Assembly: GCF_027942865.1 (NCBI RefSeq)
Contig: NC_134515.1
Location: 12,357,339 to 12,421,338, forward strand
Reading direction: 5' to 3'
From: Odontesthes bonariensis
Taxonomy: Eukaryota; Chordata; Actinopteri; Atheriniformes; Atherinopsidae
DNA: 64,000 bases
Shown here: positions 1 to 64,000 of the stretch, one piece after another
How the letters are laid out: every line of letters begins with the position of its first letter
Numbering within the stretch: position 1 is the stretch's first letter
Notes under the pieces: generated by a model
Told to the model about the DNA's origin: nothing
The model's database searches: none
What the model saw: only the letters and a program-made list of their open reading frames with translations
Made by a program: the position numbers and the translations under genes

Positions 1-2662
1 CCATAAAAGCCAATAAAACTCGAGGTTGACGCCCCCAAACCGGAAGTGAGGTCATATCTTGGCAACCATTTGATATCATGACGTCAAACTTATAACACAG
101 ACTCAAGACTGCTAAGGTAAGATGCCCAAGAAGTTTGGTGACGTTCGGCCTATAGGTGGCGCTATATGTAGCAAAAATGCATTTTTAATCATATCTTTTG
201 ACACGTTGGTCCACATTTCACAAATGAGGTACCAGTAGAATCCCTGGATAAAGACGAGGTCAACACACCTAATGACGTCATTTGCGCCATCTTGGATTGT
301 CCGCCATTTTGAATTTAATCAAAAACCTTCAAAACGCATTTCAGGCCACTAAGATTGTCCAATCTCCACGAGACTTGGCACATAGAATCTTCAGACCAAG
401 CCGCACATAAGTTATTATGTGGATTTTTTTATTTAACTTCCGTGTAACCGCGGCAGCCAATCAAACTCCACGCCGATGCGCAAATGGGACATTTGGCCGT
501 ATCTCTGCGATGCATTGATGTATCGATGCCAAACTTGGTGCATGAACTCACGACGCCATCCTGAGCAGCCCAAGCCTTGCCTATTGTGCCATTCTGCTAG
601 GACCCCCACATCGCTGCTTGCAGCTATATTTATTGGGGGTCCTAGCAGCGAAGCTGCAGGAACCCATTGAGTTAGTAGCTTTTCCTATTATTATTGGGGG
701 TCCTAGCAGCGAAGCTGCAGGAACCCATTGAGTTAGTAGCTTTTCCTATTATTATTATTATTATTATTATTCCTCTACTTTCTGCTGCAATTGAAGTCTA
801 TGGCAGCCCCATGAATGCTATGGTAAAAAGTTGTGAAATTTGGCACACATAATTAGCCAAGTGCCAATCACAAACTCAAGAATTTTCATTGCCCAAGAGC
901 TTACTCTCTAGCGCCACCAACACGTCAAAGTTCAAAGTGCATTCAGCCTAATAACTTTTGACTACTTGGTCCGAATTTCAGAAATGAGGCATCGTTGGAA
1001 TCCTTGGATCATGACGAGTCCAACGCACCCTATGACGTCAATTTGCGTATGCTTAGATTTTCCGCCATTTTGAATTTTATCAAAAAGCTTAAAAAAGCAT
1101 TTCAGGTCACACAAATTGTCAAATCGTCACGAAACTTGGCACATAGACTCTTAAGACCAAGCCGCACAAAAGTTATCATGTGGAATTTTTAATTAGGCTT
1201 CCGATTTTCCATAAAAGCCAATCAAACTTGAGGTTGACGCCGCCAAACCGGAAGTGAGGTCATATCTTGGCAACCATTTGATGTTATGACGTCAAACTTC
1301 TAACACAGTCTCAAGACCGCTAAAGTAATAGGCCCAAGAAGTTTGGTGACATTTGGCCAATAGGTGGCGCTATATGTAGCCAAAATGTCTTTTTGCTTAT
1401 ATCTTTGGACTCTTTGGTCCAAATGTCACAAATGAGATACCAATGGAATCACTGGATAGAGACGGGGATAATCCACCTCATGTCGTCATGTGCGCCATCT
1501 TGGATTTTCCGCCATTTTTAATTTAATCGAAAACATTCAAAACACATTTAAGGCCACGCCTATTGTCCAATCTCGACGGGACTTGGCACATAGAATCGTC
1601 AGACCAAGCCGCACATAAGTTATCAGGTGGATTTTCTCATTTCACTTCCGTTTGCCCGTGACAGCCAATCAAACTCTACGCCGACGCGCAAACGTGACAT
1701 TTGGCCAAATCTCTGCGATCCATTGATGTATCGAGGCCAAACTTGCTGCATGGACTCAAGACGCATTCCTGAGCAGCCCAAGCCTTCCTTATTGTGCCAA
1801 TCTGCTAGGCCCCCACATCGCGGCTTGTTATTCCTCCACTTTCTGCTGCAACGCTATGGTAAAAAGTTGTGAAATTTGGCACACGTAATCAGCCAAGTGC
1901 CAATGCCAAAGTCAGGAATTTTCATGGCCCAAGAGCTTACTCTCTAGCGCCACCAACACGCCAAAATTCAAAGTGCATTCAGCCTAATAACTTTGGACTA
2001 CTTGGTCCAAATTTCACAAATGAAGCATTGCTGGAATCCTTGGATCATGACGAGTCTAACGCACCCCATGACGTCAATTTGCGTATACTTAGATTTTCCG
2101 CCATTTTGAATTTAATCAAAAAGCTTAAAAAAGCATTTCAGGCCACAGAGATTGTTCGATTTTCACGAAACTTGGCACATAGACTCTTAAGACCAAGCCG
2201 CACAAAAGTTATCATGTGGAATTTTTAATTACGCTTCCGATTTTCCATAAAAGCCCATCAAACTTGAGGTTGACGCCGCCAAACCGGAAGTGAGGTCATA
2301 TCTTGGCAACCATTAGATGTTATCACGTCAAACTTATAACACAGACTCAAGACTGCTAAGGTAAGAGGCCCAAGAAGTTTGGTGACGTTTGGCCAATAGG
2401 TGGCGCTATATGTATCAAAAATGCATTTTTGCTCATATCTTTGGATCCCTTGGTCCAAATTTCATAAATGAGGTACCGTTGGAATCCCTGGATATAGACG
2501 AGGTCAACGCACCTCATACCCCATGACGTCATCAGCGCCATCTTGGATGTTCCGCCATTTTGAATTTAATAGAAATCCTTCAAAAAGCATTTCAGGCCAC
2601 TGGGATTCTCAAATCTCCACGGGACTTGGCACATAGAAACCTCAGACCAAGCCGCACATAAG
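1..2662. repeat. Array 1 of the ~1.07-kb tandem repeat (left edge of window)
   Basis: Tandem copies of an unclassified repeat. The landmark GGAAGTGAGGYCATATCTTG recurs near 50, 1250 and 2287. Each long unit contains two related halves of about 450 bp, both carrying versions of 'ccgccattttgaattt', 'aaacttggcacatag' and 'agaccaagccgcac', so it is a higher-order repeat. A hairpin-forming segment (GGGTCCTAGCAGC, then GCTGCAGGAACCC) followed by a TTA-trinucleotide run is present twice in a row at 636-770. Short open frames inside are by-products of the repeat. The superfamily was not recognised; a Helitron-like non-autonomous origin is only a guess. Confidence 0.85.
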
Positions 2663-3144
2663 CAGGAAAAACCATGAATTGTTTGGTAGTTCAATCATTG
2701 CCAATAGTTTGACACAGCATGAGTTGGCATTGTCCCTATTTCCCCACACCAAGCTATAACATTTGGTGATCTTTGACCTTTGGAAGATGTCAGTATTTTA
2801 CGTAGGCATGTACTGTGTCTCAGCAATTATAATAATAATGATAGAAGACCAAATATAAATGATCAAGAGTATTTAAAAAAAAAATTTAATAACAAAAGAA
2901 ACATACAAACAAAGATTATAAAAACAGAGTAAGATTGGAAGGAGAAAATTAAATTAATCGGAATTATGGACCAAAGGGAAAATGTGTTTTCAGGTTTGTC
3001 TCAAAACTATCTATAGTTGTACAACATTTGATATGAATGACGTAATCCCAGATCATGGGCATAACCACAGAGAAAGTTCCCCCGTTGTTTTAAGTGATGA
3101 GGGAATTAAGAGCAATGAAACACTCATTTAAAACAAACATCTTA
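2663..3144. other. Block A flank, no gene seen
   Basis: This AT-rich sequence is also present in block B from about 35785. It holds an A-rich stretch near 2873-2900 and no convincing reading frame. Compared with block B it lacks two segments: the ~750 bp before 35785, and about 430 bp corresponding to 36236-36665. The second block-B segment looks like a dispersed teleost repeat ('ggcagccagtgcaacttcataagaac'). Confidence 0.5.
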
Positions 3145-4935
3145 TTACATAGAGACTGTGCAGTATGTACAGCCAATTTGACTGCAGGAGCAGTCAGCAC
3201 TTTCACCATTTATGAAAGTCACAAAAGCAGGCATGGAGGAGTTGATGTCCTGAACATTAGTAGCTGCAGAAGTAGTAGAGGAGATAGGAGACTGCTCCAG
3301 ACAGTCTCGGTAAGTCTCTGCAGCAGACGTTAAAGCAGCCACATCAACCTGTAGAGCTTTGCTGATACGTCCACAGATCACATCAATCAGCTTCGGGCAG
3401 TCAAATTGAGTTGAGATGATATTCCATGCTGGTACTGATAACACAGTGTTGTCCTGTTGTTCGATGGATGTTGTTGCGACATGACCCTCGGTGCACGTAC
3501 AATGCCTGGCAATGAACAATTTGTTGTGAGGAACAATTTACAAAACATGCATACTAGATAGATAGATACATGTTCCTCAGCAGGCTATTTAAAATAATAA
3601 AGCACTTCATTCATAGTGTTGCACAACATAGAACAATAACAATTAAAATGTCTCTTGGAACAGTGTGTATACTTACATGTTATGTCACAGGAAAATTTCT
3701 GGGAATCAGACTTTTGTCGTTCGGAAGGGGTACAGTGAAACAGCAGTCTTCAGGTAGGACCATGGATAGTAAAGGTTGATGACCATCAAAAGGTTCTGTG
3801 GCTGGTAAAATCCCTCGGTGGGCTGCAGATGTAAGACATCCATCTAGTAATGAATAAAACAAAGGACTTTACAGCATGAACATGTTACAGCATGGGCAGA
3901 ATACAAAGGTTATACATTTATGTAAAGCAAAAGCATGAATTGATACTCACATAATAAAATTAAATCAAGGAACATTGAGTCAGACTTCTGTCATTTTTTT
4001 TCTTCAAATGGGTCTTGGACGGACAGGGCATAGTTTGAAATACAGAAATCAGGCAAGAACCACAGGTGGAACCCTACTGTGAGCAACAAACAGAGAATAA
4101 TGTCTGTTCAATAAATGTTGTAAAAGACACATGAATTTCAAATTGTGAAAGTAGAGATACTCACCAAATTTTCATGACTGGTTCCAACAATCATATTCCC
4201 AAGAGTTGTAGTTTTTTCTTAAGTTCCAGAGCACAGATGGAGACACTTGAGCTTTGCTAAACACCAAGGATGCCAAAGCCAGAAGAGTCACAGCTGCTTT
4301 TGCAGCTTGTTTTGCTGATGTCCAAAAGTCTTTGCTTGTCTCATCATCAGTACATGCCATGGAATTGGAGCAGGTAGATAGGCAAGGTGTTGTGTCCACA
4401 CAGCTTTTTAGGTTTTGGGAAAACATGATTTGTACAGTCCTTTGACATTAGGAAGCTTACAAACATACTTTTGTTGTGCACCTTAAAGAGGGCAAAATTC
4501 CTTAGTTGGCATTTGCAAAACAACTGTCCATTTTCTGATTTGAAATGCTTCCCTTCAGAAAAACAAATCCAATAAAAATTTTGTTTACATTGCATAGCAT
4601 CTTTTGTTCAGAAAGTGATTGACTTTGTTGCCATTTCATGATGCAAATAGCAAAACACATCCTGCTCCACACACACAGAGTAATCCTTAAGTCATACTTA
4701 AGTCCATTACATATGCACAGTGATGAAATAAAAAACAACAAATGAACCAAAACAAGCCTAACAAGAATTAATGTTGAATGGAACACAGATAAAGAAAGTG
4801 AAAGTAAATGTGTAGCCTTGTATTACTCACTCAGGCACAGAAACAATGCAGTGAATGGTCCCATAACTGTCACATCAAATGGCAAATGGTCCCCGGGACT
4901 GAGGTTCCACACACTTGTAAAGCATGCCAACTAGC
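3145..4935 (-). pseudogene. Candidate spliced gene remnant downstream of the Helentron gene (copy A)
   Basis: The minus strand shows several open stretches bounded by splice-like signals. One runs from a splice acceptor near 3505 to a stop at 3145 and reads ...TSIEQQDNTVLSVPAWNI... One is at 3677-3843, between TTATTCATTACTAG and ACATGTAAGT. One is at about 4165-4440, before GGTGAGTATC. One is near 4832-4910, before GTGAGTAATA. The product was not recognised. Between copies A and B the last stretch has several amino-acid changes plus a 4-bp length change at its upstream end, and the 4172-4426 frame is shifted by one T in copy B. These point to drift. It could be extra exons of the Helentron transcript, a captured host fragment, or non-coding sequence. 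Confidence 0.3.
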
Positions 4936-4937
4936 TG

Positions 4938-5357
4938 TAGGCATGGGCCGGTTACTGGTTTCAAGGTATGAAAAAGTCAAGGTTTCAAAACCTTTTCAAA
5001 ACCCAAAGGTTTTTCACTTACTCAAAGCGGGCTCTTTCTTCTGGTGTCAAGGGGCGTGAACCGCTCCGCGGACAGTGGCAGGTGGGGAGTTTAACTGGGG
5101 CGGTACACCTGTCAAACGGTAACGCAGGTGTCCTGAGGCGAGCTCAGGGAGGACAGAAACCTCCCATGGAGCAGAAGGGCAAAAGCTCGCTCGATCTTGA
5201 TTTTCAGTATGAATACAGACGATGGCTGAAGGAGGCGAGCCCCCTGAACTTTTTTCCCTGCCTGTTTTTTGGTTGCCGCATAGTCGTGCATCAGTCAAAA
5301 TTTGAAACTTTGCCTAAGGTTATCATACCGACAGAATCTCATACCGGCCCATGCCTA
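4938..5357. mobile_element. hAT-like non-autonomous element containing 28S rRNA sequence (copy A)
   Basis: The ends are inverted: TAGGCATGGGCCGG at the left and CCGGCCCATGCCTA at the right. The sequence AGCTG flanks both sides (CAGCTG in copy B). The interior includes a fragment of large-subunit rRNA (5010-5220). The copy is shorter than its partner in block B because most of the later 28S part is deleted after 'tcagtatgaatacagac'. The hAT assignment rests on the terminus style and short flanking duplication only. No transposase is present. Confidence 0.6.
5010..5220 (+). pseudogene. 28S rRNA fragment (domain V region), inside the hAT-like element, copy A
   Basis: The segment carries vertebrate 28S landmarks on the plus strand: 'ggggcggtacacctgtcaaa', 'cggtaacgcaggtgtcc', 'gagctcagggaggacagaaa', 'gcagaagggcaaaagctcgc' and 'gatcttgattttcagta'. 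It is only about 210 bp long, carries substitutions and is embedded in a transposon, so it is not a functional rRNA gene. Confidence 0.85.
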
Positions 5358-5536
5358 CAGCTGTGGTCTCAAAACATAAAACTTATATTGGAAAATGGCT
5401 TACATACCCTCCCACGCCCTGCAAGGAGCCGTCCTCAATTTTAGCTCTCTCCTTGCGACCCACCCAAGCCCCAAGTAGCGGACGGTACATGTGTAGAACA
5501 TCTAATGGTGAATAACTCACGGAGCAAACACAAATA
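5358..5536. other. 3' flank of Helentron gene A
   Basis: Short region between the stop codon of the Helentron frame and the hAT-like element. On the minus strand a donor-like GTGAGT lies about 20 bases past the stop, and another, GTATGTAAG, lies near 5405. The transcript may therefore be spliced in its 3' untranslated part or read into downstream exons. No polyadenylation site was pinned down. Confidence 0.35.
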
Positions 5537-8500
5537 TTACAACAATGAGATAAGAATTGCATCATGAAAGCTGTAGTATGTTTGTACAACATCGACAACA
5601 ATATCTCCTACATCTTTACAGTAAACATGATCTATTAACGTACCTCTTTCTGTTGTAGCTGCTTGGACATGTTGGGTGTATCCATGTTGTTCCAGGAATT
5701 TTGCCACAGTAGAAGATACAAAGACATCCTCATTGAAGTCTCCCATGATCATCTTCCTCCCTGCATGTTTCTCAAGTTCAAAGACAACCTGTGATAACTG
5801 CTTTCGAAACATGTCAATCTTATAGGAAGATGGCCTGTACAAAACAACAGCAGTCAAATTGACATGAGACATATGGAAATACAAACATTCCAAGTTGCAT
5901 CTCTTTGGAATTGACACCTGCACATCAATGTTGTCTGAATAATACAAACCAACTCCTCCTCTTTGCTGTTGTTTCAATGCTGCAAAAACTGTGTCAGAGT
6001 CATCGTAACAGTTACCTCTTGGATTGTGATTAAAGACATACCCCGGTAGTTGTGGCTGGTCTTCGGTGTCTGCATTGAGCCATGTCTCTGTTAAACAAAT
6101 ACAGTCAGCTTTCATTAGGGTTTTGTGGGATTGCATGTCGTCAAAGTGAGCATTCAAACTCTGTACATTGTGAAGTGCAATCGTGCAGACCGGATCAACG
6201 TCAGGTGAACCAATACTTTTGAAGTTGAACTTTGGCAAGCTCTTCATGGCTGTGTCTACTTTGTCATCACAAAATATAGCTGTCTCTTTGAAGTCCTTAA
6301 TAATCAGTCCATCAAGAGTTCTCACACGACTCAATGCAACATATGCTTGCCCTGCAGCAAAGATTTTGTTGAGTGATACAACAGCTCTGTCAACAGTAAC
6401 ACCTTGGCACTTATGTACCGTCATTGCCCAAGCCAGGGTGAGAGGAAATTGCCTTCGTATTCCACCAGCATTTGATACTTGATCCTCTTGTACCTCCACA
6501 ATTGTAGAGCGTTCAGAGTTTCTTTTGGATTTTGACCTCTGCATCTTTCCAACATTAGGGTTTTCAAACTCAACATGGATAGCAATAGGAATGTCATCCT
6601 TATCTTCACCATTAATAATTTCCACAACCGTACCACACACACCATTGACGAGGCCGTCAGACACGTCTATATTTTTCTTCAACATCACCTTTGCTCCAAT
6701 GCCCAAAGACACACACCTTGGCAAGCACGAGTTGAAAACCTTTGTATGGAAGCCTAATTTTGGTTCCATTCTTCCAGTTTTGGGACTCCGTGTAAAATCT
6801 TGGGCATCTATGCTGATTGCATCTGGGCAATGCTTTTGCAGTCTAGTGATATTGTATTTATCAACCTCTGCATTTGTAGCATATATGTGAATGTCTGTGG
6901 AGTCTTCACCAGTTTCACGTTGTTTTAATGCAAACACATCATGCCCACTGAGATGTTCATTCTTTTTACGAACTCTGAGACGATTCAGCATCTCCGCAAA
7001 TTCTGCATTTTCTTGCCTCAAAACTTTGGTAAGCTCAGCCACTTCAAAGTTGTTGTCCCACATGTTGGCTTCTGTGTTGTCAGAAAAAAGAGGTGTGCCT
7101 TTGACAGGTCTCAACTGAAAGAAGTCACCCACGCAGATCAGGGAAACATTTGCAAACAAAGAATAATCACCAGTCTGTTTTATTTGACGTAGTCTGCCAT
7201 GAACGTAGGACAAAAGACGGTGGTCAACCATGGACACTTCATCAATGATCAAAATCTGCAAGTTTCGCATTTTCATCCTTAAAGTATTTACCTTCTCATC
7301 ACCAAGAGGTTGATATGGCAGCTTAACATTTGCACCAATGGAGAATGTACTGTGAATAGTTGCAGCACCAATGTTATATGCAGCCACACCAGTGGGCGCT
7401 GTAAGGAGCACAGTCAGATCATCTGGATTGTCAGAAATCTGTGACAGCAGTCGTGTAGATTCGTACTGGATGGCTTTGATCAAATGGGATTTGCCTGTTC
7501 CTGCTCCACCAGTAATGAACAATCGCAACGGTTCAGGATTCTGTCCAAAGAGTATCTGCAGACACCACCGACGTACAGCATAAAATATTGCTGCCTGCTC
7601 TTCATTCAGTGTTCGCAATAAACCTAGTGCAGCATCTCGGGGCATTGTCATGTGATTAGTTTCCAGAGTGCACGTTGTCTGTGGATTTGCTGTCAGGTCA
7701 GGAATAAGATCACCAACATCATCACTGCCTTCTTCATCATCTACAGCTTTGGGTTTCATATCCAAACAACTGAGACGTTCGCTTTCTGTTTCTGGACATA
7801 TCTGAGCCCAAGCGTCTTCTAAATCAATGTCGTTATCCAGCAACTGTTTGGCTTTGTCAATCTCATCGCTTTCTTTTTCAAATAAAGCTTTGTTGGAGTC
7901 CACAATTGACTGCACTTTTTGGATGTCAGAGCCACATTTCACTGCACCAGTTGTGTAGAACTGTTCGTATGTTTCAAACTGAGGCGGTCTGAGGTGGAAG
8001 TCCTCATAATAAGGCAAAAACAGCTGCAGCAATGAATGAAAGTACTTTTCTGGATTTTTTGTGTGTGAAAACCTGGGATATCTCACAACAGCAGGCTGTG
8101 TTCTGGTCCTTTTTCTGATGAAGCCACGGTTGTTGTTCAGTTGTATTATGTCCTGTGATTCTCTTTGTGGTGAAACCTCAGACTTTGAAAGAACTCTGTA
8201 CTGAGAGCAAAAGCTGGCAAGGCATAACTCCTCCATTTCTGCTGATCTGGGTCTACTTTTGTATCTTTCCACCACATTAGTCATCCAAATGCTACTGTCA
8301 TCATCAGGCTGTTGGAGCTGAGCTCTAGCTTGGAGCACATGCAAAGGCAAACTCATTCTAACAGGATTTTCACCAACAGGAATAAACTGTACATCACGAG
8401 AACATTCCTTCAAACGCATACGAGTCAAACGATACACTGCCTCTTGAGCTGAAACTTCTCTGTTGTGCAGGTAGACGCTGCCGAGCTGTTTGAATGCAGC

Positions 8501-11500
8501 TTTTGCATCAAGATTGCCATTCATCGCCTCCTTCTGTGCACGCTGTAACAGCAAACCCATTTCTTGCTCTGCTTTTGTGATGTATGACAGTATATAGACC
8601 ACAACAGAATAGGCGTCGGTGATATACTGAATGTCCATGTTTCCTTGCCAAGCACGCAGTAAGTCTTTATTGTACTGGTTCACCCAAATATCAGACGGAT
8701 TTCGCTTATGGACAATGCTTTTCTTTTTGGAACATATGGTGTATGCTCTCTCAAACAGGCCTTGATGTATCCCAAGAGACTCAAAAAAAGCATCAGCTGT
8801 ATCAAAACTCAGGTCAGGATTGGCCAGCGCTGTTTTCACCTTCTTTATGATTGCATTGGCATTGGTATTTTCATCTTTTCCATTCAGGTCCTCTGAGTTC
8901 CCAGCTCTTGTAATGAAAGTACGGCTTGATGGAGGTCGTGGGAAATTGAATCGGCACACTGTATTTTTCTTACGGCATGTTTTTGAGTGTTTTGTGCTGT
9001 GTCTTTGTACGCTGCTCACAACCTCATGAAGCTCTGCATCAGACTCTGGTGGAATATCACAGGAAATGTATCTGTCTATGAAACGTACCACATCAGCATC
9101 ACTGTCTTTATCAATCTTTGGTGCATCTTCCACCCAAAACAAACAGTGAACATGAGGAGAACCACGCTGTTGGAATTCAACTCGATAGAAGTAGTCCTTT
9201 ATTTTGCCTATGGGTTCAGCTGGTGACAGGATTACATCACGAAGAAAACAATGCCATCGATAGTCAAACATTCTTGCTGCAGTAACTGGATTTCTTCCAA
9301 TCAACGCACATTTTTGAGACCAGTCAAGTTCCTCCACAGGTGTTTCTTTTCCTTCTAACCTCAAAAGAGAAGCAAGCATTTCAGGCCATCTCAGATCAGC
9401 ACTTGACATGCTTATGAAAAACGTTGGAATTGACAGTTGTCGAATCATACTGAACAAATCTTTCTGTACTGCCATCCAGTAAGGTGGGGTTCCACGAATT
9501 CCTCGCAAGAACTTGTACCCTTCATCATTTCGTAATATTTTACTGAGTGAATCTGAGTTCAACAACATGTTTGATGCTTCTTTCAGAGATGATTTGCCGC
9601 CACCTTTGCGCATTGCCACTGATACACCAGATATGACTTGATGCACTTCTGATATGTACTGTGCATAAAATATGTAGTCTGTGTTGCGACCAAAACGTCC
9701 ATCAGCGTTGAGAATGCGACAGTTCAGGTAACGTGACAGAGTTATTTTTGATTCCCTTTCATCGTGGAATGTAGGTCCACCCAATGGAAACAGAGCAGGA
9801 AAGCATTTGGCCTCGTTGGTTTTATCAGATAGTAAACGAACTGGACTGTTGCCTTCAGCTGGTGCCACGCTCAGTATATCCTGAAAATTCTGATCAATGA
9901 TCTCTGAACCCAGATTGACAGGTTGCAATGATGTGTCTGACAAGAGGCCACTCTGGTCTTTAATGTAGGTCAGTTCCTCCTCTGCTTGCTCTTCCTCAAG
10001 ATTATTTTCATCATCACTGTTATTTTCATTATCACTGTTAGCTGGCAGCTCTTGGTTGTCCTCATTTGCCTCACATTGATCACTTCCATTCAGAGTGTTT
10101 ACCCATTCATCATTTAAAATGACATCATCATACCACTTATTGTTTGCCATCAAATACCTCAGTGCATTCCTTACACGATCAGTGTGGACATACATGTACT
10201 CATAATGACCTTTGTATGTCAACTTGCGTTTGAGTTTGACTCTTATCATTTTATCATCACACTCGTTCCTTGGCAGAATGTTTGTCACGCTACTGTTATC
10301 AACAGGTACAGAGACACATGGACCATGGCAAGCTCTTTGGCGGCCTCGGGGCAAACACAGCAGCTTCATGAAGGGAATGTGACGAGCAATGAGATGTTCC
10401 TCCAAAGAATTCAGACATTTCAGTTCAGGTGGAATTTCATCCAAATGCATGTTGTTGGTGACACTCTCTTCTGGTAGTTTTCCTCCAAGCATTTTCCGAT
10501 GACAGGAATGGCAAACCCATAATTTGCTGCAAGGACTATCAGACAAATGACATTCCTGCCCACATTCAATATCACAAACGTGTAAATATTGCAATGTTAT
10601 ACACCTCTTAGCCAGTGCAGCAACCTCTGGTCTTTTGCTTTCATAATGAGATCTTTTACACTCAATCACTTGTTTCCTGAAAAGTAAGCGATGACAAACA
10701 GAGCATACGTATTCAGGACCACAGCTTACGTCTTGACGAAACTGACTGATGACAAAGTCAATGTCTTGTTGCTTCTTTCTCATATTTGCATGAGTGTCAC
10801 TGCTACTCTTAATTTTGTTTTGGCGAATTTCGTCATATTCATGATATTTCATCTTGCTTTTCTCGTTGATCTTCTTTTGAAACACGATNNNNNNNNNNNN
10901 NNNNNNNNNNNNNNNNNNNNNNNNNNNNNNNNNNNNNNNNNNNNNNNNNNNNNNNNNNNNNNNNNNNNNNNNNNNNNNNNNNNNNNNNNNNNNNNNNNNN
11001 NNNNNNNNNNNNNNNNNNNNNNNNNNNNNNNNNNNNNNNNNNNNNNNNNNNNNNNNNNNNNNNNNNNNNNNNNNNNNNNNNNNNNNNNNNNNNNNNNNNN
11101 NNNNNNNNNNNNNNNNNNNNNNNNNNNNNNNNNNNNNNNNNNNNNNNNNNNNNNNNNNNNNNNNNNNNNNNNNNNNNNNNNNNNNNNNNNNNNNNNNNNN
11201 NNNNNNNNNNNNNNNNNNNNNNNNNNNNNNNNNNNNNNNNNNNNNNNNNNNNNNNNNNNNNNNNNNNNNNNNNNNNNNNNNNNNNNNNNNNNNNNNNNNN
11301 NNNNNNNNNNNNNNNNNNNNNNNNNNNNNNNNNNNNNNNNNNNNNNNNNNNNNNNNNNNNNNNNNNNNNNNNNNNNNNNNNNNNNNNNATTCCAAGTTGC
11401 ATCTCTTTGGAATTGACACCTGCACATCAATGTTGTCTGAATAATACAAACCAACTCCTCCTCTTTGCTGTTGTTTCAATGCTGCAAAAACTGTGTCAGA

Positions 11501-14500
11501 GTCATCGTAACAGTTACCTCTTGGATTGTGATTAAAGACATACCCCGGTAGTTGTGGCTGGTCTTCGGTGTCTGCATTGAGCCATGTCTCTGTTAAACAA
11601 ATACAGTCAGCTTTCATTAGGGTTTTGTGGGATTGCATGTCGTCAAAGTGAGCATTCAAACTCTGTACATTGTGAAGTGCAATCGTGCAGACCGGATCAA
11701 CGTCAGGTGAACCAATACTTTTGAAGTTGAACTTTGGCAAGCTCTTCATGGCTGTGTCTACTTTGTCATCACAAAATATAGCTGTCTCTTTGAAGTCCTT
11801 AATAATCAGTCCATCAAGAGTTCTCACACGACTCAATGCAACATATGCTTGCCCTGCAGCAAAGATTTTGTTGAGTGATACAACAGCTCTGTCAACAGTA
11901 ACACCTTGGCACTTATGTACCGTCATTGCCCAAGCCAGGGTGAGAGGAAATTGCCTTCGTATTCCACCAGCATTTGATACTTGATCCTCTTGTACCTCCA
12001 CAATTGTAGAGCGTTCAGAGTTTCTTTTGGATTTTGACCTCTGCATCTTTCCAACATTAGGGTTTTCAAACTCAACATGGATAGCAATAGGAATGTCATC
12101 CTTATCTTCACCATTAATAATTTCCACAACCGTACCACACACACCATTGACGAGGCCGTCAGACACGTCTATATTTTTCTTCAACATCACCTTTGCTCCA
12201 ATGCCCAAAGACACACACCTTGGCAAGCACGAGTTGAAAACCTTTGTATGGAAGCCTAATTTTGGTTCCATTCTTCCAGTTTTGGGACTCCGTGTAAAAT
12301 CTTGGGCATCTATGCTGATTGCATCTGGGCAATGCTTTTGCAGTCTAGTGATATTGTATTTATCAACCTCTGCATTTGTAGCATATATGTGAATGTCTGT
12401 GGAGTCTTCACCAGTTTCACGTTGTTTTAATGCAAACACATCATGCCCACTGAGATGTTCATTCTTTTTACGAACTCTGAGACGATTCAGCATCTCCGCA
12501 AATTCTGCATTTTCTTGCCTCAAAACTTTGGTAAGCTCAGCCACTTCAAAGTTGTTGTCCCACATGTTGGCTTCTGTGTTGTCAGAAAAAAGAGGTGTGC
12601 CTTTGACAGGTCTCAACTGAAAGAAGTCACCCACGCAGATCAGGGAAACATTTGCAAACAAAGAATAATCACCAGTCTGTTTTATTTGACGTAGTCTGCC
12701 ATGAACGTAGGACAAAAGACGGTGGTCAACCATGGACACTTCATCAATGATCAAAATCTGCAAGTTTCGCATTTTCATCCTTAAAGTATTTACCTTCTCA
12801 TCACCAAGAGGTTGATATGGCAGCTTAACATTTGCACCAATGGAGAATGTACTGTGAATAGTTGCAGCACCAATGTTATATGCAGCCACACCAGTGGGCG
12901 CTGTAAGGAGCACAGTCAGATCATCTGGATTGTCAGAAATCTGTGACAGCAGTCGTGTAGATTCGTACTGGATGGCTTTGATCAAATGGGATTTGCCTGT
13001 TCCTGCTCCACCAGTAATGAACAATCGCAACGGTTCAGGATTCTGTCCAAAGAGTATCTGCAGACACCACCGACGTACAGCATAAAATATTGCTGCCTGC
13101 TCTTCATTCAGTGTTCGCAATAAACCTAGTGCAGCATCTCGGGGCATTGTCATGTGATTAGTTTCCAGAGTGCACGTTGTCTGTGGATTTGCTGTCAGGT
13201 CAGGAATAAGATCACCAACATCATCACTGCCTTCTTCATCATCTACAGCTTTGGGTTTCATATCCAAACAACTGAGACGTTCGCTTTCTGTTTCTGGACA
13301 TATCTGAGCCCAAGCGTCTTCTAAATCAATGTCGTTATCCAGCAACTGTTTGGCTTTGTCAATCTCATCGCTTTCTTTTTCAAATAAAGCTTTGTTGGAG
13401 TCCACAATTGACTGCACTTTTTGGATGTCAGAGCCACATTTCACTGCACCAGTTGTGTAGAACTGTTCGTATGTTTCAAACTGAGGCGGTCTGAGGTGGA
13501 AGTCCTCATAATAAGGCAAAAACAGCTGCAGCAATGAATGAAAGTACTTTTCTGGATTTTTTGTGTGTGAAAACCTGGGATATCTCACAACAGCAGGCTG
13601 TGTTCTGGTCCTTTTTCTGATGAAGCCACGGTTGTTGTTCAGTTGTATTATGTCCTGTGATTCTCTTTGTGGTGAAACCTCAGACTTTGAAAGAACTCTG
13701 TACTGAGAGCAAAAGCTGGCAAGGCATAACTCCTCCATTTCTGCTGATCTGGGTCTACTTTTGTATCTTTCCACCACATTAGTCATCCAAATGCTACTGT
13801 CATCATCAGGCTGTTGGAGCTGAGCTCTAGCTTGGAGCACATGCAAAGGCAAACTCATTCTAACAGGATTTTCACCAACAGGAATAAACTGTACATCACG
13901 AGAACATTCCTTCAAACGCATACGAGTCAAACGATACACTGCCTCTTGAGCTGAAACTTCTCTGTTGTGCAGGTAGACGCTGCCGAGCTGTTTGAATGCA
14001 GCTTTTGCATCAAGATTGCCATTCATCGCCTCCTTCTGTGCACGCTGTAACAGCAAACCCATTTCTTGCTCTGCTTTTGTGATGTATGACAGTATATAGA
14101 CCACAACAGAATAGGCGTCGGTGATATACTGAATGTCCATGTTTCCTTGCCAAGCACGCAGTAAGTCTTTATTGTACTGGTTCACCCAAATATCAGACGG
14201 ATTTCGCTTATGGACAATGCTTTTCTTTTTGGAACATATGGTGTATGCTCTCTCAAACAGGCCTTGATGTATCCCAAGAGACTCAAAAAAAGCATCAGCT
14301 GTATCAAAACTCAGGTCAGGATTGGCCAGCGCTGTTTTCACCTTCTTTATGATTGCATTGGCATTGGTATTTTCATCTTTTCCATTCAGGTCCTCTGAGT
14401 TCCCAGCTCTTGTAATGAAAGTACGGCTTGATGGAGGTCGTGGGAAATTGAATCGGCACACTGTATTTTTCTTACGGCATGTTTTTGAGTGTTTTGTGCT

Positions 14501-17500
14501 GTGTCTTTGTACGCTGCTCACAACCTCATGAAGCTCTGCATCAGACTCTGGTGGAATATCACAGGAAATGTATCTGTCTATGAAACGTACCACATCAGCA
14601 TCACTGTCTTTATCAATCTTTGGTGCATCTTCCACCCAAAACAAACAGTGAACATGAGGAGAACCACGCTGTTGGAATTCAACTCGATAGAAGTAGTCCT
14701 TTATTTTGCCTATGGGTTCAGCTGGTGACAGGATTACATCACGAAGAAAACAATGCCATCGATAGTCAAACATTCTTGCTGCAGTAACTGGATTTCTTCC
14801 AATCAACGCACATTTTTGAGACCAGTCAAGTTCCTCCACAGGTGTTTCTTTTCCTTCTAACCTCAAAAGAGAAGCAAGCATTTCAGGCCATCTCAGATCA
14901 GCACTTGACATGCTTATGAAAAACGTTGGAATTGACAGTTGTCGAATCATACTGAACAAATCTTTCTGTACTGCCATCCAGTAAGGTGGGGTTCCACGAA
15001 TTCCTCGCAAGAACTTGTACCCTTCATCATTTCGTAATATTTTACTGAGTGAATCTGAGTTCAACAACATGTTTGATGCTTCTTTCAGAGATGATTTGCC
15101 GCCACCTTTGCGCATTGCCACTGATACACCAGATATGACTTGATGCACTTCTGATATGTACTGTGCATAAAATATGTAGTCTGTGTTGCGACCAAAACGT
15201 CCATCAGCGTTGAGAATGCGACAGTTCAGGTAACGTGACAGAGTTATTTTTGATTCCCTTTCATCGTGGAATGTAGGTCCACCCAATGGAAACAGAGCAG
15301 GAAAGCATTTGGCCTCGTTGGTTTTATCAGATAGTAAACGAACTGGACTGTTGCCTTCAGCTGGTGCCACGCTCAGTATATCCTGAAAATTCTGATCAAT
15401 GATCTCTGAACCCAGATTGACAGGTTGCAATGATGTGTCTGACAAGAGGCCACTCTGGTCTTTAATGTAGGTCAGTTCCTCCTCTGCTTGCTCTTCCTCA
15501 AGATTATTTTCATCATCACTGTTATTTTCATTATCACTGTTAGCTGGCAGCTCTTGGTTGTCCTCATTTGCCTCACATTGATCACTTCCATTCAGAGTGT
15601 TTACCCATTCATCATTTAAAATGACATCATCATACCACTTATTGTTTGCCATCAAATACCTCAGTGCATTCCTTACACGATCAGTGTGGACATACATGTA
15701 CTCATAATGACCTTTGTATGTCAACTTGCGTTTGAGTTTGACTCTTATCATTTTATCATCACACTCGTTCCTTGGCAGAATGTTTGTCACGCTACTGTTA
15801 TCAACAGGTACAGAGACACATGGACCATGGCAAGCTCTTTGGCGGCCTCGGGGCAAACACAGCAGCTTCATGAAGGGAATGTGACGAGCAATGAGATGTT
15901 CCTCCAAAGAATTCAGACATTTCAGTTCAGGTGGAATTTCATCCAAATGCATGTTGTTGGTGACACTCTCTTCTGGTAGTTTTCCTCCAAGCATTTTCCG
16001 ATGACAGGAATGGCAAACCCATAATTTGCTGCAAGGACTATCAGACAAATGACATTCCTGCCCACATTCAATATCACAAACGTGTAAATATTGCAATGTT
16101 ATACACCTCTTAGCCAGTGCAGCAACCTCTGGTCTTTTGCTTTCATAATGAGATCTTTTACACTCAATCACTTGTTTCCTGAAAAGTAAGCGATGACAAA
16201 CAGAGCATACGTATTCAGGACCACAGCTTACGTCTTGACGAAACTGACTGATGACAAAGTCAATGTCTTGTTGCTTCTTTCTCATATTTGCATGAGTGTC
16301 ACTGCTACTCTTAATTTTGTTTTGGCGAATTTCGTCATATTCATGATATTTCATCTTGCTTTTCTCGTTGATCTTCTTTTGAAACACGATGTTGCTCTTG
16401 TACTTCTTATGACTATAATCACGGACTTTATGTTGAAACACAACGTTGCTCTTGTACTTCTTATGACTATAATCACGGACTTTATGTTGAAACCCAATGT
16501 TGCTTTTGTACTTCTTATGACTATAATCACGGACTTTATGTTGAAACCCAATGTTGCTTTTGTACTTCTTATGACTATAATCACGGACTTTATGTTGAAA
16601 CCCAATGTTGCTCTTGTACTTTGTATGACTGTAATCACGGACTTTATGTTGAAACCCAATGTTGCTCTTGTACTTTGTATGACTGTAATCACGGACTTTA
16701 TGTTGAAACCCAATGTTGCTCTTGTACTTTGTATGACTGTAATCACGGACTTTATTTTGAAATATGATGTTTGTCTGATAAGTGTTTTTTGAGGATTCAC
16801 ACTTTGATTTTTTTAAATTTGAATCAGTACCATATTTATTATTATACTGTGCAAGTTTACGTGCCTTGAACTGCACATCGGTTCCATAGTTTGTGTTGAA
16901 ATAATCACATTTCCTTTTCCGAAACTCAGAATTCATGCTGTTCTTGTGAAAATGTTCAAGAGAAGTCTCACGTTTGGCACTCCTAATGTACTCACATTCA
17001 TTATATTGCTTCTTTTGATTCTCAGTTTTTCGCTTCTTCACATTGATATCACTGCACCGTTGACGTTCTTTTTCTGCTTTCGTGTCTGACTCGGTGAACT
17101 TTCTTTTCCGCTGGGGTCTTAACGTTCCCTCACCAATAGACTGGCATGTTCCGGCACAAGGACTCTGCGTATTTCGGTTTTTAACGCATGTTACAACCTC
17201 ATAATGATTGGCGGTGTGATTTAAATATATACAGTTCTGAATGCATGGGCGTACAGTAGGTCTGTGCATGTTCCATCTCCCATCATTTAAGGTGAAGATA
17301 GTAGTTTGGAATAAATCGGCAGCAGCAAATATGTCGATCTCCTTTGCCCAGGTCCCACAGTAGTGTATCCTTGATTTTGTTACATAGTCCTGTACAGATG
17401 TATATTCATCTCTCAAGTAAGTCTCAAACTTATTGCTGTATTTCTGGAGGTGTTTCGTTACAGCCCGTCTAATTTTCAAGTGCTTCTCTTCATTGCTACA

Positions 17501-19303
17501 AATGCTAAAGGCAAGGCTGCGGTAAAAGCAATTCCCATCTGGCTTAATGCTTTGTATCTTACAAGGACAGCCCATATCATCAACACTGGTTGTTGCCTTC
17601 AACGCTTCAACATTTTCATTTGAAAGTCCAACAGCTTTGCACAGTGTATCCTGATCACTGCGAGTTAAAGGTTTAAATGCCTGCTTTGGGACATTTGTGT
17701 CAGTGATAATTACGTCATCACTGTGTGTTTTGCAAGTTGTCTCGTGCAGTTCAAAATCCCCTTTTATTTGAGCACGTTTAGCCTTTTCTGCAGAAGTCTC
17801 TTTTCGATTTACCTTTTGTCCAGCACCATTACGTGCAGCCTCTGATCGATCGATTGTAGCCGTCAGCTTGGTGTCATCTTTACCCAACATAGTTTCAGGA
17901 ACACATTCAGGCTTCTGTGAAACATTACTCACGACACGTCTCAAAACATCGCTGTACAAAGGTTTGGTATTTGGGTTCGATTCACTCTTTGTGGACGCAG
18001 TTTGGTTGTTTGCATTACCTGGAACAGCAGTTGACGTTACTGAGCAACTTGTAGCCGTCTGACGTTTGTGCAAACCTTTTGATCCTGTTACCACATCGCT
18101 GTACAGCTGACGTACCTTTGCATGTGTCAACGTAGCTGTGTTACCTCGGGATGTGACGTTCTGTGATCGTCGTTCATTGCCAGTTCTGGTTACCGCAGCA
18201 CTCACTCCTGTTACCTCAAACCGTGGTGTACTTACGCCAAACGATTGTGCATAATCATACACAAAGCTGACCAGTGACTGTGCGGAGCTAAAGTATGAAA
18301 CACAACTTACCCTCTGACCTTTGTGATTAACCCAGGTGTTTGCATGAGAATTAACAAAGGCAAATCTGGTCTCTCCATTCACGATGGCACAAGTATTTCC
18401 ACAAATAGTCAACAAGCAAGCATCATGACTGAACAGTGCGCGCTGCAGTGCTTCATCAAAAGGCAAAGCCACATCACATAAAGCAGGATCATAATTGTCA
18501 ACACAAACAAACCCAGTGTAAGAATCTCCAAAGTTTAATGCAAAATCACAATTCCACACCCTGTGTTGTCTAGGCAATTCTGACACAGCAATGTAACCCC
18601 TTCCTTCAACATGGTCTCTGATTTGTTCATGTGCACTCATAGACTTGTACAACAGAGTTCCTTTTATTAAAACATCATCCAGATCTCCAGTTTCCCAGGT
18701 CCAAACGTTCTTCATCTTGGATTTCAGAACAGCTGTCAGACTGATGGCACCGCACTGCTTGTTGCCCACGTTACCAAAACGCACATCACCTTGATGAAAG
18801 GAGCCCGTCAGGAAAGACCTCTCTGGAAAATCAGGCTGAGTCAAAGTAACACACTCATTAGTAACATTGGGTTCATTCATGCAAGATGCATTATTTGAAG
18901 ATAGCTTGATAGCACAGTCAAGAGAGAGAGAGCTTGGAGATTCAGTTTGGAAAGAAGTTTTTTGCAAGTTGGTAGAGAACTTTTCAGCACTTGTTTGAGA
19001 CTTGTTAGAGAACTTTTCAGCACTTGTTTGAGACTTGTTAGAGAACTTTTCAGCACTTGTTTGAGAGTTTGAGAGTGGGGAGTCTGCAACGTTTCTGTAT
19101 TGAACATTTCTGTATTGAACATTTCTGTATTGAACATTTCTGTATTGAACATCAAAGTCATGAACATCAAAGTCATACGCCTTTTCAGGCCAGCTTGATG
19201 TTTGGGCTTTCCAGGTGCAAGGACGCCCAACCTTGCTTCCAGGAGACCATAAGTCATCCTGGGTGCCAGTCGCTGCTCTTTTGGTGGAACACACCTGCAA
19301 CAC
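5537..19303 (-). CDS. Helentron (Helitron2) RepHel polyprotein with C76-like, OTU, Rep, Pif1 helicase and EEP domains (copy A, assembly-inflated)
   Basis: The frame stays open for 4588 codons, but 1834 of them (10889-16390) are a 500-N gap plus a duplicate of 5887-10888. The true frame is probably 2754 codons, from 19303-16391 joined to 10888-5537. Domain order is as in copy B: 11-residue repeats; C76-like protease (NKQCGAISL, later VNSH); OTU (DGNC, NHYEV); 18-residue Lys-rich repeats; CxxC clusters; HUH Rep (GSPHVHCLFW, YILSYITKAE); Pif1 helicase (GGAGTGKS, IIDEVSMVD); EEP nuclease (TETWL, GDFNED, SFHD). It would replicate and move the element by rolling-circle transposition. The long frame begins at GTG, not ATG; the first in-frame ATG is at 18880. 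I prefer a spliced start from 19713-19775 joined to an exon beginning at 19294. No stop codon interrupts it. Confidence 0.9.
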   Translation of the reverse strand: MLQVCSTKRAATGTQDDLWSPGSKVGRPCTWKAQTSSWPEKAYDFDVHDFDVQYRNVQYRNVQYRNVQYRNVADSPLSNSQTSAEKFSNKSQTSAEKFSNKSQTSAEKFSTNLQKTSFQTESPSSLSLDCAIKLSSNNASCMNEPNVTNECVTLTQPDFPERSFLTGSFHQGDVRFGNVGNKQCGAISLTAVLKSKMKNVWTWETGDLDDVLIKGTLLYKSMSAHEQIRDHVEGRGYIAVSELPRQHRVWNCDFALNFGDSYTGFVCVDNYDPALCDVALPFDEALQRALFSHDACLLTICGNTCAIVNGETRFAFVNSHANTWVNHKGQRVSCVSYFSSAQSLVSFVYDYAQSFGVSTPRFEVTGVSAAVTRTGNERRSQNVTSRGNTATLTHAKVRQLYSDVVTGSKGLHKRQTATSCSVTSTAVPGNANNQTASTKSESNPNTKPLYSDVLRRVVSNVSQKPECVPETMLGKDDTKLTATIDRSEAARNGAGQKVNRKETSAEKAKRAQIKGDFELHETTCKTHSDDVIITDTNVPKQAFKPLTRSDQDTLCKAVGLSNENVEALKATTSVDDMGCPCKIQSIKPDGNCFYRSLAFSICSNEEKHLKIRRAVTKHLQKYSNKFETYLRDEYTSVQDYVTKSRIHYCGTWAKEIDIFAAADLFQTTIFTLNDGRWNMHRPTVRPCIQNCIYLNHTANHYEVVTCVKNRNTQSPCAGTCQSIGEGTLRPQRKRKFTESDTKAEKERQRCSDINVKKRKTENQKKQYNECEYIRSAKRETSLEHFHKNSMNSEFRKRKCDYFNTNYGTDVQFKARKLAQYNNKYGTDSNLKKSKCESSKNTYQTNIIFQNKVRDYSHTKYKSNIGFQHKVRDYSHTKYKSNIGFQHKVRDYSHTKYKSNIGFQHKVRDYSHKKYKSNIGFQHKVRDYSHKKYKSNIGFQHKVRDYSHKKYKSNVVFQHKVRDYSHKKYKSNIVFQKKINEKSKMKYHEYDEIRQNKIKSSSDTHANMRKKQQDIDFVISQFRQDVSCGPEYVCSVCHRLLFRKQVIECKRSHYESKRPEVAALAKRCITLQYLHVCDIECGQECHLSDSPCSKLWVCHSCHRKMLGGKLPEESVTNNMHLDEIPPELKCLNSLEEHLIARHIPFMKLLCLPRGRQRACHGPCVSVPVDNSSVTNILPRNECDDKMIRVKLKRKLTYKGHYEYMYVHTDRVRNALRYLMANNKWYDDVILNDEWVNTLNGSDQCEANEDNQELPANSDNENNSDDENNLEEEQAEEELTYIKDQSGLLSDTSLQPVNLGSEIIDQNFQDILSVAPAEGNSPVRLLSDKTNEAKCFPALFPLGGPTFHDERESKITLSRYLNCRILNADGRFGRNTDYIFYAQYISEVHQVISGVSVAMRKGGGKSSLKEASNMLLNSDSLSKILRNDEGYKFLRGIRGTPPYWMAVQKDLFSMIRQLSIPTFFISMSSADLRWPEMLASLLRLEGKETPVEELDWSQKCALIGRNPVTAARMFDYRWHCFLRDVILSPAEPIGKIKDYFYRVEFQQRGSPHVHCLFWVEDAPKIDKDSDADVVRFIDRYISCDIPPESDAELHEVVSSVQRHSTKHSKTCRKKNTVCRFNFPRPPSSRTFITRAGNSEDLNGKDENTNANAIIKKVKTALANPDLSFDTADAFFESLGIHQGLFERAYTICSKKKSIVHKRNPSDIWVNQYNKDLLRAWQGNMDIQYITDAYSVVVYILSYITKAEQEMGLLLQRAQKEAMNGNLDAKAAFKQLGSVYLHNREVSAQEAVYRLTRMRLKECSRDVQFIPVGENPVRMSLPLHVLQARAQLQQPDDDSSIWMTNVVERYKSRPRSAEMEELCLASFCSQYRVLSKSEVSPQRESQDIIQLNNNRGFIRKRTRTQPAVVRYPRFSHTKNPEKYFHSLLQLFLPYYEDFHLRPPQFETYEQFYTTGAVKCGSDIQKVQSIVDSNKALFEKESDEIDKAKQLLDNDIDLEDAWAQICPETESERLSCLDMKPKAVDDEEGSDDVGDLIPDLTANPQTTCTLETNHMTMPRDAALGLLRTLNEEQAAIFYAVRRWCLQILFGQNPEPLRLFITGGAGTGKSHLIKAIQYESTRLLSQISDNPDDLTVLLTAPTGVAAYNIGAATIHSTFSIGANVKLPYQPLGDEKVNTLRMKMRNLQILIIDEVSMVDHRLLSYVHGRLRQIKQTGDYSLFANVSLICVGDFFQLRPVKGTPLFSDNTEANMWDNNFEVAELTKVLRQENAEFAEMLNRLRVRKKNEHLSGHDVFALKQRETGEDSTDIHIYATNAEVDKYNITRLQKHCPDAISIDAQDFTRSPKTGRMEPKLGFHTKVFNSCLPRCVSLGIGAKVMLKKNIDVSDGLVNGVCGTVVEIINGEDKDDIPIAIHVEFENPNVGKMQRSKSKRNSERSTIVEVQEDQVSNAGGIRRQFPLTLAWAMTVHKCQGVTVDRAVVSLNKIFAAGQAYVALSRVRTLDGLIIKDFKETAIFCDDKVDTAMKSLPKFNFKSIGSPDVDPVCTIALHNVQSLNAHFDDMQSHKTLMKADCICLTETWLNADTEDQPQLPGYVFNHNPRGNCYDDSDTVFAALKQQQRGGVGLYYSDNIDVQVSIPKRCNLEXXXXXXXXXXXXXXXXXXXXXXXXXXXXXXXXXXXXXXXXXXXXXXXXXXXXXXXXXXXXXXXXXXXXXXXXXXXXXXXXXXXXXXXXXXXXXXXXXXXXXXXXXXXXXXXXXXXXXXXXXXXXXXXXXXXXXXXXXXXXXXXXXXXXXXXXXXXXXXXXXXXXXXXIVFQKKINEKSKMKYHEYDEIRQNKIKSSSDTHANMRKKQQDIDFVISQFRQDVSCGPEYVCSVCHRLLFRKQVIECKRSHYESKRPEVAALAKRCITLQYLHVCDIECGQECHLSDSPCSKLWVCHSCHRKMLGGKLPEESVTNNMHLDEIPPELKCLNSLEEHLIARHIPFMKLLCLPRGRQRACHGPCVSVPVDNSSVTNILPRNECDDKMIRVKLKRKLTYKGHYEYMYVHTDRVRNALRYLMANNKWYDDVILNDEWVNTLNGSDQCEANEDNQELPANSDNENNSDDENNLEEEQAEEELTYIKDQSGLLSDTSLQPVNLGSEIIDQNFQDILSVAPAEGNSPVRLLSDKTNEAKCFPALFPLGGPTFHDERESKITLSRYLNCRILNADGRFGRNTDYIFYAQYISEVHQVISGVSVAMRKGGGKSSLKEASNMLLNSDSLSKILRNDEGYKFLRGIRGTPPYWMAVQKDLFSMIRQLSIPTFFISMSSADLRWPEMLASLLRLEGKETPVEELDWSQKCALIGRNPVTAARMFDYRWHCFLRDVILSPAEPIGKIKDYFYRVEFQQRGSPHVHCLFWVEDAPKIDKDSDADVVRFIDRYISCDIPPESDAELHEVVSSVQRHSTKHSKTCRKKNTVCRFNFPRPPSSRTFITRAGNSEDLNGKDENTNANAIIKKVKTALANPDLSFDTADAFFESLGIHQGLFERAYTICSKKKSIVHKRNPSDIWVNQYNKDLLRAWQGNMDIQYITDAYSVVVYILSYITKAEQEMGLLLQRAQKEAMNGNLDAKAAFKQLGSVYLHNREVSAQEAVYRLTRMRLKECSRDVQFIPVGENPVRMSLPLHVLQARAQLQQPDDDSSIWMTNVVERYKSRPRSAEMEELCLASFCSQYRVLSKSEVSPQRESQDIIQLNNNRGFIRKRTRTQPAVVRYPRFSHTKNPEKYFHSLLQLFLPYYEDFHLRPPQFETYEQFYTTGAVKCGSDIQKVQSIVDSNKALFEKESDEIDKAKQLLDNDIDLEDAWAQICPETESERLSCLDMKPKAVDDEEGSDDVGDLIPDLTANPQTTCTLETNHMTMPRDAALGLLRTLNEEQAAIFYAVRRWCLQILFGQNPEPLRLFITGGAGTGKSHLIKAIQYESTRLLSQISDNPDDLTVLLTAPTGVAAYNIGAATIHSTFSIGANVKLPYQPLGDEKVNTLRMKMRNLQILIIDEVSMVDHRLLSYVHGRLRQIKQTGDYSLFANVSLICVGDFFQLRPVKGTPLFSDNTEANMWDNNFEVAELTKVLRQENAEFAEMLNRLRVRKKNEHLSGHDVFALKQRETGEDSTDIHIYATNAEVDKYNITRLQKHCPDAISIDAQDFTRSPKTGRMEPKLGFHTKVFNSCLPRCVSLGIGAKVMLKKNIDVSDGLVNGVCGTVVEIINGEDKDDIPIAIHVEFENPNVGKMQRSKSKRNSERSTIVEVQEDQVSNAGGIRRQFPLTLAWAMTVHKCQGVTVDRAVVSLNKIFAAGQAYVALSRVRTLDGLIIKDFKETAIFCDDKVDTAMKSLPKFNFKSIGSPDVDPVCTIALHNVQSLNAHFDDMQSHKTLMKADCICLTETWLNADTEDQPQLPGYVFNHNPRGNCYDDSDTVFAALKQQQRGGVGLYYSDNIDVQVSIPKRCNLECLYFHMSHVNLTAVVLYRPSSYKIDMFRKQLSQVVFELEKHAGRKMIMGDFNEDVFVSSTVAKFLEQHGYTQHVQAATTERGTLIDHVYCKDVGDIVVDVVQTYYSFHDAILISLL
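5887..10888. repeat. 5002-bp segment repeated exactly after the assembly gap (left copy)
   Basis: This stretch reappears at 11389-16390 with a constant offset of 5502 and no indel that I could see. Both copies translate to the same residues wherever I compared them. It ends at the N run, just where the 54-bp in-frame tandem repeats begin in the right-hand copy. The pattern is that of two contig ends that overlap but were not merged. Confidence 0.9.
10889..11388. other. Assembly gap (500 N)
   Basis: Exactly 500 unknown bases, a conventional placeholder length. Both sides belong to the Helentron coding frame. Open frames of ~190-240 codons across this run are artefacts of unspecified bases. 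Confidence 0.99.
11389..16390. repeat. 5002-bp segment repeated exactly before the assembly gap (right copy)
   Basis: Right partner of 5887-10888. It runs from within the EEP domain (residues ...KRCNLE) back to the start of the Lys-rich repeat array. Removing 10889-16390 takes out 5502 bases, a multiple of three, and leaves one uninterrupted full-length frame. Confidence 0.9.
16391..16768 (-). repeat. 54-bp in-frame tandem repeat (18-residue unit), 7 copies, gene A
   Basis: Seven near-identical 54-base units encode an 18-residue Lys/His/Tyr-rich motif containing VRDYSHKKYKSN. They lie between the OTU domain and the first Cys cluster. Copy B has four units. The unit is a multiple of three, so gain or loss keeps the frame. 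Confidence 0.95.
18971..19069 (-). repeat. 33-bp in-frame tandem repeat (SQTSAEKFSNK), 3 copies, gene A
   Basis: Three 33-base units near the N-terminal side of the Helentron frame, against five in copy B. A shorter 15-base repeat (VQYRN, four copies) follows at about 19088-19150. Both are low-complexity, probably disordered segments ahead of the first protease domain. Confidence 0.9.
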
Positions 19304-19513
19304 ACAAATTGAACAGCGTTATTTACACATAACACACCTCATTCTTGCTGTTTTTAAGCACATAATACATCACGCCCTCCGACATCTCATTTGAATTTTC
19401 CTACAGTCAATACACAACCTCACGTACTGTTTTTACTCCTCACTACATCAACTGGCATGTGCTGCTTTTTGTAGGAGAAAAAAAAAAAAAGTAAAAGATT
19501 GCATAGCACTGAG

Positions 19514-19548
19514 ATTGCATTATTCCCTAAGAAGGGGAAAATTACAAT
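19514..19548. other. 35-bp micro-inverted segment relative to copy B
   Basis: The segment begins attgcattattccctaag and is the exact reverse complement of 47732-47766, while both flanks are collinear. It is bounded by ATTG and CAAT, a short inverted repeat, and lies inside the inferred intron. Confidence 0.95.
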
Positions 19549-19601
19549 GTCACTTGTAAATTTATTTAATGTAATTAAATAAATAAATTTACAAGTGACA
19601 T
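19547..19601. other. 55-bp palindrome (21-bp perfect arms) in the inferred intron, copy A
   Basis: The left arm starts atgtcacttgtaaattt and the right arm ends aaatttacaagtgacat. The arms are perfectly complementary over 21 bases, with a 13-base AT-rich loop. It can form a cruciform or an RNA hairpin. It abuts the micro-inverted segment. Confidence 0.95.
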
Positions 19602-19712
19602 CACTTATTTTGCATAGCTGCCTGTTTTCCTTGAGTTAGTGCTATTAACACAACTATTCCTTGCACCAGACCCTGTCAATCAGTGGTAAATTGTAGACGT
19701 GTGAAAAACCAC

Positions 19713-19775
19713 CTCTGAGAGCTCACGATCAGCCAGTCTCTTCTTTGCAGCCGCAGATTTTTTGGAACGTCCCAT
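19713..19775 (-). CDS. Inferred first coding exon of Helentron gene A
   Basis: ATG at 19775 opens a basic peptide, MGRSKKSAAAKKRLADRE..., of exactly 21 codons up to GAG followed by GTGGTT. Splicing to the acceptor TTGTGTGTTGCAG, with the exon resuming at 19294 (VCSTKRAAT), removes 418 bases and joins in phase 0. Unspliced, the frame ends after about ten more codons. The same arrangement exists in copy B. This is a prediction from signals and frame only. An alternative is translation from the internal ATG at 18880. Confidence 0.55.
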
Positions 19776-20182
19776 CTGCAATACACGCGTGGAAATGTAC
19801 ACTTTGACCCTTTTCCCAAAAAAACAACACGCATCTCAAAAATGACATTTCTTAAATATCAACCACAAATTATTTGACTATGTATATATCATGTACTGGT
19901 CTATAACTTTATTCAGTGTGACCATGCCATTTCACTTATTCATGGTGAAGACATGAAATATTTTTGCTTACACTATACTTTTTTGCTAAACATCAATACT
20001 TATAATGAATTCTAAGTACTTTGTGTAACAATCCTACCATTAGTACTTCATACATTCAAACTCCACCATCACACCTATGCACAACAAACCGCTTTTGACA
20101 CTTCCTTCCATTAGTCGGTCACAGAGTACTACCAATTCAATATATAACATATATACATATACACACTGTGTTGTCACTTAGG
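19776..20182. other. Upstream region of Helentron gene A
   Basis: AT-rich sequence between the inferred first exon and the tandem array. It probably contains the promoter, but I cannot assign a TATA box or start site. The part from about 20059 is homologous to 25717-25990, so it is a diverged edge unit of the array. Confidence 0.4.
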
Positions 20183-20719
20183 CTAACTGCCATATTTCCA
20201 CATTGCTCTTTACATACTGACTGCACATAACACTTCAGCAAAGCAAAGACAAGCTAGTAGCTAGCAATACTACTCCAAGTTAGAATACTATTTTTCTATA
20301 TTTTTCATAAAAGACTTGAAAAGAAAAATCTAAGACAAACGCATTTTACCACATCAACATCTTAGTGTATACCTTTACTCACCTTTACAAACAGTAGTAT
20401 CCTGTATCAGTACCTAAAACATACAAAAGTAATTAGTACCAAGCTCTGCAACACATTCAAAAGGTTATTATATGTGAAATTGCAAACCTGGTGCACATTA
20501 GACGGCCACTAGCTACAATTTACTCTACATTGTAATTACTCTCATTACACATAATGATAATGGTTATTTAAAAATAAAGAAAAACATTTGTCCTAACATG
20601 CAACATAAATATCCAAAAACCCAAACATTTTTTTTTTTTTAAATTCATTAAATCTAGTGTTTTCCTTATGATATTAAAACATGAGGTGGGCATAGGCTAA
20701 CTGCCATATTTCCACATTG

Positions 20720-21040
20720 TTTATGCTATGTTTCTGCATTAAGCAGACGCTTTTATCCAAAGCGACTCAGAAATGAGGATATAACATTACAGCTAACATC
20801 AAAGCTAATAAGCTACATAGAAGGAAAACACTTTTCAAAGGGGACAGGGTGATAGTGTACAAATACGGTGCAGGCATAGAGGGAAGTACAGGGTCAGTGC
20901 TAGGACATGAGATTATCTCTGAGGGTCTTCCAGAGTTTCTTGAAGATATTCAGGGACGCCCCTGTTCTGGTAGCGCTCGGTAGGTCATTCCACCATCGCG
21001 GAACAAGACGTGAAAAGAGTCTGGATCGTCTTAAGTGTGT
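20720..21040 (-). mobile_element. 5'-truncated LINE tail, 321 bp, first of the array copies (block A)
   Basis: On the minus strand it encodes the C-terminal tail of a non-LTR reverse transcriptase (FSRLVPRWWNDLPSATRTG) and ends in the teleost 3' tail 'tcgctttggataaaagcgtc'. It is flanked by ACATTG on both sides (20714-20719 and 21041-21046), and the preceding unit shows the empty site. Further array copies are at 21810-22130, 22903-23223, 23719-24039 and 24532-24852, with a truncated one from 25358. L2-like affinity is likely but not proven. Confidence 0.75.
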
Positions 21041-21307
21041 ACATTGCTCTTTACATACTGACTGCACATAACACTTCAGCAAAGCAAAGACATGCTAGTA
21101 GCTGGCAATACGACTCCAAGTTAGAATACTATTTTTTCTATATATTTTTCATAAAAGACTTGAAAAGAAAAATCTAAGACAAACGCATTTTACCACATCA
21201 ACATCTTAGTGCATAACCTTTACAAACAGTGGTATGCTGTATCAGTATCTAAAACATAAAAAAGTAATTAGTACCAAGCTCTGCAACACATTCAAAAGGT
21301 TATTATA

Positions 21308-21562
21308 GGCAAGGCAATTTCATTTATAGAGCACAATTCATACACAAGGCAATTCAAAGTACTTCACAGCTACACAAGAAGGCAATAAAATCATTAAAAA
21401 GAAATAAAAAATAATAAAAATAAAAAATAATAATAAAAATTAAACCCATTCAAAATAATCATTAATTAATTTATAAGTGAAGAGTGCAGATAAAATACTT
21501 TCAGGTGTCATATGCACAGCTAAATAGAACTGTTTTCAGCCTGGATTTAAACATTGTCAGAG
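21308..21562 (-). mobile_element. 255-bp truncated retroelement tail (first copy, block A)
   Basis: The insert begins ggcaaggcaatttcattta and includes the common teleost sequence 'caattcaaagtacttcac'. Read on the minus strand this is a LINE/SINE 3' tail ending in TTGCCTTGCC. It is flanked by TTATA on both sides. A second copy lies at 22398-22652. The other array units show the unfilled site. It carries an A/T-rich simple stretch (aataataaaaataaaa). Confidence 0.7.
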
Positions 21563-24500
21563 TTATATGTGAAATCGCAAACCTGGTGCACATTAGACGG
21601 CCACTAGCTACAATTTACTCTACATTGTAATTACTCTCATTACACATACTGATAATGGTTTTTATAAAGAAAAACATTTGTCCTAACATGCAACATAAAT
21701 ATCCAAAAACCCAAACATTTTTTTTTTTTTAAATTCATTAAATCTAGTGCTTTCCTTATGATACTAAAACATGAGGTAGGCATAGGCTAACTGCCATATT
21801 TCCACATTGTTTATGCTATGTTTCTGCATTAAGCAGACGCTTTTATCCAAAGCGACTCAGAAATGAGGATATAACATTACAGCTAACATCAAAGCTAATA
21901 AGCTACATAGAAGGAAACCACTTTTCAAAGGGGACAGGGTGATAGTGTACAAATACAGTGCAGGCATAGAGGGAAGTACAGGGTCAGTGCTAGGACATGA
22001 GATTATCTCTGAGGGTCTTCCAGAGTTTCTTGAAGATATTCAGCGACGCCCCTGTTCTGGTAGCGCTCGGTAGGTCATTCCACCATCGCGGAACAAGACG
22101 TGAAAAGAGTCTGGATCGTCTTAAGTGCGTACATTGCTCTTTACATACTGACTGCACATAACACTTCAGCAAAGCAAAGACATGCTAGTAGCTGGCAATA
22201 CTACTCCAAGTTAGAATACTATTTTTTCTATATATTTTTCATAAAAGACTTGAAAAGAAAAATCTAAGACAAACGCATTTTACCACATCAACATCTTAGT
22301 GCATAACCTTTACAAACAGTGGTATGCTGTATCAGTATCTAAAACATAAAAAAGTAATTAGTACCAAGCTCTGCAACACATTCAAAAGGTTATTATAGGC
22401 AAGGCAATTTCATTTATAGAGCACAATTCATACACAAGGCAATTCAAAGTACTTCACAGCTACACAAGAAGGCAATAAAATCATTAAAAAGAAATAAAAA
22501 ATAATAAAAATAAAAAATAATAATAAAAATTAAACCCATTCAAAATAATCATTAATTAATTTAAAAGTGAAGAGTGCAGATAAAATACTTTCAGGTGTCA
22601 TATGCACAGCTAAATAGAACTATTTTCAGCCTGGATTTAAACATTGTCAGAGTTATATGTGAAATTGCAAACCTGGTGCACATTAGATGGCCACTAGCTA
22701 CAATTTACTCTACATTGTAATTACTCTCATTACACATACTGATAATGGTTATTTAAAAATAAAGAAAAACATTTGTCCTAACATGCAATATAAATATCCA
22801 AAAACCCAAACATTTTTTTTTTTAAATTCATTAAATCTAGTGCTTTCCTTATGATACTAAAAGATGAGGTAGGCATAGGCTAACTGCCATATTTCCACAT
22901 TGTTTATGCTATGTTTCTGCATTAAGCAGACACTTTTATCCAAAGCGACTCAGAAATGAGGATATAACATTACAGCTAACATCAAAGCTAATAAGCTACA
23001 TAGAAGGAAACCACTTTTCAAAGGGGACAGGGTGATAGTGTACAAATACAGTGCAGGCATAGAGGGAAGTACAGGGTCAGTGCTAGGACATGAGATTATC
23101 TCTGAGGGTCTTCCAGAGTTTCTTGAAGATATTCAGGGACGCCCCTGTTCTGGTAGCGCTCGGCAGGTCATTCCACCATCGCGGAACGACACGTGAAAAG
23201 AGTCTGGATCGTCTTAAGTGTGTACATTGCTCTTTACATACTGACTGCACATAACACTTCAGCAAAGCAAAGACATGCTAGTAGCTAGCAATACTACTCC
23301 AAGTTAGAATACTATTTTTCTATATATTTTTCATAAAAGACTTGAAAAGAAAAATCTAAGACAAACGCATTTTACCACATCAACATCTTAGTGCATAACC
23401 TTTACAAACAGTGGTATGCTGTATCAGTATCTAAAACATAAAAAAGTAATTAGTACCAAGCTCTGCAACACATTCAAAAGTGAAATTGCAAACCTGGTGC
23501 ACATTACATGGCCACTGGCAACAATTTACTCTACATTGTAATTACTCTCATTACACATACTGATAATGGTTATTTAAAAATAAAGAAAAACATTTGTCCT
23601 AACATGCAACATAAATATCCAAAAACCCAAACATTTTTTTAATTCACAAAATCTTGTGCTTTCCTTATGATATTAAAACATGAGGTAGGCATAGGCTAAC
23701 TGCCATATTTCCACATTGTTTATGCTATGTTTCTGCATTAAGCAGACGCTTTTATCCAAAGCGACTCAGAAATGAGGATATAACATTACAGCTAACATCA
23801 AAGCTAATAAGCTACATAGAAGGAAACCACTTTTCAAAGGGGACAGGGTGATAGTGTACAAATACAGTGCAGGCGTATAGGGAAGTACAGGGTCAGTGCT
23901 AGGACATGAGATTATCTCTGAGGGTCTTCCAGAGTTTCTTGAAGATATTCAGGGACGCCCCTGTTCTGGTAGCGCTCGGTAGGTCATTCCACCATCGCGG
24001 AACAACACGTGAAAAGAGTCTGGATCGTCTTAAGTGTGTACATTGCTCTTTACATACTGACTGCACATAACACTTCAGCAAAGCAAAGACATGCTAGTAC
24101 CTGGCAATACGACTCCAAGTTAGAATACTATTTTCTATATATTTTTCATAAAAGACTTGAAAAGAAAAATCTAAGACAAACGCATTTTACCACATCAACA
24201 TCTTAGTGCATAACCTTTACAAACAGTGGTATGCTGTATCAGTATCTAAAACAAAAAAGTTATTAGGACCAAGCTCTGCAACACATTCAAAAGTGAAATT
24301 GCAAACCTGGTGCACATTAGATGGCCACTGGCAACAATTTACTCTACATTGTAATTACTCTCATTACACATACTGATAATGGTTATTTAAAAATAAAGAA
24401 AAACATTTGTCCTAACATGCAACATAAATATCCAAAAACCCAAACATTTTTTTAATTCACAAAATCTTGTGCTTTCCTTATGATACTAAAACATGAGGTG

Positions 24501-25463
24501 GGCATAGGCTAACTGCCATATTTCCACATTGTTTATGCTATGTTTCTGCATTAAGCAGACGCTTTTATCCAAAGCGACTCAGAAATGAGGATATAACATT
24601 ACAGCTAACATCAAAGCTAATAAGCTACATAGAAGGAAACCACTTTTCAAAGGGGACAGGGTGATAGTGTACAAATACGGTGCAGGCATAGAGGGAAGTA
24701 CAGGGTCAGTGCTAGGACATGAGATTATCTCTGAGGGTCTTCCAGAGTTTCTTGAAGATATTCAGGGACGCCCCTGTTCTGGTAGCGCTCGGTAGGTCAT
24801 TCCACCATCGCGGAACAAGACGTGAAAAGAGTCTGGATCGTCTTAAGTGTGTACATTGCTCTTTACATACTGACTGCACATAACACTTCAGCAAAGCAAA
24901 GACATGCTAGTAGCTGGCAATACGACTCCAAGTTAGAATACTATTTTTTCTATATATTTTTCATAAAAGACTTGAAAAGAAAAATCTAAGACAAACGCAT
25001 TTTACCACATCAACATCTTAGTGCATAACCTTTACTCACCTTTACAAACAGTAGTATGCTGTATCAGTATCTAAAACATAAAAAAGTAATTAGTACCAAG
25101 CTCTGCAACATATTCAAAAGTGAAATTGCAAACCTGGTGCACATTAGATGGCCACTGGCAACAATTTACTCTACATTGTAATTACGCTCATTACACATAC
25201 TGATAATGGTTATTTAAAAATAAAGAAAACATTTGTCCTAACATGCAACATAAATATCCAAAAACCCAAACATTTTTTTAATTCACAAAATCTTGTGCTT
25301 TCCTTATGATACTAAAAGATGAGGTAGGCATAGGCTAACTGCCATATTTCCACATTGTTTATGCTATGTTTCTGCATTAAGCAGACGCTTTTATCCAAAG
25401 CGACTCAGAAATGAGGATATAACATTACAGCTAACATCAAAGTACAGGGTCAATGCTATAGGA

Positions 25464-25671
25464 CAGTGTTTCCCAACCCTGGTCCTCAAGGCACACTGCC
25501 CTGCATGTTTTCCACGTTTCCCTGCTCCAGCATTCAAATAATTGGGTCAGGTCTTAAAGCTCTCCAGAAGGCTGAGGACGACCCATTCATTTGAATCAGG
25601 TGTGCTGGAGCAGGGAAACATGGAAAACATGCAGGGCAGTGTGCCTTGAGGACCAGGGTTGGGAAACACTG
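25464..25671. mobile_element. hAT-type MITE (CAGTGTTTCCCAACC ends), copy A
   Basis: The termini CAGTGTTTCCCAACCCTGG and CCAGGGTTGGGAAACACTG are perfect inverted repeats extending about 50 bp inward. TATAGGA occurs just before the element (25457-25463) and four bases after it (25676-25682), consistent with a 7-8-bp target duplication with a small slip. The element is about 208 bp with no coding capacity. It interrupts the last, truncated LINE tail of the array. Confidence 0.85.
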
Positions 25672-25682
25672 CAAGTATAGGA

Positions 25683-26880
25683 CAGGAGATGCTCTCTAAA
25701 GAGCTGGGTCTTTCCTGTTTCCACCATCACACCTGTGCAGGAACAAACCGCTTTTTGACACACTTCATTCCACTGGTCATAAAGATAGGTCTGATTCTAA
25801 ATGCAACTGCAGAGCTTAAAGTGTAATAAAAATCCTGAGCATCACAATTCAATATATAACATATATATTATTATACACACTGTATTGTCACTTAGGCCAA
25901 CTGCCATATATTGCTTTTTGCATACTCTGACTACAGTTACACTTCAGCAAAGCAAAGACACACTAGCAGGTGGCAATAGTGCTCAAAAGTAGAATACAGC
26001 GAACCCACGTTTTTCGCGGGGGTTACGTTCCAAAAAGAACCCGTGATAGGCGAAATCCGTGAAGTAGAAACCTTTTTTTTTTTTTTTTACAATTATTATA
26101 CAATGAAATACTGCATAATGCATTGAAACCAAAGAACAAAACCTTTTTACAGGCCCAAGAATTTGTTTAACAAATAAAAGTACTGTATAAACGTTGTTGT
26201 TTTTTTTACAAATAACTACTGTAGCCTACTGTAAAATAATCATTTTAATCATCAATACGAATATCTGAGACACCGAAGCATACAACCTCCACAGACCACC
26301 TGAAATGTCTCAAATCTGATAATCTACCCGTGTGGGTCTTCTAATTTTTTTTAATTCCCCCCCCCCAATGTACGAGCTTCTAAAACCTAGTCTGACTCGC
26401 AATTTACTCCAAAAAATGGTGCAACAAAGTACTTTATTTTGATTCATGTCGGATGATTACAGAGAGACCAACACAGCGACAGAGAAACAGACAGAGCGCA
26501 CATGACACAGACACACAGACAAATACACTCAGCGTAACAATAATAAAAGAACCAGCGCAAGCATCGACAATGCTGTTATTACTCAGACAAAAAAGTTATT
26601 CCCCGATTATTTCTCAGCGGTTGATACAACTTTCCACTATTGTTTCATTTTTGAAGCGGACATTACAAGCTACGCATTCACGCCACACCTTCATCGTGAG
26701 TCGCTCGCCACTCGTGCAGGGGACTGTTACATATCCCAATAATTCACCAAGATGACATTAGGTTAAACAGTCACGATCATTTTTATCGCGTTAAATTTCA
26801 CCAAGATTTATAGTTATGCCGGAAACAGTTATTACATACTAAAACAAACTACAAATTTCGCCTGATGTTATACTTAAGCC
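25683..26880. other. Block A intergenic stretch with a dispersed-repeat end
   Basis: Contains a diverged array unit (25717-25990). It is followed by 'cagcgaacccacgtttttcg' and 'acccgtgataggcgaaatcc' (25997-26070), resembling the end of a common dispersed DNA repeat that I cannot name. A T-run lies at 26072-26088 and a C-run near 26360. No gene was seen. Confidence 0.45.
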
Positions 26881-27926
26881 AAGGCACACTAAATCATCAA
26901 CAATTATGACATATTCACAACAAGTTATTTTTCTTACACAACTACAACATTTTAAAATAGATTGGGTTGCAATTAAATATCACATTCACGAAAACAACAA
27001 AGCCTGCGGGATTTCATGCCACTCAAGTCCCACCGACCTGAAATCATGCAAAAACCATTTTCCAGCTACATAATTCTTACCTGGCGTCGGCCATTTTACC
27101 ATTCACTAAGCTACATGATTGCCACGTGCTGGAACGCAATTCCTAAATTCAGCCGTCCCGCACAGGTGACAAAGAGTAGCCTAACGGAGAAACTCTGCCT
27201 AGTTTTATATCATCACATTATTTTTGGCTTTCTCAATAACATTATCGCTGACACCACAAGATAAAATAAAACGTTATTACAGCTCAGCACATAAGCAGCA
27301 CCTCACCTGTGACAAGCTCCTGCCGTAATGAATCAAGGCACACTAAATCATCAACAATTACGACATATTCACAACAAGTTATTTTTCTTACACAACTACA
27401 ACTTTTTATTAAAATAGATTGGGTTGCAATTAAATATCACGAAAACAACAAAGCCTCGCGGGATTTCATGCCACTCAAGTCCCACCGACCTGAAATCATG
27501 CTATTAGCAAGTAGCTAACTGAACAATTACTTCAAGTAGAAAATGCTTCAACTTTCAGTCAACATACCACAGCTACCTACCATGTAATTATGCACGCTTA
27601 CTACCAGCCCTCGGATGCTCTTCACTAACGCTATGGAACAACGCAAAAACCATTTTCCAGCTACATAATTCTTACCTGGCGTCGGCCATTTTACCATTCA
27701 CTAAGCTACATGATTGCCACGTGCTGGAACGCAATTCTAAATTCAGTCGTCCTGCACTGGTGACAAAGAGTAACGGAGAAACTCTGCTTGGTTTTATATC
27801 ATCACATTATTTTTGGCTTTCTCAATAACATTATCGCTGACACCACAAGATAAAATAAAACAACGTTATTACAGCTCAGCAAATAAGCAGCACCTCACCT
27901 GTGACAAGCTCCTGCCGTAATGAATC
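26881..27926. repeat. Unequal direct duplication (454 + 592 bp), block A
   Basis: Two head-to-tail units, 26881-27334 and 27335-27926, both start aaggcacactaaatcatcaa and both contain 'cggccattttaccattcact' and 'gattgccacgtgctggaacg'. The first lacks about 140 bp present in the second after 'gacctgaaatcatg'. No coding frame is maintained. Block B carries the same pair. Confidence 0.85.
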
Positions 27927-28322
27927 AAGGCGAAGAAGATTCTCCAAAGTGAGCCATCCGCAACCTTATCAAAATAAAGGTATTTACCTGTGATAACCCT
28001 TCACAATAATTACGTTAAAATCCCTGCATGAATGTGCACATAAAAACATCAAATTATACAAAACTTAGTATAAAAAAGAAGTATATCAGTCTTGCTAAAA
28101 TAATTGCTAAAATCCTTTTAAAAATATATATATTTTTAACCCTTAATCCCAATTTATGTCATGATGCAACTTCCTGTCATGGTATAAAAAAACACAATGA
28201 ATTATTTAGTTTCAATATACAGAATGCAAACTGGATTATTGATGGTTTGCTTATTGGCATTTTTAATTACAATTCCGTTTGCCAATGAAACTCCGAGATG
28301 GCGCCAAACCGGAAGTGAGGCC
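27927..28322. other. Junction to the 1.07-kb repeat, with left target duplication of the LINE
   Basis: AT-rich sequence leading into a fragment of the 1.07-kb repeat ('aattccgtttgccaatgaaa', 'gcgccaaaccggaagtgagg'). The last 12 bases, GGAAGTGAGGCC (28311-28322), are the left target duplication of the LINE insertion. Confidence 0.6.
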
Positions 28323-28506
28323 TTTTTTTAATTTATTTTTTTTATCATTTTTTTTTATTGCAATTAAAGAACAATGACAGAGACATGGTATGACAATAAG
28401 GCAAAACAAGGATATAACAATGTAAAGGACCATTTAGATTAGGTTAGGCTACATTAAACAACTAAAAGAAAAACCAACAATAAACAAAACTAGAGGAATA
28501 CATTAA

Positions 28507-29157
28507 AGGATAAGACCGTTTTTTTGACATTGGGCCCTTGATTTCACATTATAACATGATGTTCTACTCACCCCTGCTTGTTGTTGGTCATTTGGAGCTG
28601 TTCCGAAGATATTCGCGAGGCGTCTGGCTGCTCTCTTGAGATATTCGGCCATGAAACGGTTTCCTATGGGCAAGCTTATACAGGCACAAACTATGCTGTT
28701 TATAATTTATTAATTACTGTACATTAGCACTGGTAACGTGGAGGTGCGTCGCTTACTTAAAAAGGTTACTAATTTTGTATTTTAGCCGAATGAATAAATA
28801 GGCAGCAGGTCTGTGGGCTGTCTGTGGCAGTAGCACGAGGAGGACGTCAGTAACACCCACTTTACGACAAAAAAAAAATCAAAATTACAGTAACCCGGAT
28901 TTTTTTAAGTAAGCGACGCACCTCCACGTTATCAGTGCTAATGTACAGTAATTAATAAATTATAAACAGCATAGTTTGTGCCTGTATAAGCTTGCCCATA
29001 GGAAACCGTTTCATGGCCGAATATCTCAAGAGAGCAGCCAGACGCCTCGCGAATATCTTCGGAACAGCTCCAAATTACCAACACAAGCAGGGGTGAGTAG
29101 AACATCATGTTATAATGTGAAATCAAGGGCCCAATGTCAAAAAAACGGTCTTATCCT
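28507..29157. mobile_element. 651-bp fold-back TTAA element (only in block A)
   Basis: It begins AGGATAAGACCG and ends CGGTCTTATCCT, and TTAA flanks both sides (28503-28506, 29158-29161). Its left ~260 bases and right ~260 bases are near-perfect inverted copies around a ~130-base centre, so the whole element folds into a hairpin. Block B has the uninterrupted site, one TTAA at 54816-54819. It is related to the 405-bp element at 30643-31047. The TTAA target suggests piggyBac-type mobilisation; no transposase is present. Confidence 0.9.
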
Positions 29158-30640
29158 TTAAAGAACATTCAAAAGTCTTTCATTTTTCTTATTATTTACA
29201 AACTTAAGAGACTTGAAAAGAAAGGACATTTCTAACATAAAAACATTAAAGAAAGGCTGATTTTTCTGCCATTTTTGTTTATGAATAAAAAACTTAGCTT
29301 GCAAAATATAAAAGTTAACTAAAATTTCAAACGATGGATCTATTGAGTTTTCATAGTAAAATAAAATATCTTTAAGAGAGAAAACATAATGGCCATGCTG
29401 TGCAAAAAGATAAGAACTGAGGTTTGCTAGAAATTGTTTCACTATATTACAGTCAAAAAATAAATGTACAAGAGTTTCACCTTCTTCATCACAAAAAGAA
29501 CAATTAAAACTTAAGTCTGTGTGTTTGGATATATATACATTTGTAGGGTAAATCTTGTGGAGAATTTTAAAATGACTTTCTGTTATTTTATTTGTTATAC
29601 AATATTTATGAGGTAGCACCAGGTGACTTTTAATTACAAGAGCTAATCCTTGAGGGATTGCTTTGATTACTGTGTTAAATTGACCGAAGGGTATAGGAAA
29701 GTAGTACCGTGACAAAAACTGCTCATATGTCAACAAAGTGCCAGAATTATCAAACAATGAAAAAATATTACATATACAATGTTCAAACCACTAAGGGTAA
29801 AATAAAGTTTTGTTTCTTACAGTGATGTCAGAATTGTTCCATATAAACACTTTATGGGGGGAGAAGTTATGAACAAAGCACATTCTCCAAGCAAGTAGGC
29901 ATTGCCTATGGAAATTAAAAAGGTTAATAGGCAATTTAGATGGGACAAAGTTGCACTTAAGAATAAAAGAAAGCACCTAATTTATTGAATATGTGATTAG
30001 GGATAAAAAAAAAACACAGTGAGTTAGGTTGTAAAAGGCATCTTCGAATCCATCCAGTCCTGAAGGAATCAATTGTGTTAGAGAAGTCTAAAAAGTCTAG
30101 ACCTCCATTACCTTTACAATCAGTCAGCACTTCCTTCTTTAATTTATGAGGTTTATTTCTCCATATGAAATCCAGAAATATTTTGCTGATCTGTTTTATT
30201 GTTTGATCCTTCAGAAATAGGGAGAGAGGGGGATAAACAAAATGAGAAAGACCATCTGCTTTAGATAGCAAAGTTCTTCCATATATACTTAGATCTCGTT
30301 GTAACCAAGAATTAAAGATGTTCTTGGCTTTTATTATTTTTCCTGCCAAATTCAGTTCCTCTCTAATCTTGGGATCCTTAGTTAATTGTATTCCTAAATA
30401 TTTAACTGTTTGCTTTACTGGGATGTTATCCAATACTGTGTCATTGCATTCCTGTAGGGGTAATATTTCACATTTTGAAATGTTCAACTTGAGACCTGAT
30501 GCATTAGAAAATTGCTCTACAAGAGCCAGCACATGAGGAAGTTGTACTTTATCTTGTAAAAACAAAATCATGTCATCAGCCAGTTGCGATATTTTGATTA
30601 CCCTCTCAAAAATGGTTAGGCCCTTTAAATCAGGATCATT
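29158..30640 (-). pseudogene. LINE ORF2 remnant, C-terminal part (block A)
   Basis: Two long frames remain. The segment 30571-29957 holds the palm motif LADDMILFLQ and downstream thumb-like sequence (KYLGIQLTKDP, GRTLLSKADG). The segment 29757-29158 holds the CX2C-H-C zinc knuckle. A frame change near 29960-29976 and an in-frame TAG near 29790 separate them. Both lesions are also present in block B, so the LINE was dead before the block was duplicated. Confidence 0.85.
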
Positions 30641-30642
30641 AA

Positions 30643-31047
30643 AGGATAAGACCGTTTTTTTTACATTGGGCCCTTGATTTCACATTATAACATGATGTTC
30701 TACTCACCCCTGCTTGTTGTTGGTCATTTGGAGCTGTTCCAAAGATATTCGAGAGGCGTCTGGCTGCTCTCTTGAGATATTTGGCCATGAAACGGTTTCC
30801 TATGGGCAACGTTATACAGGCACAAACTATGCTGTTTATAATTTATTAATTACTCTACACTAGCACTGATAACGTGGAGGTGCGTCGCTTACTTAAAAAA
30901 ATCCTGGTTACTGTAATTTTGAATTTTTGATGTAAAGTGGGTGTTACTGACGTCATCGTCGTGCTTCTACCACAGACAGCCCACAGACCTGCTGCCTATT
31001 TATTAATTCGGCTAAAATTCAAAATTACATTAACCCGGTCTTATCCT
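30643..31047. mobile_element. 405-bp TTAA element inside LINE ORF2 (block A)
   Basis: Ends AGGATAAGACCG and CGGTCTTATCCT, with TTAA at 30639-30642 and 31048-31051. Removing it with one TTAA rejoins the LINE frame as ...LALSILNDPDLKGL... The identical 405-bp insertion at 56298-56702 shows that it predates the block duplication. Confidence 0.92.
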
Positions 31048-31051
31048 TTAA

Positions 31052-31268
31052 GTATACTTAAAGCAAGAAGCTCTGTCACTCATAAAAATAAAAAGGGAGA
31101 GAGAGGACACCCTTGCCTTATTCCACACTCAACATTAAATCTTTGGGTAGTGTTATGGTTAACTATTACAGAGCTGTTTATGTCATTATAAAGTGTCTGA
31201 ATTACATTAATAAAGGGTTGACAAAGGCTTTGTAAAAGTCTAGCAGTAGCATGAGAGCTTCAGAGTGT
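31052..31268 (-). pseudogene. LINE reverse-transcriptase fragment upstream of the TTAA element (block A)
   Basis: The minus strand reads LLDFYKAFVNPLLM, a stop, and further on ECGIRQGCPLSPFLFL, a stop, VTELLALSIL. These correspond to the conserved metal-binding Asp block and the RQGCPLSP block of L1-type reverse transcriptases. Both stops are disabling. The retrotransposon is truncated immediately upstream. Confidence 0.8.
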
Positions 31269-34200
31269 GGAAGTGAGGCCATATCTTGGCAACCGTTTGA
31301 TTTTATGACGTCAAACCTCTATCACAGACTCATGACCAGTAAGGTAAGAAGCCCAAGAAGTTTGGTGACGTTTGGCCTATAGGTGGTGCTATATGTAGCA
31401 AAAATGCAGTTTTGCTCATATCTTCACAAATGAGGTACCAATGGAATCCCTGGATGCAGACGAGGTCAATGCAACCAATAACGTCATCTGCGCCATGTTG
31501 GATTTTCCGCCATTTTCAATTTGATCAAAAACCTTCAAAATGGTTTAACCGCAACAGCCAATCAAACTCTACGCCGACACGCAAACGGGACATTTGGCCG
31601 TATCTCTGCGATACATTGATGTATCGATACCAAACTTGGTGCATGGACTCATGACGCCTTCCCGAGCGGCCCAAGCCTTGCCTATTGTGCCATGCTGCTA
31701 GGACCCCCACATCGCTGCTTGCAGCTATATTTGGGGGTCCTAGCAGCGAAGCTGCAGGAACCCATTGGATTAGTAGCTTTTCTTATTATTATTATTATTC
31801 CTCTACTTTCTTCTGCAATTGAAGTCTATGGCAGCCCCATGAACGCTATGGTAAAAAGTTGTGAAATTTGGCACACGTAATCAGCCAAGTGCCAAAGCCA
31901 AAGTCAAGAATTTTCATGCCCCAAGAGCTTACTCTCTAGCGCCACCAACACGTCAAAGTTCAAAGTCTATTAAGCCTAATAACTTTGGACTCCATGGTCC
32001 AAATTTCACAAATGAGGCATCGTTGGAATCCTTGGATCATGACGAGTCCAACGCACCCTATGACGTCAATTTGCGTATACTTAGATTTTCCGCCATTTTG
32101 AATTTTATCAAAAAGCTTAAAAAAGCATTTCAGGTCACACAGATTGTCAAATCTTCACGAAACTTGGCACATAGACTCTTAAGACCAAGCCGCACAAAAG
32201 TTATCGTGTGGAACTTTTAATTAGGCTTCCATTTTTTCATAAAAGCCAATCAAACTCGAGGTTGACGCCCCCAAACCGGAAGTGAGGTCATATCTTGGCA
32301 ACCATTTGATATCATGACGTCAAACTTATGACACAGACTCAAGACTGCTACGGTAAGAGGCCCAAGAAGTTTGGTGACGTTCGGCCTATAGATGGCGCTA
32401 TAAGTAGCAAAAATGCATTTTTGCTCATATCTTTGGACCCCTTGGTCCAAATGTCACAAATGAGGTACCAGTAGAATCCCTGGATAAGGACGAGCTCAAC
32501 ACACTTAATGACGTCATTTGCGCCATCTTGGATTGTCCGCCATTTTGAATTTAATCAAAAACCTTCAAAACGCATTTCAGGCCACTAAGATTGTCCAATC
32601 TCCACGGGACTTGGCACATAGAATCTTCAGACCAAGCCGCACATAAGTTATTATGTGGATTTTTTTATTTAACTTCCGTGTAACCGAGGCAGCCAATCAA
32701 ACTCCATGCCGACGCGCAAATGGGACATTTGGCCGTATCTCTGCGATGCATTGATGTATCGATGCCAAACTTGGTGCATGGACTCACGACGCCTTCCTGA
32801 GCAGCCCAAGCCTTCCCTATTGTGCCATTCTGCTAGGACCCCCACATTGCTGCTTGCAGCTATATTTATTATTATTATTGTTCAGTTTCTGCTGCAATGT
32901 AAGTCTATGGCAGCCCCATGAACGCTATGGTAAAAAGTTGTGAAATTTGGCACACGTAATTAGCCAAGTGCCAATCACAAACTCAAGAATTTTCATGCCC
33001 CAAGAGCTTACTCTCTACCGCCACCAACACGCCAAAGTTCAAAGTGCATTCAGCCTAATAACTTTGGACTACATGGTCCAAATTTCACAAATAAGGCATC
33101 GTTGGAATCCTTGGATCATGACGAGTCCAACGCACCCTATGACGTCAATTTGCGTATACTTAGATTTTCCGCCATTTTGAATTTGATCAAAAAGCTTAAA
33201 AAACCATTTCAGGTCACACAGATTGTCAAATCTTCACGAAACTTGGCACATAGACTCTTAAGACCAAGCCGCACAAAAGTTATCCAAGGGAATTTTTAAT
33301 TAGGCTTCCGTTTCTCCATAAAAGCCAATCAAACTCAAGGTTGACGCCCCCAAACCGGAAGTGAGGCCATATCTTTGCAACCATTTGATGTTATGACGTC
33401 ATTCTTGTAACACAGACTCAAGACCGTTAAGGGAAGTGGCCGAAGAAGTTTGATGACATTTGGCCAATAGGTGGCGCTATAAGCAGCAAAAATGCATTAT
33501 TGCTCATATCTTTGGACCCCTTGGTCCAAATGTCACAAATGAGGTATCATTGGAATCCCTTGATATAGACGAGGTCAACGCACCTCATGACGTCATCAGC
33601 GCCATCTTGGATTGTCCGCCATTTTGAATTGAATCTAAAACCTTAAAAAAGCATTTCAGGCCACGCAGATTGCCTAATCATCACAGGACTTGGCACATAG
33701 AATCTTCAGACCAAGCCGCACATAAGTTATTACGTGGATTTTTTTTATTACACTTCCGTTTAACCGCGGCAGCCAATCAAACTCTACGCCGACACGCAAA
33801 CGGGACATTTGGCCGTATCTCTGCGATGCATTGATGTATCGATGCCAAACTTGGTGCATGGACTCATGACGCCATCCTGAGCAGCCCAAGCCTTCCCTAT
33901 TGTGCCGTTCTGCTAGGACCCCCACATCGCTGCTTGCAGCTATATTTATTATTAATCCGTTTCCGCTGCAATTGAAGTCTATGGCAGCCCCATGAACGCT
34001 ATGGTAAAAAGTTGTGAAATTTGGCACACGTAATCAGCCAAGTGCCAAAGCCAATATCAAGAATTTTCATGCCCCAAGAGCTTACTCTCTAGCGCCACCA
34101 ACACGCCAAAGTTCAAAGTGCATTCAGCCTAATAACTTTGGACTACTTGGTCCAAATTTCACAAGTGAGGCATCGTTGGAATCCTTGGATCATGACGAGT

Positions 34201-35018
34201 CCAACGCACCCTATGACGTCAATTTGCGTATGCCTAGATTTTCCGCCATTTTGAATTTAATCAAAAAACTTAAAAAAGCATTTCAGGTCACAGAGTTTGT
34301 CCAATTTTCACGAAACTTGGCACATACACTCTTAAGACCAAGCCGCACAAAAGTTATCCAAGGGAATTTTTAATTAGGCTTCCGTTTTTCCGTAAACGCC
34401 AATCAAACTCGAGGTTGATGCCACCAAACCGGAAGTGAGGCCATATCTTGGCAACATTATCATCTTATGACGTCAGTCTTCTAACACAGACTCATGACCA
34501 CTACGGTAAGAGGTCCAAGAAGTTTCGTGATGTTTGGCCTATAGGTGGCGCTATAAGTAGCAAAAATGCATTTTTGCTCATATCTTTGGACCCCTTGGTC
34601 CAAATTTCACAAATAAGGTACCGTTGGAATCCCTGGATATAGATGAGGTCAACGCACCTAATGACATCATCAGCGCCATCTTGGATTATCCGCCATTTTG
34701 AATTTAATCAAAAACCTTAAAAAAGCATTTCAGGCCACGCAGATTGCTTAATCATCACAGGACTTGGCACATAGAATGTTCAGACCAAGCCGCACATAAG
34801 TTATCATGTGGAATGTTTAATTACATTTCCGTTTGACCGTAGCACCCAATCAAACTCTGATGCCGCCAAACCGGAAGTGAGGCCATATCTTGGCAACTGT
34901 TTGATGTTATGACGTCAAACTTCTAATTCATACTCATGACCACATCTTTGAGAGGCCCAATAAGTTTGGTGACGTTTGTCCTTTAGGGGGCGCTATATGT
35001 AACAAAAATGCATTTTTT
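31269..35018. repeat. Array 2 of the ~1.07-kb tandem repeat
   Basis: The landmark GGAAGTGAGGYCATATCTTG recurs near 31269, 32279, 33357, 34430 and 34874, giving spacings of 1010, 1078, 1073 and 444. The last unit is a half-unit. The array includes the GGGTCCTAGCAGC / GCTGCAGGAACCC hairpin segment with its TTA run at about 31733-31797. The first unit carries the right-hand target duplication of the LINE. Confidence 0.88.
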
Positions 35019-36705
35019 TCCTCTCAAATCTTCGTATTGCTCTGTATTTTAACCTTAATTCCAGAATTGACTGATAGTCTGAGACATCCTAGTTCAACTG
35101 AACTTTGCATTTGGAGTCAGGACCTCTTGCTGATACCACACAATTAATTTGATGATCACTGATACTCAGGCAAGGTTGTGAAAGCACATTCCCCTTTTCA
35201 TCTTGTGCACCACTTAACTCCAAAGAGGGTACGTGTACCACAGTCTGGGAATCCTTAGCAATCTGTGGCCATTAAAATGTACTATACTATATTATGCTGT
35301 AACTACAAAATTGCATTTCCTGCGGAAAGTGCAGTCTGGATGCCCTCTGCTGAAATGCCCAATTCATCTGTTGCAATTTGCATGAAAAAAAATAGAATTG
35401 TAGGTAAGACAAGTAATTTCAATTCATATGAAATTGTACAATATTCTAACAAGTGTGAGATTAGGTGAAAAAAGTTGCGTAATCTTCCTATATTTCCTAT
35501 AGTTATACTGGTCATGCTGTGTATACTACTATATGTGACATGCATTGATAACAAAGTTGACTTGACTTGACAAGTGAGAATTGTAGAATATTTTTCAAAT
35601 ATTGTATGAATTTATAGAATATTTTAAAATAGTGTCAGATTAGCTTGAAAATTTGACTGACTGACAATAATGCTGCGCAGAGCGAGAGAAAGCTGCTGGA
35701 ACTTCATTACTATTTAGCTGAGGCTTTCCAGAAGGTATAAGTATATAATTGTGAGTTGTCTCACGTTGATAGTAGCGGGAAAAAACGTGAATTGTTTGGT
35801 AGTTCAATCATTGCTAATAGTTTGACACATGAGTTGGCATTGTCCCAATTTCCCCACACCGAGCTATAACACATTCCCAAATTGATTTGGTGATCTTTGA
35901 CCTTTGGAAGATGTAAGTATTTTACGTAGGCATGTACTGTGTCTTAGCAATGATAATAATAATGATAGAAGAAAAAATAAAAATGATCAAGAGTATTTTA
36001 AACATTTTTTTTTAATAACAAAAGAAACATACAAACAAAGATTATAAAAACAGAGTAAGATTGAAAGGAGAACATGAAATGAATCGGAATTATGGACCAA
36101 AGGGAAAATATGTGTTTTCAGATTTGTCTCAAAACTATCTATAGTTGTACAACATTTGATATGAATGAGATAATCCCAGATCATGAGCATAACCACAAAG
36201 AAAGTTCCCTCGTTTTTTAAAGTGATAAGGGTAAGAGCAGGTTTTGGGAAAATGACCTAATTAGAAGCAGAATAAGGTCTTACTAAGTCAGTGATACATT
36301 GAGGAGCTGACCCATTCAATGTTCTTTTTATTTTTAAATGATAGAATTTTAAAATGTATCCTATTATTCACTGGCAGCCAGTGCAACTTCATAAGAACAA
36401 GAGTGACATATACCTATTTTAGTACTTGTGGCAGCTGCATCCTGGACAAGATGTACAGTGGGTAAAACTGGCTTTCCACCTAAAGATGTGAAAAAGATTT
36501 GTATAAGATTTGTGGAAGACTTCTGTGAGACAACAGATCACATCTCACCACTAGCTTGAGATTGTCTTGTCTTATTCGCTAAATGTGTGATTGGGGGAAA
36601 CAGGAGTGTGTTGTGTTTCTATCATGATTACTTGGCATTTCGGCAGGACTTATCAAATCTAGTCTCAGAGTCAGAATGAAACACTCATTTCAAACAAACA
36701 TCTTA
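35019..36705. other. Block B flank, partly absent from block A
   Basis: About 750 bp (35030-35785) and about 430 bp (36236-36665) have no counterpart in block A. The second contains 'ggcagccagtgcaacttcat', typical of dispersed teleost repeats. The rest matches 2663-3144. No gene was seen. Confidence 0.5.
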
Positions 36706-38490
36706 TTACATAGAGATTGTGCAGTATCCACAGCCAATTTGACTACAGGAGCAGTCACCACTTTCACCGTTTATGAAAGTCACAAAAGCAGGCATGGAGG
36801 AGTTGATGTCCTGAATATTAGTAGCTGCAGAAGTAGTAGAGGAGATGGGAGACTGCTCCAGACAGTCTCGGTAAGTCTCTGCAGCAGACGTTAAAGCAGC
36901 CACATCAACCTGTAGAGCTGTGCTGATACGTCCACAGATCACATCAATCAGCTTCGGCCAGTCAAATTGAGTTGAGAAGATATTCCATGCTGGTACTGAT
37001 AACACAGTGTTGTCCTGTTGTTCGATGGATGTTGTTACAACGAACACGACCCTCAGTGCACGTACAATGCCTGGCAATGAACAATGTGTTGTAAGGAAAA
37101 ATTTACAAAACATGCATACTAGATTCCTCAGCAGGCTATTTAAAAGAACAAAACACTTCATACATAGTGTTGCACAACATAGAACAATAACAATTCAAAT
37201 GTATCTTGGAACAGTGTGTATATTTACATGTTTTGTCACTGAGGAAAATTCCTGGTAATCAGACTTTTGTAGTTCAGAAGGGGTACAGTGAAACACAGCA
37301 GTCTTCGGGTAGGACCATGGATAGTAAAGGTTGATGACCATCAAAAGGTTCTGTGGCTTGTAAAATCCCTCTGTGGGCTTCAGATGTAAGACATCCATCT
37401 AGTAATGAATAAAACAAAGCACTTTACAGCATGAACATGTTACAGCATGGGCAGAATACAAAAGTTATACATTTATGTAAAGCAAAAGCATGAATTGATA
37501 CTCACATAATAAAATTAAATCAAGGAACATTGAGTCAGAGTTCTGTCATTTTTTTTTTCTTCAAATGGGTCTTGGACGGACAGGGCATAGTTTGAAATAC
37601 ACAAATCGGGCAAGGACCACAGGTGGAACCCCACTGTGAGCAACAAACACAGAACAATGTCTGTTCAATAAATCTTGTAAAAGACACATGAATTTCAAAT
37701 TGTGAAAGTAGAGATACTCACAAAATCTCTTATCATTTTTCGTGACTGTTTCCAACAATCATATTTCCAAGAGTTGTAGTTTTTTTCTTAAGTTCCAGAG
37801 CACAGATGGAGACACTTGAGCTTTGCTAAACACCAAGGATGCCAAAGCCAGATGAGTGACAGCTGCTTTTGCAGCTTGTTTTGCTGATGTCCAAAAGTCT
37901 TTGCTTGTCTCATCATCAGTGTATGCCATAGAATTGGAGCAGGTAGACAGGCAAGGTTTTGTGTCCACACAGCTTTTTAAGTTTCGGGAAAACATGATTT
38001 GTACAGTCCTTTGACATCAGGAAACTTACAAACATACTTTTGTTGTGCACCTTCCAAAATTCCTTAGGCATTTACAAAACAACTGTCCATTTTCTGATTT
38101 GAAATGCTTCCCTTCAGAAAAACAAATCTAATGAAAACCTGGAAATTTTGTTTACATTTCATAGCATCTTTTGTTCAGAATGTGATTGACTTTGTTATCA
38201 TTTCATGATGCAAATAGCAAAACACATCCTGCTACACACACAGAGTAATCCTTAAGTCATACTTAAGTCCATTTCATATATGCACAGTGATGAAATAAAA
38301 AACAACAAATGAACCAAAACAAGCCTAACAAGAATTCATGTTGAATGGAACACAGATAAAGAAAGTGAAGGTAAATGTGTAGTCTTGTGTTACTCACTCA
38401 AGCACAGAAACAATGCAGTGAATGGTCCCATAACTGTCACATCAAATTGCATATGGTCCCCGTGACTGAGGTTCCACACACTTGTAAAGC
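36706..38490 (-). pseudogene. Candidate spliced gene remnant downstream of the Helentron gene (copy B)
   Basis: Counterpart of 3145-4935 with the same splice-like signals. The last open stretch ends at 36706. The acceptor TTATTCATTACTAG lies near 37400, and donor-like GTGAGT signals lie near 37500, 37716 and 38395. The frame corresponding to 4172-4426 is broken by one extra T in a T-run, and the last stretch differs from copy A by a 4-bp indel at its upstream end. Function not recognised. Confidence 0.3.
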
Positions 38491-38496
38491 AGCTGT

Positions 38497-39213
38497 AGGC
38501 ATGGGCCGGTTACCGGTTTCAAGGTATGAAAAAGTCAAGGTTTCAAAACCACTAAAATTTTCTGTCATACCGTTCCTGCGGTATGAGTATTTAAAAAAAT
38601 AAATAAATTCTCTTATCGTTTTTTCACTTACGGGGAGGCGAGCCCAAAGCGGGCTCTCGCTTCTGGTGTCAAGCGCCCAGCACTCGCCAGGCAACAGTGG
38701 CAGGTGGGGAGTTTAACTGGGGCGGTACACCTGTCAAACGGTAACGCAGGTGTCCTAAGGAGAGCTCAGGGAGGACAGAAAGCTCCCGTGGAGCAGAAGG
38801 GCAAAAGCTCGCTTGATCTTGATTTTCAGTATGAACACAAACCGTGAAAGCAGGGCTTCACGATCCCTCTGACTTTTTGGGTTTTAAGCAGGAGGTGTCA
38901 GAAAAGTTACAACAGGGATAACTGGCTTGTGGCAGCCAAGCGTTCATAGCGATGTCGCTTTTTTATGTGAAATCAGAGGGAAAGTGTAGGTCCCTCATGC
39001 TGTGTGCAGCTGCAGCGTGGTGCCCCTCCCTCCGCACCCCCCCGCTTGCTGTGAGTGACAAGCCTGCAGGCTGAATGATGGCTGAAGGAGGTTAGCCCCC
39101 CAAACTTTTCCCCCCGTCTGTTTTTTGGTTGCAGCGGAGTTGTGCATCAGTCAAAATTTTTAACTTTTCCTAAGGTTATCATACCGTCAGAATCTGATAC
39201 CGGCCCATGCCTA
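38497..39213. mobile_element. hAT-like non-autonomous element containing 28S rRNA sequence (copy B)
   Basis: The TAGGCATGGGCCGG and CCGGCCCATGCCTA ends are flanked by CAGCTG on both sides (38491-38496, 39214-39219). At 717 bp it is longer than copy A and retains a more complete rRNA insert. Confidence 0.65.
38612..38964 (+). pseudogene. 28S rRNA fragment (~350 bp), copy B
   Basis: Plus-strand 28S landmarks continue from 'cggggaggcgagcccaaagc' through 'ggggcggtacacctgtcaaa' and 'gggttttaagcaggaggtgt' to 'acagggataactggcttgtg' and 'agcgttcatagcgatgtcgc', the peptidyl-transferase region. It has point changes and is flanked by transposon sequence, so it is not functional. Confidence 0.9.
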
Positions 39214-39390
39214 CAGCTGTGGTGTCCAAAACAAAACTTATATTGGAAAATGGCTTACATACCCTCCCACTCCCAGCAAGGAGCCGTCCTCTATTTAGCT
39301 CTCTCCTTGCGACCCACCCAAGCCCCAAGTAGTGGACGGAACATGTGTAGAACGTCTAATGGTGAATAACTCACGGTGCAAACACAAATA

Positions 39391-42300
39391 TTACAACAAT
39401 GAGATAAAAATGGCATCATGAAAGCTGTAGTATGTCTGTACAACATCGACAACAACATCTCCTACATCTTTACAGTAAACATGATCTATTAACGTACCTC
39501 TTTCTGTTGTAGCTGCTTGGACATGTTGGGTGTATCCATGTTGTTCCAGGAATTTTGCCACAGTAGACGATACAAAGACATCCTCATTGAAGTCTCCCAT
39601 GATCATCTTCCTCCCTGCATGCTTCTCAAGTTCAAAGACAACATGTGATAACTGCTGTCGAAACATGTCAATCTTATAGGAAGATGGCCTGTACAAAACA
39701 ACAGCAGTCAAATTGACATGAGACATATGGAAATACAAACATTCCAAGTTGCATCTCTTTGGAATTGACACCTGCACATCAATGTTGTCTGAATAATACA
39801 AACCAACTCCTCCTCTTTGCTGTTGTTTCAATGCTGCAAAAACTGTGTCAGAGTCATCGTAACAGTTACCTCTTGGATTGTGATTAAATACATACCCCGG
39901 TAGTTGTGGCTGGTCTTCGGTGTCTGCATTGAGCCATGTCTCTGTTAAACAAATACAGTCAGCTTTCATTAGGGTTTTGTGGGATTGCATGTCGTCAAAG
40001 TGAGCATTCAAACTCTGTACATTGTGGAGTGCAATCGTGCAGACCGGATCAATGTCAGGTGAACCAATACTTTTGAAGTTGAACTTTGGCAAGCTCTTCA
40101 TGGCTGTGTCTACTTTGTCATCACAAAATATAGCTGTCTCTTTGAAGTCCTTAATAATCAGTCCATCAAGAGTTCTCACACGACTCAATGCAACATATGC
40201 TTGGCCTGCAGCAAAGATTTTGTTGAGTGATACAACAGCTCTGTCAACAGTAAGACCTTGGCACTTATGTACTGTCATTGCCCAAGCCAGGGTGAGAGGA
40301 AATTGCCTTCGTATTCCACCAGCATTTGATACTTGATCCTCTTGTACCTCCACAATTGTAGAGCGTTCAGAGCTTCTTTTGGATTTTGACCTCTGCATCT
40401 TTCCAACATTAGGGTTTTCAAACTCAACATGGATAGCAATAGGAATGTCATCCTTATCTTCACCATTAATAATTTCCACAACCGTACCACACACACCATT
40501 GACGAGGCCGTCAGACACGTCTATATTTTTCTTCAACATCACCTTTGCTCCAATGCCCAAAGACACACACCTTGGCAAGCACGAGTTGAAAACCTTTGTA
40601 TGGAAGCCTAATTTTGGTTCCATTCTTCCAGTTTTGGGACTCCGTGTAAAATCTTGGGCATCTATGCTGATTGCATCTGGGCAATGCTTTTGCAGTCTAG
40701 TGATATTGTATTTATCAACCTCTGCATTTGTAGCATATATGTGAATGTCTGTAGAGTCTTCACCAGTTTCACGTTGCTTTAACGTAAACACATCATGCCC
40801 ACTGAGATGTTCATTCTTTTTACGAACTCTGAGACGATTCAGCATCTCCGCAAATTCTGCATTTTCTTGTCTCAAAACTTTGGTAAGCTCAGCCACTTCA
40901 AAGTTGTTGTTCCACATGTTGGCTTCTGTGTTGTCAGAAAAAAGAGGTGTGCCTTTGACAGGTCTCAACTGAAAGAAGTCACCCACGCAGATCAGGGAAA
41001 CATTTGCAAACAAAGAATAATCACCAGTCTGTTTTATTTGACGCAGTCTGCCATGAACGTAGGACAAAAGACGGTGGTCAACCATGGACACTTCATCAAT
41101 GATCAAAATCTGCAAGTTTCGCATTTTCATCCTTAAAGTATTTACCTTCTCATCACCAAGAGGTTGATATGGCAGCTTAACATTTGCACCAATGGAGAAT
41201 GTATTGTGAATGGTTTTAGCACCAATGTTATATGCAGCCACACCAGTGGGCGCTGTAAGGAGCACAGTCAGATCATCTGGATTGTCAGCAATCTGTGACA
41301 GCAGTCGTGTAGATTCGTACTGGATGGCTTTGATCAAATGGGATTTGCCTGTTCCTGCTCCACCAGTAATGAACAATCGCAACGGTTCAGGATTCTGTCC
41401 AAAGAGTATCTGCAGACACCACCGACGTACAGCATAAAATATTGCCGCCTGCTCTTCATTCAATGTTCGCAATAAACCTAGTGCAGCATCTCGGGGCATT
41501 GTCATGTGATTAGTTTCCAGAGTGCATGTTGTCTGTGGATTTGCTGTCAGGTCAGGAATAAGATCACCAACATCATCACTGCCTTCTTCATCATCTACAG
41601 CTTTGTGTTTCATATCCAAACAACTGAGACGTTCGCTTTCTGTTTCCGGACATATCTGAGCCCAAGCGTCTTCTAAATCAATGTCATTATCCAGCAACTG
41701 CTTTGCTTTGTCAATCTCATCGCTTTCTTTTTCAAATAAAGCTTTGTTGGAGTCCACAATTGACTGCACTTTTTGGATGTCAGAGCCACATTTCACTGCA
41801 CCACTTGTGTAGAACTGTTCATATGTTTCAAACTGAGGCGGTCTGAGGTGGAAGTCCTCATAATAAGGCAAAAACAGCTGCAGCAATGAATGGAAGTACT
41901 TTTCTGGATTTTTTGTGTGTGAAAACCTGGGATATCTCACAACAGCAGGCTGTGTTCTGGTCCTTTTTCTGATAAAGCCACGGTTGTTGTTGAGTTGTAT
42001 TATGTCCTGTGATTCTCTTTGTGGTGAAACCTCAGACTTTGAAAGAACTCTGTACTGAGAGCAAAAGCTGGCAAGGCATAACTCCTCCATTTCTGCTGAT
42101 CTGGGTCTGCTCTTGTATCTTTCCACCACATTAGTCATCCAAATGCTACTCTCATCATCAGACTGTTGGAGCTGAGCTTTAGCTTGGAGCACATGCAAAG
42201 GCAAACTCATCCTAACAGGATTTTCGCCAACAGGAATAAACTGTACATCACGAGAACATTCCTTCAAACGCATACGAGTCAATCGATACACTGCCTCTTG

Positions 42301-45300
42301 AGCTGAAACTTCTCTGTTGTGCAGGTAGACGCTGCCGAGCTGTTTGAATGCAGCTTTTGCATCAAGATTGCCATTCATCGCCTCCTTCTGTGCACGCTGT
42401 AACAGCAAACCCATTTCTTGTTCTGCTTTTGTGATGTATGACAGTATGTAGACCACAACAGAATAGGCATCGGTGACATACTGTATGTCCATGTTTCCTT
42501 GCCAAGCACGCAGTAAGTCTTTATTGTACTGGTTCACCCAAATATCAGATGGATTCCGCTTATGGACAATGCTTTTCTTTTTGGAACATATGCTGTATGC
42601 TCTCTCAAACAGGCCTTGATGTATCCCAAGAGACTCAAAAAAAGCATCAGCTGTATCAAAACTCAGGTCAGGATTGGCCAGCGCTGTTTTCACTTTCTTT
42701 ATTATTGCACTGGCATTGGTATTTTCATCTTTTCCATTCAGGTCCTCTGAGTTCCCAGCTCTTGTAATGAAAGTACGGCTTGATGGAGGTCGTGGGAAAT
42801 TGAATCGGCACACTGTATTTTTCTTACGGCATGTTTTTGAGTGTTTTGTGCTGTGTCTTTGTACGCTGCTCACAACCTCATGAAGCTCTGCATCAGACTC
42901 TGGTGGAATATCACAGGAAATGTATCTGTCTATGAAAGTTACCACATCAGCATCACTGTCTTTATCAATCTTTGGTGCATCTTCCACCCAAAACAAACAG
43001 TGAACATGAGGAGAACCACGCTGTTGGAATTCAACTCGATAGAAGTAGTCCTTTATTTTGCCTATGGGTTCAGCTGGTGACAGGATTACGTCATGAAGAA
43101 AACAATGCCATCGATAGTCAAACATTCTCGCTGCAGTAACTGGATTTCTTCCAATCAGCGCACATTTTTGAGACCAGTCAAGATCCTCCACAGGTGTTTC
43201 TTTTCCTTCCAACCTCAAAAGAGAAGCAAGCATTTCAGGCCATCTCAGATCAGCACTTGACATGCTTATGAAAAACGTTGGAATTGACAGTTGTCGAATC
43301 ATACTGAACAAATCTTTCTGTACTGCCATCCAGTAAGGTGGGGTTCCACGAATTCCTCGCAAGAACTTGTACCCTTCATCATTTCGTAATATTTTACTGA
43401 GTGAATCTGAGTTCAACAACATGTCTGATGCTTCTTTCAGAGATGATTTGCCGCCACCTTTGCGCATTGCCACTGATACACCTGATATGACTTGATGCAC
43501 TTCTGATATGTACTGTGCATAAAATATGTAGTCTGTGTTGCGACCAAAACGTCCATCAGCGTTGAGAATGCGACAGTTCAGGTAACGTGACAGAGTTATT
43601 TTTGATTCCCTTTCATCGTGGAATGTAGGTCCACCCAATGGAAACAGAGCAGGAAAGCATTTGGCCTCGTTGGTTTTATCAGATAGTAACCGAACTGGAC
43701 TGTTGCCCTCAGCAGGTGCCACACTCAGTATATCCTGGAAATTCTGGTCAATGATCTCTGAACCCAGATTGACAGGCTGCAATGATGTGTCTGACAAGAG
43801 GCCACTCTGGTCTTTAATGTAGGTCAGTTCCTCCTCTGCTTGCTCTGGCTCAAGTTTACTTTCATCATCACTGTTATTTTCATCATCACTGTTAGCTGGC
43901 AGCTCTTGGTTGTCCTCATTTGCCTCGCATTGATCACTTCCATTCAGAGTGTTTACCCATTCATCATTAAAAATGACATCATCATACCACTTATTGTTTG
44001 CCATCAAATACCTCAGTGCATTCCTTACACGATCAGTGTGGACATACATGTACTCATAATGACCTTTGTATGTCAACTTGCGTTTGAGTTTGACTCTTAT
44101 CATTTTGTCATCACACTCGTTCCTTGGCAGAATGTTTGTCACACTACTGTTATCAACAGGTACAGAGACACATGGACCATGGCAAGCTCTTTGGCGGCCT
44201 CGGGGCAAACACAGCAGCTTCATGAAGGGAATGTGACGAGCAATGAGATGTTCCTCCAAAGAGTTCAGACATTTCAGCTCAGGTGGAATTTCATCCAAAT
44301 GCATGTTGTTGGTGACACTCTCTTCTGGTAGTTTTCCTCCAAGCATTTTCCGATGGCACGAATGACAAACCCATAATTTGCTGCTAGGACTGTCAGACAA
44401 ATGACATTCCTGCCCACATTCAGTATCACAAACGTGTAAATATTGCAATGTTATACACCTCTTAGCCAGCGCAGCAACCTCTGGTCTTTTGCTTTCATAA
44501 TGAGATCTTTTACACTCAATCACTTGTTTCCTGAAAAGTAAGCGATGACAAACTGAGCATACGTATTCAGGACCACGGCTTACGTCTTGACGAAACTGAC
44601 TGATGACAAAATCAATGTTTTGTTGCTTCTTTCTCATATTTGCATAAGTGTCACTGCTACTCTTAATTTTATTTTCACGAATCTCGTCACATTGATGATA
44701 TTTCATCTTGCTATTCTCTTTGAGCTTCTTTTGAAACACAATGTTGCTCTTGTACTTCTTATGACTATAATCACGGACTTTATGTTGAAACAAGATGTTG
44801 CTCTTGTACTTCTTATGACTATAATCACGGACTTTATTTTGAAACAAGATGTTGCTCTTGTACTTCTTATGACTATAATCACGGACTTTATGTTGAAACA
44901 AGATGTTGCTCTTGTACTTCTTATGACTATAATCACGGACTTTATGTTGAAATATGATGTTTGTCTGATAAGTGTTTTTTGAGGATTCACACATTGATTT
45001 TTTAAAACTTGGATCAGTATCATATTTTTTTTTACACTGTGCAAGTTTACGTGCCTTGAACTGCAAATCTGTTTTATACTTTGTATTGAAGTCATCACAT
45101 TTCTTTTTCAGGAACTCAGAATTTTCTCTGTTTTTACGAAAGCGCTCACGTTTCGCATTCCTAATGCACTCATATTCATTATACTGCTTCTTTTCATTCT
45201 CAGTTTTTCGCTTCTTCACATTGATGTCACTGCACCGTAGACGTTCTTTTTCTGCTTTCGTGTCTGACTCGGTGAACTTTCTTTTCCGCTGGGGTCTTAA

Positions 45301-47520
45301 CGTTCCCTCACCAATAGACTGGCATGTTCCGGCACAAGGACTCTGCGCATTTCGGTTTTTGACGCATGTTACAACCTCATAATGATTGGCGGTGTGATTT
45401 AAATATATACAGTTCTGAATGCATGGACGTACAGTAGGTCTGTGCATGTTCCATCTCCCATCATTTAAGGTGAAGATAGTAGTTTGGAATAAATCGGCAG
45501 CAGCAAATATGTCGATCTCCTTTGCCCAGGTCCCACAGTAGTGTATCCTTGATTTTGTGACATAGTCCTGTACAGATGTATATTCATCTCTCAAATAAGT
45601 CTCAAACTTATTGCTGTATTTCTGGAGGTGTTTCGTTACAGCCCGTCTAATTTTCAAGTGCTTCTCTTCATTATGACAAATGCTAAAGGCAAGGCTGCGG
45701 TAAAAGCAATTCCCATCTGGCTTAATGGTTTGTAACTTACAAGGACAGCCCATATCATCAACACTGGTTGTTGCTTTTAACTCTTCAACATTTTCGTTTG
45801 AAAGTCCAACAGTTTTGCACAGTGTATCCTGATCACTGCGAGTTAAAGGTTTAAATGCCTGCTTTGGGACATTTGTGTCAGTGATAATTACGTCATCGCT
45901 GTGTGTTTTGGAAGTCATTTCGTGCAGTCCAAAATCACCTTTAGTTTGAGCACGTTTAGTATTTTTTGCAGAAGTCTCTTTTTGATTTACCTTGTTTTGT
46001 CCAGTACCATTACGTGCAGCCTCTGATCGATCGATTGTAGCCGTCAGCTTGGTGTCATCTTTACCCAACAGAGTTTCAGGAACACATTCAGGCTTTTGTG
46101 AAACATTACTCATGACACGCCTCAAAACATCGCTGTACAAAGGTCTGGTATTCGGGTTCGATTCACTCTTTGTGGGCAGAGTTTGGTGGTTTGCATTACC
46201 TGGAACAGTAGTTGACGTTACTGAGCAACTTGTAGCCATCTGATGTTTGTGCAAACCTTTCGATCCTGTTACAACATCGCTGTACAGCTGACGTACCTTT
46301 GCATGTTTCAACGTAGTCGTGAAGTTCTGTGATCGCCGTTCATTGCCAGTTCTGGTTACCGCAGCACTCACTCCTGTTACCTCAAACCGTGGGTTGCTTA
46401 CGCCAAACGATTGTGCATAATCATACACAAAGCTGACCAGTGACTGTGCAGAGCTAAAGTATGAAACACAACTTACCCTCTGACCTTTGTGATTAACCCA
46501 GGTGTTTGCATGAGAATTAATGAAGGCAAATCTGGTCTCTCCATTCACAATGGCACAAGTATTTCCACAAATAGTCAACAAGCAAGCATCATGAGTGAAC
46601 AGTGCACGCTGCAGTGCTTCATCAAAAGGCAAAGCCACATCACATAAAGCAGGATCATAATTGTCAACACAAACAAACCCAGTGTAAGAATCTCCAAAGT
46701 TTAATACAAAATCACAATTCCACACCCTGTGTTGTCTAGGCAATTCTGACACAGCAATGTAACCCCTTCCTTCAACATGGTCTCTTATTTGTTCATGTGC
46801 ACTCATAGACTTGTACAACAGAGTTCCTTTTATTAAAACATCATCCAGATCTCCAGTTTTCCAGGTCCAAACGTTCTTCATCTTGGATTTCAGAACAGCT
46901 GTCAGACTGATGGCACCACACTGCTTGTTGCCCACGTTACCAAAACGCACATCACCTTGATGAAAGGAGCCCGTCAGGAAAGACCTCTCTGGAAAATCGT
47001 CAGGCTGAGTCAAAGTAACACACTCATTAGTAACATTGGGTTCATTCATGCAAGAAACATTTGAGGATAGCTTGATAGCAGAGTCAAGAGAGAGAGAGCT
47101 TGGAGATTCAGTTTGGAAAGAAGTTTTTTGCAAGTTGGTAGAGAACTTTTCAGCACTTGTTTGAGACTTGTTAGAGAACTTTTCAGCACTTGTTTGAGAC
47201 TTGTTAGAGAACTTTTCAGCACTTGTTTGAGACTTGTTAGAGAACTTTTCAGCACTTGTTTGAGACTTGTTAGAGAACTTTTCAGCACTTGTTTGAGAGT
47301 TTGAGAGTGGGGAGTCTGCAACGTTTAAGTATTGAACATTTAAGTCATGAACATTTAAGTATTGAACATCAAAGTCATGAACATCAAAGTCATGCGCCTT
47401 TTCAGGCCAGCTTGATGTTTGGGCTTTCCAGGTGCAAGGACGCCCAACCTTGCTTCCAGGAGACCATAAGTCATCCTGGGTGCCAGTCGCTGCTCTTTTG
47501 GTGGAACACACCTGCAACAC
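39391..47520 (-). CDS. Helentron (Helitron2) RepHel polyprotein, intact copy B
   Basis: Open for 2709 residues (numbered from the GTG at 47520). Residues 60-130: SQTSAEKFSNK repeats. About 185-390: peptidase C76-like fold with NKQCGAISL (Cys201), YIAVSELP and FINSH (Asn335, His337). About 598-720: OTU protease with DGNC (Asp602, Cys605) and NHYEV (His713). About 853-927: 18-residue Lys-rich repeats. From Cys988: CxxC clusters, probably zinc-binding. About 1300-1700: Helitron Rep with HVH (His1505, His1507), Tyr1691, Tyr1695 and Lys1698. About 2035-2470: Pif1 helicase with GGAGTGKS (Lys2059) and IIDEVSMVD (Asp2142). About 2490-2709: endonuclease with Glu2527, Asp2643, Asn2645 and His2701. First in-frame ATG is at 47049. 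A spliced start from 47931-47993 is preferred. Confidence 0.93.
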   Translation of the reverse strand: MLQVCSTKRAATGTQDDLWSPGSKVGRPCTWKAQTSSWPEKAHDFDVHDFDVQYLNVHDLNVQYLNVADSPLSNSQTSAEKFSNKSQTSAEKFSNKSQTSAEKFSNKSQTSAEKFSNKSQTSAEKFSTNLQKTSFQTESPSSLSLDSAIKLSSNVSCMNEPNVTNECVTLTQPDDFPERSFLTGSFHQGDVRFGNVGNKQCGAISLTAVLKSKMKNVWTWKTGDLDDVLIKGTLLYKSMSAHEQIRDHVEGRGYIAVSELPRQHRVWNCDFVLNFGDSYTGFVCVDNYDPALCDVALPFDEALQRALFTHDACLLTICGNTCAIVNGETRFAFINSHANTWVNHKGQRVSCVSYFSSAQSLVSFVYDYAQSFGVSNPRFEVTGVSAAVTRTGNERRSQNFTTTLKHAKVRQLYSDVVTGSKGLHKHQMATSCSVTSTTVPGNANHQTLPTKSESNPNTRPLYSDVLRRVMSNVSQKPECVPETLLGKDDTKLTATIDRSEAARNGTGQNKVNQKETSAKNTKRAQTKGDFGLHEMTSKTHSDDVIITDTNVPKQAFKPLTRSDQDTLCKTVGLSNENVEELKATTSVDDMGCPCKLQTIKPDGNCFYRSLAFSICHNEEKHLKIRRAVTKHLQKYSNKFETYLRDEYTSVQDYVTKSRIHYCGTWAKEIDIFAAADLFQTTIFTLNDGRWNMHRPTVRPCIQNCIYLNHTANHYEVVTCVKNRNAQSPCAGTCQSIGEGTLRPQRKRKFTESDTKAEKERLRCSDINVKKRKTENEKKQYNEYECIRNAKRERFRKNRENSEFLKKKCDDFNTKYKTDLQFKARKLAQCKKKYDTDPSFKKSMCESSKNTYQTNIIFQHKVRDYSHKKYKSNILFQHKVRDYSHKKYKSNILFQNKVRDYSHKKYKSNILFQHKVRDYSHKKYKSNIVFQKKLKENSKMKYHQCDEIRENKIKSSSDTYANMRKKQQNIDFVISQFRQDVSRGPEYVCSVCHRLLFRKQVIECKRSHYESKRPEVAALAKRCITLQYLHVCDTECGQECHLSDSPSSKLWVCHSCHRKMLGGKLPEESVTNNMHLDEIPPELKCLNSLEEHLIARHIPFMKLLCLPRGRQRACHGPCVSVPVDNSSVTNILPRNECDDKMIRVKLKRKLTYKGHYEYMYVHTDRVRNALRYLMANNKWYDDVIFNDEWVNTLNGSDQCEANEDNQELPANSDDENNSDDESKLEPEQAEEELTYIKDQSGLLSDTSLQPVNLGSEIIDQNFQDILSVAPAEGNSPVRLLSDKTNEAKCFPALFPLGGPTFHDERESKITLSRYLNCRILNADGRFGRNTDYIFYAQYISEVHQVISGVSVAMRKGGGKSSLKEASDMLLNSDSLSKILRNDEGYKFLRGIRGTPPYWMAVQKDLFSMIRQLSIPTFFISMSSADLRWPEMLASLLRLEGKETPVEDLDWSQKCALIGRNPVTAARMFDYRWHCFLHDVILSPAEPIGKIKDYFYRVEFQQRGSPHVHCLFWVEDAPKIDKDSDADVVTFIDRYISCDIPPESDAELHEVVSSVQRHSTKHSKTCRKKNTVCRFNFPRPPSSRTFITRAGNSEDLNGKDENTNASAIIKKVKTALANPDLSFDTADAFFESLGIHQGLFERAYSICSKKKSIVHKRNPSDIWVNQYNKDLLRAWQGNMDIQYVTDAYSVVVYILSYITKAEQEMGLLLQRAQKEAMNGNLDAKAAFKQLGSVYLHNREVSAQEAVYRLTRMRLKECSRDVQFIPVGENPVRMSLPLHVLQAKAQLQQSDDESSIWMTNVVERYKSRPRSAEMEELCLASFCSQYRVLSKSEVSPQRESQDIIQLNNNRGFIRKRTRTQPAVVRYPRFSHTKNPEKYFHSLLQLFLPYYEDFHLRPPQFETYEQFYTSGAVKCGSDIQKVQSIVDSNKALFEKESDEIDKAKQLLDNDIDLEDAWAQICPETESERLSCLDMKHKAVDDEEGSDDVGDLIPDLTANPQTTCTLETNHMTMPRDAALGLLRTLNEEQAAIFYAVRRWCLQILFGQNPEPLRLFITGGAGTGKSHLIKAIQYESTRLLSQIADNPDDLTVLLTAPTGVAAYNIGAKTIHNTFSIGANVKLPYQPLGDEKVNTLRMKMRNLQILIIDEVSMVDHRLLSYVHGRLRQIKQTGDYSLFANVSLICVGDFFQLRPVKGTPLFSDNTEANMWNNNFEVAELTKVLRQENAEFAEMLNRLRVRKKNEHLSGHDVFTLKQRETGEDSTDIHIYATNAEVDKYNITRLQKHCPDAISIDAQDFTRSPKTGRMEPKLGFHTKVFNSCLPRCVSLGIGAKVMLKKNIDVSDGLVNGVCGTVVEIINGEDKDDIPIAIHVEFENPNVGKMQRSKSKRSSERSTIVEVQEDQVSNAGGIRRQFPLTLAWAMTVHKCQGLTVDRAVVSLNKIFAAGQAYVALSRVRTLDGLIIKDFKETAIFCDDKVDTAMKSLPKFNFKSIGSPDIDPVCTIALHNVQSLNAHFDDMQSHKTLMKADCICLTETWLNADTEDQPQLPGYVFNHNPRGNCYDDSDTVFAALKQQQRGGVGLYYSDNIDVQVSIPKRCNLECLYFHMSHVNLTAVVLYRPSSYKIDMFRQQLSHVVFELEKHAGRKMIMGDFNEDVFVSSTVAKFLEQHGYTQHVQAATTERGTLIDHVYCKDVGDVVVDVVQTYYSFHDAIFISLL
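44743..44958 (-). repeat. 54-bp in-frame tandem repeat, 4 copies, gene B
   Basis: Four units encode the same VRDYSHKKYKSN-type 18-residue motif as 16391-16768, where there are seven. The frame is preserved on both sides. Confidence 0.95.
47136..47300 (-). repeat. 33-bp in-frame tandem repeat (SQTSAEKFSNK), 5 copies, gene B
   Basis: Five 33-base units, against three in copy A. The last unit reads SQTSAEKFSTN. Expansion in multiples of three retains the open frame. Confidence 0.95.
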
Positions 47521-47731
47521 ACAAATTGAACAGCGTTATTTACACATAACACACCTCATTCTTGCTGTTTTTAAGCACATAATACATCACGCCCTCCGAC
47601 ATCTCATTTGAATTTTCCTACAGTCAATACACAACCTCACGTACTGTTTTTACACCTCACTACATCAACTGGCATGTGCTGCTTTTTGTAGGAGAAAAAA
47701 AAAAAAAAGTAAAAGATTGCATAGCACTGAG

Positions 47732-47766
47732 ATTGTAATTTTCCCCTTCTTAGGGAATAATGCAAT
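47732..47766. other. 35-bp micro-inverted segment relative to copy A
   Basis: It starts attgtaattttccccttct and is the exact reverse complement of 19514-19548, with collinear flanks. Which orientation is ancestral cannot be told from two copies. Confidence 0.95.
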
Positions 47767-47819
47767 GTCACTTGTAAATTTATTTAATGTAATTAAATAA
47801 ATAAATTTACAAGTGACAT
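47765..47819. other. 55-bp palindrome in the inferred intron, copy B
   Basis: Same 21-bp perfect arms and 13-base loop as 19547-19601. It lies inside the inferred intron and abuts the micro-inverted segment. Confidence 0.95.
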
Positions 47820-47930
47820 CACTTATTTTGCATAGCTGCCTCTTTTCCTTGAGTTAGTGCTATTAACACAACTATTCCTTGCACCAGACCCTGTCAATCA
47901 GTGGTAAATTGTAGACGTGTGAAAAACCAC

Positions 47931-47993
47931 CTCTGAGAGCTCACGATCAGCCAGTCTCTTCTTTGCAGCCGCAGATTTTTTGGAACGTCCCAT
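47931..47993 (-). CDS. Inferred first coding exon of Helentron gene B
   Basis: ATG at 47993 starts the same 21-codon basic peptide as in copy A, followed by a GT donor (GAG/GTGGTT). The acceptor TTGTGTGTTGCAG lets the exon resume at 47511 in phase 0, giving a predicted protein of 2727 residues and a 419-bp intron. Predicted from frame and signals only. Confidence 0.55.
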
Positions 47994-48414
47994 CTGCACT
48001 CCACACGTGGAAATGTACACTTTGACCCTTTTCCCAAAAAAACAACAACACGCATCTCAAAAATGACATTTCTTAAATATCAACCACAAATTATTTGACT
48101 ATGTATATATCATGTACTGGTCTATAACTTTATTCAGTGTGACCATGGCATTTCACTTATTCATGGTGAAGACATGAAATATTTTTGCTTACACTATACT
48201 TTTTTGCTAAACATCAATACTTATAATGAATTCTAAGTACTTTGTGTAACAATCCTACCATTAGTACTTCATACATTCAAACTCCACCATCACACCTATG
48301 CACAACAAACCGCTTTTGACACTTCCTTCCATTAGTCGGTCACGGAGTACGTACCAATTCAATATATAACATATATACATTATTATACATATACACACTG
48401 TGTTGTCACTTAGG
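47994..48414. other. Upstream region of Helentron gene B
   Basis: Counterpart of 19776-20182. It is AT-rich and likely to contain the promoter, but no specific element can be assigned. It grades into an edge unit of the tandem array. Confidence 0.4.
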
Positions 48415-51400
48415 CTAACTGCCATATTTCCACATTGCTCTTTACATACTGACTGCACATAACACTTCAGCAAAGACAAGCTAGTAGCTAGCAATACTAC
48501 TCCAAGTTAGAATACTATTTTTCTATATTTTTCATAAAAGACTTGAAAAGAAAAATCTAAGACAAACGCATTTTACCACATCAACATCTTAGTGTATACC
48601 TTTACTCACCTTTACAAACAGTGGTATCCTGTATCAGTACCTAAAACATACAAAAGTAATTAGTACCAAGCTCTGCAACACATTCAAAAGGTTATTATAT
48701 GTGAAATTGCAAACCTGGTGCACATTAGATGGCCACTAGCTACAATTTACTCTACATTGTAATTACTCTCATTACACATAATGATAATGGTTATTTAAAA
48801 ATAAAAAAAAACATTTCTCCTAACATGCAACATAAATATCCAAAAACCCAAACATTTTTTTAATTCACAAAATCTAGTGCTTTCCTTATGATATTAAAAC
48901 ATGAGGTAGGCATAGGCTAACTGCCATATTTCCACATTGTTTATGCTATGTTTCTGCATTAAGCAGACGCTTTTATCCAAAGCGACTCAGAAATGAGGAT
49001 ATAACATTACAGCTAACATCAAAGCTAATAAGCTACATAGAAGGAAACCACTTTTCAAAGGGGACAGGGTGATAGTGTACAAATACAGTGCAGGCATAGA
49101 GGGAAGTACAGGGTCAGTGCTAGGACATGAGATTATCTCTGAGGATCTTCCAGAGTTTCTTGAAGATATTCAGGGACGCCCCTGTTCTGGTAGCGCTCGG
49201 CAGGTCATTCCACCATCGCGGAACAACACGTGAAAAGAGTCTGGATCGTCTTAAGCGTGGTGTACATTGCTCTTTACATACTGACTGCACATAACACTTC
49301 AGCAAAGCAAAGACATACTAGTAGCTGGCAATACGACTCCAAGTTAGAATACTATTTTTTCTATATATTTTTCATAAAAGACTTGAAAAGAAAAATCTAA
49401 GACAAACGCATTTTACCACATCAACATCTTAGTGCATAACCTTTACAAACAGTGGTATGCTGTATCAGTATCTAAAACATAAAAAAGTAATTAGGACCAA
49501 GCTCTGCAACACATTCAAAAGGTTATTATAGGCAAGGCAATTTCATTTATAGAGCACAATTCATACACAAGGCAATTCAAAGTACTTCACAGCTACACAA
49601 GAAGGCAATAAAATCATTAAAAAGAAATGAAAAATAATAAAAATAAAAAATAATAATAAAAATTAAACCCATTCAAAATAATCATTAATTAATTTAAAAG
49701 TGAAGAGTGCAGATAAAATACTTTCAGGTGTCATATGCACAGCTAAATAGAACTGTTTTCAGCCTGGATTTAAACATTGTCAGAGTTATATGTGAAATCG
49801 CAAACCTGGTGCACATTAGATGGCCACTAGCTACAATTTACTCTACATTGTAATTACTCTCATTACACATACTGATAATGGTTATTTATAAAGAAAAACA
49901 TTTGTCCTAACATGCAACATAAATATCCAAAAACCCAAACATTTTTTTTTTTTTAAATTCATTAAATCTAGTGCTTTCCTTATGATACTAAAAGATGAGG
50001 TAGGCATAGGCTAACTGCCATATTTCCACATTGTTTATGCTATGTTTCTGCATTAAGCAGACGCTTTTATCCAAAGCGACTCAGAAATGAGGATATAACA
50101 TTACAGCTAACATCAAAGCTAATAAGCTACATAGAAGGAAACCACTTTTCAAAGGGGACAGGGTGATAGTGTACAAATACAGTGCAGGCGTATAGGGAAG
50201 TACAGGGTCAGTGCTAGGACATGAGATTATCTCTGAGGGTCTTCCAGAGTTTCTTGAAGATATTCAGGGACGCCCCTGTTCTGGTAGCGCTCGGTAGGTC
50301 ATTCCACCATCGCGGAACGACACGTGAAAAGAGTCTGGATCGTCTTAAGTGTGTACATTGCTCTTTACATACTGACTGCACATAACACTTCAGCAAAGCA
50401 AAGACATGCTAGTAGCTAGCAATACTACTCCAAGTTAGAATACTATTTTTCTATATATTTTTCATAAAAGACTTGAAAAGAAAAATCTAAGACAAACGCA
50501 TTTTACCACATCAACATCTTAGTGCATAACCTTTACAAACAGTGGTATGCTGTATCAGTATCTAAAACATAAAAAAGTAATTAGTACCAAGCTCTGCAAC
50601 ACATTCAAAAGTGAAATTGCAAACCTGGTGCACATTACATGGCCACTGGCAACAATTTACTCTACATTGTAATTACTCTCATTACACATACTGATAATGG
50701 TTATTTAAAAATAAAGAAAAACATTTGTCCTAACATGCAACATAAATATCCAAAAACCCAAACATTTTTTTAATTCACAAAATCTAGTGCTTTCCTTATG
50801 ATATTAAAACATGAGGTAGGCATAGGCTAACTGCCATATTTCCACATTGTTTATGCTATGTTTCTGCATTAAGCAGACGCTTTTATCCAAAGCGACTCAG
50901 AAATGAGGATATAACATTACAGCTAACATCAAAGCTAATAAGCTACATAGAAGGAAACCACTTTTCAAAGGGGACAGGGTGATAGTGTACAAATACAGTG
51001 CAGGCGTATAGGGAAGTACAGGGTCAGTGCTAGGACATGAGATTATCTCTGAGGGTCTTCCAGAGTTTCTTGAAGATATTCAGGGACGCCCCTGTTCTGG
51101 TAGCGCTCGGTAGGTCATTCCACCATCGCGGAACAACACGTGAAAAGAGTCTGGATCGTCTTAAGTGTGTACATTGCTCTTTACATACTGACTGCACATA
51201 ACACTTCAGCAAAGCAAAGACATGCTAGTACCTGGCAATACGACTCCAAGTTAGAATACTATTTTCTATATATTTTTCATAAAAGACTTGAAAAGAAAAA
51301 TCTAAGACAAACGCATTTTACCACATCAACATCTTAGTGCATAACCTTTACTCACCTTTACAAACAGTAGTATGCTGTATCAGTATCTAAAACATAAAAA

Positions 51401-51760
51401 AGTAATTAGTACCAAGCTCTGCAACACATTCAAAAGTGAAATTGCAAACCTGGTGCACATTAGATGGCCACTGGCAACAATTTACTCTACATTGTAATTA
51501 CTCTCATTACACATAATGATAATGGTTATTTAAAAATAAAGAAAAACATTTGTCCTAACATGCAACATAAATATCCAAAAACCCAAACATTTTTTTAATT
51601 CACAAAATCTTTTGCTTTCCTTATGATACTAAAAGATGAGGTAGGCATAGGCTAACTGCCATATTTCCACATTGTTTATGCTATGTTTCTGCATTAATCA
51701 GACGCTTTTATCCAAAGCGACTCAGAAATGAGGATATAACATTACAGCTAACATCAAAGT
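48415..51760. repeat. 0.8-1.1-kb tandem array upstream of Helentron gene B
   Basis: The landmark 'ctaactgccatatttccaca' occurs at 48415, 48917, 50011, 50827 and 51652, giving spacings of 502, 1094, 816 and 825. This is two units fewer than in block A. The full 321-bp-type LINE tails are at 48940-49263 (3 bp longer), 50034-50354 and 50860-51170, each flanked by ACATTG. The one 255-bp retroelement tail is at 49531-49785, flanked by TTATA. Confidence 0.93.
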
Positions 51761-51780
51761 ACAGGGTCATTGCTATAGGA

Positions 51781-51988
51781 CAGTGTTTCCCAACCCTGGT
51801 CCTCAAGGCACACTGCCCTGCATGTTTTCCATGTTTCCCTGCTCCAGCATTCAAATAATTGGGTCAGGTCTTAAAGCTCTCCAGAAGGCTGAGGACGACC
51901 CATTCATTTGAATCAGGTGTGCTGGAGCAGGGAAACATGGAAAACATGCAGGGCAGTGTGCCTTGAGGACCAGGGTTGGGAAACACTG
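51781..51988. mobile_element. hAT-type MITE (CAGTGTTTCCCAACC ends), copy B
   Basis: Same inverted ends and insertion site as 25464-25671. The right flanking copy of the target has a point change (TATAGAA). Confidence 0.85.
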
Positions 51989-53199
51989 CAAGTATAGAAC
52001 AGGAGATGCTCTCTAAAGAGCTGGGTCTTTCCTGTTTCCACCATCACACCTGTGCAGGAACAAACCGCTTTTTGACACACTTCATTCCACTAGTCATAAA
52101 GATAGGTCTGATTCTAAATGCAACTGCAGAGCTTAAAGTGTAATAAAAATCCTGAGCATCACAATTCAATATATAACATATATATTATTATACACACTGT
52201 ATTGTCACTTAGGCCAACTGCCATATATTGCTTTTTGCATACTCTGACTACAGTTACACTTCAGCAAAGCAAAGACACACTAGCAGGTGGCAATAGTGCT
52301 CAAAAGTAGAATACAGCGAACCCACGTTTTTCGCGGGGGTTACGTTCCAAAAAGAACCCGTGATAGGCGAAATCCGTGAAGTAGAAACCCTTTTTTTTTT
52401 TTTTTACAATTATTATACAATGAAATACTGCATAATGCATTGAAACCAAAGAACAAAACCTTTTTACAGGCCCAAGAATTTGTTTAACAAATAAAAGTAC
52501 TGTATAAACGTTGTTGTTGTTTTTTACAAATAACTACTGTAGCCTACTGTAAAATAATCATTTTAATCATCAATACGAATATCTGAGACACCGAAGCATA
52601 CAACCTCCACAGACCACCTGAAATGTCTCAAATCTGATAATCTACCCGTGTGGGTCTTCTAATTTTTTTTAATCCCCCCCCCCCCAATGTACGAGCTTCT
52701 AAAACCTAGTCTGACTCGCAATTTACTCCAAAAAATGGTGCAACAAAGTACTTTATTTTGATTCATGTCGGATGATTACAGAGAGACCAACACAGCGACA
52801 GAGAAACAGACAGAGCGCACATGACACAGACACACAGACAAAGACACTCAGCGTAACAATAATAAAAGAACCAGCGCAAGCATCGACAATGCTGTTATTA
52901 CTCAGACAAAAAAGTTATTCCCCGATTATTTCTCAGCGGTTGATACAACTTTCCACTATTGTTTCATTTTTGAAGCGGACATTACAAGCTACGCATTCAC
53001 GCCACACCTTCATCGTGAGTCGCTCGCCACTCGTGCAGGGGACTGTTACATATCCCAATAATTCACCAAGATGACATTAGGTTAAACAGTCACGATCATT
53101 TTTATCGCGTTAAATTTCACCAAGATTTATAGTTATGCCGGAAACAGTTATTACATACTAAAACAAACTACAAATTTCGCCTGATGTTATACTTAAGCC
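51989..53199. other. Block B intergenic stretch
   Basis: Counterpart of 25683-26880. It has the same 'cagcgaacccacgtttttcg' repeat end near 52315, a T-run at about 52389-52405 and a C-run near 52674-52685. No gene was seen. Confidence 0.45.
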
Positions 53200-54240
53200 A
53201 AGGCACACTAAATCATCAACAATTACGACATATTCACAACAAGTTATTTTTCTTACACAACTACAACATTTTAAAATAGATTGGGTTGCAATTAAATATC
53301 ACATTCATGAAAACAACAAAGCCTGCGGGATTTCATGCCACTCAAGTCCCACCGACCTGAAATCATGCAAAAACCATTTTCCAGCTACATAATTCTTACC
53401 TGGCGTCGGCCATTTTACCATTCACTAAGCTACATGATTGCCACGTGCTGGAACGCAATTCCTAAATTCAGCCGTCCCGCACAGGTGACAAAGAGTAACG
53501 GAGAAACTCTGCCTAGTTTTATATCATCACATTATTTTTGGCTTTCTCAATAACATTATCGCTGACACCACAAGATAAAATAAAACGTTATTACAGCTCA
53601 GCACATAAGCAGCACCTCACCTGTGACAAGCTCCTGCCGTAATGAATCAAGGCACACTAAATCATCAACAATTAGGACATATTCACAACAAGTTATTTTT
53701 CTTACACAACTACAACTTTTTATTAAAATAGATTGGGTTGCAATTAAATATCACGAAAACAACAAAGCCTCGCGGGATTTCATGCCACTCAAGTCCCACC
53801 GACCTGAAATCATGCTATTAGCAAGTAGCTAACTGAACAATTACTTCAAGTAGAAAATGCTTCAACTTTCAGTCAACATACCACAGCTACCTACCATGTA
53901 ATTATGCACGCTTACTACCAGCCCTCGGATGCTCTTCACTAACGCTATGGAACAACGCAAAAACCATTTTCCAGCTACATAATTCTTACCTGGCGTCGGC
54001 CATTTTACCATTCACTAAGCTACATGATTGCCACGTGCTGGAACGCAATTCTAAATTCAGTCGTCCTGCACTGGTGACAAAGAGTAACGGAGAAACTCTG
54101 CTTGGTTTTATATCATCACATTATTTTTGGCTTTCTCAATAACATTATCGCTGACACCACAAGATAAAATAAAACAACGTTATTACAGCTCAGCAAATAA
54201 GCAGCACCTCACCTGTGACAAGCTCCTGCCGTAATGAATC
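53200..54240. repeat. Unequal direct duplication (449 + 592 bp), block B
   Basis: Units 53200-53648 and 53649-54240 match the pair at 26881-27926. The first unit is 5 bp shorter than in block A because 'gtagcctaacgg' there is 'gtaacgg' here. Confidence 0.85.
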
Positions 54241-54636
54241 AAGGCGAAGAAGATTCTCCAAAGTGAGCCATCCGCAACCTTATCAAAATAAAGGTATTTA
54301 CCTGTGATAACCCTTCACAATAATTACGTTAAAATCCCTGCATGAATGTGCACATAAAAACATCAAATTATACAAAACTTAGTATAAAAAAGAAGTTTAT
54401 CAGTCTTGCTAAAATAATTGCTAAAATCCTTTTAAAAATATATATATTTTTAACCCTTAATCCCAATTTATGTCATGATGCAACTTCCTGTCATGGTATA
54501 AAAAAACACAATGAATTATTTAGTTTCAATATACAGAATGCAAACTCGATTATTGATGGTTTGCTTATTGGCATTTTTAATTACAATTCCGTTTGCCAAT
54601 GAAACTCCGAGATGGCGCCAAACCGGAAGTGAGGCC
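54241..54636. other. Junction to the 1.07-kb repeat, block B, with left LINE target duplication
   Basis: Counterpart of 27927-28322. GGAAGTGAGGCC at 54625-54636 is the left target duplication of the LINE. Confidence 0.6.
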
Positions 54637-54815
54637 TTTTTTTAATTTATTTTTTTTATCATTTTTTTTATTGCAATTAAAGAACAATGACAGAGACATG
54701 GTATGACAATAAGGCAAAACAAGGATATAACAATGTAAAGGACCATTTAGATTAGGTTAGGCTACATTAAACAACTAAAAGAAAAACCAACAATAAACAA
54801 AACTAGAGGAATACA

Positions 54816-56293
54816 TTAAAGAACATTAAAAAGTCTTTCATTTTTCTTATTATTTACAAACTTAAGAGACTTGAAAAGAAAGGACATTTCTAACATAAAA
54901 ACATTAAAGAAAGGCTGATTTTTCTGCCATTTTTGTTTATGAATAAAAAACTTAGCTTGCAAAATATAAAAGTTAACTAAAATTTCAAACGATGGATCTA
55001 TTGAGTTTTCATAGTAAAATAAAATATCTTTAAGAGAGAAAACATAATGGCCATGCTGTGCAAAAAGATAAGAACTGAGGTTTGCTAGAAATTGTTTCAC
55101 TATATTACAGTCAAAAAATAAATGTACAAGAGTTTCACCTTCTTCATCACAAAAAGAACAATTAAAACTTAAGTCTGTGTGTTTGGAAATATATACATTT
55201 GTAGGGTAAATCTTGTGGAGAATTTTAAAATGACTTTCTTTTATTTTATTTGTTATACAATATTTATGAGGTAGCACCAGGTGACTTTTAATTACAAGAG
55301 CTAATCCTTGAGGGATTGCTTTGATTACTGTGTTAAATTGACCGAAGGGTATAGGAAAGTAGTACCGTGACAAAAACTGCTCATATGTCAACAAAGTGCC
55401 AGGATTATCAAACAATGAAAAAATATTACATATACAATGTTCAAACCACTAAGGGTAAAATAAAGTTTTGTTTCTTACAGTGATGTCAGAATTGTTCCAG
55501 ATAAACACTTTATGGGGGGAGAAGTTATGAACAAAGCACATTCTCCAAGCAAGTAGGCATTGCCTATGGAAATTGAAAAGGTTAATAGGCAATTTAGATG
55601 GGACAAAGTTGCACTTAAGAATAAAAGAAAGCACCTAATTTATTGAATATGTGATTAGGGATAAAAAAACACAGTGAGTTAGGTTGTAAAAGGCATCTTC
55701 GAATCCATCCAGTCCTGAAGGAATCAATTGTGTTAGAGAAGTCTAAAAAGTCTAGACCTCCATTACCTTTACAATCAGTCAGCACTTCCTTCTTTAATTT
55801 ATGAGGTTTATTTCTCCATATGAAATCCAGAAATATTTTGTTGATCCGTTTTATTGTTTGATCCTTCAGAAATAGGGAGAGAGGGGGATAAACAAAATGA
55901 GAAAGACCATCTGCTTTAGATAGCAAAGTTCTTCCATATATACTTAGATCTCGTTGTAACCAAGAATTAAAGATGTTCTTGGCTTTTATTATTTTTCCTG
56001 CCAAATTCAGTTCCTCTCTAATCTTGGGATCCTTAGTTAATTGTATTCCTAAATATTTAACTGTTTGCTTTACTGGGATGTTATCCAATACTGTGTCATT
56101 GCATTCCTGTAGGGGTAATATTTCACATTTTGAAATGTTCAACTTGAGACCTGATGCATTAGAAAATTGCTCTACAAGAGCCAGCACATGAGGAAGTTGT
56201 ACTTTATCTTGTAAAAACAAAATCATGTCATCAGCCAGTTGCGATATTTTGATTATCCTCTCAAAAATGGTTAGGCCCTTTAAATCAGGATCA
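54816..56293 (-). pseudogene. LINE ORF2 remnant, C-terminal part (block B)
   Basis: Contains LADDMILFLQ, KYLGIQLTKDP and the zinc knuckle CSFCDEEGETLVHLFFDC in the same broken arrangement as block A. It differs by a few bases, for example a 3-bp shorter A-run near 55665. Confidence 0.85.
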
Positions 56294-56297
56294 TTAA

Positions 56298-56702
56298 AGG
56301 ATAAGACCGTTTTTTTTACATTGGGCCCTTGATTTCACATTATAACATGATGTTCTACTCACCCCTGCTTGTTGTTGGTCATTTGGAGCTGTTCCGAAGA
56401 TATTCGAGAGGCGTCTGGCTGCTCTCTTGAGATATTCGGCCATGAAACGGTTTCCTATGGGCAACGTTATACAGGCACAAACTATGCTGTTTATAATTTA
56501 TTAATTACTCTACACTAGCACTGATAACGTGGAGGTGCGTCGCTTACTTAAAAAAATCCTGGTTACTGTAATTTTGAATTTTTGAGGTAAAGTGGGTGTT
56601 ACTGACGTCATCGTCGTGCTTCTACCACAGACAGCCCACAGACCTGCTGCCTATTTATTCATTCGGCTAAAATTCAAAATTACATTAACCCGGTCTTATC
56701 CT
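56298..56702. mobile_element. 405-bp TTAA element inside LINE ORF2 (block B)
   Basis: Identical ends and length to 30643-31047, flanked by TTAA at 56294-56297 and 56703-56706. It is shared by both blocks, so it was inserted before their divergence. Confidence 0.92.
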
Positions 56703-56706
56703 TTAA

Positions 56707-56923
56707 GTATACTTAAAGCAAGAAGCTCTGTCACTCATAAAAATAAAAAGGGAGAGAGAGGACACCCTTGCCTTATTCCACACTCAACATTAAATCTTTG
56801 GGTAGTGTTATGGTTAACTATTACAGAGCTGTTTATGTCATTATAAAGTGTCTGAATTACATTAATAAAGGGTTGACAAAGGCTTTGTAAAAGTCTAGCA
56901 GTAGCATGAGAGCTTCAGAGTGT
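56707..56923 (-). pseudogene. LINE reverse-transcriptase fragment upstream of the TTAA element (block B)
   Basis: Counterpart of 31052-31268, with the GIRQGCPLSP block and the same in-frame stops. Confidence 0.8.
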
Positions 56924-59900
56924 GGAAGTGAGGCCATATCTTGGCAACCGTTTGATTTTATGACGTCAAACCTCTGTCACACACTCATGACCAGTACGGT
57001 AAGAAGCCCAAGAAGTTTGGTGACGTTTGGCCTATAGGTGGTGCTATATGTAGCAAAAATGCAGTTTTGCTCATATCTTCACAAATGAGGTACCAATGGA
57101 ATCCCTGGATGCAGACGAGGTCAATGCAACCAATAACGTCATCTGCGCCATGTTGGATTTTCCGCCATTTTGAATTTGATCAAAAACCTTCAAAATGGTT
57201 TAACCGCAACAGCCAATCAAACTCTACGCCAACACGCAAACGGGACATTTGGCCGTATCTCTGCGATGCATTGATGTATCGATGCCAAACTTGTTGCATG
57301 GACTCACGACGCCTTCCTGAGTGGCCCAAGCCTTCCCTATTGTGCCATTCTGCTAGGACCCCCACATTGCTGCTTGCAGCTATATTTGGGGGTCCTGGCA
57401 GCGAAGCTGCAGGAACCCATTGAGTTAGTAGCTTTTCTTATTATTATTATTCATCCGTTTCCGCTGCAATTGAAGTCTATGGCAGCCCCATGAACGCAAT
57501 GCGAGAAAGTTGTGAAATTTGGCACACGTAATCAGCCAAGTGCCAAAGCCAAAGTCAAGAATTTTCATGCCCCAAGAGCTTACTCTCTAGCGCCACCAAC
57601 ACGTCAAAGTTCAAAGTCTATTAAGCCTAATAACTTTGGACTCCATGGTTCAAATTTCACAAATGAGGTATCGTTGGAATCCTTGGATCATGACGAGTCC
57701 AATGCACCCTATGACGTCAATTTGCGTATACTTAGATTTTCCGCCATTTTGAATTTTATCAAAAAGCTTAAAAAAGCATTTCAGGTCACACAGATTGTCC
57801 AATTATCACGAAACTTGGCACATAGACTCTTAAGACCAAGCCGCACAAAAGTTATCCAAGGGAATTTTTAATTAGGCTTCCATTTTTCCATAAAAGCCAA
57901 TCAAACTCGAGGTTGACGCCCCCAAACCGGAAGTGAGGTCATATCTTGGCAACCATTTGATATCATGACGTCAAACTTATAACACAGACTCAAGACTGCA
58001 AAGGTAAGAGGCCCAAGAAGTTTGGTGACGTTTGGCCTATAGGTGGCGCTATATGTAGCCAAAATGCATTTTTGCCCATATCTTTGGACCACTTGGTCCA
58101 AATGTCACAAATGAGGTACCAATGGAATCCCTCGATGAAGCCGAGGTCAATGCACATCATGACGTCATCAGCACCATCTTGGAATTTCCGCCATTTTGAA
58201 TTTAATCAAAAACCTTCAAAAAGCATTTCAGGCCTCTGAGATTGTCCAATCTCGACGGAACTTGGCAAATAGAATCTTCAGACCAAGCCGCACATAAGTT
58301 ATTAAGTGGATTTTTTTATTTCACTTCCGTGTAACCGCGGCAGCCAATCAAACTCCATGCTGAAGCGCAAATGGGACATTTGGCCGTATCTCTGCGATGC
58401 ATTGATGTATCGATGCCAAACTTGGTGCATGGACTCACGAAGCCTTCCTGAGCGGCCCAAGCCTTCCCTATTGTGCCATTCTGCTAGGACCCCCACATCG
58501 CTGCTTGCAGCTATATTTCTTCTACTTTCCGCTGCAATTGAAGTCTATGGCAGCCCCATGAACGCTATGGTAAAAAGTTGTGAAATTTGGCACACGTAAT
58601 CAGCCAAGTGCCAAAGCCAAAGTCAAGAAATTTCATGCCCCAAGACCTTACTCTCTAGCGCCACCAACACGTCAAAGTTCAAAGTGCATTCAGCCTAATA
58701 ACTTTGGACTACTTGGTCCAAATTTCACAAGTGAGGCATCGTTGGAATCCTTGGATCATGACGAGTCCAACGCACCCTATGACGTCAATTTGCGTATACT
58801 TAGATTTTCCGCCATTTTGAATTTTATCAAAAAGCTTAAAAAAGCATTTCAGGCCACGCAGATTGTTCAATCTTCACGAAACTTGGCACATAGACTCTTA
58901 AGACCAAGCCGCACAAAAGTTATTGGGTGGAATTTTTAATTAGGTTTCCGATTTTCCATAAAAGCCAATCAAACTCGAGGTTGACACCGCCAAACCGGAA
59001 GTGAGGCCATATCTTGGCAACCATTTGATATCATGACGTCAAACTTATAACACAGACTCAAGACTGCTAAGGTAAGAGGCCCAAGAAGTTTGGTGACGTT
59101 CGGCCTATAGGTGGCGCTATATGTAGCAAAAATGCATTTTTGCTCATATCATTGGACCCCTTGGTCCACATTTGACAAATGAGGTACCAGTAGAATCCCT
59201 GGATCAGGACGAGGTCAACCCACTCAATGACGTAATTTGCGCCATCTTGGATTGTCCGCCATTTTGAATTTAATCAAAAACCTTCAAAACGCATTTCAGG
59301 CCACTAAGATTGTCCAATCTCCACGAGACTTGGCACATAAAATCTTCAGACCAAGCCGCACATAAGTTATTATGTGGATTTTTTTATTTCACTTCCGTGT
59401 AACCGCGGCAGCCAATCAAACTCCATGCCGACGCGCAAATGGGACATTTGGCCGTATCTCTGCGATGCATTGATGTATCGATGCCAAACTTGGTGCATGG
59501 ACTCACGACGCCTTCCTGAGCAGCCCAAGCCTTCCCTATTGTGCCATTCTGCTAGGACCCCCACATTGCTGCTTGCAGCTATATTTCCTATTATTATTAT
59601 TCTTCTACTTTCCGCTGCAATTGAAGTCTATGGCAGCCCCATTAACGCAATGCGGGAAAGTTGTGAAATTTGGCACACGTAATCAGCCAAGTGCCAAAAG
59701 CAAAGTGAAGAATTTTCATGGCCCAAGTGCTTACTCACTAGCGCCACCAACACGCCAAATTTCAAAGTGCATCTAAATGCATAACTTTGGACTACTTGGT
59801 CCAAATTTCACAAATGAGGTATTGCTGGAATCCTTGGATGATGCCGAGTCCAACGCACCCTATGACGTCATTGGCCTACGCCTACAATGTCCGCCATTTT

Positions 59901-62900
59901 GAATTTAATCAAAAAGCTTAAAAAAGCATTTCAGGCCACGCAGATTGTCCGATCTCCACGAAACTTGGCACATAGAATCTTCAGACCAAGCCGCATAAAA
60001 GTTATCGTGTGGAATTTTTAATTAGGCTTCCGATTTTCCATAAAAGCCAATCAAACTCGAGGTTAACGCCGCCAAACAGGAAGTGAGGCCATATCTTGGA
60101 AACCATTTGATGTTATGACGTCAAACTTCGAAAACACACTCAAGACGACTACAGTAAGAGGCACAAGAAGGTTGGTGACGTCTGGCCTATAGGTGGCGCT
60201 ATAAGCAGCAGAAATGCATTTTTGCTCATATCTTTTGACTACTCGGTCCAAATTTCACACCTGAGACATCATTGGAATCCTTGGATCAAGACTAATCTAA
60301 CGCACCCTATGACGTCATTGGCCAATGCCTATAATGTCCGCCATTTTGAATTTAATCAAAAAGCTTAAAAAAGCATTTCAGGCCACGCAGATTGTCCGAT
60401 CTCCACGAAACTTGGCACATAGAATCTTCAGACCAAGCCGCACAAAAGTTATCATGTGGAATTTTTAATTAGGCTTTTGAATTTGCATAAAAGCCAATCA
60501 AACTCAAGGTAGACGCCGCCAAAGCGGAAGTGAGGCCATATCTTGGCAACCATTTGATGTTATGACGTCAAACTTCGAACAAAGACTCAAGAGCCCTATT
60601 GTAAGAGGCCCAAGAAGTTTGGTGACGTCTGGCCTATAGGTGGCGCTATATGCAGCAGAAATGCATTTTTGCTCATATCTTTGGACTTATTGGTCCAAAT
60701 TTCACAACTGAGACATCATTGGAATCCTTGGATCATGACTAGTCTAACGCGTCCTATGACGTCATTGGCCTATTACTACAATTTCCGCCATTTTGAATTT
60801 AATCAAAAAGCTTAAAAAAACATTTCAGGCCACGCAGATTGTCTGATCTCCACAAAACTTGGCACATAGAATCTTCAGATCAAGCCTCACAAAAGTTATT
60901 GTGTGGAATTTCTTAATTAGTATTCCGATTTTCCATAAAAGCCAATCAAATTCGAGTTAGATGCCGCCAAAGCGGAAGTGAGGCCTTATCTTGGCAACCA
61001 TTTGGTGTTATGACGTCAAACTTCTAACACACACTCAAGACCCCGACTGTAAGAGGCACAAGAAGGTTGGTGACGTTTGGCCTATAGGTGGCGCTATCTA
61101 TGGCAACCCCATTGACGCAATATGAGAAAGTTTTGAAATTTGGCACACGTAATCAACCAAGTGCCAAAGCCAAACTCAAGAAATTTCATGGCCCAAGTGC
61201 TTACTCACTAGCGCCACCAACACGTCAAAGTTCAAAGTGCATCCATATTCATAACTTTGGACTTATTGGTCCAAATTTCACAAATGAGGCATTCTTGGAA
61301 TCCTTGGATCATGACGAGTCCAACGCACCCTATTACGTCATTGGCCTATGTCTACAATTTCCGCCATTTTAAATTTAATCAAAAAGCTTAAAAAAGCATT
61401 TCAGGCCACGCAGATTGTCCGATCTCCACGAAACTTGGCACATAGAATCTTCAGATCAAGCCTCACAAAAGTTATCATGTGGAATTTCTTAATTAGTACT
61501 CCGATTTTCCATAAAAGCCAATCAAACTCGAGGTTGACTCCGCCGAAGCGGAAGTGAGGCCTTATCTTGGAAACCATTTGGTGTTATGACATCAAACTTC
61601 TAACACAGACTCTTGACCCCTACTGTAAGAGGCACAAGAGGTTTGGTGAGATTTGGCTTATAGGTGGCGCTATCTATGGCAGCCAATTAACGCAATGCGA
61701 GAAAGTTGTGAAATTTGGCAAACGTAATCAGCCAAGTGCCAAAGCCAAAATCAAGAAATTTCATGGCCCAATTGCTTACTCACTAGCGCCACCAACACGT
61801 CAAAGTTCAAAGTGCATCCAAATGCATAACTTTGGACTACTTGATCCAAATTTCACAAATGAGGAACCAGTTTAATCCCTGGATGCAGTCGAGGTCAACG
61901 CACCTCATGACGTCATTTGCACCATATTGGATAATCCGCCATTTTTAATTTAATTGAAAACCTACAAAAAGCATTTCAGGCCACGCAGATTGTCCAATCT
62001 CGACGGGACTTGACATATAGAATCTTCAGACCAAGCTGCACAAAAGTTATCATGTGGATTTTTTCATTTTATTTTCATTTGCATGTGGCAGCCAAGCAAA
62101 CTCCACGCCAACGCGCAAACAAGACGTTAGGCCATAACTTTGCCATTTATTGATGTATCGATGCCAAACTTGGTGCATGAACTCACTACGCCTTCCTGAG
62201 CAGCCCAAGCCTTGCCTATTGTGGCGTCCTGCTAGGACCCCCACATCGCTGCTTGCAGCTATATTTGGGGGTCCTAGCAGCGAAGCTGCAGGAACCCATT
62301 GAGTTAGTAGCTTTTCCTATTATTATTGGGGGTCCTAGCAGCGAAGCTGCAGGAACCCATTGAGTTAGTAGCTTTTCCTATTATTATTAATCCGTTTCTG
62401 CTGCAATTGAAGTCTATGGCAGCCCCATGAACGCTATGGTAAAAAGTTGTGAAATTTGGCACACGTAATCAGCCAAGTGCCAAAGCCAAAGTCAAGAAAT
62501 TTCATGCCCCAAGAGCTTACTCTCTAGCGCCACCAACACGCCAAAGTTCAAAGTGCATTCAGCCTAATAACTTTTGACTACTTGGTCCAAATTTCACAAA
62601 TGAGGCATCGTTGGAATTCTTGGATCATGACGAGTCCAACGCACCCTATGACGTCAATTTGCGTATACTTAGATTTTCCGCCATTTTGAATTTTATCAAA
62701 AAGCTTAAAAAAGCATTTCAGGTCACAGAGATTGTCCAATTTTCACGAAACTTGGCACAGAGACTCTTAAGACCAAGCCGCACAAAAGTTATTGGGTGGA
62801 TTTTTTAATTAAGCTTCCGATTTTCCATAAAAGCCAATCAAACTCGAGGTTGACGCCCCCAAACCGGAAGTGAGGTCATATCTTGGCAACCATTTGATAT

Positions 62901-64000
62901 CATGACGTCAAACTTATAACACAGACTCAAGACTGCTAAGGTAAGAGGCCCAAGAAGTTTGGTGACGTTCGGCCTATAGGTGGCGCTATATGTAGCAAAA
63001 ATGCATTTTTGCTCATATCTTTGGACCCCTTGGTCCACATTTCACAAATGAGGTACCAGTAGAATCCCTGGATAAGGACGAGGTCAACACACTTAATGAC
63101 GTAATTTGCGCCATCTTGAATTGTCCGCCATTTTGAATTTAATCAAAAACCTTCAAAACGCATTTCAGGCCACTAAGATTGTCCAATCTCCACGAGACTT
63201 GGCACATAGAATCTTCAGACCAAGCCGCACATAAGTTATTATGTGGATTTTTTTATTTCACTTCCGTGTAACCGCGGCAGCCAATCAAACTCCATGCCGA
63301 CGCGCAAATGGGACATTTGGCCGTATCTCTGCGATGCATTGATGTATCGATGCCAAACTTGGTGCATGGACTCACGACGCCTTCCTGAGCGGCCCAAGCC
63401 TTCCCTATTGTGCCATTCTGCTAGGACCCCCACATCGCTGCTTGCAGCTATATTTATTATTCTTCTACTTTCCGCTGCAATTGAAGTCTATGGCAGCCCC
63501 ATGAACGCTATGGTAAAAAGTTGTGAAATTTGGCACACGTAATCAGCCAAGTGCCAATTTAAAACTCAAGAATTTTCATGCCCCAAGAGCTTACTCTCTA
63601 GCGCCACCAACACGTCAAAGTTCAAAGTGCATTCAGCCTAATAACTTTGGACTACTTGGTCCAAATTTAAAAAATGAGGCATCGTTGGAATCCTTGGATC
63701 ATGACGAGTCCAACGCACCCTATGACGTCAATTTGCGTATAATTAGATTTTCCGCCATTTTGAATTTTATCAAAAAGCTTAGAAAAGCATTTCAGGTCAC
63801 AGAGATTGTCCAATTTTCACGAAACTTGGCACATAGACTCTTAAGACCAAGCCGCACAAAAGTTATCCAAGGGAATTTTTAATTAGGCTTCCATTTTTCC
63901 ATAAAAGCCAATCAAACTCGAGGTTGACGCCCCCAAACCGGAAGTGAGGTCATATCTTGGCAACCATTTGATATCATGACGTCAAACTTATAACACAGAC
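56924..64000. repeat. Array 3 of the ~1.07-kb tandem repeat (runs off the right edge)
   Basis: The landmark GGAAGTGAGGYC recurs near 56924, 57929, 58998, 60078, 60528, 60973, 61550, 62866 and 63939. Spacings are 1005, 1069, 1080, 450, 445, 577, 1316 and 1073, so full units alternate with single ~450-bp half-units. The half-unit run (60078-61550) shows the monomer from which the longer unit is built. The GGGTCCTAGCAGC hairpin segment with a TTA run occurs at about 57387-57450 and twice at 62266-62390. Confidence 0.9.

What the first reader, a model, noticed from the sequence alone, without database searches (positions are those of the whole stretch)
39391..47993. Helentron polyprotein with two different cysteine protease domains ahead of Rep-helicase-endonuclease
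One intact frame carries a herpes-tegument-type C76-like domain (Cys201, His337), then an OTU domain (Asp602, Cys605, His713), then HUH Rep, Pif1 helicase and an EEP nuclease. OTU and EEP domains are known in fish Helentrons. The additional C76-like domain suggests either tandem deubiquitinase activity or self-processing of a very large precursor. Both copies have Asn-Ser-His where an Asp-x-His pair would be expected, so the first domain may be altered in activity.
Basis: partly seen in the sequence, partly recalled or inferred. Interest (0 to 1): 0.75.

Follow-up and report, generated by a model that had tools for sequence, protein, structure and literature searches.

The report
Transposon protein with two deubiquitinase-like domains
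This is a jumping-gene (Helentron) protein that carries two different ubiquitin-protease-type domains, an arrangement already published; what stands out is that the first of them lacks one of its three expected active-site residues although the gene's reading frame is intact.

Summary
A frame at 39391-47535 (-), probably with a short 5' exon at 47993, encodes a viral-tegument-like (C76/VTD) domain, OTU, Rep, Pif1 helicase and an endonuclease. The first domain's best solved-structure match by sequence is 8ADD, a zebrafish Helitron VTD (E=0.0027); Pfam Herpes_teg_N is below its cut-off (E=8.8e-4). The combination is not new: Erven et al. 2022 (PMC9741609) report VTDs in Helentrons, 121 also with OTU, and show zebrafish ones to be deubiquitinases. 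What differs is Asn-Ser-His in both gene copies, where the published family has an 'invariable' Asp-x-His whose Asp is essential in 8ADD. The VTD still looks about as constrained as the core domains (dN/dS 0.20; small counts, neutral P=0.056). Most likely it is a weakened or inactive VTD, with the OTU as working deubiquitinase. The endonuclease's Ser-Asp-His is also Ser-Phe-His in both copies. The structure model was uninformative and the own-genome search did not complete. The window's second, 4588-aa frame is an assembly artefact.

The parts
47931..47993 (-). probable exon 1 (21 codons, lysine/arginine-rich start), joined in phase to exon 2
   Evidence: ATG, GT...AG ends at 47930-47512 and in-phase junction read from the sequence; identical in copy B; inferred, no transcript
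39391..47511 (-). main coding exon of Helentron copy A
   Evidence: open frame 39391-47535
46351..46983 (-). VTD / peptidase C76-like domain; Cys201 codon 46920-46918, Asn335 codon 46518-46516, His337 codon 46512-46510 (GTG numbering)
   Evidence: phmmer to 8add_A E=0.0027; Pfam Herpes_teg_N E=8.8e-4, below cut-off; shuffle control
45331..45753 (-). OTU domain with Asp602, Cys605, His713 (GTG numbering)
   Evidence: Pfam OTU 1.9e-10 in the whole protein, 2.6e-11 alone; PDB best match OTUD3 4bou, E=6.5e-7
44731..44961 (-). 54-bp tandem repeats coding an 18-residue repeat between OTU and Rep; 4.3 copies here, 7.1 in copy B (16379-16762)
43954..44337 (-). DUF6570 domain
   Evidence: Pfam 2.3e-21
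42994..43584 (-). Helitron_like_N / HUH Rep region; HVH motif at 43008-43000
   Evidence: Pfam 7.9e-28; motif also in L002
40474..41463 (-). Pif1-type helicase with Walker A and B motifs and 2B domain
   Evidence: Pfam PIF1 6e-23, Pif1_2B_dom 5.2e-7; motifs shared with L002
39460..39966 (-). EEP endonuclease domain (Pfam-matched part)
   Evidence: Pfam Exo_endo_phos 1.2e-6
39418..39426 (-). EEP terminal motif Ser-Phe-His (Phe codon 39423-39421) where relative L002 has Ser-Asp-His
   Evidence: motif and codon comparison; same in copy B
5537..19318 (-). copy B of the gene, interrupted by an assembly gap (N at 10889-11388) with 5002 identical bases on both sides
18170..18829 (-). copy B VTD region, also Asn-Ser-His

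Best explanation
A Helentron (rolling-circle transposon) gene encoding VTD - OTU - DUF6570 - Rep - Pif1 helicase - EEP. In the published proposal for such elements the deubiquitinase domains protect proteins needed for transposition from proteasomal degradation. In this lineage the VTD has exchanged its acidic triad residue (Asp-x-His to Asn-Ser-His) and one ubiquitin-tail contact (Asp to Ser), so it is most likely a weak or dead enzyme kept as a ubiquitin-binding or folding module, while the OTU, whose motif residues are intact, supplies deubiquitination. Shown here: domains, residues, both copies alike, core-like dN/dS. Shown elsewhere: activity of zebrafish Helitron VTDs and their need for the Asp. 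Inferred: loss or weakening of activity here, the division of labour between domains, any benefit to transposition.
For: The 8ADD match aligns Cys to Cys, an upstream Gln to Gln (its oxyanion role is recalled), and Asp-Ser-His to Asn-Ser-His. C322A, D451A and H453A each abolish DrT1-VTD2 activity, and D376A and E377A strongly reduce chain cleavage; the window has Ser at the D376 position and keeps Glu at E377. The OTU keeps Asp-Gly-Asn-Cys and His in both copies. VTD dN/dS is 0.20, near OTU 0.24, Rep 0.17, helicase 0.23 and EEP 0.21, against 0.46 for the following linker and 1.51 for the N-terminus. Erven et al. note OTU beside or instead of VTD in Helitrons, and inactive VTDs in insects.
Against: Constraint counts are small: VTD 6 nonsynonymous and 7 synonymous changes, neutral P=0.056; Fisher against the linker P=0.34, against N-terminus plus linker P=0.20. 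Asp to Asn was not among the mutants in the sections read, so residual activity is possible; OTULIN's third catalytic residue is Asn, and SnOTU has Leu there (passages of PMC10643670). Nothing here tests the OTU's activity, and transposon OTUs had not been assayed by 2022. The EEP also departs from its motif in both copies, so the lineage may simply be decaying.
Confidence: 0.6

Rival explanations
1. The VTD is still a working deubiquitinase: Asn serves as the third residue, so the protein carries two active DUBs.
For: Cys, His, the upstream Gln and the Glu that contacts the ubiquitin tail are kept; VTD dN/dS resembles the catalytic domains; Asn is the third catalytic residue of OTULIN and, as recalled, of papain.
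Against: Asp-x-His is called invariable and D451A is dead; a second helpful position (D376) is also changed.
Confidence: 0.22
2. Both copies are decaying remnants of a formerly active element; shared substitutions in VTD and EEP are early lesions, and the apparent constraint predates their silencing.
For: Two enzyme motifs are altered in both copies; the per-domain constraint statistics are weak; both copies sit in one colinear, satellite-flanked duplicated segment.
Against: Both frames stay open apart from the assembly gap; dN/dS over 2690 codons is 0.28, unlike neutral decay since the copies parted.
Confidence: 0.15
3. VTD and/or OTU cut the 2.7-thousand-residue precursor into working units (self-processing).
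For: Very long single frame; Thomas et al. 2014 propose cleavage of the Rep/helicase/endonuclease subunits as one option.
Against: No cleavage-site evidence; I made no search for sites. The characterised Helitron VTDs act on ubiquitin and, for two of three, NEDD8.
Confidence: 0.03

Closest known systems
Zebrafish Helitrons DrT2 (one active VTD + OTU) and DrT1 (two VTDs, no OTU), Erven et al. 2022, PMC9741609
   Same: Helentron-type proteins with VTD, OTU (DrT2), Rep-helicase and AP-type endonuclease; 121 VTD-Helitrons with OTU reported
   Different: Active VTDs there have Asp-x-His; here Asn-Ser-His. Only one VTD detected here (no Herpes_teg_N hit in the N-terminus, linker or mid region)
Herpesviral large tegument protein deubiquitinase (peptidase C76; M48, UL36, BPLF1)
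   Same: Same domain family by Pfam Herpes_teg_N, below cut-off
   Different: Capsid-attached viral protein, not a transposon polyprotein; Asp-x-His present
Insect inactive VTDs (iVTD), Erven et al. 2022
   Same: VTD homologues lacking one or more active-site residues
   Different: Those lie outside a recognisable transposon; here the domain is still in a Helentron frame
Helentrons (Thomas et al. 2014, PMC4067079) and locus L002
   Same: Rep-helicase-EEP order; L002 is 61.5% identical in Rep, 56.1% in helicase, 39.9% in EEP
   Different: L002 ends before the N-terminal domains and keeps Ser-Asp-His in EEP

Membership tests
Helentron | HUH Rep plus Pif1 helicase in one protein | tested here: met
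   Pfam Helitron_like_N and PIF1; motifs HVH and GGAGTGKS
Helentron | C-terminal AP-type (EEP) endonuclease | tested here: met
   Pfam Exo_endo_phos 1.2e-6; but the terminal Ser-Asp-His is Ser-Phe-His in both copies
Helentron | element ends: subterminal inverted repeats, insertion in poly-T | not tested
   the two copies share colinear flanks into satellite-like repeats, so no clean boundary was available
VTD (viral tegument-like DUB / C76) | sequence similarity to VTD / Herpes_teg_N | tested here: met
   8add_A E=0.0027, first of 5 hits up to E=10; Herpes_teg_N 8.8e-4 and 6e-4, both below the curated cut-off; 0 of 1000 shuffles reach the alignment score
VTD (viral tegument-like DUB / C76) | catalytic Cys and His | tested here: met
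   Cys201 and His337 in both copies
VTD (viral tegument-like DUB / C76) | Asp of the Asp-x-His motif (active enzymes) | tested here: not met
   Asn335, codon AAT, in both copies; so filed as a VTD homologue, not as a canonical active VTD
VTD (viral tegument-like DUB / C76) | papain-like fold | tested here: inconclusive
   AlphaFold2 on two near-identical sequences, mean pLDDT 32.6; no fold search run
VTD (viral tegument-like DUB / C76) | ubiquitin cleavage | not testable with these tools
   needs an assay
OTU | OTU profile with Asp-Gly-Asn-Cys and downstream His | tested here: met
   Pfam OTU above cut-off; OTUD3 4bou E=6.5e-7; that the Asp three before the Cys can be catalytic in OTUs is recalled

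The most novel reading that the evidence does not exclude
The VTD remains a selected, catalytic ubiquitin protease with a rebuilt triad in which Asn replaces the supposedly invariable Asp, either as Asn335-x-His337 or, more boldly, as His337-x-Asn339 in the classical papain order, an intermediate between the flipped VTD site and the ordinary one.
Probability: 0.12. Interest if true: 0.5.

Novelty: new variant of a known kind. Interest (0 to 1): 0.3.

Why it matters
Erven et al. [quoted passage not shown] An element with an open frame and both domains, one missing its triad acid, could be an intermediate in such a swap and makes the redundancy idea testable on two separable domains. Otherwise it confirms a published architecture.

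Tried and rejected
Relatives. VTD, Rep, helicase, a 51-residue Rep piece and OTU were scanned in viral contigs (5 of 8 scans used); single-sequence queries find close relatives only, and no VTD relative was found. The one locus accepted there, L001, is a match over 27 query residues; no Helitron-like frame is visible (by eye) among the 17 frames listed in the 11.9 kb held of that 45-kb contig, so I take it as chance. L002 is a real Helentron Rep-helicase-EEP frame in a MAG contig, probably eukaryotic contamination, cut off before the N-terminal domains. L003 matches inside a 348-residue frame of a bacterial contig and I take it as chance. PHROGs had no hit for the VTD.

A second VTD, as in zebrafish DrT1, was sought in the N-terminus, linker and mid region: no Herpes_teg_N hit; linker and mid region had no hit at all, the N-terminus two weak unrelated ones.

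Structure. The VTD model is unusable (mean pLDDT 32.6), so no fold search was run; the OTU was not modelled. One search was translated in a wrong frame and is not used. Self-processing is kept only as a low rival. A 4588-residue double protein (copy B) was rejected as an assembly artefact.

In one search my table of mapped positions was off by one at D451 and H453 (by my count the chain has one residue fewer between Cys and His than the paper's numbers imply); the Asp-Ser-His to Asn-Ser-His correspondence is taken from the printed alignments.
Full report
Observation. The window holds two frames of 250 codons or more. Frame A, 39391-47535 (-), has 2714 codons. The ATG at 47993 opens 21 codons (47993-47931), followed by a stretch with GT...AG ends (47930-47512) and an in-phase join to 47511; exon 1 is identical in copy B. 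This would give a protein of about 2727 residues; the exon is inferred, without transcript.

Domains. Pfam on the whole protein gives eight families above their cut-offs: Helitron_like_N (7.9e-28), PIF1 (6e-23), DUF6570 (2.3e-21), AAA_30, AAA_19, OTU (1.9e-10), Pif1_2B_dom (5.2e-7) and Exo_endo_phos (1.2e-6). The first domain is not listed in that scan. Alone, its only hit is Herpes_teg_N (8.8e-4, copy B 6e-4; 19.4 and 19.9 bits against a cut-off of 25). Against solved-structure sequences its best of 5 hits up to E=10 is 8add_A (0.0027), listed as 'ATP-dependent DNA helicase', which is the zebrafish Helitron DrT1-VTD2 of Erven et al.; the other four are UV endonucleases at E about 1. The local alignment score is 76 against a maximum of 52 in 1000 shuffles. 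The OTU domain's best solved match is OTUD3 (4bou, 6.5e-7).

Active sites. Gln188, Cys201 and His337 line up with Gln, Cys and His of 8ADD; the Asp of Asp-Ser-His is Asn335 here, in both copies, codon AAT. Of the two acidic residues that Erven et al. show to matter for the ubiquitin tail, the Asp is Ser here and the Glu is kept. The OTU has Asp602, Cys605 and His713 in both copies. Compared with relative L002, the Rep and helicase motifs I checked are kept, but the EEP terminal Ser-Asp-His is Ser-Phe-His in both copies.

Two copies, not three. Bases 5887-10888 and 11389-16390 are 100% identical over 5002 bases on either side of a 500-N gap, which points to a false duplication at the gap; the 4588-aa frame is an artefact.

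Constraint. Between copies A and B, dN/dS (Nei-Gojobori type count) is 0.28 over 2690 codons, and by region 1.51 N-terminus (residues that include eight codons of probable intron), 0.20 VTD, 0.46 linker, 0.24 OTU, 0.31 mid region, 0.06 DUF6570, 0.16 and 0.12 for the stretches before and after Rep, 0.17 Rep, 0.23 helicase, 0.21 EEP. With simulated neutral mutations the probability of so few nonsynonymous changes is 0.056 for VTD, 0.13 OTU, 0.035 DUF6570, 0.053 Rep, 0.020 helicase, 0.078 EEP, 0.23 linker and 0.93 N-terminus (eight domains or regions tested). VTD does not differ from the pooled OTU, DUF6570, Rep, helicase and EEP (Fisher P=1.0), but neither is it shown to differ from the linker (0.34) or from linker plus N-terminus (0.20). 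So the VTD resembles the core, on small counts; linker alignments with indels are less certain.

What is known. Erven et al. 2022 (PMC9741609; I read the outline and abstract, 12 of 29 found passages, sections 6 and 8, and part 1 of 2 of section 13) found most non-viral VTDs in Helitrons of the Helentron subclass, 121 of them with OTU as well; zebrafish Helitron VTDs cleave ubiquitin; Asp-x-His is 'invariable' and D451A is dead; apart from several pseudogenised sequences the VTDs of presumed autonomous Helitrons keep all catalytic residues; insect inactive VTDs exist. Thomas et al. 2014 (PMC4067079; passages and section 16) had OTU in Helentrons and suggested chromatin signalling or cleavage of the Rep/helicase/endonuclease subunits. 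Hence the architecture is known. In what I read I saw no Asn-x-His Helentron VTD described; the searches were 20 of 75 papers listed; 3; 1; 1; 8 of 26 listed; 2; figures and supplements were not available, so this is no proof of absence.

Interpretation. Most likely the element relies on the OTU for deubiquitination and keeps the VTD as a weakened or non-catalytic module. Asn is the third catalytic residue of OTULIN, and SnOTU has Leu there (passages of PMC10643670; SnOTU's activity is not stated in the passages I rely on), so retained activity is not excluded. Self-processing has no support here.

Limits. The structure model failed (mean pLDDT 32.6 on two near-identical sequences).

Noticed in passing
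5887-16390: 5002 bases repeated at 100% identity on both sides of a 500-N gap: probable false duplication in the assembly, producing a spurious 4588-aa frame.
   Followed up: yes
39418-39426 and the matching codons of copy B: The EEP endonuclease has Ser-Phe-His in place of Ser-Asp-His in both copies, while relative L002 has Ser-Asp-His; endonuclease activity may be altered.
   Followed up: partly
2661-35017 and 35774-60670: The two gene copies lie in colinear units (blocks 88-99% identical), with satellite-like repeats of about 1.07-1.08 kb on both sides (0.2-2.7, 31.7-35.0, 57.4-64 kb): perhaps a tandem duplication or a very large rolling-circle unit.
   Followed up: partly
20200-25442 and 48432-51759: Tandem repeats of about 0.82 and 1.09 kb upstream of each gene, apparently in different copy number.
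   Followed up: no
44731-44961, 16379-16762, 47135-47298, 18969-19066: In-frame minisatellites (54- and 33-bp units) inside the coding region differ in copy number between the two gene copies.
   Followed up: no
54819-56334 and 29161-30679 (-): Broken frames that look by eye like the C-terminal part of a LINE reverse transcriptase; not searched.
   Followed up: no
L002 (CAMQXY010000195.1): A contig binned as uncultured Photobacterium encodes a 1533-residue Helentron Rep-helicase-EEP frame, probably eukaryotic contamination of the MAG.
   Followed up: partly
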